This document shows, piece by piece, positions 1-47,144 of a stretch of DNA of 47,144 bases; the stretch's first letter is position 1, and each line of letters begins with the position of its first letter. The translations under genes and the position numbers were made by a program. The notes beneath the pieces were generated by a model. It worked only from the letters and a program-made list of their open reading frames with translations, ran no database searches and was not told the origin of the DNA. The stretch lies in contig CADDZO010000005.1 in assembly GCA_902812395.1 (NCBI GenBank), positions 1 to 47,144 of the forward strand. The letters run 5' to 3'. The DNA is from a bacterium (GTDB lineage Bacteria; Chloroflexota; Dormibacteria; Dormibacterales; Dormibacteraceae).

Positions 1-1
1 G

Positions 2-181
2 CTGCCGGCCGTGGCCTGGGCTGCCCCGGCCGGCGCGGGCTGGCGGCTCGCGCTGCGCCCGGGGGCTAGCCCCGAGGATCTGGTCGCCTGGCTGGGAGGT
101 CGGGTGCTCTGTTTCCGTATCGCCCCACCCGATCTGTCCGACCTCTTCTGGCTGCGGACCGGCCAGGGCCTGGCCGGCTAG
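2..181 (+). CDS. ABC transporter ATP-binding protein, C-terminal end (partial)
   Basis: The reading frame is open from base 2 to the TAG at 179-181, giving 59 residues; the start lies upstream of the window. The Walker motifs are therefore not visible. The tail ends in a DLSDLFWLRTG-like motif, which resembles the C-terminal extension of ABC-2-type exporter ATPases, where a 'sLedvFl.ltG' motif is common. Only 5 bases separate it from the next gene, an ABC-2/CcmB-like permease, so the two most likely form one exporter. The call rests on this short tail and on the neighbour, so confidence is moderate. Confidence 0.55.
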   Translation: MPAVAWAAPAGAGWRLALRPGASPEDLVAWLGGRVLCFRIAPPDLSDLFWLRTGQGLAG

Positions 182-186
182 GGGCG

Positions 187-891
187 ATGAGCGGCGTCGT
201 ACTGAGGCGGGAGCTGGAACGGGTGCTGGCCCGGCGCCCGCTGCTGGCGATCAAGCTCGGCTTTCCGCTGGTGGTCGGGGTCCCGCTACTGCTGAGCGGC
301 GCTCCGGCCTTCGACCAGGCCATGGCCCTGGGGCTACTGGTGGCCATCGTGGGGGCGCTGGGATCCGGTGCCGTGCTTTGTCGGGAGCGTACGGCCGGCC
401 TGCTCCTGCGCGACCGCCTGCTGGCACTGCCGCCGCGGCTGGTCGCCCTCGAGCGGATCGGGGCTGCATCCCTGGTCGACCTGGCGCAGGTGGGTCCGGT
501 GCTGGTCCTGGCCTGTGCCCTCCACTTACGACCGGGATGGTGGCCGGCCATTTGGCTGGCTGCGGCCGGGAGTCTGGTCGCGGCCAACCTGCTGGGCGCA
601 CTGGCCACGACGCTGGCCACCTCGCCCGGCGAGGTGATGGTGCTCACGTTGTTTCCGTTGCTGCCCGTGCTCTATGCGTCGGGCCTGTTCGTGCCCCTGA
701 CCGGGGCGGGCCAGGTGGTGGAGCGGGCGCTTCCCTTCGCCTACCTTCAGCAGGCCCTGGCTGGGCTGCTAGGGGCGCCCCCTGCGCTCCTGTGGACGAC
801 GCCGCTCCAGGCGGCGTTGGGCGGGCTGGCCTGGGTGGTCGCCGCCCTGGGCGGGGTGGTCCTGGCCGGACGCCGGGTGGTGGAGACGTGA
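187..891 (+). CDS. ABC-2-type (possibly CcmB-like) membrane permease
   Basis: This 234-residue protein has about six hydrophobic segments and no long soluble domain, the size and layout of ABC-2 or CcmB-type permeases. A charged stretch near residues 60-80 (RERTAGLLLRDRLLALPPR) resembles the cytoplasmic loop of such permeases, and the C-terminal half has a further hydrophobic pair. It starts at ATG 187, just after the ATPase stop, and its TGA overlaps the GTG start of the CydA-like gene (GTGA, 888-891), so it is translationally coupled to the respiratory cluster. It could be a heme or cytochrome-assembly exporter. That is inferred from context only, because ABC-2 and CcmB permeases cannot be told apart here. 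Confidence 0.6.
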   Translation: MSGVVLRRELERVLARRPLLAIKLGFPLVVGVPLLLSGAPAFDQAMALGLLVAIVGALGSGAVLCRERTAGLLLRDRLLALPPRLVALERIGAASLVDLAQVGPVLVLACALHLRPGWWPAIWLAAAGSLVAANLLGALATTLATSPGEVMVLTLFPLLPVLYASGLFVPLTGAGQVVERALPFAYLQQALAGLLGAPPALLWTTPLQAALGGLAWVVAALGGVVLAGRRVVET

Positions 892-2132
892 TCTGGCTTC
901 AGAGCAACCCCCTGCTGCACCTGCCCAACATCCGGATCCCGGTGCTGGGCAACACCTGGCTGGTCGGCTTCCTGTTCCTTGCCCACATTCTCTTCGCCTC
1001 TTTCTCGATGGGAGTGGTGCTGCTCTCCCCGACCTACGAGCTGGTTGGCCATGTGCGCCAGAGCCGGGCCCTGGAACGGCTGGCCCAGGGCCTGGCCTCG
1101 GCCAATATCCGGGTGTTCAGCCTGGGGGCGACGCTGGGCGCCTTCGCCGTCTTCTCGCTGACCGGGCTGTACGGATCGGCCTTCATCCCCCTGGTGATCC
1201 GGCTCTGGGAGCCGATGTTGATCGCCTTCGTCAGCTGGTTCCTCACCATCCCTCTCCTGCTCGTCTACACCTATCGCTGGATCCAGATCTCGGAGCGGAC
1301 CAAGGCCGGCCACATCGCCCTCGGCTACCTGGGCGGGATCTCCGAGAACCTGTTCCTGTTCCTGATCGTGGGCCTGGACAGCTTCATGCTCACCCCCAAC
1401 TCCGGAGGCGGGTTCGGGGCACTGTTCAATGGCAGCTTCTGGCCCGAGTTCTTCCACCGCTTCACCGGGAACCTCTCCTGGGGCGCGCTGATGGTCGCCG
1501 GGGTGCTGATCGCCTGGCGTTCCTTCCACCGCGAGGAACGGGAGCGCGCCTACTACGCCTGGGCGGCCCGGGTCAGCCTGGGGGTGGGTGTGCTGCTGCT
1601 GGTGCCACAGGCGATCGAGGGCTGGTTCTTCGCCCGCTCCATCCTGCTCTCCTCCCCGGGCGCCTTCGTCAACTCCTTTGCCGGACCCTGGGCGCCGCTG
1701 TGGTTGGTTCAACAGTTCCTGGTGGGAGCGATCCTGGTCGCGGCCAACGTGTACCTGGCTCAGACCCGGGCCGGTCGGAGATGGCCGGGGATGGCGATCA
1801 CCGTGGCGGTGGTGCTGCTGGCGATCGGGACCGTACTCCCCGCCCCGGTCTACGGCAGCGTCTACTGGGTTCGCTACTTGCTGCTGGGCCTTGAGCTCCT
1901 GCTCACGCTGTTCCACTTCGGGGTCTGGAACCCGCTGCGGCGTTCTCGCCCCGAGCCGGGATGGAGTGGCCGGGCGGCGGTGGTCCTGGCAGGAGCCGCC
2001 GCGGTCATGGTCTTCCTGCTCATGGGGGTGATCCGAGAGACTGCACGCAATCCCTGGGTGGTCTATGGGCAGATCACCCAGGGGGCTGCCCAGAACCTGT
2101 ACCGGCCGCCTTCCCCCACCTTCTATCCGTGA
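888..2132 (+). CDS. CydA-like membrane subunit A (cytochrome bd superfamily, subunit I type)
   Basis: The protein has 414 residues from GTG 888, a start chosen because it overlaps the upstream stop as GTGA. It is a polytopic membrane protein with about nine helices. Resemblance to cytochrome bd subunit I is seen in three places: helix 1 with His33 (LAHILFASFSMG), a helix with Glu108 (LWEPMLIAF), and a helix with His190 (FFHRFTGNLSWGAL). These sit where CydA has heme ligands or channel residues. Near the C-terminus RETARNPWVVYGQI resembles the conserved GRQPW region. The second glutamate of the CydA channel and the methionine ligand of heme b558 are not evident. It belongs to a distant branch of the family that probably lacks a standard quinol loop. 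It is the first of two such genes flanking Rieske and cytochrome b. Confidence 0.75.
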   Translation: MIWLQSNPLLHLPNIRIPVLGNTWLVGFLFLAHILFASFSMGVVLLSPTYELVGHVRQSRALERLAQGLASANIRVFSLGATLGAFAVFSLTGLYGSAFIPLVIRLWEPMLIAFVSWFLTIPLLLVYTYRWIQISERTKAGHIALGYLGGISENLFLFLIVGLDSFMLTPNSGGGFGALFNGSFWPEFFHRFTGNLSWGALMVAGVLIAWRSFHREERERAYYAWAARVSLGVGVLLLVPQAIEGWFFARSILLSSPGAFVNSFAGPWAPLWLVQQFLVGAILVAANVYLAQTRAGRRWPGMAITVAVVLLAIGTVLPAPVYGSVYWVRYLLLGLELLLTLFHFGVWNPLRRSRPEPGWSGRAAVVLAGAAAVMVFLLMGVIRETARNPWVVYGQITQGAAQNLYRPPSPTFYP

Positions 2133-2139
2133 TGGAGCC

Positions 2140-2382
2140 ATGGGTCCCCTTCAGACGTACTTCTACCTGGCAGTCCTGGGAGGGCTGATGGTGGTGGGGG
2201 CCTTGCTCCTGGTCGCTCTGGCCGGGCCTCAGGTCCTGCGCCTGGCTCGCCGCGAGCGGGATCCCAGGGTGGCCCTGGCCGGCCTGCTGGTGGGAGCCGG
2301 CGTCTTCTGCTTCCTTTGCTTCTTCGTCCTGACCATCGTCGGTGCCACCATCTCGGTGGTCCTGGGGAACCATGTCCCCTGA
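2140..2382 (+). CDS. small membrane protein of the CydA-like/bc cluster
   Basis: This 80-residue protein starts at ATG 2140, 7 bases after the previous stop, and ends at the TGA at 2380-2382, 11 bases inside the Rieske gene. It has two predicted transmembrane helices: about residues 8-28 (LAVLGGLMVVGALLLVALAG) and about 50-74 (LLVGAGVFCFLCFFVLTIVG). A short basic loop (RLARRERD) lies between them. No cofactor-binding motif is visible. Being embedded in the operon with overlapping ends argues that it is a genuine small subunit of the complex, perhaps standing in for part of the missing CydB. I do not recognise a family. Confidence 0.7.
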   Translation: MGPLQTYFYLAVLGGLMVVGALLLVALAGPQVLRLARRERDPRVALAGLLVGAGVFCFLCFFVLTIVGATISVVLGNHVP

Positions 2383-2875
2383 CCGCCGCCTCTCCCGTCG
2401 CCGGTTCAACCTGCTCGGCACCCAGGCGGCTGGAGCGGCGATCGTCAGTGCCTTTCTGGCTCCGATCGTCGGCTGGGCCCTGTCTCCGCTCTTCCAGCCT
2501 CGGCCCACCTACGTCTGGCGCTCGATCGGGCGAGTGGACGACATCCCCCTGCTGACGCCCACCGCCCGCTCGGTCGAGTTCCCTCACTCCTCGCAGGCCT
2601 GGACACCGGAGTTGGACCGCTGGATCGTGTACGTAGTCCGCTACCCGGGCGGGGGACTCGGGACCTTCAGCAACATCTGCACCCACATGCAATGCCCGGT
2701 CCGCTGGGAGCCGGCGATCGGGCTGTTCCTTTGTCCCTGCCACGGCGGGCTCTACAACATCTACGGCACCAACGTGGGCGGCCCACCGCCGCTCCCCCTG
2801 CCCCAGTGGATCCATCGGATTGGGCCGGATGGGACGGTGATGGTTCAGGACCGCCTCGACGAGGAGCTGCCCTGA
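2372..2875 (+). CDS. Rieske 2Fe-2S protein of a bc-type complex
   Basis: The protein has 167 residues. The N-terminus carries a twin-arginine-like sequence (LSRRRFNLLG) followed by one hydrophobic helix (about residues 18-38), as in Rieske proteins exported by Tat and kept as membrane anchors. The cluster-binding motifs are complete: CTHMQC (Cys103, His105, Cys108) and CPCHGG (Cys121, Cys123, His124). Cys103, His105, Cys121 and His124 would bind the 2Fe-2S cluster, with Cys108 and Cys123 as the disulfide. A Pro-rich loop (GGPPPLPLPQW) follows. Its TGA overlaps the cytochrome b ATG (TGATG). It would take electrons from quinol at the Qo site of cytochrome b; its acceptor is unknown because no cytochrome c gene is nearby. 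Confidence 0.93.
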   Translation: MSPDRRLSRRRFNLLGTQAAGAAIVSAFLAPIVGWALSPLFQPRPTYVWRSIGRVDDIPLLTPTARSVEFPHSSQAWTPELDRWIVYVVRYPGGGLGTFSNICTHMQCPVRWEPAIGLFLCPCHGGLYNIYGTNVGGPPPLPLPQWIHRIGPDGTVMVQDRLDEELP

Positions 2876-4140
2876 TGTCCGAGAACAGGCGCCGCCTCAC
2901 CGATCCAGTCACCTCCGACAGCCAGGTTCGGGTCCGCAGCCTGCGCGGTCTCTCCCGAATCGCCTATGCCTGGCTGGACGAGCGCACCGGGATCCGCTCC
3001 ATGGTGCGCAAGGGTCTCTACGAGGCGGTGCCGCGGAGGGGGGCCTGGGCCTACACACTGGGCAGCGCCACCCTGCTGCTGATCGTCAACCAGCTGATCA
3101 CCGGCATCTTCCTGACCATGATCTACGTCCCCTCGACCACCGAGGGGTGGGAGAGTCTGAACTGGATCCGAGGCCACGACGAGTTCGCCTCGATTGTGCG
3201 CGGGATGCATCTGTGGGGCGCCTACGTCCTGCTCTTCGTGCTGGGCCTGCACATGGTGAGGACCTTCTTCTCGGGCTCCTACAAGCGGCCGCGGGAGACC
3301 AACTGGCTGAGCGGCGTCGTCCTGTTCGTCCTGGTCCTCGGGCTGTCCATCACCGGGGCCATGCTGCCATGGGATCAGGCTGCCTACTGGACCGCGGTGG
3401 TGGTCACCAACATCCCCTCCTATACGCCCATCATCGGCATCTATCTTCGCACCCTCTGGCGCGGAGGTGAGTTCGCGGGACCGATCACCCTGCTGCGCAC
3501 CTACGGCATCCACATCTGGATCCTGCCCGCGTTGCTGTTCGCTTTCATCGGGATCCACCTGTACCTGCTGCGCAAGCACGCCGAGTTCGGCTCTTACGTC
3601 AACTACAGAGGGTTCTTCCGGACCCTGCACCCACGACCTGTGATCCCGCCGGCGGAGCAACCGGCGTTGTCGGAGCCGGTCCCGCCCGGACAGCGGGAGC
3701 TGGAGCCGCCCTACCCGGGAGTCCCCACCGACGACGAGTGGGCGGCCCCGCTCGAGACCGATGACTTCTACCCCGACCAGACCTTCAAGGACGCGGTCGT
3801 CTCGCTGATCTGTATCGCCATCGTGTTCGCCTTTGGGATCGGGATCGGGGCGCCGCTGGAGGCGGCCGCCACCCAGAACACCACCACCTACACCCCGGTC
3901 CCGGAGTGGTTCTACCTGCCCTTGGACCAGCTGCTGGTCCTGGCCCCCAAGCAGCTGATCTCGCTGGCGCTCTGGGTGCCGCTCTTCGGGCTCTTGCTGC
4001 TGGTGATCCTCCCCTTCGTGGACCGAGGTCGCGAGCGCAATCCCTTCGAGCGACCGGCGGTGATGATCGTGGGGGGCCTGATCGTTCTCTTCATGCTGGT
4101 GCTGACCGCGCTGGGGTCGGGCCGGCTGTTCAACTTGTGA
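2875..4140 (+). CDS. cytochrome b (b6-type, fused N- and C-terminal halves)
   Basis: This 421-residue protein is the diheme quinol-oxidising subunit of a bc complex. The four heme ligands are visible: His112 and His126 (14 apart) and His213 and His228 (15 apart). The 15-residue spacing in the second helix is typical of cytochrome b6, whereas mitochondrial-type cytochrome b has 14. The Qo-site motif is PEWF (residues 343-346) where PEWY is usual. A long charged and Pro-rich linker (about residues 250-305) joins the heme-binding half to the subunit-IV-like half, so it is a full-length fused cytochrome b. Start ATG 2875 overlaps the Rieske stop. It lies centrally in a cluster flanked by two CydA-like genes. 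Confidence 0.93.
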   Translation: MSENRRRLTDPVTSDSQVRVRSLRGLSRIAYAWLDERTGIRSMVRKGLYEAVPRRGAWAYTLGSATLLLIVNQLITGIFLTMIYVPSTTEGWESLNWIRGHDEFASIVRGMHLWGAYVLLFVLGLHMVRTFFSGSYKRPRETNWLSGVVLFVLVLGLSITGAMLPWDQAAYWTAVVVTNIPSYTPIIGIYLRTLWRGGEFAGPITLLRTYGIHIWILPALLFAFIGIHLYLLRKHAEFGSYVNYRGFFRTLHPRPVIPPAEQPALSEPVPPGQRELEPPYPGVPTDDEWAAPLETDDFYPDQTFKDAVVSLICIAIVFAFGIGIGAPLEAAATQNTTTYTPVPEWFYLPLDQLLVLAPKQLISLALWVPLFGLLLLVILPFVDRGRERNPFERPAVMIVGGLIVLFMLVLTALGSGRLFNL

Positions 4141-4152
4141 GGTGCGTGAGGC

Positions 4153-5514
4153 ATGGTCGATCTCGCCATCCAGCTGCCGCCCCACTCGCCCGAGTTCGGT
4201 GGGCTGCTCGGCCAGCGGATCGCGATCGGGAGCAGCTTCGAAGCCCACATCCTGATCGCGGGTCTGGTCAGCGGGGCGTCACAGCTGGGGCCGATCACCG
4301 AGTGGGTTGGGTATATGCGCAGGCGGCCGGAGTACGATCGCCTGGCGCACGGCATCGCTCGTTTCCTCGTCTACTATTTCTCGATCGGTGCGGCGATTGC
4401 GATCCTGGTCATCACGGCTTTGCTGACCGGGCTCTGGGGCAGCGTCTGGGCGATCATCAACCGGGTCGGCTTCTGGCCCTTCTTCATCGAGGCATGGACC
4501 TTCTTCCTGATGGTCGTGGGAAGCTATCTCTGGTACTACACATGGGACTTGCTGCGCGACTACAAGGGCCTGCACATGGCCTTTGGCGGACTGCTGGCTG
4601 TGGCCTCGTTTGTCCAGGTCATGATGATCGATGTCATTGCCAGCTACATGCTCACTCCCTCGCAACCTAACAACCCACTGCGCGTTTTCCTCAACCCAAC
4701 GGAGTACCCGCTCCAGATCCACCGCACGGTTGCCAATTTGGCGTACATGGGCTTTGCTGTTGCCGCCTTCGCTGGCTTCCGCTACCTGCGCAGCAAGGAT
4801 GCAGCGAAGCGGGCCTTCTTCGACTGGGCGGGCAGCTACGGGATGATCTGGGGCATCGGGATGACGCTCATGCAGCCGATCGTCGGTTACAGCTATGCGA
4901 AGGAGATCCAGCTCCACGCCTATGGTGCCTGGTACAAGATGATGCAGGGGACGCTCAGCTCCGAGTTCCTGGGACAGATCTTCCTCTTGGGGCTGATGTT
5001 CCTGGCCGGCAGCTACTATTTCTGGCGCCGGCTGCATGCCTCCAACGCCCCCAACCAGGGCCTTCTTGGCCTGCTCACGGTGCTCCTGGCGGTAACCACG
5101 GTCTTCGCCACGTTGCCGGCTCACCTGGCCTTCACGTACAACCAGGTACTGGCCTCGGGCAAAGACCGTCCCTTCTGGGAAGGGGGCTGGGTCAACCCGT
5201 TCGCTGCCATGATCCCTTACAAGGTGGGGGCACTGATCGCCTACAGCGTCTTCGCCATTGCCGGGCTCTACTGGTACCTGCGCGGACAGCGCGAGGTGGT
5301 ATGGGGGACGGCTAGGGCCGTTGAGCAATGGGTGCTCATCGCATCGGTGTTCATGGTCGCGGCCATGATCGTGCTGATGGGCTTCATCCGCGAGAACTCC
5401 CGGTATCCAGATGTGATCGCGGGCCAGGTCCAGCTCTCTCACCAGCAGGTTCTCTCTCAGCAGCTGATCAGCCCGGTGACCGGCCTGAGCGGCACCCTGC
5501 CTCCGCCGCCGTGA
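4153..5514 (+). CDS. CydA-like membrane subunit B (cytochrome bd superfamily, subunit I type)
   Basis: The protein has 453 residues from ATG 4153, 12 bases after the cytochrome b stop, and about nine transmembrane helices. As in subunit A, three candidate ligand positions recur: His32 (FEAHILIAGLVSG), Glu113 (FFIEAWTFFLM) and His190 (YPLQIHRTVANLAYMG). Glu113 sits in a FIEAWTFF context closer to canonical CydA (EGLMAFFLES) than subunit A does. The C-terminus has GFIRENSRYPDVIAGQ, matching the conserved CydA region after the quinol loop. It is paralogous to the gene at 888-2132 but clearly diverged. Two CydA-type subunits without a CydB suggest a CydA-CydA' heterodimer. Whether it reduces O2 or only transfers electrons cannot be decided from sequence. 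Confidence 0.78.
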   Translation: MVDLAIQLPPHSPEFGGLLGQRIAIGSSFEAHILIAGLVSGASQLGPITEWVGYMRRRPEYDRLAHGIARFLVYYFSIGAAIAILVITALLTGLWGSVWAIINRVGFWPFFIEAWTFFLMVVGSYLWYYTWDLLRDYKGLHMAFGGLLAVASFVQVMMIDVIASYMLTPSQPNNPLRVFLNPTEYPLQIHRTVANLAYMGFAVAAFAGFRYLRSKDAAKRAFFDWAGSYGMIWGIGMTLMQPIVGYSYAKEIQLHAYGAWYKMMQGTLSSEFLGQIFLLGLMFLAGSYYFWRRLHASNAPNQGLLGLLTVLLAVTTVFATLPAHLAFTYNQVLASGKDRPFWEGGWVNPFAAMIPYKVGALIAYSVFAIAGLYWYLRGQREVVWGTARAVEQWVLIASVFMVAAMIVLMGFIRENSRYPDVIAGQVQLSHQQVLSQQLISPVTGLSGTLPPPP

Positions 5515-5873
5515 GCCGCTTGCTGCTGGCCGAGCTGGCCCTGACGCTGGCGCTGGCCGCCTGCACCGACTACAGCTCGCTCGCCTCGTACCAGGTTCCG
5601 GGAGCGGTCACCGTCCACATCGTCGGCTCGCCGGAGACTGTGGACGCCTATCAACCCCAGGTGGTGCAGGTGCGAGCAGGGCAGCGGGTGGTCTGGGTCA
5701 ACGCCACCGGCGATTACGATACCGTCACCTTCATCTCCCCCGGCCTCCCCTCCAGCCGCGGCATCCCGCCCGGAGGCACCTTCGCGGTCGTCTTTCGGCA
5801 TCCCGGCACCTATCGCTACTACTCCAGCTACAACTCGGGCGAGGTCGGGGCGGTGGTCGTGGGGAAGAGGTAG
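5511..5873 (+). CDS. cupredoxin-fold lipoprotein lacking copper ligands
   Basis: The protein has 120 residues from GTG 5511, which overlaps the upstream TGA (GTGA). A lipoprotein signal peptide ends in LALAAC, with Cys18 as the lipidated residue. The rest follows plastocyanin-like proteins: VRAGQRVVWVNATGDYDTVTF, then GGTFAVVFRHPGTYRYYSS and EVGAVVVG. In copper proteins the pattern is H-T-V in the first strand and C-x2-H-x2-M in the last loop. Here the four positions are Asp70, Ser105, Asn108 and Glu111, so no type 1 copper site can form. It probably serves as a structural or docking subunit of the bc/CydA-like complex on the outer face of the membrane. Confidence 0.78.
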   Translation: MSRLLLAELALTLALAACTDYSSLASYQVPGAVTVHIVGSPETVDAYQPQVVQVRAGQRVVWVNATGDYDTVTFISPGLPSSRGIPPGGTFAVVFRHPGTYRYYSSYNSGEVGAVVVGKR

Positions 5874-5876
5874 CAG

Positions 5877-6245
5877 ATGGCGACCATGCGTCTTCGCCTC
5901 TACCAGCGTCCGTTGGAGGAGCTGCGGCAGACCGTTGAGGGCGATGTCCCGCGCTGGGTTCAGCGCATCTACCAGAGCTACGGACGCACGGTCGCGGATG
6001 CACCTCTCTCCGCCTGCGTGGAGGCGCTGGCGGAGGGCCTGGGCAGCCGGCTGGCGCACCTTGCGCTGCTCCTCCGCAAGTGCGAAAGCCATGGTTGGAC
6101 GGTGACGGTGGACGAGGATACCCTCCTCGTGCATACCGGCCTGGACATCGAGCGCTCGCGTCGCCGGCTGGAGGACGATGGAGTCTGGATTCTGGCCCAG
6201 CAGATGGCCGAGCGTGGTCCCGACGGTGAGGTGGCGTGGCGCTGA
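5877..6245 (+). CDS. hypothetical protein at the end of the respiratory cluster
   Basis: This 122-residue soluble protein has no signal peptide or transmembrane segment. It starts at ATG 5877, 3 bases after the previous stop, with a purine-rich AAGAGG upstream, so it is probably co-transcribed with the cluster. It is rich in Arg, Glu and Leu and looks mainly alpha-helical in its first 90 residues (VEALAEGLGSRLAHLALLLR). I do not recognise a family. It ends 5 bases before the convergent Crp-type gene. An assembly or regulatory role for the complex is possible but only by position. Confidence 0.55.
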   Translation: MATMRLRLYQRPLEELRQTVEGDVPRWVQRIYQSYGRTVADAPLSACVEALAEGLGSRLAHLALLLRKCESHGWTVTVDEDTLLVHTGLDIERSRRRLEDDGVWILAQQMAERGPDGEVAWR

Positions 6246-6250
6246 GCGGC

Positions 6251-7600
6251 TTAACCCTCGAGCAGCGCTGCCAGCGCCCCGGGATCGATGACCTGGACAC
6301 AGCGCGGGAGAACGCGGATGACACCCCGGCCCTGGAGCCGGTGGAGCAGCTTGGTCACGGTCTCTCGTGAGGCCCCGACCAGGTCCGCCAGCTCCTGATG
6401 GGTAGCCACGAGCCGGCCGTCCTCGGATCGGCGCCGGCGGAGGAGGGCCAGGGCGAGACGGTCGGCCACCGAGTGATAGGCCAGATACTCGAGGCGCTCC
6501 TCTGCTTCTCCCAGCCGCCGGCTCAAGGTCGCAGCCAGCTCGATGGCCAGGCTCGGGCGCCGTACGGACAGCTGCTCGAGATGGGACCAGGTGAAGAGAT
6601 GGACCTGGCACGGTTCCGCCACCTCGGCCACGCCGCTCCGCAGCCGCTCCGAGGTGAACAGGCCCGGGGCTTCGATCGAGTCCAGCTCGAGCCGGTGGCC
6701 GGAGGGGGTGAGCCGGACCAGCCGCACCCTCCCCCGAGCCACCAGGTAGAGCCAGACCGGGGGTGGGGCCGCGGTCAGCGAGGTGCCCTGGTCCAGCACC
6801 AGCTGCCGTGGAGGAGGGTGAAGGCGCTCCAGTTCGCCCGGGTCGGCCAGCGCCGCGGCCAGGTCCTGGGGTGGAGTCGGTGCCGGCTGGGAGGGCGGAG
6901 CCTGGAGCGTGGACCGGATCCGGCTCTCGACTGCCACGCGCTGGCCGTCGGCCTCGGCGTAGGGTGCGAAGAGGTTGGGCAGGCGGCGGCCGTGCTGGAA
7001 TGGCTGGAGCAGGATGTGGCGGCCACGGGACCGGGCCACGTGGTCGGCACCGATCGCACCGACAGAGGCGCCGTCACAGGCGGGATCGGCGGGGAGCCAG
7101 CCCTGCGGAGGTACGAACACCTCTGCCCAGTGGTGGGAGACCGCGACCCCGGCGCCACTGCTTCCGACCAGGACCCGGTGGCCAGACACCAGGCGCGCCC
7201 TCAGGCTGGCCCGGCGGCAGAGTCGGATCAGCGCCTCCGGCCGTTCGGGGACGGGTTGGCGACGGGCCTGGAACAGCAGCTCGGTCGCCTGGCGGAGCAG
7301 ATCCGGTGCCTCGGCCGACGACGGCGGCGGCGGCGAGTGGATGCGGAGGAGGTAAGAGACGGTGAAGCCAAGGCGGTGAGTACGCGGACAGCGAAGGTAC
7401 AGGATCGGGTTGCCATGCTCGGGGTCGTGCAGCAGCCGGACGGGCGGCTCCATATCCCAGGCCAGGTCCAGGACTTGCTGGCGAGGGTCGTCCTCGATCA
7501 GCGGATACCAGAGTTCAAGGATGCCCGCCGATGCCGGCAAGGAGGAGATGGCTACCCGTTCGGTCAGGCCGATGATCAGCGGCTCGTCACCAGCATCCAT
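6251..7600 (-). CDS. transglutaminase-like domain fused to a Crp/Fnr-type regulator
   Basis: The protein has 449 residues. Residues about 10-90 form a beta-rich domain like the N-terminus of bacterial transglutaminase-like proteins (DPRQQVLDLAWD, HGNPILYLRC). Residues about 100-225 continue the fold: RLVSGHR, SHHWAEVFVPPQGWLPADP (His157, Asp172) and a PYAEADGQRV tail. The catalytic Cys expected about 20 residues before the RARLVSG strand is missing; Val118 or Pro119 falls there. Residues about 260-380 are a cyclic-nucleotide-binding-like domain and about 395-435 a Crp winged helix (THQELADLVGASRETVTKLL). It is therefore a probable transcription regulator with a catalytically dead peptidase-like sensor domain. 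It is divergent from a response regulator 32 bases away and convergent with the respiratory cluster, which it may control. Confidence 0.85.
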   Translation of the reverse strand: MDAGDEPLIIGLTERVAISSLPASAGILELWYPLIEDDPRQQVLDLAWDMEPPVRLLHDPEHGNPILYLRCPRTHRLGFTVSYLLRIHSPPPPSSAEAPDLLRQATELLFQARRQPVPERPEALIRLCRRASLRARLVSGHRVLVGSSGAGVAVSHHWAEVFVPPQGWLPADPACDGASVGAIGADHVARSRGRHILLQPFQHGRRLPNLFAPYAEADGQRVAVESRIRSTLQAPPSQPAPTPPQDLAAALADPGELERLHPPPRQLVLDQGTSLTAAPPPVWLYLVARGRVRLVRLTPSGHRLELDSIEAPGLFTSERLRSGVAEVAEPCQVHLFTWSHLEQLSVRRPSLAIELAATLSRRLGEAEERLEYLAYHSVADRLALALLRRRRSEDGRLVATHQELADLVGASRETVTKLLHRLQGRGVIRVLPRCVQVIDPGALAALLEG

Positions 7601-7632
7601 GGCCTCGGACCGACGGTGGGAGCGGACGCTCC

Positions 7633-7965
7633 ATGCGCGTCCTGATCGTCGGCGACGAGCCCAGTGTCGCCCGGATCATCCAGTTCAAGCTGGAGCGGGA
7701 GGGCCACCGGACGCGCTGGATCCAGGAGGCGGCCGGGAGGCTCGTCCCCGATGCCGATCTGGTCGTGCTCGACAGCAGCCCTGAGATCGATCTGGCGGAA
7801 GCGGTGAGCTGGCTCAGCCGCTGGACCAGGGTCCTGGTGCTGACCGAGCTGCACGACGGAGCTGCCGGTCCCCTCGCGCTCGCCCATGGCGCCGCCGCGG
7901 TCCTTGGCAAGCCCTTCCGACCAACGCAGCTGGCGCGCCTCGTGCGCCAGCTCGACGAACGATGA
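7633..7965 (+). CDS. single-domain response regulator (receiver domain only)
   Basis: This 110-residue protein consists of one receiver domain. The canonical residues are all present: acidic pair Asp8-Glu9, phosphoacceptor Asp47 (LVVLDSS), Thr71 in the switch strand and Lys93 (LGKPF). There is no output domain, so it would act by binding a partner, as CheY or Spo0F do. No histidine kinase is visible in the window. It is transcribed divergently from the Crp-fusion gene, with starts 32 bases apart, so the two probably share a control region. Confidence 0.85.
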   Translation: MRVLIVGDEPSVARIIQFKLEREGHRTRWIQEAAGRLVPDADLVVLDSSPEIDLAEAVSWLSRWTRVLVLTELHDGAAGPLALAHGAAAVLGKPFRPTQLARLVRQLDER

Positions 7966-8802
7966 GCGTCTGCAGCCGCCGATCGGAGGAGGGGACTCCG
8001 AGATGGCAAGAGCACCCGCGCCACTCGGCTGATGCTGCACGATGGGAAGGCCGCCGCCCACGCACGGTTGGCGTCGGCCAAACGGGGGAGAAACGCCAGG
8101 GGCCATGTGGGCCTGGAGCTCGCTCCACTGCCAGGCCAGGGGCGCCACCTCCCTGACATGGCTGAAACGGGGTCTACTGCCACCCTGTAGTGGCTGCTGC
8201 CGGAGCTGTCTCTATGGCCCTGGCAGAAGTGGCAAGGCGATGCCACGCCACCACGGTTCATGCATGTGTGCCCCCACAGCAGGGTCAGAACGACAGGCTG
8301 TTTGTCGTTCACCTTGGAGCCAGCAAGGTGGTTGGCACACCGACACCGTCGATCTCGCCTTGTTGATCGAATCGACCAGCGGGTCGTAGTAGAGACAACG
8401 ATAGCGGCCTCCGGATGGAGAGGCTGCCTTGGTGAAGGCCTCGAAGTCCCTCTCGGGTGGAGGCCCTGCCCGCCCCAGTTGGCCGGACCAGGCTCCCCTC
8501 GCGCGGCAGCGGCCGGCCTGGACCGGAGCCGATCCTCAGCCTGGGTCGCGCTACCATCGCAGGCCGGGAGGACGGGGATGTCATACGCCATTACCGACGA
8601 CCGGCTCCGCCTGCAACGACCGGGATTGCGGCGCAGTGCGCCGGCCTTCAGGCTGGCTGACCCGAGGGCCCATCCGTTCCCGGGTGCCGTTTGCCCTCGA
8701 AGACCGGGATCGGGGACAAGGGGGTCCGGGACCGGGTTGCCCGGGTGCGTGGATCGAGCGGGCCGGCGACGTCCCGGCGGATAGCCGCAGCAGGAGGAGG
8801 CC
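7966..8802. other. gap without a recognisable gene
   Basis: No convincing gene is found in these 837 bases. Several open frames on both strands exist but are short, rich in Arg, Ser, Pro and Gly, and match nothing I recognise; they look like by-products of high G+C. The last 30 bases hold the strong ribosome binding site (GGAGGAGG) of the amidohydrolase. The base composition between about 8160 and 8420 is a little lower in G+C, which could mark old inserted DNA. Confidence 0.5.
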
Positions 8803-9753
8803 ATGAGGATCATCGCGGTCGAAGAGCACTACGGCAGCCGCCGGATCGTGGAGGCCATCGGCATCCCGGTTCGGGCCGCCGCCGAGCTGGAGGAGAAGCT
8901 CACGGACCTGGGGGAGGGCCGGATCGCGGACATGGACGCGGCCGGGATCGACCTCCAGCTCCTGTCTCTGAACAGCCCGGGCGCCCAGGCCCTGACCTCG
9001 GCCGAGGCGGTGCCGCTGGTGCGCGAGGAGAACGACCGCCTGGCCGAGGCCGTGCGGGCGCACCCCGACCGCCTGGCGGCGCTCGCCTCTCTGCCTACGG
9101 CCGACCCGGAGGCGGCCGCGGACGAGCTTGAGCGCGCTGTCAGTGAGCTGGGCTTCCGGGGCGGAATCGTGAACGGCCACACCGGGGGCCGCTTCCTCGA
9201 CGATCGCGCCTTCTGGCCTCTCCTGGAGCGTGCCCAGGCCCTGGAGGTTCCCCTCTACCTGCATCCCGCCCCGCCGCCGCCGGCGGTGGTCGAGGTTTAC
9301 TACCGGGGCCTCGACCCGAAGGTGAGTGGGGCACTGGCTACCGGCGGCTGGGGCTGGCACGTCGAGACGGGGCTCCAGGTCCTGCGCCTGATCCTGTCCG
9401 GCGCCTTCGATCGCTTTCCGCGACTCCAGCTGGTAATCGGCCACATGGGCGAGGCCTTGCCCTTCATGCTGGCCCGGATCGACCAGCGCCTCCCTCCCGA
9501 GCTGACCGGCCTTGAGCGGCCGGTGTCGGCCTACGTGCGCCAGAACCTGCACCTCACGACCAGCGGCTTCTTCACCTTTCCACCCCTACTGGACGCCCTG
9601 CTCGAGGTGGGCCCGGGGCGCATTCTCTTCGCTGTCGACTATCCCTTCAGCCCCAACCAGCAAGGACGGGCCTTCCTCGACTCCATCCCAGTGAGCTCGG
9701 CCGATCGAGAGAAGATCGCCCACCGCAATGCCGAGCGCCTCTTCCGGCTCTGA
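8803..9753 (+). CDS. amidohydrolase-2 family enzyme (ACMSD / dihydroxybenzoate decarboxylase type)
   Basis: The protein has 316 residues, the usual length for this family of metal-dependent decarboxylases and hydrolases. Its TIM-barrel signature residues are in place: the N-terminal VEEH motif (Glu8), LYLHP (His154), VIGHMGE (His214) and FAVDYP (Asp279). The N-terminal EEH pattern, lacking the HxH of many amidohydrolases, points to the 2,3-/2,6-dihydroxybenzoate decarboxylase or ACMSD-like branch, so decarboxylation of an aromatic acid is likely. ATG 8803 is preceded by GGAGGAGGCC. It stands alone between two gene-poor stretches, so its pathway is not evident. Confidence 0.85.
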   Translation: MRIIAVEEHYGSRRIVEAIGIPVRAAAELEEKLTDLGEGRIADMDAAGIDLQLLSLNSPGAQALTSAEAVPLVREENDRLAEAVRAHPDRLAALASLPTADPEAAADELERAVSELGFRGGIVNGHTGGRFLDDRAFWPLLERAQALEVPLYLHPAPPPPAVVEVYYRGLDPKVSGALATGGWGWHVETGLQVLRLILSGAFDRFPRLQLVIGHMGEALPFMLARIDQRLPPELTGLERPVSAYVRQNLHLTTSGFFTFPPLLDALLEVGPGRILFAVDYPFSPNQQGRAFLDSIPVSSADREKIAHRNAERLFRL

Positions 9754-10039
9754 GGTCGGGAGAGGCCCCGCCCACGGAGGGTGCCTCCGTGCCGTACCTT
9801 CGGCCGCGGAGCCCTGCAGACGCTCGTACACAACCGCCACGGCGACGAGGCCCGCCTCAGCTGGCTCGTCCAGGTGACGACTCCTCACCGCGGAGCACAT
9901 CGATAGTGAGCAAGCGTCACCTGGGATGGAGCCCTCGACCGTTGCCGCGGCGATCTCCTCCGACCTCGCCGCCCCGCCGGAGGTCATGCGGCTGTGGTCG
10001 TTCCTGGACGTCATGTCCACGACTGCCCATGGCCGGGAG
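9754..10039. other. gap before the decayed toxin-antitoxin region
   Basis: I see no gene, repeat or clear terminator in these bases. Frames on both strands are broken or of arbitrary composition. It may contain degraded DNA that belonged to the pseudogene region that follows. Confidence 0.4.
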
Positions 10040-10044
10040 ACTCG

Positions 10045-10500
10045 GCACCAACGTAGCCGTGGCTCGCGAGCCGCCCACTACCCGACAGCGGGTCCGCCAG
10101 CTCAGCGCCGCCGAGGTGATCCCCTCGGTCACCACCCTGGGCGGTCACCGTCGTTACGATCACGACCAGGTTCGACGCAAGATCGGCTCCGGTGGGACCG
10201 GGATCGATCACCGGCGTCGAGTGCTGTCCGCCATCCATGCCGCCGTGCTTGAGCCCGAGGCAGAGACCTATCTCTTCGGATCCGGGCCCGCGGCGATGCC
10301 AGGTCTGACTCCGACTGGAACGTCGTGCTCCTACTCGACGATCCCGTGGACCATGAGCGCGAGGGCAAGGTATGGGATCGCATGGCCGACCTCCTGTTCG
10401 ACCAGGCAGACCATCGCGTCATCGGCGCCCAGATTGTGAGCTGCCACGAGCGCAAGGCCATTCGCCACTCGACGCTGCATCACTGCCTGGCGAACGGAAG
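10045..10500 (+). pseudogene. nucleotidyltransferase (MNT/MntA-type antitoxin) with helix-turn-helix remnant, frameshifted
   Basis: A frame from about 10060 reads TTRQRVRQLSAAEVIPSVTT then GGHRRYDHDQVRR, resembling the MerR-like or excisionase HTH. The same frame continues into a nucleotidyltransferase start (VLEPEAETYLFGS, ending about 10284). The frame then shifts: from about 10288 the next frame continues ARGDARSDSDWNVVLLLDD and DHRVIGAQIVSCHER. Together these rebuild the family motif GS-x-ARGD...SDSD with its DxD metal-binding residues. One missing base in the CGGGCCCGC run explains the break. Such proteins usually form the antitoxin of HEPN toxin pairs, and a HEPN remnant lies just downstream. 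It is probably inactive unless the shift is a sequencing error. Confidence 0.65.
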
Positions 10501-10517
10501 GGGTGCGGCTCCGATGC

Positions 10518-10960
10518 CCACAGCTGACCCAGCGGAGATCGAGAACTGGGGCAGCGGCTCCCAGCAATACTGCGAGTCGGCGGAGGCGAACTTCGGCGCC
10601 GGTCGGTCGCGGTAGCGATCTTTACTTTCTCAGCGTTCAACGCTGCTCATGCGGCCCTGCTCTCGCACGGCATCTGCCCCGGATCCGCGCAGCGTTCAAC
10701 GAGTTGGTGAGCTGGGAGTTCGACACGTATCGCGTGGCATCCTCACGCAGGACGAAGCGCGCCTCCACCACCGACTGTACCAGATTCGACAGCGGGCTCA
10801 TTACCGGAGAAGCCTGCTCACCAGCGGATGATCTCGAGCCATATCGCGAGGCGACACGGAGCCTTCTGCACCGCCTCACCGACTCGCTCGCCAATAACAG
10901 TCATCTGTCTCGGCACCGGCCGCCGGACTCCGTGGAAACGGTCGGTTCCTCAACAGCTGC
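10518..10960 (+). pseudogene. HEPN-domain protein (toxin partner) remnant, several frameshifts
   Basis: Pieces of a HEPN protein appear in order on the plus strand in changing frames: DPAEIENW and AEANFGAGR (10524-10610), FSAFNAAHAALLSHGI (10629-10676), FNELV (about 10696), and ILTQDEARLHHRLYQIRQRAH (about 10740-10800). These match the HEPN pattern of a basic start, an AYYAxFHAAxALLxxxG helix and a LxRLxxLRxxADY helix. At least three frameshifts are needed, and a TAG falls at 10613-10615, so it is not translatable. It directly follows the nucleotidyltransferase remnant, the standard order of MNT-HEPN toxin-antitoxin modules. I could not identify the RNase RX4-6H motif. Confidence 0.55.
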
Positions 10961-11146
10961 CTGAGCCGGGCCATCCGCTGGGCCTTCCTCCAGGCGCCGG
11001 TGGCGGAGGACCACCCTGCGCTCGGTATGGCCGGAGTCGGAGCCGGCACAAGTCCATCGCGGTCGGCCAGATGTCGGTCCCGAACAGGTCAGCCAGCCGA
11101 CCGTCTAGCTTCAGTCGCCAACTCTGTTGTCAGCCTCACGGACCTG

Positions 11147-12646
11147 TCATCCGACTCGCAGTACCCTGTCCCAGAGCGGCCGGTAATCGGTGCCGCCGCC
11201 GAGCACCAGCGGCGTTACACCGCACATCTCGGCGACGTGGACGAGCGCAGCGACCTGGTCGCCAGGAGTCGCGTGCAGATGGTTGCAGGGGAAGATCCTA
11301 ATTATCTCGTCGTAGCTGCAGTGGAAGCGGGCGTGCACATGAGGCCAGGTGGGATCTGTTTGGGCGTTCAGCTCCCTTCGCTGCTCCTCCGGCAGATCCA
11401 CCACCTCTCCCGGAATGATCACCAGGTAGGGACGGCCGTCCCAGATCGCCAGGCGGGCAAAGGTCAACGGGCCCGGCGCCGCATCGAACGCGACCGATGC
11501 CCCTCCCGCCTTGAAGTACAGCGGGAGCGCGGGATGAAAGGTGACGCGCTCGAAGTTTGCAGCGGCATCGCTCGAGCGGGTGGCATACCAAGACGCATGC
11601 TGGCCGGAGTTGCAGAGATCCCAGATGTCAAGCTTCGGGTGGTAAAGGCGAACGTCCATGAACAGGCTGGGAAGGCCTCCGGAGATGTACTTGAGCAGTT
11701 CCATGGTGATCGCGCCGTAGGCGTCCGCCTCGGTGGCACAGACCGTGGGCTCCTTTGGTCCGTGCCAGTCATAGGGATCGTTGAGCAGCATTTCGGCGAC
11801 ATCTGGAGTGCAGATGTATTCAGTGAGTTCTCGCTGGCCCTTTATGCCACAGTAGGCAAAGCCATTCTCCTGGTTGAGCTCTCTCACCGCCAGGTACAGG
11901 CGCAGCTGGGTCTCTAGATGTTCAGGAGTGAGAATCTCACCATCGTAGCGGAGGCGGTCTCCGAGCAGTGACTCCAGCCATTCGCGCCCGGTGCGCACCT
12001 CGGCGTGATCGACCTGCTTCATGCGCTCCACGACCCAGAGTTGGTCGATCTGGTATGCAGTTGTGCCCAGAGACTTCAGCGTGGGGACCAGGTGGAAGAA
12101 CCCGGTCTCCATTCCCATCGAGTGGCCACCATACAGTCCGTAGACCTCGGTGCGGATGAGGGTCGCCGCCTGGGCGGCGCGGATCCACGCCTTTACTGCC
12201 CGCCGGGTGGCCGGATCGTCCGCATCGCCGATGACTCTGTGGGTTCGTACACCGGCCTGCCGGAGCGCCCCGTCGGTGGCGAGCAGGCCGACGTTGCCGG
12301 GAAACCTGCCGTTGTTGTTCGACAGCGAAAGGATCGGCAGATCATCCCCGACCGTATGTACGAGCGGCCAAACCAAAAATGGGAAGTTCCAGACGTTGAA
12401 ACAGAGGATCAGAGAGCGACAACCAGCCCGGCGCAGCTCCTCTCCAATCTTGTGCGCTGTCTGCACCGACTTCACCGTCTCCGGCGCCACCACGAGCTCC
12501 GGGGTGCTCCCGCCCTGATCGGAAAGCTCGCTGTGGATGGCCTCTGCCCAGCGTCGCAGCACATGGCAGTTCTCGGACTCGTTCAACGAGTTCACATGCG
12601 GGCGCTCATCGTTGATCATCACGAGGCCGATCGGCGTACTTCGCAT
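11147..12646 (-). CDS. L-fucose/L-arabinose isomerase family protein
   Basis: The protein has 499 residues. The C-terminal half carries the family hallmark ATEADAYGAITMELLKYISG, with the Glu that corresponds to a metal ligand of FucI, followed by LPSLFMDVR with the Asp ligand. A late FPCNHLHATPGD supplies a His. The N-terminal half (LVMINDERPHVN... LILCFNVWNFPF) fits the substrate-entry domains of FucI/AraA. ATG 12646 has AAGGA 7-8 bases upstream. It is the last gene of the lacI-kinase-ABC operon, so it should convert the imported aldose to the ketose that the FGGY kinase phosphorylates. The exact sugar (L-fucose, D-arabinose or another) is not decided by sequence. Confidence 0.82.
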   Translation of the reverse strand: MRSTPIGLVMINDERPHVNSLNESENCHVLRRWAEAIHSELSDQGGSTPELVVAPETVKSVQTAHKIGEELRRAGCRSLILCFNVWNFPFLVWPLVHTVGDDLPILSLSNNNGRFPGNVGLLATDGALRQAGVRTHRVIGDADDPATRRAVKAWIRAAQAATLIRTEVYGLYGGHSMGMETGFFHLVPTLKSLGTTAYQIDQLWVVERMKQVDHAEVRTGREWLESLLGDRLRYDGEILTPEHLETQLRLYLAVRELNQENGFAYCGIKGQRELTEYICTPDVAEMLLNDPYDWHGPKEPTVCATEADAYGAITMELLKYISGGLPSLFMDVRLYHPKLDIWDLCNSGQHASWYATRSSDAAANFERVTFHPALPLYFKAGGASVAFDAAPGPLTFARLAIWDGRPYLVIIPGEVVDLPEEQRRELNAQTDPTWPHVHARFHCSYDEIIRIFPCNHLHATPGDQVAALVHVAEMCGVTPLVLGGGTDYRPLWDRVLRVG

Positions 12647-12677
12647 CTACAGATCCTTCAGTCCTCGTCAGGCGGTA

Positions 12678-12705
12678 TGGAAGGCGGCCGTGTGGCCGCC
12701 TTCCA
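12678..12705 (-). promoter_or_regulatory. intercistronic hairpin between rbsB-like and isomerase genes
   Basis: A perfect 12-bp inverted repeat (arm TGGAAGGCGGCC) with a four-base loop lies in the 83-base gap after the binding-protein gene. No T-run follows it on the minus strand, so it is not a classical terminator. Such hairpins after binding-protein genes protect the upstream mRNA from 3' exonucleases and give more binding protein than downstream enzyme. That role is inferred here. Confidence 0.7.
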
Positions 12706-12729
12706 GGTTCATCGCTTTACCCACGGCGA

Positions 12730-13743
12730 TCATGAAATGGTGGGTGGCACCAGCATCTTATGGATCGCCGGCTGGTCCATATTTGCCTTGGTAGCGACGA
12801 TCGACCCAGTGTCGACGAAGTGAGGGACCGGCTTATGCTCGATCAAGTCGACCACTTCTTGTACCCCAAGGTACCCGATTCGGTAGGGGTTCTGGACGAT
12901 CAGTGCCGAGACCTGGCCAGCGGCCAGTGCGCTCACCTCGTCGGGGGCATTGTCGAATCCGACCACCTTGACCTTGCCGATCAGTCCCCGTTCCAGCAGC
13001 GCATGGACGACGCCGATCACGCCCGGCTCGTTGGCGGCGAACACGCCCTTGAGGTTGGGATCTGCGGTGAGGATGTTCTCCATCTCCGACAGTGCGGTGT
13101 TGATGTCGCTCTGGTCGTACTGAACGGCGACGAGGTGAATGTTTGGATACTTCTTGAGCTCTTGCTCGAACCCCTGCTGGCGCTGGATCGAGGTCGCTGC
13201 CGAGGGGACGAACGGCAGCAGCGCGACATCCCCCTGATAGCCGATCTGCTGGGCGAGGATATCGGCCGCCTTGGCCGCGGCGGCGACGTTATCGGTCGCA
13301 ACCAGCGGCGGCGTCTGGGGCGACAGCCCGGAGTCAATGTTGACAACAGGAATGCCAGCCTTCTTTGCTGCCAGATAGGTGCCGTAGAGACCGTGGGCAT
13401 CGGTTGCGGCGAAAGCGATTCCGTTGACGTGCTTGTTGATGAAGTCTTGGAGGATGTTGACCTGGCCGGAAACGTCAGTCTCCGTCTCAGTCCCCTTCCA
13501 GACGATGTTGACCCCCAGCGCTTTGGCAGCGGCCGCGGCGCCGGCATGGACTGTGCCCCAGTAGAACAGCCCAACCGACTTTGGAACCACCGCGATCGTG
13601 TACTTTCCCCCGCCGCTACTCGAGGTAGCGGTCGAGCTGCCACACGCGGCGATCATCAACGCCGCGACGATTGAGAGCAGGGCAGCCCCGACGCTTCGGG
13701 GTCGACGACCCGAAGCGATGGGGTTGTGCCGGTCCTGACTCAT
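12730..13743 (-). CDS. sugar ABC transporter substrate-binding lipoprotein (RbsB family)
   Basis: The protein has 337 residues from ATG 13743, chosen because GGAGGT lies 10 bases upstream; earlier in-frame starts have no such site. A lipoprotein signal ends in LMIAACGSS. The mature part follows the type 1 periplasmic-binding fold: YTIAVVPKSVGLFYWGTVHAG, VNGIAFAATDA, AGIPVVNIDSG, GVFAANEPGVIGVVHAL, KVVGFDNAPDE. These match ribose/galactose-type binding proteins. It is encoded 35 bases after the permease and delivers sugar to the RbsA/RbsC-type transporter. Confidence 0.92.
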   Translation of the reverse strand: MSQDRHNPIASGRRPRSVGAALLSIVAALMIAACGSSTATSSSGGGKYTIAVVPKSVGLFYWGTVHAGAAAAAKALGVNIVWKGTETETDVSGQVNILQDFINKHVNGIAFAATDAHGLYGTYLAAKKAGIPVVNIDSGLSPQTPPLVATDNVAAAAKAADILAQQIGYQGDVALLPFVPSAATSIQRQQGFEQELKKYPNIHLVAVQYDQSDINTALSEMENILTADPNLKGVFAANEPGVIGVVHALLERGLIGKVKVVGFDNAPDEVSALAAGQVSALIVQNPYRIGYLGVQEVVDLIEHKPVPHFVDTGSIVATKANMDQPAIHKMLVPPTIS

Positions 13744-13778
13744 GTCTGTGCGCACCTCCATTGACATAGGTTGGTGGA

Positions 13779-14792
13779 TCATCGGCTCTGTAGAGCTCGC
13801 CTCCGGACCTGGTCATACGCCACTGCGGCGATGATCACCACTCCGAGGATGAAGTTCTGCCAGAAGTTGGAAATGTTCAGTAGGTCACCTCCATTCGAGA
13901 TGAGTTCCATCAGTAGTGCTCCAATCAAGCCGCCAATCACAGTCCCTTCGCCGCCGAAGAGGCTGGCGCCGCCAATGACCACCGCCGCGATGGCGTCGAG
14001 GTTGTAGTTCACTCCTGCCGCCGGGTCGCCGGTGACCACCCGGCTGGCCACGATCACGCCGCCCAGGCCCGCCAGCAGGCCCTGGATCACATAAACGGCG
14101 ATCAGGACCCGATCGACACGAATGCCTGAGAGGCGGGCTGTCTCATAACTCGAGCCGATCGCGTAGGCGCTGCGGCCCAGCGTCGTCCGGGAGAGGATGA
14201 ACCAGCCCACCGCGGCGACGATCGCCATCAACACGATTGGGACCGGGATCGGACCCACCTGCCCATCGCCCAGCACGTCGAAGCTTGTCGGTGCCGCGAT
14301 CGGCTGTCCGTTGGTGATCAGTAAGGCAATCCCTCCGACGGCGCTCAGCGTGCCGAGCGTGGCGATGAAGGGAGGGAGATGCACCTTGGTCACAAGGACC
14401 CCGTTGATGACCCCGACTCCGCCGCCCACCAGTACGCCGACAGCCATCCCCAGGGGAATGCTCCAGTGGTCGTTGACGACAACCATGGTCGACAGCACTC
14501 CCGAGAGAGCCACCACGCTGCTGACCGAAAGATCGATTCCAGCGGTGATGATCACCATCACCTGGCCGACGGCCAGGATCGCGATCACCGACATCTGCAC
14601 GAATACGGCTGAGATGTTGGTGATGGTCAGGAAGTGGGGCGAGGCGATCGTCAGGGCACCGCCGAGCACGAGCACGAACAGGAAGGGGCCGAGCTGCTCG
14701 AGCAGCCGTCGGATCCAGGCTCGGCGATACGGTTCGCCTGCCTCGATCGCTGCGTGTCCGGGCGCCGGTTCCGCCATCTGCGCATCGGTCAT
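13779..14792 (-). CDS. sugar ABC transporter permease (RbsC family)
   Basis: The protein has 337 residues with about nine or ten transmembrane helices. The diagnostic RbsC segment AVGQVMVIITAGIDLSVSSVVALSGV is visible near residue 80, and NLDAIAAVVIGGASLFGGEGT in the C-terminal third. Its ATG overlaps the stop of the ATPase gene (ATGA, 14789-14792), so translation is coupled. It forms the membrane channel with the RbsA-type ATPase. Confidence 0.94.
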   Translation of the reverse strand: MTDAQMAEPAPGHAAIEAGEPYRRAWIRRLLEQLGPFLFVLVLGGALTIASPHFLTITNISAVFVQMSVIAILAVGQVMVIITAGIDLSVSSVVALSGVLSTMVVVNDHWSIPLGMAVGVLVGGGVGVINGVLVTKVHLPPFIATLGTLSAVGGIALLITNGQPIAAPTSFDVLGDGQVGPIPVPIVLMAIVAAVGWFILSRTTLGRSAYAIGSSYETARLSGIRVDRVLIAVYVIQGLLAGLGGVIVASRVVTGDPAAGVNYNLDAIAAVVIGGASLFGGEGTVIGGLIGALLMELISNGGDLLNISNFWQNFILGVVIIAAVAYDQVRRRALQSR

Positions 14793-16342
14793 CTGGACGA
14801 CGAACCTCCTGGGGTTTGGACACTCGTCCGTTCCTGGCCAGTGGCTGCGAACATCAGATCCTCCTGTGTCGCCTCACCACGCATGAACTCAGCGACGATG
14901 GCTCCCCGGCGCATCACGAGGATCCGGTCGCTCATCCCGAGTACCTCGGGCAGATAGGAAGACAGCAGGATCACCGCCTTTCCCTGTTTGGCCAGCCGAT
15001 TGATCAGGCGGTAGATCTCCACCTTTGCCCCTACATCGATCCCGCGAGTGGGCTCGTCCAGGATCAACACCTCGACTCCAGCAGTCACCCACTTGCCGAG
15101 CACCGTCTTCTGCTGGTTGCCGCCGCTCAGCATCGCTACCCGTTGATCGAGTGAGGGGGTAACGATCCGGAGGGCCCGGACGATCCCTTCTGCCGACCGC
15201 CGCTCCTCGCCCCGTTTGAGGATCCCGGCACGTGAAAACTGTGGTAGGGATGCCAGCGTCAGGTTGTTAGCGACGCTGAGCAGCCCGGCCAACCCGCTCC
15301 GCCGCCGATCGTCAGAGAGGTAGCCGATGCTGTGGTTGATGGCGGCCTGCGGGTTGCGGATGCGAACCGGCCGACCACGGCGGTAGATGGTGCCCGACTC
15401 GACCGGGATCGCACCGATGATGGCGTGCATGAGCGCGGTACGGCCAGCGCCGAGCAGGCCCGCAAACCCGAGCACCTCCCCGGCCCGCACCGAGAAGCTG
15501 ACCTCGGTCCGCTTGCCCTGCACCTTGAGCTTCTCGACCCGCAGGAGCTCATCGCCCAGCGGTGCCGGTTCCTTGGGGAACATCTCCACCAGCGGGCGGC
15601 CGACCATCAGCCTGACGAGCTCATCAGCAGTGGTGCGGGCAACCTCTCGTTCTCCAGCGAACTCGCCGTCACGCAGGACGGTTACCCGGTCGCATAGCTC
15701 GAGGATCTCCTCGATCGTGTGCGAGATGTACACGATGGCTACGCCCTGCGAGCGCAGGTCGCGCAAGACCCTGAAGAGCTCCGCCACTTCGGTCTCGGTC
15801 AGAGCCGAGGTGGGTTCGTCCAACGCCAGCACCTTCACCTGCTGCGAGAGCGCTTTGGCGATCTCGGTCATCTGCTGCTGGGCGATCGTGAGCTCGCTGA
15901 CCCGTGCCCGTAGCGGCAACTGGATCTTGAGCCGCTGGAGAACCTCGCTCGCGTCGCGGTGTAGCCTCCGCCAGTCCACGATCCCGGGGCCGCGGGTGGG
16001 GAGCCGGCCGATGAACAGGTTCTCGGCGACGCTCAGATGAGGCGCCAGGCTGGTCTCCTGGTAAACGATCGCGATCCCGTGGCTTAAGGCGTCGGTCGGA
16101 CTAGCGATCCTCACCTCCTTGCCGTCCAGCAAGATCCGTCCGTCATCCTTGCGCTCGGCGCCGGCCAGGATCTTCATCAGCGTCGACTTCCCGGCGCCGT
16201 TCTCCCCCAGCAATGCGTGGATCTCCCCGGCCGCGACAGTGAAGTCGACACCCTTGAGTGCCTGGACGCCAGGGAAGTGGCGCTGAATCCCAAGCATCTC
16301 AACGGTCGGTGCGGCAGTCGCAGACGGTGCGGTGGCAGTCAT
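14789..16342 (-). CDS. sugar ABC transporter ATP-binding protein (RbsA/MglA family, two NBDs)
   Basis: The protein has 517 residues and two tandem ATPase domains, as in RbsA, AraG and MglA. The first has a canonical Walker A (GENGAGKST), the signature-like LTIAQQQMTEIAKAL and Walker B VLALDEPTSAL. The second has the degenerate P-loop usual in this family (GLLGAGRTAL), the signature LSGGNQQKTVLGKW and Walker B VLILDEPTRGID. Its start overlaps the kinase stop (ATGA, 16339-16342). It powers import of the sugar used by this operon. Confidence 0.95.
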   Translation of the reverse strand: MTATAPSATAAPTVEMLGIQRHFPGVQALKGVDFTVAAGEIHALLGENGAGKSTLMKILAGAERKDDGRILLDGKEVRIASPTDALSHGIAIVYQETSLAPHLSVAENLFIGRLPTRGPGIVDWRRLHRDASEVLQRLKIQLPLRARVSELTIAQQQMTEIAKALSQQVKVLALDEPTSALTETEVAELFRVLRDLRSQGVAIVYISHTIEEILELCDRVTVLRDGEFAGEREVARTTADELVRLMVGRPLVEMFPKEPAPLGDELLRVEKLKVQGKRTEVSFSVRAGEVLGFAGLLGAGRTALMHAIIGAIPVESGTIYRRGRPVRIRNPQAAINHSIGYLSDDRRRSGLAGLLSVANNLTLASLPQFSRAGILKRGEERRSAEGIVRALRIVTPSLDQRVAMLSGGNQQKTVLGKWVTAGVEVLILDEPTRGIDVGAKVEIYRLINRLAKQGKAVILLSSYLPEVLGMSDRILVMRRGAIVAEFMRGEATQEDLMFAATGQERTSVQTPGGSSSR

Positions 16343-17910
16343 CGTCCTGCCTCTCCATCGAGCCGGGCTGCGGTCCGGGAGCCAGCCTGGTGCGGCTGGA
16401 GGTCAACCTGGGCCGCGGCCAAGTTCCGACCTTGCAGCTGAATCCGGGCCAGCCTGTGGGCTAGCTCGCGCGTGGCCGGGTACAGCTCCCGGTAGGCGGC
16501 GTACAGCTCATCGTAGAGGGGACGGCGTTCCGTGTCCGGATGGACCTTCTCGACGATCGGGTTCCAGGGCGAGCCGAGCTCCACCAGTCCGGCCGCCGCG
16601 CCAGCGAGTTGCGCGTCGCCGTAGCTGGCGCCGATCGTGAGCCTCGGGAGTTCCTGCGGCCTGCCCGTGACATCCGAGACGATTTGCGTCCACAGACCGC
16701 CTCGCGTCCCACCGCCCACGGCTACGATGCGTTTCGGATTGCCTCCGGCAAGCTCCATAGTCTCGAGGTTGTGACGCACTCCGAAGGCGGTTGCCTCGAG
16801 GAGCGCCCGGTAGAGATGGCCGCGTCCATGGGTGAGGGTGAGACCGGCCACCACACCGCGCGCTTGCGGATCGAACAACGGCGTCCGCTCACCCGCGAAA
16901 TACGGAAGCACTACCAATCCATCAGCACCAGCTGCGATGCCCGACGCCTCGTGGATCAGCTGCTCAAATGGCGGATGGCCCGCCAGCTCGCGCAGCCAGG
17001 CGGTGAGGGCGCCGGACGTGGCCATGCCGGCAGCGATGGTGGGGGAGCTCGGGGTAACGCCTGCGGTTAGCCAGAGCATGCCGTTGGGACGCGCACCGGG
17101 GGCGACGAGGACGATGAACATCGTCGTCCCGTAGGCGAGCATCATGTCTCCTGCGGTGAGCACTCCGGCACTCACCGATTCGGCCCAGGCATCGATCGTG
17201 CCGGCGGCAACGGGGATTCCAGCTGGGAGTTTGGTTTCCGCTGCGGCAGTGGCGGTCAGCACTCCGGCCGCCTCTCCTGGCCACAACAGCCGTGGAAGCT
17301 CGAGGCCGGGAGCGATCTCATCGGCCCAGTCATCCCGCCAGCGCCCCGAATCGAGGTCATAGAGCGGGTTGCACTGGCTGGCTGAGTGGTGGTCGAGGAC
17401 GTACTCGCCGGTCAGTCGTTGCACGGCAAACGAACTCGCCATCAGCAGCCGCTCGGTCTGTCTCCAGACCTCGGGCTCGTGGCGACGCAGCCACAGGATT
17501 TTCGGCCCGACCGCCTGGGAGGTGAGCGGAGAGCCGCCCGAGCTGAGGATTGCGGCTGTTCCATAGCGTGTGGTTAGCTCCTGTACCTCAGCCACCGCGC
17601 GGGTGTCGATCCCGTAGAGGATGGCCGGCCGCAGCGGGCGGCCCGCGCGGTCTGCCGGAAGCAGGCACGGGCCGATGCCGCTTACACAGACACCGCGGAC
17701 GGCAGCCAGCGCTGGCTCCTCAAACTCGTGTACAAGGGCGCAGAAATCTCCCCACCAGATTTCTTCGGCATCGTGCTCGACCCACCCGGGATGCGGGAAG
17801 GAGAGTGGATGCTCGCGCTGCGCAGTAGCCACCACCGTCCCGTCGGCTTGGGCCAGAACGGCTTTCGAGCTCGAGCTGCCGATGTCAAGACCGAGCAGCA
17901 GTTCTTCCAT
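16339..17910 (-). CDS. FGGY-family carbohydrate kinase
   Basis: The protein has 523 residues. The N-terminal phosphate-binding motif LLLGLDIGSSSSKAVL and the later GTIDAWAESVSAGVLTAGDM and YGTTMF segments are typical of FGGY kinases. PYFAGERTPLFDPQARGVVAGL and the adenine-binding VAVGGGTRGGLWTQIVSDV follow in the C-terminal half. Related enzymes phosphorylate L-fuculose, D-xylulose or similar ketoses; the adjacent isomerase should supply the substrate. It starts 1 base after the lacI stop. No aldolase for the next step is encoded in the window. Confidence 0.92.
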   Translation of the reverse strand: MEELLLGLDIGSSSSKAVLAQADGTVVATAQREHPLSFPHPGWVEHDAEEIWWGDFCALVHEFEEPALAAVRGVCVSGIGPCLLPADRAGRPLRPAILYGIDTRAVAEVQELTTRYGTAAILSSGGSPLTSQAVGPKILWLRRHEPEVWRQTERLLMASSFAVQRLTGEYVLDHHSASQCNPLYDLDSGRWRDDWADEIAPGLELPRLLWPGEAAGVLTATAAAETKLPAGIPVAAGTIDAWAESVSAGVLTAGDMMLAYGTTMFIVLVAPGARPNGMLWLTAGVTPSSPTIAAGMATSGALTAWLRELAGHPPFEQLIHEASGIAAGADGLVVLPYFAGERTPLFDPQARGVVAGLTLTHGRGHLYRALLEATAFGVRHNLETMELAGGNPKRIVAVGGGTRGGLWTQIVSDVTGRPQELPRLTIGASYGDAQLAGAAAGLVELGSPWNPIVEKVHPDTERRPLYDELYAAYRELYPATRELAHRLARIQLQGRNLAAAQVDLQPHQAGSRTAARLDGEAGR

Positions 17911-17911
17911 G

Positions 17912-18913
17912 TCAGTTGTCGGTCCGGCAACACGAACCGCGGTGGTGCAGTTCGAGCTCGAACAGCTGCCGCCTGGGTGCGGCCCCGTGGTCGCCGATCC
18001 GTGAGAGCAACAGCTCGACCGCCGCCGTGGCCATTTCGCGGATCGGCTGGGCCAGCGTGGTGAGCGGAGGGTCGGTCAAGCGCGCCCAGGGCGGGTCGTC
18101 GACCGACACCAGGGCGACATCGTCGGGGATTCGCAACCGGAGGTCCTTGATCGCCTGGAGCGCGCCAATCGTCATCAGGTTGTTCGCCACCAGCAGGGCA
18201 GTGGCTCCCCGCTCGAGGAGGCGGTGGGCCGCACGGTCTCCACCCTCGGCCCGGAACCCGCCGTCGGCGACGCTCGACTGGAGGCCGGCCGCGATCATCG
18301 CCTGTTCGTAGGCCTCGCGACGCTCGTCGGCGGTCTGCACACCCGTCGGGCCGCCGATGAACCCTATGCGGGTATGGCCGCACTCGATCAAGTGTTCTAC
18401 GCCGGCGCGGGTTCCGGTCAGGTTCTCGACGAGCACAGAGTCGGCGCGACTGTCATCCACGCTACGGTCGAACGCCACCACTGGGATGTCGTGGTCGAGC
18501 AGCTCGCTGATCTCGGGGGCGCTACGGTCAGTGGGCGACAGGATCACGCCCGATACGCGCTCCGCGGCCAGCACGCCGAGGTAGTCGCGTTGCTTGGCAG
18601 GATTTTCGTCAGTGTTACACAGCAGCACTCGATAGCCCCGCAGGTAGGCAGCATCCTCCACTGCCCTCACCATCTCGGTGAAGTGAGGATTCTCGATGTC
18701 AGACACGACCACGCCGATCATCTCGGTCTGCCGTCGACGGAGGTTGCTGGCGAGCCGGTTGGGCCGATAGCCGAGTTCGTCGATGGCGGCCATCACCAGA
18801 TCGCGCTTTTCCCGTCCCACGGTTGCGGTGCCGTTCAGGACACGGGATACGGTCGCTGGGGAGACACCGGCGCGTTGCGCCACATCGCTGATCCGGAGGT
18901 GGGTTCGGGCCAT
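17912..18913 (-). CDS. LacI-family transcriptional regulator of the sugar operon
   Basis: The protein has 333 residues. The N-terminal LacI helix-turn-helix is complete (ISDVAQRAGVSPATVSRVLNG, about residues 8-28), followed by the hinge helix region YRPNRLASNLRR. A type 1 periplasmic-binding-like ligand domain fills residues about 60-330 (IGVVVSDIENPHFTEMVRAVED, GVILSPTDR, ALVSVDDPPWARL). It is the first gene of the operon. Tandem palindromes of the LacI type lie between its promoter and start, so it probably represses its own operon until the imported sugar binds. No clear Shine-Dalgarno precedes the ATG; the predicted leader is only about 27 bases. Confidence 0.94.
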   Translation of the reverse strand: MARTHLRISDVAQRAGVSPATVSRVLNGTATVGREKRDLVMAAIDELGYRPNRLASNLRRRQTEMIGVVVSDIENPHFTEMVRAVEDAAYLRGYRVLLCNTDENPAKQRDYLGVLAAERVSGVILSPTDRSAPEISELLDHDIPVVAFDRSVDDSRADSVLVENLTGTRAGVEHLIECGHTRIGFIGGPTGVQTADERREAYEQAMIAAGLQSSVADGGFRAEGGDRAAHRLLERGATALLVANNLMTIGALQAIKDLRLRIPDDVALVSVDDPPWARLTDPPLTTLAQPIREMATAAVELLLSRIGDHGAAPRRQLFELELHHRGSCCRTDN

Positions 18914-18917
18914 GGAG

Positions 18918-18942
18918 GAAATCGATTTCAGAAATCCGTTTC
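18918..18942 (-). promoter_or_regulatory. tandem LacI-type operators
   Basis: Two palindromes sit next to each other. GAAATCGATTTC (18918-18929) is perfect with the central CG typical of LacI-family sites. GAAATCCGTTTC (18931-18942) is a near-copy. They begin 5 bases upstream of the lacI start codon and cover the predicted transcription start, a position suited to repression by the adjacent LacI protein. Confidence 0.8.
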
Positions 18943-18946
18943 AGAG

Positions 18947-18975
18947 ATTATACAGGCAGATGCCGCGCGGGTCAA
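18947..18975 (-). promoter_or_regulatory. sigma70-type promoter of the lacI-sugar operon
   Basis: Read on the minus strand, a TTGACC box (18970-18975) and a consensus TATAAT (18947-18952) are 17 bases apart, with TG just before the -10 box. Transcription should start near 18940, inside the tandem operators. This is the clearest promoter in the window. Confidence 0.85.
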
Positions 18976-19664
18976 GGGATCGACGGTCGGTGTGAGAGAA
19001 TCGAGAGTTGCCGAACAGTGAGAAAGCTCATCTGGGGTCGACACCCCGAGGCGGTGCTCGAAAGCGCCGGTAAGCCGTCATCGGGTCCTGCCACGGGCAG
19101 CCGATGACCTGGATGGTGTGCCGGGAGCGCGTGGTCTGGGGCCTCGTTCCACGACGCCCAACCAGGCCGGGGCGGCGGTGTTGAGGAGCCACGGAGACCA
19201 GGTCGAGGTGGACCTCCAGGTGCCCCTCCGGCAGTCGCGGCGTCGCTGGTCGACTCCGTCCGGCGCAGCATCAAGCGGCCCTTGTGCCGCGGCGGCCGGC
19301 CGGAGGGGGCAGCCGGGCCAGCGTCGACTCGGCGCTCAAACGCGGAGCCGGCTGGCGTGGCCCGATCGCCGACGCTCACGGGGGTGGCGACGTCCCTCCT
19401 GATTCGGCGGCGGACAGGCCTCCGGAACCGTCTCCGGCAGGGCGCCTCTGCCCATTGCGGCGCCTGGATGGGTTGCGACGCCTGGGATGGGGCGGTTGCC
19501 GGTCGCGCCGACGCGGACGGCATCGCGTCAGGTCCCCCCCGGGTCACCCAATCCTGAGGAGCTGTCGCTGTCTCGAGGCCGTGGGTGGCGGAGGCGACGA
19601 GCTGGTGGGCCCATGGCGGCCTCGACCGCACGCACAGCGCTCAGGTGGGGAGGGCAAGGCTTCG
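18976..19664. other. gap without a recognisable gene
   Basis: About 690 bases between the sugar-operon promoter and the end of the flavin reductase gene. Open frames on both strands are of arbitrary Arg/Pro/Gly-rich composition and match nothing I know. No tRNA, repeat array or terminator was seen. Confidence 0.45.
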
Positions 19665-20189
19665 TCAGGGGCGATCGGCTGGCTGCTCGAACAGGTCGTA
19701 GGGCAGCGGTGGCTGGGAGGGGATGGGCCAGGGTACCGGCACGAAGCGGCTGCAGAAGAACCCAAGGGCGTCACCGTCCCCATAGTCGAGGGTCTCGACT
19801 CGCCCCAGATACAACGTGTGGTCCCCGGCCCTGATGGTCCGCCACGGATGGCAGATCAGGTGTGCGAGGGCCCCTTCGAGCCGTGGAGGGGATGCGCCAA
19901 TGGTCCAGGGAAGCCAGGAGTAGTCGTCGGGGCTACTGGCACAATAGCGGGCGATGTCTTCCTGTCGGGTCCGTAACACGTTGACCGTGAACGGCAGCCG
20001 AGCCATCAGGTCGTGGCTGCGCGAGCGGCGGGCCAGCGCCACCAGGATCACGGGTGGGTCCAGGGAGACCGAGGTGAAAGCGTTGACGGTGATCCCGCGA
20101 GGGCCATCTACGCTCTGATAGCTGACCACCGTGACACCGCTGGGGAATCGGCTCAGGCAGGCCCGCAGGTTCTGCTCCGACGGGCTCAT
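19665..20189 (-). CDS. flavin reductase-like FMN-binding protein
   Basis: The protein has 174 residues from ATG 20189, taken because family similarity begins at LRACLSRFPSGVTVVSY. The following ITVNAFTSVSLDPPVILVALAR and LPFTVNVLRTRQEDIARYCA are the FMN-binding core of the HpaC/RutF-type reductases. These supply reduced flavin to a partner monooxygenase. No such monooxygenase gene is in the window. It lies downstream of an alpha/beta-hydrolase-fold gene and formamidase on the same strand, but with gaps of 229 and 549 bases, so co-transcription is uncertain. Confidence 0.88.
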   Translation of the reverse strand: MSPSEQNLRACLSRFPSGVTVVSYQSVDGPRGITVNAFTSVSLDPPVILVALARRSRSHDLMARLPFTVNVLRTRQEDIARYCASSPDDYSWLPWTIGASPPRLEGALAHLICHPWRTIRAGDHTLYLGRVETLDYGDGDALGFFCSRFVPVPWPIPSQPPLPYDLFEQPADRP

Positions 20190-20418
20190 GTCCAGCATTC
20201 TCTCAGGCTCCGACCTGAAGACGTCGCACGCGTGCATCCGGGCGGTAGCTGGTTCCGGTTGTCTGGGTTCGGTGCTGGTATGCGCGGCAGGAACAAACGG
20301 GGTGCCGGGACGCTTAGCGCATTGTCGGGGGTGCTCCCGAGTAGTCTGGGTGGGGCCGTTAGGGGCGTGCGCATCTGCTGCTTGAGAACCCGCTTCGCTT
20401 GCGGAGCGGAGTCGCCAC

Positions 20419-21207
20419 TTAGTTCTCTAGGAAGCCGAGCACGGCGGCGGCGAACGCCTCGGGACACTGGTCTGGCAAGGGGATCCGACCGCCCGGGATC
20501 TCGATGGTCCGGGAGCTGGGAATGCGGGCTGCGAGCCTGGCCAGGTGGGGATAGGCAAACGGGTCTTCGGGTGCGCCGATCAGGAGGACCGGGCACCGAA
20601 GCAACGGGAGGCGCTCCTCCATCCGATAGCGGGCGACTGCGGTGTGGCCCGCTTCAGCTCGATCGCCGGCCCGCAGCGCATCGACCATGAAGCGCTCCAG
20701 GAGGTCGGGCCGACCATCCGGGTAATGGGGCTGGCGCTGACGCCAGAGCTGCAGCACATGGCTGCCGTCCCGGCTCCGGACCACACTGTCGATCGAGGGC
20801 GCTCCCCGGTGACGGCGACGGAACTCGGCGTCGACGAGCGGGGTAGAGGAGAGGACGAGCCTCTGCACTCGCCCTGGGGCGGTAGCAGCCACCTCCACCG
20901 CAATGACGCCACCCGTGTGGTGCCCGACCAGGCTGGTCCGCTCCAGCCCGATCGCGTCCAGGAGTGCGAGCACGCCTTGCGCGTACCGCTCGATGGTGTC
21001 CGGACCCTCAGGTCGATCGGAGTCGCCGAAGCCGAGCGTGTCCATCGCGATCGCCCGCCGGCGGCGGCCGACCAGCGGCAACACCTCTCGGAACTCGTCC
21101 CAGGAACGGGGCGTCTGGTGGATGAACAGCACGCCCGCCCCCTCGCCTGACTCGGCGTAGTGCAGCACCCCCGCGGCGGTGGCGATGAAGTGACGAGTGA
21201 TACTCAT
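20419..21207 (-). CDS. alpha/beta-hydrolase-fold protein with altered catalytic residues
   Basis: The protein has 262 residues from ATG 21207; the sequence upstream in frame is Arg/Ser/Pro-rich and unlike the family. The fold is clear: oxyanion strand GVLFIHQTPRSW, DTLGFGDSDRP, then LVGHHTGGVIAVEVA at the nucleophile elbow. In active members the elbow reads G-x-S-x-G; here the central residue is His97. The catalytic acid Asp215 (GAPEDPF) remains, but the usual His near the C-terminus is Arg241 (IPGGRIPLP). A normal Ser-His-Asp triad is therefore absent. It may bind a ligand, or catalyse cofactor-free chemistry by another mechanism. Confidence 0.8.
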   Translation of the reverse strand: MSITRHFIATAAGVLHYAESGEGAGVLFIHQTPRSWDEFREVLPLVGRRRRAIAMDTLGFGDSDRPEGPDTIERYAQGVLALLDAIGLERTSLVGHHTGGVIAVEVAATAPGRVQRLVLSSTPLVDAEFRRRHRGAPSIDSVVRSRDGSHVLQLWRQRQPHYPDGRPDLLERFMVDALRAGDRAEAGHTAVARYRMEERLPLLRCPVLLIGAPEDPFAYPHLARLAARIPSSRTIEIPGGRIPLPDQCPEAFAAAVLGFLEN

Positions 21208-21756
21208 CCCGGCCCGCATCCTACCCGTGCTCACGCGCGGACCGAGACGGCCGCGGCCACAGTCAGGGATCCACCCGGGGCAGTCCGGCTCCCTGGTGGT
21301 CCGCGTGGACCCGCCAATCGTGCTGCTGCGAGGCTCCCCGGCCATGCTGCTCCTTCAGGCCGGCGGGGTGTTCCGTTCCAGCTCCTGCTCCGCGCCCTCT
21401 GGTGGGGCCAATGGCGCCAAGTGTCCCCGGTCGACGACCCTCGGATCGCCCGTACCCAATCCCGGATCGGCCGTGCGGCTCTTATAGCCTGGGCGTGGAA
21501 CTCGCCGGCGTTGTCGGCCCGGCGGGAATCTGGCCTGATCTGGCGTGTCAGTTGCCCATCGCGCCGCCAGCCGCTTGCGACGTCGGCCGGACGCGGTCGG
21601 GCGCTCCTCACCCGAGCCAGGGGATCGGCCCGGCCTCCACCGAACCGTGCGGGCCGGCGTCGCGCCAGAACCTGGTTCGCTGGCTTGCCAGGTTGGCTGG
21701 TGTCGTGGCACGGGGCGGCGTAGGCCTGAGACGGCTACGAACCTCAGCGGTGGGTT
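21208..21756. other. gap without a recognisable gene
   Basis: About 550 bases between the formamidase stop and the hydrolase-fold start. Frames on both strands look like by-products of high G+C. I see no repeat, terminator or RNA gene. Confidence 0.45.
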
Positions 21757-22704
21757 TCAGGGCTGGTCGGGCTCGAACACTGCCAGCGACAGGTAGGCAG
21801 ATACCCCCCAGTTGGGCTGGTCAACGATCTGGCTGATCTTGAGGTCGGCCGCAAGGCTGCAGAGGATGTAGGCATCCTCGCGGGAGAGCCGGTGGTCCTG
21901 GTTCAGCCAATTGATGAGGTCGCGCACTGCCGCCCGAGCGTTCTCCATGAGGTCCGGACCGAGGGCCGTGGTTGCGAAGTAGCCGGCCGCGTCCGAGCGG
22001 GGCTGGAGCGGGCCGGGCGGCGTCCGAAAGCTGTAGCGGTAGGGGGCCGGACTGTGGCCCTTGATCAGGCGGAAGCGCAGGCTGAAGCTCATCGGACACT
22101 CGATCCCGGTGACGCAGACCTCACCGTCGCCTTGGGCGGCATGACAGTCTCCAGCCGAGAACAGGGCGCCTGGGACCAGGACGGGCAGGTAAAGCCTGGC
22201 CCCGACGGTGAGGTGACGGGTATCGATGTTGCCCGCTCCCCGTGTGGGTGGCAGCACCGGGTGCGCACCCGGCTCATCGGTGGCCACTCCCATGGTGCCG
22301 CAGAAGGGCTGGATGGGGATTCGAATGTCCTCCCGCAACGTCGCGAAGCGACCATCGCTCAGGTCGAAGTGCCGGATGTAGGGGTCGGGGAAGTCGTCCG
22401 GCAGCAGGCCCAGCCCGGGGATGAGGCCGGCCCAGCCCCAAGGTCCGGGATGCAGCTCGAGCATCTCGACCTCGAGAGCGTCGCCAGGCTCGGCTCCTTT
22501 GACGTATACAGGACCCCCGAGCGGATACAGCCGATCCATGTCCATGGCAGCAAGCACCGAGGCCGAACAGCCGGGCGTGACCTGGCCGCCGCTCACCTCC
22601 TCGGTCTCGAAGTGGACCACGTCGCCGGGCTCGATCTCGACTGCGGGCGGAAGACTCCTATCCCACGTCGTGTGGAAGGTCTGGCGGTCGATGGCATGCT
22701 CCAT
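21757..22704 (-). CDS. acetamidase/formamidase family protein
   Basis: The protein has 315 residues from ATG 22704 (MEHAIDRQTFHTTWDRSLPP), where family similarity starts. It shows the FmdA/AmdA pattern: EPGDVVHFETEEVSGGQV, the YVKGAEPGDALEVEML beta-strand, PFCGTMGVATDEPG, GAGNIDTRHLTVGARLYLPV and ALFSAGDCHAAQGDGEVCVTGIE. The C-terminal ILCSLAADLKISQIVDQPNWGVSAYL is equally typical. These metal-dependent amidases release ammonia from formamide, acetamide or related short amides. The spacing to the genes downstream is large. A role in amide-nitrogen use fits the presence of the hydantoinase operon, but that link is inference. Confidence 0.92.
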   Translation of the reverse strand: MEHAIDRQTFHTTWDRSLPPAVEIEPGDVVHFETEEVSGGQVTPGCSASVLAAMDMDRLYPLGGPVYVKGAEPGDALEVEMLELHPGPWGWAGLIPGLGLLPDDFPDPYIRHFDLSDGRFATLREDIRIPIQPFCGTMGVATDEPGAHPVLPPTRGAGNIDTRHLTVGARLYLPVLVPGALFSAGDCHAAQGDGEVCVTGIECPMSFSLRFRLIKGHSPAPYRYSFRTPPGPLQPRSDAAGYFATTALGPDLMENARAAVRDLINWLNQDHRLSREDAYILCSLAADLKISQIVDQPNWGVSAYLSLAVFEPDQP

Positions 22705-23255
22705 GGCACGGTTGGTACTCCTGCCGCCCGCCGGTGTCAACGGCGCATGTGGGACCAGCGCGCCTGTCGCAGTCCTGCCGGCGGAATTGACCGACGGAGT
22801 CCCGCGCTGCTTACGGATACCCGCCAGAGCAGGGGACAGGCGGTCGTATGGCTTCCGCTCCGACCCACTGCCGAGCGCCTCCGATCCGTGGAGCGTCAGG
22901 ATGGGGAAGGAGAGGTTGGTGCCGACTCACGACCGCTTGAACGAGGTCGCCGACGCGGACCCTGCCCCGTCTTCCGAGCACCGCTTCGGCGTTGCCCAAT
23001 GCGTGCTCCGCGGGCCCATTGACGTACTACCGTCGGCCACTTCGCGGAGCAGGTCCTCGGCCTTGGCGTTCCCGGACCACCTCCTGCCGAGCGGGACCGC
23101 CCGGCGTCGGGCCGACCCAGATCGGCGCCTCCGAAGGGCGCCTTGCCGTCAGTGGGAGTCGCTTGCCATCTGGTTACGAGGAAGGGGGTTGACTCCGCCG
23201 GCGAAGAATAGTCGGCAACCGGCGGTAGAGCCGGAGATGAATGAGGAGGTGCGGA
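22705..23255. other. gap between divergent formamidase and deacetylase genes
   Basis: About 550 bases that must hold the promoters of both flanking genes. I could not point to a clear -35/-10 pair. The only firm element is AGGAGG at about 23244, the ribosome binding site of the deacetylase. No gene-like frame is recognisable. Confidence 0.45.
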
Positions 23256-24116
23256 ATGGGACGCGGGACCGTCTGCCTGAGCTTCGACTTTGACGCCTAC
23301 TCGATCTGGATCAACCGGCGCATGGTCAGTCCGGGCTACCTCTCCCGGGGAGAGTTCGGCGCCACCGCGGTCCCCCGGATCCTCCGCCTGCTGGGCGACC
23401 GCGGCATCCCCTCCACCTGGTTCGTCCCCGGGCACACGGTGGAAACCTTCGGGGGCCTGTGCCGGCAGATCCTTGACGGAGGCCACGAGGTGGCGCTCCA
23501 CGGGTACGTACATGAGGCGGTCTCGAGCTTGAGCCCGGAGCAGGAGCGCGATGTCTTCCAGCGCAGCCATGAGATCCTGACGCGCCTGGCTGGCAAGCCT
23601 CCCCGAGGCAACCGCACCCCCAGCTGGGACCTCACGCCGCACACGATCCCGATCTTGCTCGAGCTCGGCCTGGTCTATGACTCGAGCCTGATGTCCAACG
23701 ACTACGCGCCCTTCTACGCCAGGCAGGGGTACGAGGCGCCGGCCGATGGTCCGTTCGTCTGGGGCGAACCTACCTCCCTGGTCGAGCTCCCGGTGAGCTG
23801 GTCGCTGGATGACTATCCGCACTTCGAGTACCACAACACGGGCACGTCAGTCCTGCCCGGGTTGAGGATGGCCGACCACGTGTTCACCAACTTCTTCGAC
23901 GACGTGCGCTACATGGTCCGCGACTTCGTGGACGGCGTCTGCGTGATCACTTTCCATCCCCAGGTGATCGGCCGCGGCCATCGGCTGCTGGGGCTGGAGC
24001 GGTTCCTCGACCGTCTGGGCGAGCTCGAGATCGAGTTCGAGCGGATGGATCAGGTGGCAGAGGCCTTCCGGAGGGGACGTGCCTACGGTAGCTGGGCACC
24101 GGGCAGCCGTACGTAG
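23256..24116 (+). CDS. polysaccharide deacetylase family protein (NodB domain)
   Basis: The protein has 286 residues from ATG 23256, preceded by AGGAGG 6 bases upstream; an upstream in-frame start lacks such a site. The NodB metal triad is visible: Asp11/Asp13 in LSFDFDA and His82/His86 in GHEVALHGYVHE. RGNRTPSWDLTPHTIPIL is the motif-3 region and ITFHPQVIGRGHRL the C-terminal catalytic His motif. The overall pattern is close to PuuE/HpPgdA-like members, which deacylate N-acyl groups on peptidoglycan, imides or allantoin-type substrates. There is no signal peptide, so the protein is probably cytoplasmic, favouring a small-molecule substrate. It converges with fpg. Confidence 0.88.
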   Translation: MGRGTVCLSFDFDAYSIWINRRMVSPGYLSRGEFGATAVPRILRLLGDRGIPSTWFVPGHTVETFGGLCRQILDGGHEVALHGYVHEAVSSLSPEQERDVFQRSHEILTRLAGKPPRGNRTPSWDLTPHTIPILLELGLVYDSSLMSNDYAPFYARQGYEAPADGPFVWGEPTSLVELPVSWSLDDYPHFEYHNTGTSVLPGLRMADHVFTNFFDDVRYMVRDFVDGVCVITFHPQVIGRGHRLLGLERFLDRLGELEIEFERMDQVAEAFRRGRAYGSWAPGSRT

Positions 24117-24301
24117 CTGGCCCGGAAGCCATGGAACCGGCGCCAGTTTGGCGAGGAGGCCCCGCCGCGCGATGCGTGCTCCACCGGCATGACCAGGCCG
24201 AGCAGCAGCGATGGGCCAGATCCCAGGATGCCGCTACGAACGGCACTGGGCTGACGCCGCCGGGGGACCCGTCGGCGCGGCCGAAGCTGCCCATCGGCCG
24301 A

Positions 24302-25141
24302 TCAGTGCTGGCAGCCGCGGCAAAAGTTGAACGGCTCCCGGCCCGGCCCTCGGCCGGAGCCGAGCTGGCTGATCCGATGGCCGCAACGGGGGCAGGTCTG
24401 GCCACCCCTGCCGTGCACCTTCATGAAGCTGCGATCCTGCTTGGCCGGATCGTAGTCGGGATTGGCCAGGATTGCTGCCACCGCCGCCTGGAGCACCGGC
24501 GGGATGGTGAGGTACAGGGTCTCCTCCTCCTCTGGGCGGACCGAGGCCCGCCGCCGAAGGGGCAAAAGCCGGGCCTCGAACAGGATCTCGTCCGAGTAGG
24601 CATTGCCGATGCCGGCCAGGAAGGCCTGGTTGCGGAGCAGGTCCTTGAGCTCGTCCCGATAGCGGCGGAAGCGGCGCCGGAATGCGTCCAGCCCCATCTC
24701 CGCCACCGCATCCGCCTCCGGTCCGAGCTCCGACCAGCCGGGCACATCGCGGACGATCTCGGCCGTCCAGTACACGCGTCCCATGGTGGCCCGATCGAGG
24801 TAGCGCAGCGCCTCACCTCCTTCCAGTCGGAGCTCGAAGACCCAGTGGGCCGGTGGCCGGGAATCGGCATCGGCCAGCTGGAAGCGGCCGCCCAGCATGG
24901 GGTTGACGACCAGGTGGCGCGGGTCTCCGCCTCCGCCGAGCGCGAACTCCGTGATCAGGTGCTTGCCTCGCCGCCAGATGGCCGTGGCGCGTCGAAACGG
25001 CAACTCCGACGCGAAGCTCTCGGGCGGGTAGCGGAGGAGATGGGCAAGGCGGGGGTTGACTTGGGCCGCGGTGACCAGACGGCCCGCGAGACGCGGACCC
25101 AGGCGGATTCGCAGCGCCTCCAGCTCTGGTAACTCCGGCAT
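24302..25141 (-). CDS. mutM: formamidopyrimidine-DNA glycosylase
   Basis: The protein has 279 residues. Start ATG 25141 gives MPELPELEA, in which Pro2 (the N-terminal nucleophile after Met removal) and Glu3 are the catalytic residues of Fpg/Nei enzymes; an ATG three codons earlier would destroy this N-terminus. [10 protein letters not shown] carries the conserved Lys. The helix-two-turn-helix [23 protein letters not shown] follows, and the C-terminal zinc finger is complete (CPRCGH...FNFCRGC). It removes oxidised purines such as 8-oxoguanine. It could be a Nei-like paralogue, but the MPELPE start favours Fpg. It is divergent from clpB with 73 bases between starts. Confidence 0.93.
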
Positions 25142-25214
25142 CGAACACATCTTGGCGGTTGTCGGAGCTGGCGATGGTTGGACGGTGGCCGGGCGGGGCA
25201 AGAATGAGGTACCG

Positions 25215-27809
<2,595 letters not shown>

Positions 27810-27822
27810 GGCTGCGCGCCCA

Positions 27823-28779
27823 CTACGGCCGCTGGCCGAGCATGATGCGGGCCAGCACGTCCAGATCGATGCTGCCGCCGGAGACCACGCAGGCCAGTCG
27901 GCCGCCGCCGGCCCGTCCGGTCATGGCGGCTGCGAGTGGCGCCGCTCCAGCTCCCTCAGCGACGATGTGGGCGCGCTGGGCAAGGAGCCGCACGGCGTCC
28001 TCGACCTCCTGCAGTGACACGGTCACGGTTCCGGCGAGCAAGGCCTGGGCTCGCTCCAGCATCCCTGCCATGACCGTTCGGCTGCCGATGCCGTCCACCC
28101 AGGAGGGCCGGTAATCCACCTCGACCGGGTGACCGGCAGCCAGGGCTGCCCCAAGCGGAGCCCCACTCTCGATCTCGACTGCCAGCACCTGGCAGGTCGG
28201 GCGAAGCGCGCGCACGGCTGAGGCGATGCCGCAGGCCAGCCCACCCCCGCCCCAGGGGACGAGCACCGTATCCAGGTCGGGACAGTCCTCCAGAAGCTCC
28301 AGCCCGATGGTGCCGTTGCCGGCCATCACCCGGGGGTCGTCGAAGGCGTGCACGAACAGCCCCTGCAGGCCCGGCCGTCCCCGATCGACGAAGGCCTGCC
28401 ACCACTGGTCGAACGGGACCTGCACGACCCGGCCACCCAGCCGGCGGACGGCGTCCAGCTTGGCCGCCGGGGCGTGGTCGGGGGCGATCACGGTGCAGCG
28501 CACGCCCAGCCGGCGAGCCAGCCAAGCCGCCGCCTGGGCCATGTTGCCGGCGCTGGCGGTGAGCACACCTGAGCCCAGCTCCGGACCGGCGGCGCGGAGC
28601 AGGCTGGAGGCGCCCCGGATCTTAAACGAGCCCACCGGCTGCAGGACCTCGAGCTTGAGCCAGACCTCGACTTCTGGCGGCCCTTCGCCCGGCTCCAGCG
28701 GCAGCCGCACCAGCGGCGTACGCAGAGCATCCCCGGCGATGCGAGAGCGGGCAAGCTGGATCTGGTGCAGCGAGATCAT
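27823..28779 (-). CDS. threonine/serine dehydratase-like PLP enzyme
   Basis: The protein has 318 residues from ATG 28779 (MISLHQIQLARSRIAGDALRTPL), the usual start of threonine ammonia-lyases without a regulatory domain. The PLP lysine is in GSFKIRGA, the phosphate-binding loop in WGGGGLACG, and the TASAGNMAQAAAW segment follows the family substrate loop (SxGNHxQ), with Met in place of His. The C-terminal EGAGAAPLAA and CVVSGGSIDLD also match. It should deaminate threonine or serine to a 2-oxo acid, or act as a serine/aspartate racemase-type homologue. It converges with clpB. Confidence 0.88.
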   Translation of the reverse strand: MISLHQIQLARSRIAGDALRTPLVRLPLEPGEGPPEVEVWLKLEVLQPVGSFKIRGASSLLRAAGPELGSGVLTASAGNMAQAAAWLARRLGVRCTVIAPDHAPAAKLDAVRRLGGRVVQVPFDQWWQAFVDRGRPGLQGLFVHAFDDPRVMAGNGTIGLELLEDCPDLDTVLVPWGGGGLACGIASAVRALRPTCQVLAVEIESGAPLGAALAAGHPVEVDYRPSWVDGIGSRTVMAGMLERAQALLAGTVTVSLQEVEDAVRLLAQRAHIVAEGAGAAPLAAAMTGRAGGGRLACVVSGGSIDLDVLARIMLGQRP

Positions 28780-28979
28780 GGGACTGCCATGCGGGACCCG
28801 ATCCGGTCCCAATGGGTGGGGCTCAGCTGCAAGGACAGCTGCTCGACTGCGGGCACGAACTGCTTGGGGGTCGGGTACCCGCGTGCCCGATGACCTCGGG
28901 GCATGGCGCCGAATCATATGTTGATGGCCGTTCGGAGTCACGAACTGGCGGCGGGAGGGCAAGCGGCCTGGGCATCTGG

Positions 28980-29290
28980 AGGCACTGAAGCGGATCTTCC
29001 GAGCATGCGCGCGGACTTGGGAGCCGAGCTGCGGGAGTCCAACGGCCGGACAGCCACGTCCGTCCGCTGGTCAGCCGTCCGGCCAAGGTGGTGCGGACCA
29101 GGCTGGCCAACTCGCTGAAGCGGTCTACGCGGGGGGCCTCCTGCAGCGTGGCCTTCTGGAGTTGGCGCGACGCTCCTAGCAGGACGGCCTGTCGTTGCCC
29201 CGCCATTTCGCCGGATCGGTGGGAGGCGCTCCGCTCAGCGTGCTCAAGCAATACATCGAAGCAACAGCAGCGCCCCCCGGTGAGTCCATC
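28980..29290 (+). pseudogene. IS200/IS605-type TnpA transposase remnant
   Basis: Fragments of an IS200-type single-strand transposase occur in order on the plus strand across several frames: MRADLGAELRESNG (from about 29005), DSHVRPLVSRPAKVVRTRLA then NSLK (about 29050-29118), and RHFAGSVGGAPLSVLKQYIE (about 29198-29260). They match the family sequence CADFGAELxEFNGExDHVHLLVxYPPKVxxSxLVNSLKG and the SPSYFAxSxGGAPLxVxKxYIE tail. The catalytic HUH motif is broken: HVH has become HVR. No TnpB or end hairpins were found next to it, so it is a dead relic. Confidence 0.6.
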
Positions 29291-29529
29291 GGGCTAGGGC
29301 CGGCGCACTGGACCGCAACCTGGGCTGGGTCGCCAGGTACCGTCACCGGAGGGCCGCTTGTCCTGCCCGGTCCGAACTGGAATGCTTGGATAGCCGTCGC
29401 TCCTGTACCGCTTGACCATGACGGCCGCTGGAGGAATGCCGGCCAGGCCCCGGCACCCGCGGGACAAGGCGGCCGCCCGTCTCTGGGTGATCGAGAAGCG
29501 GCACGGTGAACCGGGCCCCTGGGGGTGGA

Positions 29530-30019
29530 TGATGGTGCGACGGCCACTTGGTGCCGTACCAGCCGGTCGGGCAGCCGGTCGAGGTGCGGGCGACGGCGAC
29601 CACGATTGAGATCTTCCACCACCACCGCCGGGTGGCCAGCCACGTCCGCTCCCACGAGCGGTACCGCCCCACCAGCTGTGCGGAATACCTGCCGGCCTCG
29701 CACCGCGCCCACCTGGAGTGGTCTCCCTCCCAGCTGATCAACTGGGGGCAGCACATCGGGCCGGAGGGGACCCCATCGAGACGCGTCTCGATGGGGAGCC
29801 CCGGAGGTGGGCCAGCTGGTGGAGGTGATCTTGAAGAGTCGGCCCCACCCCGAACACGGCTACCGCGCCTGCCTGGGCCTGATGCGGCTGGGCAGGCAGT
29901 ACGGGAACGAGCGCCTTCGAGGAGCCTGTGCCCGCGCCTTGGCCATCGGCTCCCCCACCCACCGCAGCGTGGGCGCGATCTTGCAGAGCGGGCTCGACCG
30001 CCTTGTTCAAGATTCGTGA
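29530..30019 (+). pseudogene. IS21-family IstA transposase, C-terminal remnant
   Basis: Two adjacent frames give the C-terminus of IstA. From about 29548 to 29760 it reads VPYQPVGQPVEVRATATTIE then HRAHLEWSPSQLINWGQHIG. From 29807 to 30019 it continues VILKSRPHPEHGYRACLGLM then RALAIGSPTHRSVGAILQSG. These are highly conserved in IS21 IstA. A 40-bp insertion (see the repeat entry) separates the two parts and shifts the frame; removing it restores the family sequence HIGPEVGQLVEVIL. The catalytic DDE domain and IstB are absent. The remnant abuts a broken dppC-like gene. Confidence 0.82.
29761..29807. repeat. 40-bp insertion: perfect 26-bp palindrome flanked by 7-bp direct repeats
   Basis: A perfect palindrome with arms CCCCATCGAGACG and no loop spans 29771-29796. 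The heptamer CCGGAGG occurs at 29761-29767 and again at 29801-29807. Taking out one repeat unit (40 bases) restores an uninterrupted istA reading frame, so these bases were inserted into the transposase gene. The 7-base repeat behaves like a target-site duplication. No second copy of the palindrome was noticed in the window. Confidence 0.8.
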
Positions 30020-30040
30020 TCCCCTACAAGCGGCACCGCG

Positions 30041-30693
30041 GGACATCCGCTGGGAACCGACCAGCTGGAACGGGACATGCTGAGCCGCCTCCTCTACGGC
30101 GGCCGGATCACGCTGGTGGCGGGCCTGGCCGCGCCCTTGATCTCGACCGGGTTCGGGGTCCTGCTGGGGCTGGTGGCCGGCTACTTCTCGGGATGGGCCG
30201 ACATCGCGGTGATGCGGCTGCTGGACGTACTCCTGCGCTTCCTGCTCGCGATCCTGATCGTGGCTTTCCATGGACGCTCGACCCTGCACGGCCTGATCGC
30301 GATCGCGGTGGCCAACCTGCCCTTCTTCGCCCGCCGGGTGCGGGGACAGACGCTCCAGCTCCGCGAGCGGACCTTCGTCGAGGCCGCCCGTGCCTTGGGG
30401 TCGGCCACCTCGGCATTCTCTGCCGCCACCTGCTGGGCAACCTGCTGCCCCTGGTGGTCTCGGCCCTCTTCCTCAACGTGGGCTGGATGATCAGCCGGAC
30501 CTCGCCCCTCAGCTTCCTCGGCCTCGGCACCCAGCCCTCAACCCGGACTGGGGCACCATGCTCGCCGACGGCCAGAGCTACATGGCGGTCCAGAGCGGGG
30601 TGGCGATGCTCCCCGATCGTGATCGCGGTGGTGGCCTTCAACGTCTTCGGCCTGGGATTGCAGGCCACCCTCACCCCGCAGGGGCAGGCCTGA
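30041..30693 (+). pseudogene. dipeptide ABC transporter permease (DppC-like), truncated and frameshifted
   Basis: From about 30041 the frame reads HPLGTDQLERDMLSRLLYGG then LVAGLAAPLISTGFGVLLGL and NLPFFARRVRGQTLQLRERT, the conserved part of DppC/OppC permeases. At about 30405 the frame shifts; another frame continues HLLGNLLPLVVSALFLNVGW and SPLSFLGLGTQP. At about 30535 a further shift gives DWGTMLADGQSYMAVQSG, and a last one PIVIAVVAFNVFGLGLQATL. The first transmembrane helix and upstream sequence are missing, replaced by the IS21 remnant. It is unrelated in position to the intact dppC at 37560 and was probably once part of another transporter. Confidence 0.8.
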
Positions 30694-30714
30694 GGCCTCG
30701 TGACAGGCCGCCGG

Positions 30715-32460
30715 CTACCCGGGCCGGCCCCCGGGGTCCTGCCCGGGGAGCCCCTCGCCGTCCTGGGCCCGTTCGGGTCCGGGCACCAGCCGGCCCTCCC
30801 GCCAGGCACAGCCGTAGGCGCCCAGGCCCTCCTCGGTGATCAGGCCCTGGGCCAGATCGGCCTCGATCTCGGCCAGTGGCCGCTCGAGCGGCGATCCGTA
30901 GCCGCTGCCGCCGCCCAGCTCCAGGGTGAGGCGCGCCTTGGGGGTGGGCAGCTCGGCCAGCCCGCCCACCTCCTCGCCGGCCAGGCGCCGGCCGTCCTCG
31001 TCCAGCACGATGCCGGCCCGGCGCCCGCTCCACCCGCCGGCCAGGCCGGGGGTGTCGAACCGGATGCCCTGGGGGAGCAGGCTCACCAGGACGGTCCGGC
31101 CGTCGTCGGCCAGTTTGCGCACCGAGACCCGCTGGCCGAGGCCGCCCCGGTGGCGTCCCGGTCCACCGCTGTCGGGGATGAGCTCCTTCACCTCCACCAG
31201 CAGCGGCGTCCGGCTTTCGAACATCTCGACCGAGGTGTTGGCGGCCGAGGTGGGATAGAGCAAGGCGCTCTTGCCGTCGGCGGCCGCGCTCGCCCCCTGA
31301 CCTCCGCCCTGGAACAGGTGGTCGTTGAAGATCCGGCCGTCGGGCTCGGTCCCGTAGGCACCCAGCGACATCGGCATCCCGGTGAAGCTCTGCACCCGCT
31401 CCGGGAGCACTGGGGCCAGGGCCCGGAACAGGGCCGGGGCCAGATACCAGCCGGTCATGGTGCGCACGTTGACCGGGGCTGGGTAGCGGCAGTTGAGGAT
31501 GCTGCCCGGCGGAGCCGAGACCGAGAGCGGCCGGAAGCAGCCGGCGTTGGAGGGGGTGTCGGGGGTGAGGATGCACTTCAGCGCGTAGACGGTGTGGGCG
31601 GCGGTGTAGCTGAGCGTGCAGTTGACGCCCCCCCGCTCCACCTGGGGCGGTGCCTCGACCCAGTCGGCGGCCATCTCGTCGCCTCGGACCTTCACCCGGA
31701 CCCGGAGCCGGCCGACCGATTGCAGGGTATCGACCGGGACCTCCCCCTCGTAGGTGCCGGGGGGCAGGGCGGCGATGGCCGTGCGCATGGCCGCCTCGGA
31801 CCGCCGCTGCACGGTGCGGGCGAGATCGGTCAGGTCCGGGAGCCCGTACTCGTCCATGAACTCCAGCAGCCGGTGGGCGCCCACCTGGTTGGCCGACAGC
31901 TGGGCCTGGACGTCGCCCAGCACCATCTGGCCCTTGCGCACGTTGCGCTCGATCACGGCCAGCACCTCGCGGTTGGGTTCGCCCCGTCGGTGGAGCTTGA
32001 TGGGCGGGATCTGCAGGCCCTCCTCGTAGATCTCCCGCACCGACAGCGGATCCCGGCTGCCGCCGACGTCGGAGCAGTGGGCGATCGACCCCACCAGCCC
32101 CACCAGCTGCCGCCCCCGGAAGACGGGGGTGACCAAAGCCAGGTCGAAGAGGTGGCCGGCGCAGATCCAGGGATCGTTGGTGGCCAGCACGTCGCCGGGT
32201 TCCAGGCGATGGGGCGGGAAGACCCGCAGCAGCTCCTCCACCGCCCGAGGCAGGGTGAGGTTGAAGACCGGCATCGAGCGGGGCGAGTGGGCGAGCGAGC
32301 GGCCCTCTGCGTCGAGCAGCTCGCAGCCGAAGTCCTGGGCCTCGCCGACGATCATGCTGAAGGCGGTCCGCCAGATCGTCACCCAGCACTCCTCGGCGAT
32401 GTTGATCAGGCGTTGCCAGAGGATCTCTAGCCCGACCGGGTCCTCGAGGTCCGCTCTCAC
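30715..32460 (-). CDS. hyuB: hydantoinase/oxoprolinase B-type subunit (HyuB), copy 1
   Basis: The protein has 581 residues from GTG 32460, which overlaps the hyuA stop (GTGA). Family features include FGCELLDAEGRSLAHSPRSM, VLATNDPWICAGHLFDLALV, a GSIAHCSDVGG region with His/Asp metal-ligand candidates, GGVNCTLSYTAAHTVYALKC, NAGCFRPLSV and the Gly-rich LIPDSGGPGRHRGGLGQRV near the C-terminus, ending with GGGSGYGSPLERPLAEIEADL. With HyuA it forms an ATP-dependent cyclic-amide hydrolase (N-methylhydantoinase/5-oxoprolinase type). It differs well from copy 2 at 38450-40189, so the two pairs should have different substrates. Confidence 0.9.
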   Translation of the reverse strand: MRADLEDPVGLEILWQRLINIAEECWVTIWRTAFSMIVGEAQDFGCELLDAEGRSLAHSPRSMPVFNLTLPRAVEELLRVFPPHRLEPGDVLATNDPWICAGHLFDLALVTPVFRGRQLVGLVGSIAHCSDVGGSRDPLSVREIYEEGLQIPPIKLHRRGEPNREVLAVIERNVRKGQMVLGDVQAQLSANQVGAHRLLEFMDEYGLPDLTDLARTVQRRSEAAMRTAIAALPPGTYEGEVPVDTLQSVGRLRVRVKVRGDEMAADWVEAPPQVERGGVNCTLSYTAAHTVYALKCILTPDTPSNAGCFRPLSVSAPPGSILNCRYPAPVNVRTMTGWYLAPALFRALAPVLPERVQSFTGMPMSLGAYGTEPDGRIFNDHLFQGGGQGASAAADGKSALLYPTSAANTSVEMFESRTPLLVEVKELIPDSGGPGRHRGGLGQRVSVRKLADDGRTVLVSLLPQGIRFDTPGLAGGWSGRRAGIVLDEDGRRLAGEEVGGLAELPTPKARLTLELGGGSGYGSPLERPLAEIEADLAQGLITEEGLGAYGCAWREGRLVPGPERAQDGEGLPGQDPGGRPG

Positions 32461-34532
32461 CGGCCGCTGACCTCGATGTGCAGGAAGCCCAGGCGGTCCA
32501 CCGTGAGCCGGTCCTGCGGGTTGACCAGGGTGGTGCTCTCCGCCTCGTCCACCAGGGCCGGGCCCAGGATCCGGTGGCCGGCCCGGAGCGCGCCGCGGTC
32601 CCAGACCGGGACCTCGACCAGGCCGGTCTCGGGGAAGTAGGCCCGCCGCATCCGGGCCGGCGGCGGCGCGCCCTCCGCCGCGACCGGGGCCTCGGGCAGG
32701 CTGAGGTCCGCCTCGGGCCCCGATGCTCGAAGCCGCCAGCCCAGCACCAGCGGCTGGTGGCCGTCGAGGACGGCATGGTAGCGCCGCTCGTACTCGGCGT
32801 TGAAGGCCGCCGCCAGCCGCTCCTTCCAGCCATCGGCGAAGTCCCTCTCGGGCAGCGGCACCTCGATGTCGTTGAACTGGCCGGAGAGCCGCATCTCGGA
32901 CCAGCGCTCGAGCCGGACCGCCTGCTCGGGGACCCCGGCCTCGGCCAGCGCCCGGCGCGCCTGCCGCTCCAGCCCCGCGTAGAGGTCGCGGACCCGCGCC
33001 GGCTCCAGGGATCGGAGCTCGGAGGGGTCGGAGCGCGAGAGCTCGAAGCTGGCCGGTGCGACCAGAAAGCCGAGGGCCGAGGCCACGCCGGACACCGGGG
33101 GCACGATCACCCGGGGCGCGGCCAGGATCCTGGCCACCCGGGCGGCGTGGAGGGGACCGGCGCCGCCGAAGGCGATCACCGGAAAGCGCCGGGGATCCTC
33201 GCCCTTCTCGATCACGTGCACCCTGGCCGCCCGGGCCATGTTCTCGCAGACGATCCGATAGACGCCCCAGGCCGCCTCTAGCCGGTCCAGGCCCAGGGAC
33301 CGGAGCCGGTCCAGCGCCCGCCCCGCCGCCTCCTGGTCCAGCCGCATGGTGCCGCCCAGGAAGCGGGCGGGATCCAGGTAGCCCAGCACCAGGCAGGCGT
33401 CGGTGGCGGTCGGCCGGTCCCCGCCCAGCCCGTAGCAGGCGGGGCCGGGGTCGGCTCCGGCGCTCTCCGGCCCCACCTGGAGCAGGCCCAGCGGGGTCGG
33501 CCGGGCGATCGAGCCGCCCCCGGCCCCGATCTCCATCAGGTCGAGCACCGGTACCTTGACCGGCAGCCCGCTGCCCCGCTTGAAGCGGTGGACGCGGGCC
33601 GCCTCCATCTCCGGCGCCCGCTCCGGGCGCCCGCTCCGGACCAGGCAGATCTTGGCCGTGGTCCCGCCCATGTCGAAGCTCATCAGGTCGGCCAGGCCGG
33701 CGCGCCGGCCCAGGAAGGCGGCCACGGTGGCCCCGCCCGCCGGTCCCGACTCCAGCAGGCGGATGGGGAAGCGCCGGACCAGCTCCGGGGCCACCAGCCC
33801 GCCGCTGGACTGGACTAAGAAGAGACGGCCGCGGAACCGTCGCCGGTCGAGCTCGCGGTCCAACCGTTGCAGGTAGCGCTCCACCAGCGGCTGGACGTAG
33901 GCGTTGGCCACCGTGGTGCTGGTGCGCTCGAACTCCCGGATCTCCGGCGCCACCTCGGAGGAGATGCTGAGCGCGAGGTCGGGAAAGGCCTCCTTGATGG
34001 CCGCTGCCGCCCGCCGCTCGTGCGCCGGGTTGCGGTAGGCGTGGAGGAAGCAGATGGCCAGCGCCTGCACCCCCTCCTGGACCAGACGGCCGGCGGCGTC
34101 CACCGCCTCGGCCTCGACCAGGGGGCACCGCACCCGGCCGTCGCGGTCCACCCGCTCCTCTACCTCCAGCCGCCAGCGCCGGGGCACCAGGGGATCGGGA
34201 AAGCGCAGGAACAGGTCGTAGATGTCGTAGCGCTGCTCTCGGCCCATCTCCAGTACATCCCGGAAGCCCGGGGTGGTGAGCAGCCCGGTGGGGGCGCCGC
34301 GCCGCTCGATGATGGCGTTGGTGACCAGGGTGGTGCCATGGACGATGGCGGTGCAGTCCTCGATCGCGTGGTGGTGGGCGGCGAGCAGCTGGTCCAGGCC
34401 CGCCAGGGCGGCGTCGGCGGGATCCTGGGGCGTGGTCAGGACCTTGTGCCAGCGCAGCTCGCCGCCGCCCAGCAGCACCAGATCAGTGAAGGTGCCGCCG
34501 ATGTCGATGCCGACTCGATAGCCGGCGCTCAC
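32457..34532 (-). CDS. hyuA: hydantoinase/oxoprolinase A-type subunit (HyuA), copy 1
   Basis: The protein has 691 residues from GTG 34532, overlapping the dppF stop (GTGA). The N-terminal VGIDIGGTFTDLVLLGGG is the ATP-binding motif of the HyuA/OplA family. IVHGTTLVTNAIIERRGAPT, LMSFDMGGTTAKICLVRSG, DLMEIGAGGGSIARPTPLGL and GPESAGADPGPACYGLGGDR follow in the family order, and VIAFGGAGPLHAARVARIL near residue 460. It is the ATP-hydrolysing subunit that partners HyuB. Length is normal and no break was found. Confidence 0.93.
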   Translation of the reverse strand: MSAGYRVGIDIGGTFTDLVLLGGGELRWHKVLTTPQDPADAALAGLDQLLAAHHHAIEDCTAIVHGTTLVTNAIIERRGAPTGLLTTPGFRDVLEMGREQRYDIYDLFLRFPDPLVPRRWRLEVEERVDRDGRVRCPLVEAEAVDAAGRLVQEGVQALAICFLHAYRNPAHERRAAAAIKEAFPDLALSISSEVAPEIREFERTSTTVANAYVQPLVERYLQRLDRELDRRRFRGRLFLVQSSGGLVAPELVRRFPIRLLESGPAGGATVAAFLGRRAGLADLMSFDMGGTTAKICLVRSGRPERAPEMEAARVHRFKRGSGLPVKVPVLDLMEIGAGGGSIARPTPLGLLQVGPESAGADPGPACYGLGGDRPTATDACLVLGYLDPARFLGGTMRLDQEAAGRALDRLRSLGLDRLEAAWGVYRIVCENMARAARVHVIEKGEDPRRFPVIAFGGAGPLHAARVARILAAPRVIVPPVSGVASALGFLVAPASFELSRSDPSELRSLEPARVRDLYAGLERQARRALAEAGVPEQAVRLERWSEMRLSGQFNDIEVPLPERDFADGWKERLAAAFNAEYERRYHAVLDGHQPLVLGWRLRASGPEADLSLPEAPVAAEGAPPPARMRRAYFPETGLVEVPVWDRGALRAGHRILGPALVDEAESTTLVNPQDRLTVDRLGFLHIEVSGR

Positions 34533-35533
34533 GGCCTGGCCGTCACCAGCTCACCGGGGAAGTGGCAGGCCACACGGTGTCCGGGACCCCGCTCCTCGAG
34601 CCGGGGCTCTACCTCGGCGCACCGCTCGCGGTCCTTGCCCACCGGGCAGCGCGAGCGGAAGCGACAGCCGCGATGGTCGGTCAGCACCGGCACCTCACCC
34701 TCCAGAATGATGCGGCCCTGGCGGCGGCGGCGGCCAGGCTCGGGGATCGGCACACCCGAGAGCAGGGCGTTGGTGTAGGGGTGGAGCGGGCGGCGGAACA
34801 GCTCCTCGCGGCCGGCCAGCTCCATCACCGCCCCCAGGTAGAGCACCGCCAGCCGGTCGCAGAAGTACTCCGCGATCGCCAGGTCGTGGACGATGAAGAC
34901 GTAGGTCAGGCCCAGCTGCTCCTGGAGGTCGCGGAGAAGGTTCAGGACCTGGGCCTGGATCGACACGTCGAGGGCCGAGATGGGCTCGTCGAGAACCACC
35001 AGCTCGGGCCGCAGCACCAGGGCGCGGGCGATGGCAATGCGCTGGCGCTGTCCGCCGGAGAGTTCGTGCGGCCGGCGGTCGCGGTAGGTGGCCTCGATCC
35101 CGACCAGCTCCAGGGTGGCATCCACCTGGGCCTGGCGTTCCTCCCGGCTGCCGATGCCGTGGACGAAGAGCGGCTCCTCCACGATCTGGGCGATCGACAT
35201 CCGGGGATCGAGCGAGGCGAAGGGGTCCTGGAACACGATCTGCATCCGCCGCCGCAGCGCCCGCATCTCGGGCGGCCGCAGCCGCCCGAGATCGACACCG
35301 TCGAAGATCACGCGCCCCGCGGTCGGCTCGATGAGCCGCAACAGGCAGCGGGCAAGCGTGGATTTGCCGCATCCGGACTCGCCCACCAGGCCGAAGGTCT
35401 CGCCCCGGGCGACCTGGAAGGACACCCCATCGACCGCCCGGATCACGAGCGGCCGGCTCCACGGTCCGCGGCGGATCACGAACCGCTTCTCCAGTGCCTC
35501 CACCTGGAGCAGCGACGCCTGGTCCCGGCTCAC
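34529..35533 (-). CDS. dppF: oligopeptide/dipeptide ABC transporter ATPase (DppF/OppF type)
   Basis: The protein has 334 residues from GTG 35533, overlapping the dppD stop (GTGA). Walker A GESGCGKST, signature LSGGQRQRIAIARAL and Walker B LVVLDEPISALD are complete. The C-terminal RRPLHPYTNALLSGVPIPEP and the cysteine region CRFRSRCPVGKDRERC are typical of the Opp/Dpp ATPases, where the Cys cluster can bind Fe-S. It works with DppD. Confidence 0.95.
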   Translation of the reverse strand: MSRDQASLLQVEALEKRFVIRRGPWSRPLVIRAVDGVSFQVARGETFGLVGESGCGKSTLARCLLRLIEPTAGRVIFDGVDLGRLRPPEMRALRRRMQIVFQDPFASLDPRMSIAQIVEEPLFVHGIGSREERQAQVDATLELVGIEATYRDRRPHELSGGQRQRIAIARALVLRPELVVLDEPISALDVSIQAQVLNLLRDLQEQLGLTYVFIVHDLAIAEYFCDRLAVLYLGAVMELAGREELFRRPLHPYTNALLSGVPIPEPGRRRRQGRIILEGEVPVLTDHRGCRFRSRCPVGKDRERCAEVEPRLEERGPGHRVACHFPGELVTARP

Positions 35534-36525
35534 GTTCGAAGGCGCTCCCGGGCGAAGTGGCACTCGGCCAGCACCGGCGTGCTCTCGGAAACCAGCTCGA
35601 CCGTTGCCGGTGCCCGATCCCGGCAGATCTCCTGGGCGGCCGGGCAGCGGGGCGCGAAGGAGCAGCCGGGCGGCAGGTGGGCGAGACTGGGGGGGAACCC
35701 GGGGATCGAGGGCAGAGGACCTCGCTGCAGGCGGTCGGGCCGGGGCACGGATCGGAGCAGGGCCTCGGTATATGGATGGGCCTGGGCCCGGAACAGCTGC
35801 TCGACGGTGGTCCGCTCCACGAACCGCCCCGCGTACATCACGTGGACCGAGTCGCAGAACTCGGCCACGATCCCCAGGTTGTGGGTGATCAGGATGATGG
35901 CCGTCCGGCGCTCGCTCACCAGGCGGTCCAGCAGGTCCAGGACCTGGGCCTGGGTGGTCACGTCGAGGGCCGTCGTCGGCTCGTCGGCGATGATCAGGTC
36001 CGGCTCGTTGGCCAGCGCGATGGCGATCATCACCCGCTGCCGCATGCCCCCGGAGTACTGATGAGGGTAGTCGGCAAGGCGACGCTCGGCGAAGGGGACC
36101 TGAACCTCGCGCAGCAGCTCGATCGCCAGCCGACGGGCCTCGCGGCGGCCGAGGTGCCGGCGGTGCCGGCGGATCCCCTCCACGATCTGATCCCCGATCG
36201 ACTTGACCGGGTCCAGGGCCGCCATCGGGTCCTGGAAGATCAGTCCCACCTCCTTCCCCCGCACCAGCTGCAGCTGGCGGTCGGGAAGGCCGGAGATCCG
36301 CCGGCCGTTGAGCTCGACCTCGCCCGCCACCACCCGCCCCGGGGGCTCGATCAGGCCCACGATCGAGAGCGCCAGCGCCGACTTGCCGGAGCCGGACTCG
36401 CCGACGATGCCCAGTTTCTCGCCCCGGCGGAGCTCGAAGCTGACGTCGCGCACGGCGGCGAAGACGCCGTCCCGGGTCACGAACTCGGTGCGCAGGCCGC
36501 GGACCGAGAGCAGCACCTCGTCCAC
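35530..36525 (-). CDS. dppD: oligopeptide/dipeptide ABC transporter ATPase (DppD/OppD type)
   Basis: The protein has 331 residues from GTG 36525, 2 bases after the dppB stop. Walker A GESGSGKSA, signature YSGGMRQRVMIAIAL and Walker B LIIADEPTTALD are present, with the H-loop ITHNLGIVAEFCD. The C-terminal HPYTEALLRSVPRPDRLQRG and the CSFAPRCPAAQEIC cluster complete the family pattern. The sequence upstream of GTG 36525 in the same frame overlaps dppB and is not family-like. Confidence 0.95.
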   Translation of the reverse strand: MDEVLLSVRGLRTEFVTRDGVFAAVRDVSFELRRGEKLGIVGESGSGKSALALSIVGLIEPPGRVVAGEVELNGRRISGLPDRQLQLVRGKEVGLIFQDPMAALDPVKSIGDQIVEGIRRHRRHLGRREARRLAIELLREVQVPFAERRLADYPHQYSGGMRQRVMIAIALANEPDLIIADEPTTALDVTTQAQVLDLLDRLVSERRTAIILITHNLGIVAEFCDSVHVMYAGRFVERTTVEQLFRAQAHPYTEALLRSVPRPDRLQRGPLPSIPGFPPSLAHLPPGCSFAPRCPAAQEICRDRAPATVELVSESTPVLAECHFARERLRT

Positions 36526-36527
36526 GC

Positions 36528-37550
36528 CTACCGCGCTCCGGTGGGGGTTCGCACCCTGGGGTCGATGACCCCGTAGAGGACGTCGACGATCAGGTTGAGG
36601 GCCACGTAGGCGAAGGCGCTGAGCAGGATGAAGGTCTGGACCACCGCGTAGTCCTGGCGCAGGATCGAATCCACCACCAGGGCGCCGACCCCGGGCCAGT
36701 TGAAGACAGTCTCCACCAGCACGCTGCCGGCCAACAGCTGGGCCAGGACCATGCCCCCGGCGGTGAGCGTGGGCAGAAACGCGTTGGGCAGGGCGTGGCG
36801 GACGTAGGCGGTCCAGCGCCCGACCCCCTTGCTCCGGACCACGGTGATGAACTGCTCCCGGGAGACTTCGAGCAGGTTCACCCGCAGCAGCCGGACCAGG
36901 TAAGCGAAGGGGGCGAGGCCGAGGGTGACCGCGGGCAGTACCAGGTGTTGTAGGGCGTTGCCCAGCGTCCCCCACTGTCCAGCGATGACGGCGTCCACGG
37001 TGTAGAGGCCGGTCACGGTGGGCGGCGGTGCGACCGCCGGCCCCAGGCGCCCCTCTGGACCAGGGAGCAGGTGCAGGGCCTGGCTGAAGGCGAGCAGGAG
37101 CAGGAGGCCGAACCAGAAGGGCGGGGTGCCGAGGCCGAAGAAGGAGATGGCGCGAACCGTTCCGTCCACCACCGGGCGGTGGCGGTAGGTGGAGAGCAGG
37201 GCCAGCACCACCGCGGCCACGAAGGCGAAGGCGAAGGCGTAGAGCCCGAGCTCGATGCTGGCCGGCAGCCGGGTCGCGATCACCTCCCGCACGGGCCGGC
37301 CGTTGCTGTAGGAGAAGCCCCAGTCGCCGCTGAAGAAGCTAGAGATGTAGCGCAAGTACTGGACGTAGATGGGCCGGTCGAGGCCCATCAGCCGGACCTG
37401 CTGCTGGATCGCCTGCTGGCTGGCCAGCGGGCCCAGGATCAGGCGCGCCGGGTTGCCGGGGAGGATCCGGAGGAAGAGGAACGAGACCACCGAGGCGCCG
37501 AAGATCGCGGCCAGCGAGCCCAGCAGGCGACCGCCCACGGTCCTGATCAC
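36528..37550 (-). CDS. dppB: oligopeptide/dipeptide ABC transporter permease (DppB type)
   Basis: The protein has 340 residues with six transmembrane helices. The N-terminal FLFLRILPGNPARLILGPLA and GDWGFSYSNGRPVREVIATR segments are DppB signatures. A long periplasmic insertion follows about residue 165. The cytoplasmic EAA-type loop (RSKGVGRWTAYVRHALPNAF) contacts the ATPases. It starts 9 bases after the dppC stop. Confidence 0.95.
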   Translation of the reverse strand: MIRTVGGRLLGSLAAIFGASVVSFLFLRILPGNPARLILGPLASQQAIQQQVRLMGLDRPIYVQYLRYISSFFSGDWGFSYSNGRPVREVIATRLPASIELGLYAFAFAFVAAVVLALLSTYRHRPVVDGTVRAISFFGLGTPPFWFGLLLLLAFSQALHLLPGPEGRLGPAVAPPPTVTGLYTVDAVIAGQWGTLGNALQHLVLPAVTLGLAPFAYLVRLLRVNLLEVSREQFITVVRSKGVGRWTAYVRHALPNAFLPTLTAGGMVLAQLLAGSVLVETVFNWPGVGALVVDSILRQDYAVVQTFILLSAFAYVALNLIVDVLYGVIDPRVRTPTGAR

Positions 37551-37559
37551 CGTCTGCCT

Positions 37560-38450
37560 CTACAGATGCGCATAGCGCCCCCGAGGGTCGAGGGCATCCC
37601 GGAGCCGGTCGGCGATGATGCTGGTCGCGGTGACCACGGCCAGCACCCCGAGCCCGGGGAACACGCCGATCCACCACTGCCCGGTGAGCGCGTACTGGAG
37701 GCCGTTGGTGATCATCACCCCCCACTCCGGGGTGGGCACCTGGGCCCCCAGCCCCACGAACCCCAGCCCGGCCAGGGTCAGGATGGCATAGCCGAAGACC
37801 GCCGCCGACTGGATCAGCAGGGTGGACAGGGTGTGGGGGAGGATGTGGCGCCACATGATCCACGAAGGGTGGGCGCCGATCGCGGTCGCCGCCTCGACGA
37901 AGGGAAGGGTGCGGATCTTGATCACCTCGCTCCGGAGCAGGCGCGCGAAGTAGGGCAGCGAGGTGAGCACGATGCCCAGGGTCGCGGTCTTGAGGCCCAC
38001 CCCCAGGCCGACCGTGACCGCCATGGCCAGCGCCAGGGGCGGGAAGGCCAGGATGGCGTCCATCACCCGCATCAGGACCGCGTCCAGCCAGCCGCCCAGC
38101 GTTCCGGCGCCCAGGCCGATCAGGCTGCCGAACGCGGCGCCGGCCGCGGTCACGATGGCGCCTACCGAGAGCGAGATGCGGGCTCCGGCGCAGAAGCGGG
38201 CGAAGACGTCCCGGCCCACGTTGTCCGTGCCCATGGGGTGGGCCGGCGACGGCGCCCGCAGCGCCTCCCCGATGTTCAGGGCCAGCGGGTTCTGCGGCCA
38301 AAGCACCGGGCCCAGGGCGGCGAGCGCGGCGAGCAGGGCCAGGAGGACGGAGGCGAAGAGGAGCTGGGGATCGTCGTGGACCAGCCGGAGGGCGGTGCGG
38401 GCGGTGGCGCGGCGCGCCGTCCCCGGGGCCGGGATGGCGACGTCGGCCAT
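37560..38450 (-). CDS. dppC: oligopeptide/dipeptide ABC transporter permease (DppC type)
   Basis: The protein has 296 residues from ATG 38450, which overlaps the hyuB stop (TGATG). After an N-terminal helix come HPMGTDNVGRDVFARFCAGA and RISLSVGAIVTAAG, the DppC hallmark, and the EAA loop VEAATAIGAHPSWIMWRHIL. The C-terminus ends with the family's GDALDPRGR-like RDALDPRGRYAHL. It pairs with DppB. Confidence 0.95.
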   Translation of the reverse strand: MADVAIPAPGTARRATARTALRLVHDDPQLLFASVLLALLAALAALGPVLWPQNPLALNIGEALRAPSPAHPMGTDNVGRDVFARFCAGARISLSVGAIVTAAGAAFGSLIGLGAGTLGGWLDAVLMRVMDAILAFPPLALAMAVTVGLGVGLKTATLGIVLTSLPYFARLLRSEVIKIRTLPFVEAATAIGAHPSWIMWRHILPHTLSTLLIQSAAVFGYAILTLAGLGFVGLGAQVPTPEWGVMITNGLQYALTGQWWIGVFPGLGVLAVVTATSIIADRLRDALDPRGRYAHL

Positions 38451-40189
38451 CAACCGATGGGGCGATCGCCGCCCAGGGCGTGCGGGTAGTGGCGGCGGGC
38501 GTGTTCCTCGGTGATGTAGCCGGCCCGCAGGTCCCGCCGCACCGCCTCCGGGTCGCGCTCTGAGGGAGGACCGTAGCCGCCCCCGCCCCCGGTGTGGAGC
38601 TCCAGGGTGGCTCCCTTGGGCACCAGGAGCCGGGTCGCCTTCCCGAAGCGGATCCGGGAGCCGTCGGGATAGCGCAGCTCGGCGCTGTTGGGACGGCCGC
38701 TGAGGCCACCCTCCAGGCCCCAGGGCGCGGTCCGGGTCCGCTCCACCGCCGAGGTCACGTAGGCATCCTCCAGCATCTGGAAGAAGAGGTCCACCCCCAG
38801 ACCGCCGCGGTGGCGCCCCGGTCCCCCGGAGTCGGGGATCAGCTCCAGCCGCTCCATGAGCCAGGGGTTGCGCTGTTCCCAGACCTCGACCGGAGAGAAG
38901 CGGGTCGCGGCCTCGGCGTGGTGGATGAGGCTGCTGGCACCGTCCCCGTGGCGGTGGCCGCCCTGTCCGATCGGGTGGGGCGACCCGTCGGCCCAGGGCT
39001 CCCCGGTCGCCTCCCGCCGGCCCCACCAGACGAGGGAGCAGATGTCCCCGCCGCTGCAGGCGGGCACGGCATCGGGGATGGCCTTGGCCACCGCGTCGTA
39101 GATCACCTCCATCGCCTGCATCGCCGGCCAGCCGTAGAGGAAGCAGGGAGCCGGGGGGAGGGGGTCGAACATCGAGCCGGGCCGGGTGACCACCTCCAGC
39201 GGTCGGAAGTGCCCCTCGTTGGGCGCCTCTCCGCCGCCGGCCAGCATCGTGATCGCGATCCGGCTCGCGGACACGGTGGAGGCGATCGGGCAATTGATCG
39301 GGCCCGGCTGCGCGTCAGGCACGTTGCTGTAGTCGAGCCTGACCGTGGAGCCGCTCACCTCGAGCACCACCTCGAATGGCACCGGCTCGTCGGTGACCCC
39401 GTTGTTGTCCATCATCCCCTGGCCGACGTAGCGCCCGTCGGGGATGCGCTCGAAGTAGCTGCGGACCACGGCCTCGCCGTGGTCGAACATGCGCTCAACC
39501 GACTCCCAGAAGCGCTCCGGGCCGTACCGCTCCACCACCCGCAGGAGGGCGGCGGCGCCGGTCCGCACCCCCACCACCTCGGCGTTGATGTCGCCGGCCA
39601 CCATCTTGGGCACGCGCGAGTTGGCGATGGCCATCCGGTAGATGTCCTGGACCAGCTCGCCCCGGCGGTAGAGCTTGACCCCGGGGAAGATGGTGCCCTC
39701 CTGGAAGACGTCCACGGTGTCGGTCGAGTAGGGCTCCTTGCCGCCGATGTCCAGCCAGTGGCCCTTGATGGTGGTGTAGCCAATCAGCTCCCGTTCCTGG
39801 AAGAACACCGGCATGACCATGGCGCAGTCCTGGGGGTGGGAGCCGGTGCCGAAGGGGAAGTTGTAGAGGATGATGTCGCCTGGCTCCAGCTCCGCCTCGC
39901 CGCCGACGGCGTCCACCGCCGCCTGTACGCAGAAGTTCATGGTGCCCATGAACAGGGGCAGGCTCGGCGCCTGGGCCAGCAGGCGGACCTGGCGGTCGTA
40001 GATGGCGACCGCGAAGTCGAGCACCTCGTAGATGACCGGGGAGAAGGCGGTGCGGACCAGGGCGCGCTTCATCTGATCGGCGGCGGAGTTGAGGCCGTGG
40101 CGGACGACCTCGGTGGTGATGGGATCGGCATCCTTGGTCCCGGTCGAGGCGCCGGCCCCGGCCCGGTGGACCACCCGCTGGCCGCTCAT
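38450..40189 (-). CDS. hyuB: hydantoinase/oxoprolinase B-type subunit (HyuB), copy 2
   Basis: The protein has 579 residues; ATG 40189 overlaps the hyuA2 stop (ATGA). Family features: ADQMKRALVRTAFSPVIYEV, FAVAIYDRQVRLLAQAPSLP, GDIILYNFPFGTGSHPQDCA, GPINCPIASTVSASRIAITM, EGHFRPLEVVTRPGSMFDPL and GGPGRHRGGLGVDLFF. The C-terminus has GGGGGYGPPSERDPEAVRRD then LRAGYITEEHA. It is much more like the broken copy 3 (44735) than copy 1, so copies 2 and 3 are probably recent relatives. Confidence 0.93.
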   Translation of the reverse strand: MSGQRVVHRAGAGASTGTKDADPITTEVVRHGLNSAADQMKRALVRTAFSPVIYEVLDFAVAIYDRQVRLLAQAPSLPLFMGTMNFCVQAAVDAVGGEAELEPGDIILYNFPFGTGSHPQDCAMVMPVFFQERELIGYTTIKGHWLDIGGKEPYSTDTVDVFQEGTIFPGVKLYRRGELVQDIYRMAIANSRVPKMVAGDINAEVVGVRTGAAALLRVVERYGPERFWESVERMFDHGEAVVRSYFERIPDGRYVGQGMMDNNGVTDEPVPFEVVLEVSGSTVRLDYSNVPDAQPGPINCPIASTVSASRIAITMLAGGGEAPNEGHFRPLEVVTRPGSMFDPLPPAPCFLYGWPAMQAMEVIYDAVAKAIPDAVPACSGGDICSLVWWGRREATGEPWADGSPHPIGQGGHRHGDGASSLIHHAEAATRFSPVEVWEQRNPWLMERLELIPDSGGPGRHRGGLGVDLFFQMLEDAYVTSAVERTRTAPWGLEGGLSGRPNSAELRYPDGSRIRFGKATRLLVPKGATLELHTGGGGGYGPPSERDPEAVRRDLRAGYITEEHARRHYPHALGGDRPIG

Positions 40190-42228
40190 CGGGCCCCCTC
40201 CAGGTCGCTGATGAAGAGGCTCCCGGAGGGATGCACGCTGGCCTGGAAGCCCGCGTCCAGATAGGTGGTCGCGGTCTCTTCGAGAACGATCGCCGGCCCC
40301 TCCAGCACCGCTCCCGGGTTGAGGCTGGCCCGGTCCAGCAGCCGGAAGCGAAGCCGCCGGTCGCGGCTGAACGAGTACGCCTCTGCCTCGCCGATCGCCG
40401 GCCGCCGGCCGTCGCCAGCGGAGACTCGGGTGCGGGACTCCGCCCGCCGCGGCAGCGGCGTTCGGACTGTGGCCCGGATGGAGACCACCTCCACCTCCTC
40501 TTCCATGGTGTGACCAAAGGTGCGGGCGTACTCCTGGGCGAACGCCCGGCGCAGAAAGTCGATGCCCTCGGCGATCAGCCCCTCGGCCGTGGTCCGGACC
40601 CCCACCGTGATGGTGTGCTCCTGGCCGACGTAGCGCATGTCGAGCGCCGCCTCCCGCCGGCTCGGCGCCCCGCCGCCGCCGTCGGGGAGGGTGGCCAGGA
40701 GCTGGGTCAGGGTGGCGTTGGCCCGCTCGACGGTGCCGTCGGCCAGCTTCAGGATCTGGGTCCGAGACGCGGTGCGGGTGAGGTCGGCGCCGAGCAGGCC
40801 CCAGGCGGAGAAGTTGCCGGCGTAGGGCGGAACCACGATCTCCTTGATCTCCAGCTCCCGGGCCAGCAGGGTGGCGAAGAGCGGCCCGGCGCCGCCGAAG
40901 GCCACCAGCCGTGCCCGCCGTGGATCCTGGCCCTGCTCGACCGTGATCTCGCGGATGGCGTTGGCCATGTTGGCGCTGGCGATCAGCAGCGCTCCCCGGG
41001 CGACCGCCTCCAGGTCCAGGCCCACCCGTTCGCCGAGCGGCCGGAGCGCCGCCGCCGCCAGGCCGGGGTCGAGGCGCAGCCCGCTGGCCAGCTGGCCCTC
41101 GCCGAACATCCCCAGCACCAGAGCGGCGTCGGTCAGCGTCGGCTGGGTCCCGCCGCGGCCGTAACAGGCCGGCCCCGGGTCGGCGCCCGCGCTCTGCGGT
41201 CCGACCCGGAGCAATCCGCCGACGTCGACGTGGACGATGGAGCCTCCCCCGGCCCCGATCGAGCGCACGTCCACCCAGGGCGTCTGCAGGGGCAGCCCGA
41301 CCACCCGCCCCTCGTACATCACCTGGGGACGGCCATGGGTGACCAGGCAGGTGTCGAAGCTGGTGCCGCCCACGTCGGCGGTGATCACGTCGCCCAGGCC
41401 CAGGTCGCGAGCCAGCTCGGCGGCACCCTCGGCGCCGGCCACCGGGCCCGAGAGGATGGTCTCGAACGGCCGTCTGGCCGCCTCGGCGAAGGGCAGGGCG
41501 CCGCCCCCGCAGCGGGTGATCAGCGCCTCGCCCTCGAACCCGGCCCGCCGCAGCTTCTCCTCCAGCCGGTGCAGGTACCCGGCGACCCGGGGTTTGATCC
41601 AGGCATCGATCACCGTGGTGCAGGTCCGCTCGTACTCCCGGTACTCGCCCGACACCCGGTGGGAGAGCGAGATGTCCCCGGCAAACCCACAGGCTCGCAG
41701 GACCCGCTCGGCCGCCAGCTCGTGGGCCGGATTGGCGTACGCGTGGAGGAAGGCGACGGCCACGCTGCCCACGCCTTCGGCGGCGAAGACCGCGGCCGCC
41801 CGGCGGACGTCCTCCTCGTCGAGGGGCAGCCGCACGCTGCCGTCGGCCATGACCCGCTCGGTGACCGGCAGCCGGAGGTGGCGCGGGACCAGCGGCGGCG
41901 CCGGCCGCCAGAAGAGGTCGTAGGGATCGTCGCGGTCGCCACGCCGGATCTCGAGCACGTCCCGGAAGCCGCGGGTGGCGAGCAGGCCCACCGGCTGGCC
42001 GCGGCGCTCGAGCAGCGAGTTGAGACCCACCGTGGTCCCGTGCAGGAAGTAGCGCGCGGCCCGCAGCAACGGGGCTGGCACCACCTCGGCTACCGCCTGC
42101 TCGACCGCTTCGTCCGGAGCCTGGGGCGTGGTCGGACGCTTCGCCACCCGGACCTCTCCGGATTCGTCGTCGTAGAAGATCAGGTCGGTGAACGTCCCGC
42201 CGACGTCGACGCCGAGCCTACTCGCCAT
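40186..42228 (-). CDS. hyuA: hydantoinase/oxoprolinase A-type subunit (HyuA), copy 2
   Basis: The protein has 680 residues from ATG 42228, with GGAGCTGGGG upstream. LGVDVGGTFTDLIFYDDESG is the ATP-binding start. FLHGTTVGLNSLLERRGQPV, VITADVGGTSFDTCLVTHGR, SIGAGGGSIVHVDVGGLLRV, GPQSAGADPGPACYGRGGTQ and LVAFGGAGPLFATLLARELE follow in family order. It is coupled to hyuB copy 2 by a 4-base overlap. It is the second gene of the operon, directly after the binding protein, suggesting that this pair acts first on the imported compound. Confidence 0.94.
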   Translation of the reverse strand: MASRLGVDVGGTFTDLIFYDDESGEVRVAKRPTTPQAPDEAVEQAVAEVVPAPLLRAARYFLHGTTVGLNSLLERRGQPVGLLATRGFRDVLEIRRGDRDDPYDLFWRPAPPLVPRHLRLPVTERVMADGSVRLPLDEEDVRRAAAVFAAEGVGSVAVAFLHAYANPAHELAAERVLRACGFAGDISLSHRVSGEYREYERTCTTVIDAWIKPRVAGYLHRLEEKLRRAGFEGEALITRCGGGALPFAEAARRPFETILSGPVAGAEGAAELARDLGLGDVITADVGGTSFDTCLVTHGRPQVMYEGRVVGLPLQTPWVDVRSIGAGGGSIVHVDVGGLLRVGPQSAGADPGPACYGRGGTQPTLTDAALVLGMFGEGQLASGLRLDPGLAAAALRPLGERVGLDLEAVARGALLIASANMANAIREITVEQGQDPRRARLVAFGGAGPLFATLLARELEIKEIVVPPYAGNFSAWGLLGADLTRTASRTQILKLADGTVERANATLTQLLATLPDGGGGAPSRREAALDMRYVGQEHTITVGVRTTAEGLIAEGIDFLRRAFAQEYARTFGHTMEEEVEVVSIRATVRTPLPRRAESRTRVSAGDGRRPAIGEAEAYSFSRDRRLRFRLLDRASLNPGAVLEGPAIVLEETATTYLDAGFQASVHPSGSLFISDLEGAR

Positions 42229-42237
42229 CCCCAGCTC

Positions 42238-43851
42238 CTACTTGGACCAGGTCCGGTAGTTGATCTCGTCCGAGTAGAAGTAGGACCTGACCCGCTTGTT
42301 GAGGACCGTGATGTACTCGTCCCCGTAGACCGGGATCTTGGGCGTGTCGGCGATCCACAGCCGTTCGATCTGGTCCCAGAGCTGTTGGCGGGTGGCGGGG
42401 TCGGTGGTCTGTCGCGCCTGGTCGAGCAGCTGGTCGGCCTGCGGGATGCAGGTGGCGGTCAGGTTGAAGCTGATGCCGCACTTCATGTCGTAGCCCAGGT
42501 AGTAGCCCGGATCAATGACGCCGGGTCCGTCGAGGCGAATGAAGGCCTGCACCTTGTGGCCCTCGAGTGCGTTGATGTAGTCGGTGGGCGAGAGCTGCTG
42601 GACGGTCAGGTTGACGCCCAGCTGGCTCCACACACCCTGCACCGCGGTGGCCACCTGCTCGTCGATCGGGTTCCCCTCCTGGATCACCAGGGTCGCGCCG
42701 ATCGGGGTGTGGACGCCGGAGGCCTGGAGCAGCTGGCGGGCCTTGGCCAGGTCGTAGGGCCGGGGCTTTTCGATCTGGGCGTTGTAGCCCGGGAAGGAAG
42801 GCGGAAAGGGGCCGAAGAACAGCTTGCCGTAGCCGAAGGCGATGTTTGACAGGATCTGCTGGTAGGGGACCGCGTAGCTCAGCGCCTCGCGCAGCTTCTG
42901 GTTGTTGAACGGGGGCATGTTGTTGGCCAGCCCCAGCCATTCGGTCTCGGGGCTGGGGTCGGCGATCACGCGCAGGTTGGGGTTGCTGGCCAGGCTGTGG
43001 GCCGACTGCTTGGCCAGTCCCAGCGTCACGTCGGCCGCACCCGACTTGGCCTCCAGCAAGAGGGTGGGGTCGGAGTTGATGAAGTTGATCACGACCTTCT
43101 GGGCACCCGACTTCTCGAAGAAGTTGGGGTTGGCGACCAGGACGGCGCGCTTGTTGGGCTCGTAGGACTGCAGCAGGAACGGGCCGTAGCCCGCCACGTG
43201 CCCGGCCATCCACTGGTTGACCTGGTTGGGCACCACGCCCCCGTGGGCGTTGACGACGGCCGGATCGACGATCGAGGCGGCCGGTTGGGCCCAGTCCTGG
43301 AGCACGTTGGGGTCGGGGCGCGACAGGGTGATCACCACCGTGTTGGGGTCGGGGGTGGCGATGGACTTGATCAGGGGCGGCGTGTAGATCCCGTCGTAGA
43401 TGAAGTAGCCGCCGCAGCCGTTCATGGTCACGCTGCGCTCGAGCGAGAACTTGACCGCCTGGGAGTCCACGGGGTCGCCGTTGGGGAACTTGAGGCCCGG
43501 GCGCAGGTGAAACGTGTAGACCAGCCCGTCGGAGCTGATGTTCCAGCTCTTGGCTAGGTAGGGGACGATGTGGGCGGGATCGGCCTGGGTGGTGCCGTCG
43601 GGGCCCGGCTTGCTGCCGTACTGGGTGAGCTGGCTGTAGACGCCGTTGGTGATGGTGAAGTCGGTGGTCCCGCACTCCTCGGCCGGGTCCAGCGTGGCCG
43701 GCCCGACCGCCATGTTGACCACCAGGGCGGAGCCGTTGGAGGCTTGCGAGGACGGGGCGGTGTTGCTCGAGCCGCAGGCTGCGGCCACCAGGCACGTGGC
43801 TGCGATCAGCGGGCCTCCGCGGCCATTGAGAAACCGGATCAACCACTGCAT
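42238..43851 (-). CDS. dppA: peptide/hydantoin ABC transporter substrate-binding lipoprotein (DppA/OppA, SBP family 5)
   Basis: The protein has 537 residues from ATG 43851, with GGAGGG 10 bases upstream. The signal peptide ends in a lipobox (LVAAACGSS). Family-5 features: ALVVNMAVGPATLDPAEECG, YLAKSWNISSDGLVYTFHLR, GLKFPNGDPVDSQAVKFSLE, LREALSYAVPYQQIL and DQIERLWIADTPKIPVYGDE. It captures the peptide-like or cyclic-amide substrate outside the cell for the DppBCDF transporter. It is the first gene of the nine-gene operon and diverges from gntR. Confidence 0.94.
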   Translation of the reverse strand: MQWLIRFLNGRGGPLIAATCLVAAACGSSNTAPSSQASNGSALVVNMAVGPATLDPAEECGTTDFTITNGVYSQLTQYGSKPGPDGTTQADPAHIVPYLAKSWNISSDGLVYTFHLRPGLKFPNGDPVDSQAVKFSLERSVTMNGCGGYFIYDGIYTPPLIKSIATPDPNTVVITLSRPDPNVLQDWAQPAASIVDPAVVNAHGGVVPNQVNQWMAGHVAGYGPFLLQSYEPNKRAVLVANPNFFEKSGAQKVVINFINSDPTLLLEAKSGAADVTLGLAKQSAHSLASNPNLRVIADPSPETEWLGLANNMPPFNNQKLREALSYAVPYQQILSNIAFGYGKLFFGPFPPSFPGYNAQIEKPRPYDLAKARQLLQASGVHTPIGATLVIQEGNPIDEQVATAVQGVWSQLGVNLTVQQLSPTDYINALEGHKVQAFIRLDGPGVIDPGYYLGYDMKCGISFNLTATCIPQADQLLDQARQTTDPATRQQLWDQIERLWIADTPKIPVYGDEYITVLNKRVRSYFYSDEINYRTWSK

Positions 43852-43921
43852 GCCGTTGGCTCCCTCCGCTCGTACCCGGCCAAGCGACATCGAGCCTGCC
43901 GGGATGTGTTCTGCATTTCCT

Positions 43922-43953
43922 ATTCTATAGAACATGACGCCAACTGGGTGCAA
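43922..43953 (-). promoter_or_regulatory. probable promoter/operator of the dppA-hyu operon
   Basis: On the minus strand TTGCAC (43948-43953) and TATAGA (43924-43929) are 18 bases apart, a reasonable sigma70 pair. The -10 box lies inside a perfect 10-base palindrome, TTCTATAGAA (43923-43932). This is a likely operator for the divergent GntR regulator, since GntR proteins bind short palindromes over promoters. The leader to the dppA ATG would be about 65 bases. Confidence 0.55.
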
Positions 43954-43986
43954 GGGATGGGGAGCGGCTGCGGGGGCTGCTATACG

Positions 43987-44679
43987 ATGCTTTCCATGTT
44001 GAGTCGGCCCGGGCGGGAGATCCTGCGGCCCCTGGACGCGACCAACCTGCGGGCCAAGGCCCGTGCCGTGATCCGCGCCGGCATCATCACTGGCGAGCTG
44101 GCCGCCGGAGAGATCTATCCCGTCTCCTACTTCACCTCTCGGCTCAGGGTCTCGGCGACGCCGATCCGGGAGGCGCTCTTCGACCTGGCCAGCGAGGGGC
44201 TGGTCGAGGTGGTGCGCAACCGCGGCTTCCGGGTGCCGGTCCTGAGCGAGGCCGACCTGGACGAGATCTTCGAGATCCGGCTCATGCTCGAGGTCCCCAG
44301 CGTCGGCGGGCTGGTCGGGCACCTGGACCCGGACACGGTGGCGGAGAGCCGCGAGTACGCGCGGCAGAACGAGGCCCTGGCCGCCGAGGGCGACCTGGCC
44401 GGGTTCCTGGAGACCGACCGCCTCTTCCACGGCCGCCTGCTCCGGCCGCTCGAGAACGCGCGCCTGCGCGACCTGATCGCACGCTACCGGGACATCACCC
44501 GGCTGACCGGCCTGACCCAGATTGCCGGCTCACCGCGGCTCATCACGTCGGCCAGGGAGCACGGGGAGCTGCTCGAGGCGCTGGTCAAGGGCGACCGTCT
44601 GGGGGCGGAGTTCATCATGCGCCGGCACCTGGAGCACACGCGGGGGCTGTGGGCGGGCCACGACGAGCCGGATGACTGA
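43987..44679 (+). CDS. GntR-family regulator (FadR/FCD subfamily)
   Basis: The protein has 230 residues from ATG 43987; ATG 43996 (MLSRPGREILRP) is an equally possible start 10 bases after a TATACG box. The winged helix covers about residues 20-85 (LRAKARAVIRAGIITGELAA, VSATPIREALFDLASEGLVE, NRGFRVP). An FCD-type all-helical ligand domain follows (LDEIFEIRLMLEVPSVGGLV, FHGRLLRPLENARLRDLIAR, REHGELLEALVKGDRLGAEF) with His residues near the end (RRHLEHTRG). It is divergent from dppA and most likely controls the hyu/dpp operon. Confidence 0.9.
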   Translation: MLSMLSRPGREILRPLDATNLRAKARAVIRAGIITGELAAGEIYPVSYFTSRLRVSATPIREALFDLASEGLVEVVRNRGFRVPVLSEADLDEIFEIRLMLEVPSVGGLVGHLDPDTVAESREYARQNEALAAEGDLAGFLETDRLFHGRLLRPLENARLRDLIARYRDITRLTGLTQIAGSPRLITSAREHGELLEALVKGDRLGAEFIMRRHLEHTRGLWAGHDEPDD

Positions 44680-44734
44680 GGTGCCCGGGGAGCCGGCCGG
44701 GCACCGCGGCCCGAGCCCTGGGCTGAGGGACGGC

Positions 44735-46447
44735 ATGGATCCGGTGACCGTGGAGCTGGTCCGGCACGGGCTGGACTCGGTCGCCGCGCAGTTAAAGCGG
44801 GTCCTGATGCGGACCGCCTTCACGCCCGTGATCTACGAGGTCCTGGACTTCGCGGTGGCCCTCTACGACCGCCGCTACCGCCTGCTGGCCCAGGCACCCA
44901 GCCTGCCCCTGTTCATGGGAAGGCTGGGGTTCTGCGTCGAGGCGGCGGTGGCCGCCGCTGGCGGCGAGGCGACGCTCCGGCAGGGGGACGTCATCCTCTG
45001 CAACCTTCCCTTCGACACCGGCTCCCACCCCCAGGACTGCGCCCTGGTGACGCCGGTCTTCTGCCGCTTTGCCCTGATCGGGTACGCGGCCGTCAACGGT
45101 CGGTAACTGTTGGCGTTCCAGCCTATAATAACATGCAATGATGAACTTGAAGGAGTGGGTCGCGGCAACAGGGCGTTCATCCCGTGACCGCCTACCGCTG
45201 GTTCCGGGAAGGCAAGCTCCCGGTTCCTGCGCGCCGTCCCGGCCGGCTGATCCTGGTGGATCAGGCGCCGGTCAGTGCCGTTCCGGAGATCACGGCCGTG
45301 TATGCCCGCGCGAGGTCCCGGATCATCATCGGCGGCCCCAGACGGCGGGCGGCGTGCCACGGTCTCCGGACCTTCCGGCTCGCCTGCGAGCGGATGCTCG
45401 ACCACGGCGAGGCGGTGGTGCGGTGCTGCATCGCCGAGCTCCCCGACGGCCGCTATCTGGCCCGGGGGGCTGGACGACGACGGTGTGGGGCCGGGTGCGG
45501 TGCCCTTCGAGGTGGTGGTCGAAGTCACCGGATCCGAGATCTGCATCGACTTCTCCCGGGCCCCCGACGCCCGGCCCGGGCCCGTCAACTGCCCGCTGCC
45601 CAAGACCGTGGCCGCCAGCCGGGTGGCCGTCCTGATGCTGGCCGGGAGGGGGGAAAGCCCCAACGAGGGCCACTTTCGGCCGATCACGGTTCGCACCCGC
45701 CCTGGCTCGCTGTTCCATCCCCTGCCGCCCGCCCCGACCTTCATCGGCGGCTGGCCGGCGATGCAGGCGATCGAGGTGATCTATCGGGCACTGGCCCGGG
45801 CCGCCGCTCGCCGGGTCCCGGCCTGGAGCGGCGGCTGCCTCTGCTCCCTGGTCTGGTGGGGCACCTCGGGCGGCCTTCTTTGGGCCGACGGCTCGCCCCA
45901 TCCGGTTGGCCAGGGCGCGGATGCCGGCGGAGACGGCGCCAGCAGCCTGCTGCACCACGCCGAGAGCGCCACCAGACTGACCCCGGTCGAGGTCAGTGAG
46001 CAGAAGAACCCATGGGTGGTGGAGCGGTGCGAGCTGGCCCCCGACTCAGGCGGCGCCGGCACCCATCGGGGTGGCCTGGGAATCGATCTCCACGTCCGCC
46101 TCACCCAGGACGCCTACCTGACCGCGGTCGTCGAGCGGACCCGGTCGCTGCCCGGCGGCCTGAGCCGCGGGCTGCCGGGCTGGCCCAACCGGCTGACGGT
46201 GTGCGAGGCCGGACGCCGGGTACGGCTCGGCAAGACCACCCGGCGCTGGATCCCGGCCAGGGCCTCGATCGAGCTCCACACCGGAGGCGGGGGCGGCTAC
46301 GAGCGTCCCTCCGAGCATGACCCGGAGGCGGTGCACCGCGACCTCCGCGAGGGCTACGTGACGCCTGCCTACGTGCGCCGCCACCATCCCGAGGTCCTGG
46401 CGCTCCTGGACGGGGACCGAGCGCCGGGAGGGGCGACCGGGCGGTGA
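44735..46447 (+). pseudogene. hydantoinase B-type subunit (HyuB), copy 3, interrupted
   Basis: The N-terminal part (44735-45100) is close to copy 2: MDPVTVELVRHGLDSVAAQL, TAFTPVIYEVLDFAVALYDR, FDTGSHPQDCALVTPVFC. It stops at TAA 45104-45106 where IS607-like sequence begins. The gene resumes at about 45380 (RLACERMLDHGEAVVRCCIA), and at about 45466-45480 a G-run shifts the frame; GLDDDGVGPGAVPFEVVVEV then continues to the C-terminus (GGGGGYERPSEHDPEAVHRD) and TGA at 46447. About 100 codons around the insertion are lost. The GTGA overlap with the FAD-enzyme gene remains. The product would be inactive. Confidence 0.85.
45101..45312 (+). mobile_element. IS607-type serine resolvase remnant inserted in hyuB copy 3
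   Basis: Starting at ATG 45141 the frame reads MNLKEWVAATG. After one extra base (near 45170) the next frame continues VHPVTAYRWFREGKLPVPAR then PGRLILVD and ends near VYAR at 45301-45312. This is the MerR-like DNA-binding N-terminus and the first strand of the catalytic domain of IS607 TnpA; the serine that follows VYAR in active enzymes and the rest of the domain are gone. A TATAAT lies at 45123-45128. The left junction falls at GG, the dinucleotide IS607 prefers. No TnpB was found. Confidence 0.75.
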
Positions 46448-47144
46448 ACGGCCTGCCCGACGTGGTGGTGGTGGGCGGAGGGGCGATCGGGGCCGCCTGC
46501 GCCTACGAGCTGTCCCTTCGGGGCGCGTCGGTGACGGTTCTGGAGTCCGGCCCGGAGGTGGGGTGCGGCTGCTCCTACGGGAGTGCGGGGCTGGTGGGAG
46601 CGACCATCGTCTCGCCGCTGGCCAGTCCCCAGGCGCTGCGGGAGGGGCTTCGCTGGCTGGGCCGGCGCACGGTGCCGGTGTCCATCCGGCTCCGACCAGC
46701 CCTGCTTCCCTGGCTGGCCAGGTTCGGGCTGGCCTGCCGCCGAGGGAGGTTTCGCCGGGCCGAGGCGGTGCTGGCCCCCCTGGGGCGGGAGTCCTTCCGG
46801 TTGCACCTCGCCTACGCCGAGGCGGGACTCGATCTCGGACTGGTACAGCGCGGGATCCTCATGGTCTGGGAGACGGAGGAAGGGCTGGTGGCCGGCCGGG
46901 AGGAGCTGCGCCGCAGTGCGAAGGAGGCGGCCATGCTCGGCCCTGGAGAGGCCTCGGCGGCCGAGCCACTCCTTCGCCCCACTGCCGCCGGGGCCGCCCT
47001 GGTGACCGAGGCGGCGCATGCCGACAGCGCCCGGTGGACGCGCGGGGTGATGCAGGGGGCGGTGGCCCGGGGTGCCCGAGTGAGGACCGGGGTCGAGGTC
47101 CGGCGGGTCATGGTGCGGGGCGGCCGGGTGGAGGCGGTGGAGAC
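46444..47144 (+). CDS. FAD-dependent amino-acid oxidase/dehydrogenase (DAO family), N-terminal part
   Basis: Partial: 233 codons from GTG 46444, open to the window end. The GTG overlaps the hyuB copy 3 stop (GTGA). The N-terminal dinucleotide-binding motif DVVVVGGGAIGAACAYELSL then VTVLESGPEV is the Rossmann fold of DadA/glycine-oxidase-type enzymes. SYGSAGLVGATIVSPLASP resembles the DadA region after the FAD motif. AEPLLRPTAAGAALVTEAAH and DSARWTRGVMQGAVARGARV match the substrate-domain crossover. A D-amino-acid dehydrogenase or related oxidase is likely, in keeping with hydantoin or cyclic-amide metabolism nearby. Confidence 0.85.
   Translation, partial: MNGLPDVVVVGGGAIGAACAYELSLRGASVTVLESGPEVGCGCSYGSAGLVGATIVSPLASPQALREGLRWLGRRTVPVSIRLRPALLPWLARFGLACRRGRFRRAEAVLAPLGRESFRLHLAYAEAGLDLGLVQRGILMVWETEEGLVAGREELRRSAKEAAMLGPGEASAAEPLLRPTAAGAALVTEAAHADSARWTRGVMQGAVARGARVRTGVEVRRVMVRGGRVEAVE

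Follow-up and report, generated by a model that had tools for sequence, protein, structure and literature searches.

The locus described here raises the question of how a cytochrome bc complex could deliver electrons to oxygen when its genes lie between those of two CydA-like proteins, termed A and B, and the operon encodes neither a cytochrome c nor CydB. The operon is located in the window, the 47,144-nucleotide stretch of DNA that was analysed (positions 1 to 47,144 of contig CADDZO010000005.1, assembly GCA_902812395.1 of a soil bacterium of the Dormibacteraceae), which constitutes contig 5 of a 3.83 Mb draft genome that is 96% complete. From the gene sequences and their distribution, an even chance may be given to the reading that the bc complex feeds an OR-N5-type CydAA' oxygen reductase without cytochrome c, the whole forming one respiratory module in which electrons would probably pass directly from the Rieske protein.

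Gene organisation of the operon

The genes between 187 and 6245, from an ABC-2 permease to a 122-aa protein, are arranged head-to-tail with short overlaps and gaps of at most about 12 bases. The core operon occupies 888–5514 and comprises CydA-like A, a two-helix protein, a Rieske protein, a b6-type cytochrome b and CydA-like B. As the window begins at base 1 of the contig, the genes upstream of the permease are not visible beyond a terminal remnant. The features are the following:

1–182, + strand: C-terminal part of the gene that precedes the ABC-2 permease, truncated by the contig start and open to a stop at 180–182; relatives carry an ABC ATPase here
187–891, + strand: ABC-2 type permease subunit (PF01061, 38.7 bits), a recurrent operon neighbour in three Dormibacteria families
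888–2132, + strand: CydA-like A, GTG start (PF01654, 43.0 bits; tree, residue table and AF2 model)
2140–2382, + strand: small two-helix membrane protein of 80 aa, whose position between A and Rieske is conserved
2372–2875, + strand: Rieske [2Fe-2S] protein with a twin-arginine-like N-terminus (PF00355; CTHMQC...CPCHGG complete)
2875–4140, + strand: cytochrome b, b6-type, with fused C-terminal part (PF00033, 140 bits; PF00032, 26 bits)
4153–5514, + strand: CydA-like B, the probable O2-reducing subunit (PF01654, 46.8 bits; residue table and AF2 model)
5511–5873, + strand: cupredoxin-fold lipoprotein without copper ligands (PF13473, 27.5 bits), overlapping B by 4 bases
5877–6245, + strand: 122-aa protein of unknown family, with homologues directly after B in many Dormibacteria operons

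Both A and B score above the PF01654 cut-off of 26.2 bits, and no NCBIfam model recognises either protein. The CXXCH motif is absent from every protein of the operon (888–5514 and neighbours), A and B are devoid of any cysteine, and among the long open stretches of the window the motif occurs once, in the wrong frame within gene A. No c1 or f gene and no CydB is present within the operon, and Pfam searches detected no CydB next to A or B or between them. The tightly overlapping operon described in an earlier note on this DNA, and the lack of CXXCH, c1 gene and CydB that it reported, are therefore borne out by the Pfam families, the overlaps and the reading of the sequence. A search of plasmid records returned no match.

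The same note had counted a cupredoxin-like lipoprotein among the operon genes. The overlap with B and a PF13473 score just over the cut-off of 27.0 bits agree with this description, but the type-1 copper positions, where His, Cys, His and Met are expected, are occupied by Asp, Ser, Tyr/Asn and Glu/Val, and no counterpart exists downstream of B in the closest relatives (L051–L063), as far as their sequence reaches. Having no copper ligands and not being a conserved member, the lipoprotein was rejected as the electron carrier of the operon. The 122-aa protein has no Pfam or NCBIfam match, and its homologues follow B in L036–L039, L043, L044 and many of L065–L096.

The ABC-2 permease adjoins the operon in L035, L053–L061, L063, L067, L081, L083–L085, L090 and L095, with the order ATPase, permease, A in L035, whose ATPase belongs to PF00005, and in most of L053–L063. 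A pair formed by a DrrA-like ABC ATPase and an ABC-2 permease is placed upstream of the operon in families f1 and f3 and downstream in f2 (L035:4392-5989, L067:10244-11949, window:1-891). The permease, together with the ATPase, is possibly an assembly, export or heme-related factor. A large protein of 650–870 aa with Usp domains also lies beside operons (L035:6042-8558 on the minus strand, L040, L042–L044, L053–L063, L067, L081, L083, L085 and L090), and the L035 protein contains five PCP_red (protochlorophyllide reductase 57 kD subunit) stretches; shorter Usp relatives adjoin other OR-N type CydA genes (L045–L048). In the window, the operon is adjoined on the opposite strand by a gene for a 449-aa protein (6251–7600, minus strand) that combines a transglutaminase-core-like region with a Crp-family cNMP/HTH regulator. 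Two further clusters on the minus strand, at 12730–17910 and 32457–44430, are ordinary catabolic ones: a sugar ABC transporter is encoded with an FGGY carbohydrate kinase, and a family 5 solute-binding protein with hydantoinase/oxoprolinase A and B.

Conserved residues and predicted structure of A and B

The roles of the E. coli CydA residues are known from the bd literature. When aligned with canonical sequences, all complete B proteins retain the equivalents of E. coli His19, Glu99, His186, Glu445 and Arg448, and His32, Glu113, His190, Glu414 and Arg417 of B are invariant in 28 of 28 sequences. The A protein of the window displays His33, His190, Glu384 and Arg387, with Ala113 at the position equivalent to Glu99. 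The active-site histidine (E. coli His19) is common to all A and B, whereas the Glu99 equivalent is found in every B and in no A, where Ala mostly takes its place; the Glu445 equivalent is kept in 15 of 21 A. The Glu107 equivalent is Glu or Gln in most B and Met120 in B of the window. Among the residues that had been singled out as conserved beforehand, the first-helix histidines (His33 and His32), His190 of both proteins and Glu113 of B stand, while Glu108 of A was rejected as a catalytic residue, since a single one of 30 A sequences has Glu at this position, which is five residues ahead of the Glu99-equivalent column.

The columns of the quinol-site residues Lys252 and Glu257 are gaps in all 20 B rows and in 19 of 21 A rows. 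Similarly, the column of the heme b558 ligand Met393 is occupied by Leu in nearly all A and B sequences. AF2 models of A and B reached pLDDT values of 89.9 and 80.7, respectively, and the best PDB matches of both are CydA chains, at modest TM-scores of 0.45–0.63 that leave the details of the C-terminal half uncertain. A and B belong to the cytochrome bd superfamily as CydA-like proteins. Judged by sequence, they are not a canonical CydAB, as CydB, the Q-loop Lys/Glu and the His/Met heme b558 are all absent, and the residues retained by B suggest that it is probably the O2-reducing subunit.

Family placement of A and B

In a tree of 55 sequences, none of them archaeal, A and B form two clades (support 99/94 and 94/95, respectively) that are sisters (94/88) and lie far from canonical CydA. 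A pair of CydA-like proteins linked to ActABCDE in Nitrospira falls inside both clades, A with A and B with B, on long branches. The genes upstream of this Nitrospira pair correspond to alternative complex III (ACIII): they encode a protein with five CXXCH motifs, one with a molybdopterin domain, an NrfD protein and a fusion of ActD with cytochrome c. Nitrospirales ACIII clusters followed by an OR-N5-type CydAA', with ActF and ActG missing, have been described (PMC12342949). A and B are thus best filed, by their position in the tree, as OR-N5-type CydAA', a label that derives from PMC12342949 and not from the defining tree of Murali 2021. The suspicion of the earlier note that a known distant family was at hand is correct for A and B, since the CydA pair itself, by sequence, is not new and corresponds to the ACIII-linked OR-N5 CydAA' of Nitrospira; for the whole module it does not hold, as far as found. 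The note had also considered a characterised quinol-oxidising subfamily; what was found instead is that both proteins match PF01654 and group with the OR-N5 pair, without the quinol residues.

The other CydA-like proteins sampled from Nitrospira form a clade of their own, with longer chains and with other residues in the Glu99 and Glu445 columns, Ser in the latter. In Nitrospira G151 (L118:3-3204, L124, L107 and L122) such proteins of 560–670 aa carry Ser at the Glu445 position, and one of their genes lies just after a cytochrome b C-terminal part. This adjacency suggests that bc and CydA-like genes may be linked in OR-N1/N2 too. In other Chloroflexota, single CydA-like genes (L045:1565-3649 and L047:2658-4759) are directly followed by a membrane cytochrome c with one CXXCH, an arrangement fitting a cytochrome c donor.

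The Rieske–cytochrome b part

The cluster ligands and the disulfide cysteines of the Rieske protein are invariant over 11 aligned sequences. In cytochrome b, His112, His126, His213 and His228 are invariant with the 14/15 spacing of b6, a PEWF motif is present, and the best NCBIfam score is that of a cytochrome b6 model. The heme c_i position (Cys35 of b6f) is Thr, Ser or Ala in the operon cytochromes b and Cys in the other b6 of the window genome. By its predicted Rieske cluster ligands and four cytochrome b histidines, the bc part is of the bc1/b6f kind, and its gene content indicates that it has no c1, f or other c-type heme subunit. Ahead of helix 1, the small proteins have a Q-[TA]-x-[FW]-Y-like motif in common.

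When compared with three other bc complexes encoded in the same genomes, the operon cytochromes b form a group of their own (87/91), recovered in 90% of bootstraps. The subgroups within it correspond to those seen for A and B, which speaks for joint inheritance.

Distribution and gene order

A search of 151 genomes of the phylum recovered the pair in several families of the class and also outside it, and the loci that were read display the order A, small protein, Rieske, cytochrome b, B. Scanning public genomes with a B profile, followed by gene calling with our own profiles, yielded 48 loci: 37 are complete A-Rieske-cytochrome b-B operons, 8 are cut by contig ends, 2 belong to Nitrospira and have ACIII genes where bc would be, and in 1, from a Rubrobacter MAG, a second B stands alone. 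The loci derive from Chloroflexi soil MAGs, Candidatus Dormiibacterota, one Actinobacteria genome, Rubrobacter and Nitrospira. The complete operon is present in Dormibacteria/Chloroflexota and in Actinomycetota. In the Actinobacteria operon, an ActD-like origin of the gene before A was unsupported (E 0.029, with a weak YflT match instead). The earlier proposal that the bc complex and the CydA pair act as one functional unit is well supported by this gene order, kept across phyla, and by the matching groups in the A, B and cytochrome b trees.

Lineages without cytochrome c assembly

In the known bacterial systems, the attachment of c hemes depends on proteins of PF01578 (CcmC, CcmF, CcsA). In Dormibacteria family f4, B or its partner A is matched in 18 of 18 genomes and PF01578 in none of these 18; similarly, the genus to which the Rubrobacter MAG belongs has a match to B or A in all 10 genomes and to PF01578 in none of the 10. 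One genome of this Rubrobacter genus carries A-Rieske-b6-IV-B on a 4.16 Mb contig, so that incompleteness is an unlikely cause of the missing PF01578 there, and no CXXCH ORF occurs in the 18 kb around this copy. Neither the four f4 genomes tested nor the Rubrobacter MAG yielded a PF13442 cytochrome c, and in these four f4 genomes the operon cytochrome b is the only strong bc-type cytochrome b. These lineages, which keep the pair without c-heme assembly, support the claim that no c-type cytochrome is needed.

Family searches, on which the genome-wide statements about the window genome rest, located on its other contigs one membrane-anchored PF13442 cytochrome c, two c-assembly matches, a second bc complex, COX1 genes and two complete CydAB pairs. 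An ordinary chain completed just outside the window, an outcome that the earlier note had named as a refutation, was not seen, because the cytochrome c, the second bc complex and the CydAB pairs lie on those other contigs; the contig edge hides the upstream side.

Proposed electron path

A tentative reading, held at a little below an even chance, is a quinol-to-O2 supercomplex that contains non-covalent hemes and one Rieske cluster as its only cofactors, in which a c1-less bc complex hands electrons directly to CydAA'. At the same strength, CydAA' would replace both cytochrome c and the heme-copper oxidase and serve lineages unable to make c-type cytochromes. Menaquinol would give up its electrons at the Qo site of cytochrome b; one would descend hemes bL and bH in a Q cycle, and the mobile head of the Rieske protein would deliver the other directly to a b heme on the periplasmic side, ligated by His190 of A or B. 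From there electrons would reach the active-site hemes of B, where O2 would be reduced to water, and A would probably replace CydB as structural partner and electron entry. Such a path would require no c-type cytochrome; its least certain step is the Rieske handover, which could be direct or pass via a cupredoxin. Genes of one operon need not form one complex. Further points that weigh against this path are the Leu in place of the b558 ligand Met in A and B, Met120 at the Glu107 position in B of the window, the cytochrome c and c-heme assembly genes of the window genome, and the cytochromes c and blue-copper lipoproteins of some relatives.

Carriers and alternative assignments

The handover is also where the strongest alternative, rated as rather unlikely, departs from the supercomplex: bc and CydAA' would be linked by a small diffusible or lipid-anchored carrier encoded elsewhere, which would differ by lineage: for f4 and Rubrobacter a cupredoxin, for Nitrospira ActE, and for the window genome and Chloroflexi of the FK_Sedi type a cytochrome c. 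Archaea without cytochrome c use sulfocyanin or halocyanin. Candidate carriers are indeed encoded with or near the operon, since a 201-aa cytochrome c directly follows B in a Chloroflexi MAG (L041/L088), an ActDE fusion with cytochrome c is present in Nitrospira (L093/L094), and f4-type loci display cupredoxin lipoproteins with intact type-1 copper sites, ending YCTLHPGMxGxV and often situated 1–6 kb from the operon on the other strand. PF00127 is found in 12 of 13 genomes tested, cytochrome-c-free ones included, and the window genome (G000) has the membrane-anchored cytochrome c mentioned above. One genome of family f4 also encodes a CuA-type COX2 (L136:539-1396, plus strand; CYEFCGVGHDQM) although the family has no c-heme assembly, and this CuA oxidase presumably takes electrons from a cupredoxin. 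The f4 cupredoxins, PF00127 and the CuA oxidase together make a copper carrier plausible there, and possible for A and B. OR-N enzymes have moreover been proposed to be cytochrome c oxidases (PMC10839748). In contrast, no single carrier is conserved with the operon, and none is encoded just downstream in the closest relatives of the window. The window genome has no PF00127 protein, its operon-linked cupredoxin fold lacks copper ligands, and cupredoxins are not specific, as they are also present in genomes with cytochrome c.

Two independent enzymes on one transcript, with the bc complex serving a heme-copper oxidase and A/B acting as a quinol oxidase whose quinol site has been relocated, are improbable. 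COX1 is present in all Chloroflexota genomes of the set, and the archaeal CydAA' of Caldivirga is reportedly a quinol oxidase. Nevertheless, the genes are interleaved (A, bc, B) across phyla rather than placed side by side, all parts appear to be co-inherited, and virtually all A and B are without the quinol-site residues. The two genomes of Rubrobacter type that were tested, G152 and G153, carry the operon without a COX1 match, and thus have no visible heme-copper oxidase for the bc complex to serve, while in Nitrospira this pair is combined with another quinol oxidoreductase, ACIII. Very improbable is that A/B are not an oxygen reductase and form a heme-b relay replacing cytochrome c1, from Rieske to another acceptor such as a CuA oxidase, for although A has no Glu99 equivalent, neither protein has the b558 Met, other Nitrospira CydA-like proteins have Ser at the Glu445 position and f4 genomes combine a CuA oxidase with the lack of c-heme assembly, the five B residues are kept in 28 of 28 sequences and G152 and G153 retain the operon with no heme-copper oxidase to receive the electrons.

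Comparison with known respiratory systems

Quinol oxidoreductases of the bc and ACIII types feed heme-copper oxidases through c-type hemes or copper. The Sox-type chains of archaea combine a Rieske-cytochrome b with sulfocyanin and have no cytochrome c1 or c, as here, and differ from the operon in their heme-copper terminal oxidase and blue copper carrier. No description of the bc/CydAA' operon was found in the full-text literature searched, which did not cover Murali 2021, where such clusters may be mentioned. A conserved pairing with the bd superfamily would imply that bd-type enzymes can end an energy-conserving Q cycle, with more protons per electron than plain CydAB. It would also supply a definite electron donor for the OR-N enzymes, which are poorly understood, and it points to lineages without c-heme assembly, including Rubrobacter, a genus with cultured members.

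Canonical CydAB quinol oxidases (qOR) share the CydA fold and the active-site residues with B and possess Q-loop residues, the b558 Met and CydB, whereas A and B of the operon are without all three. The mycobacterial bcc-aa3 and bacterial ACIII-aa3 supercomplexes connect a quinol oxidoreductase to a terminal oxidase without a soluble carrier (PMC4505504), as is proposed here. In contrast to these systems, which use c-type hemes and a heme-copper oxidase, the present one is predicted to have no c heme and to end in a bd-superfamily oxidase. The OR-N1/OR-N2 CydAA' of Nitrospina and Nitrospira (PMC10839748, PMC3578206) are also CydA-like pairs without quinol residues for which a non-quinol donor has been proposed; they differ in forming a separate clade of longer proteins with other residues at the Glu99 and Glu445 columns, judged by the Nitrospira proteins sampled, and their proposed donor is cytochrome c. 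Finally, the Nitrospirales OR-N5 CydAA' (PMC12342949) resembles the present pair in that A and B each group with one of its members, in the absence of CydB and in being encoded with a quinol oxidoreductase. In Nitrospira an ACIII (ActABCDE) with c-type hemes precedes A and B, whereas here a Rieske/b6 complex without c-type heme is encoded between them.
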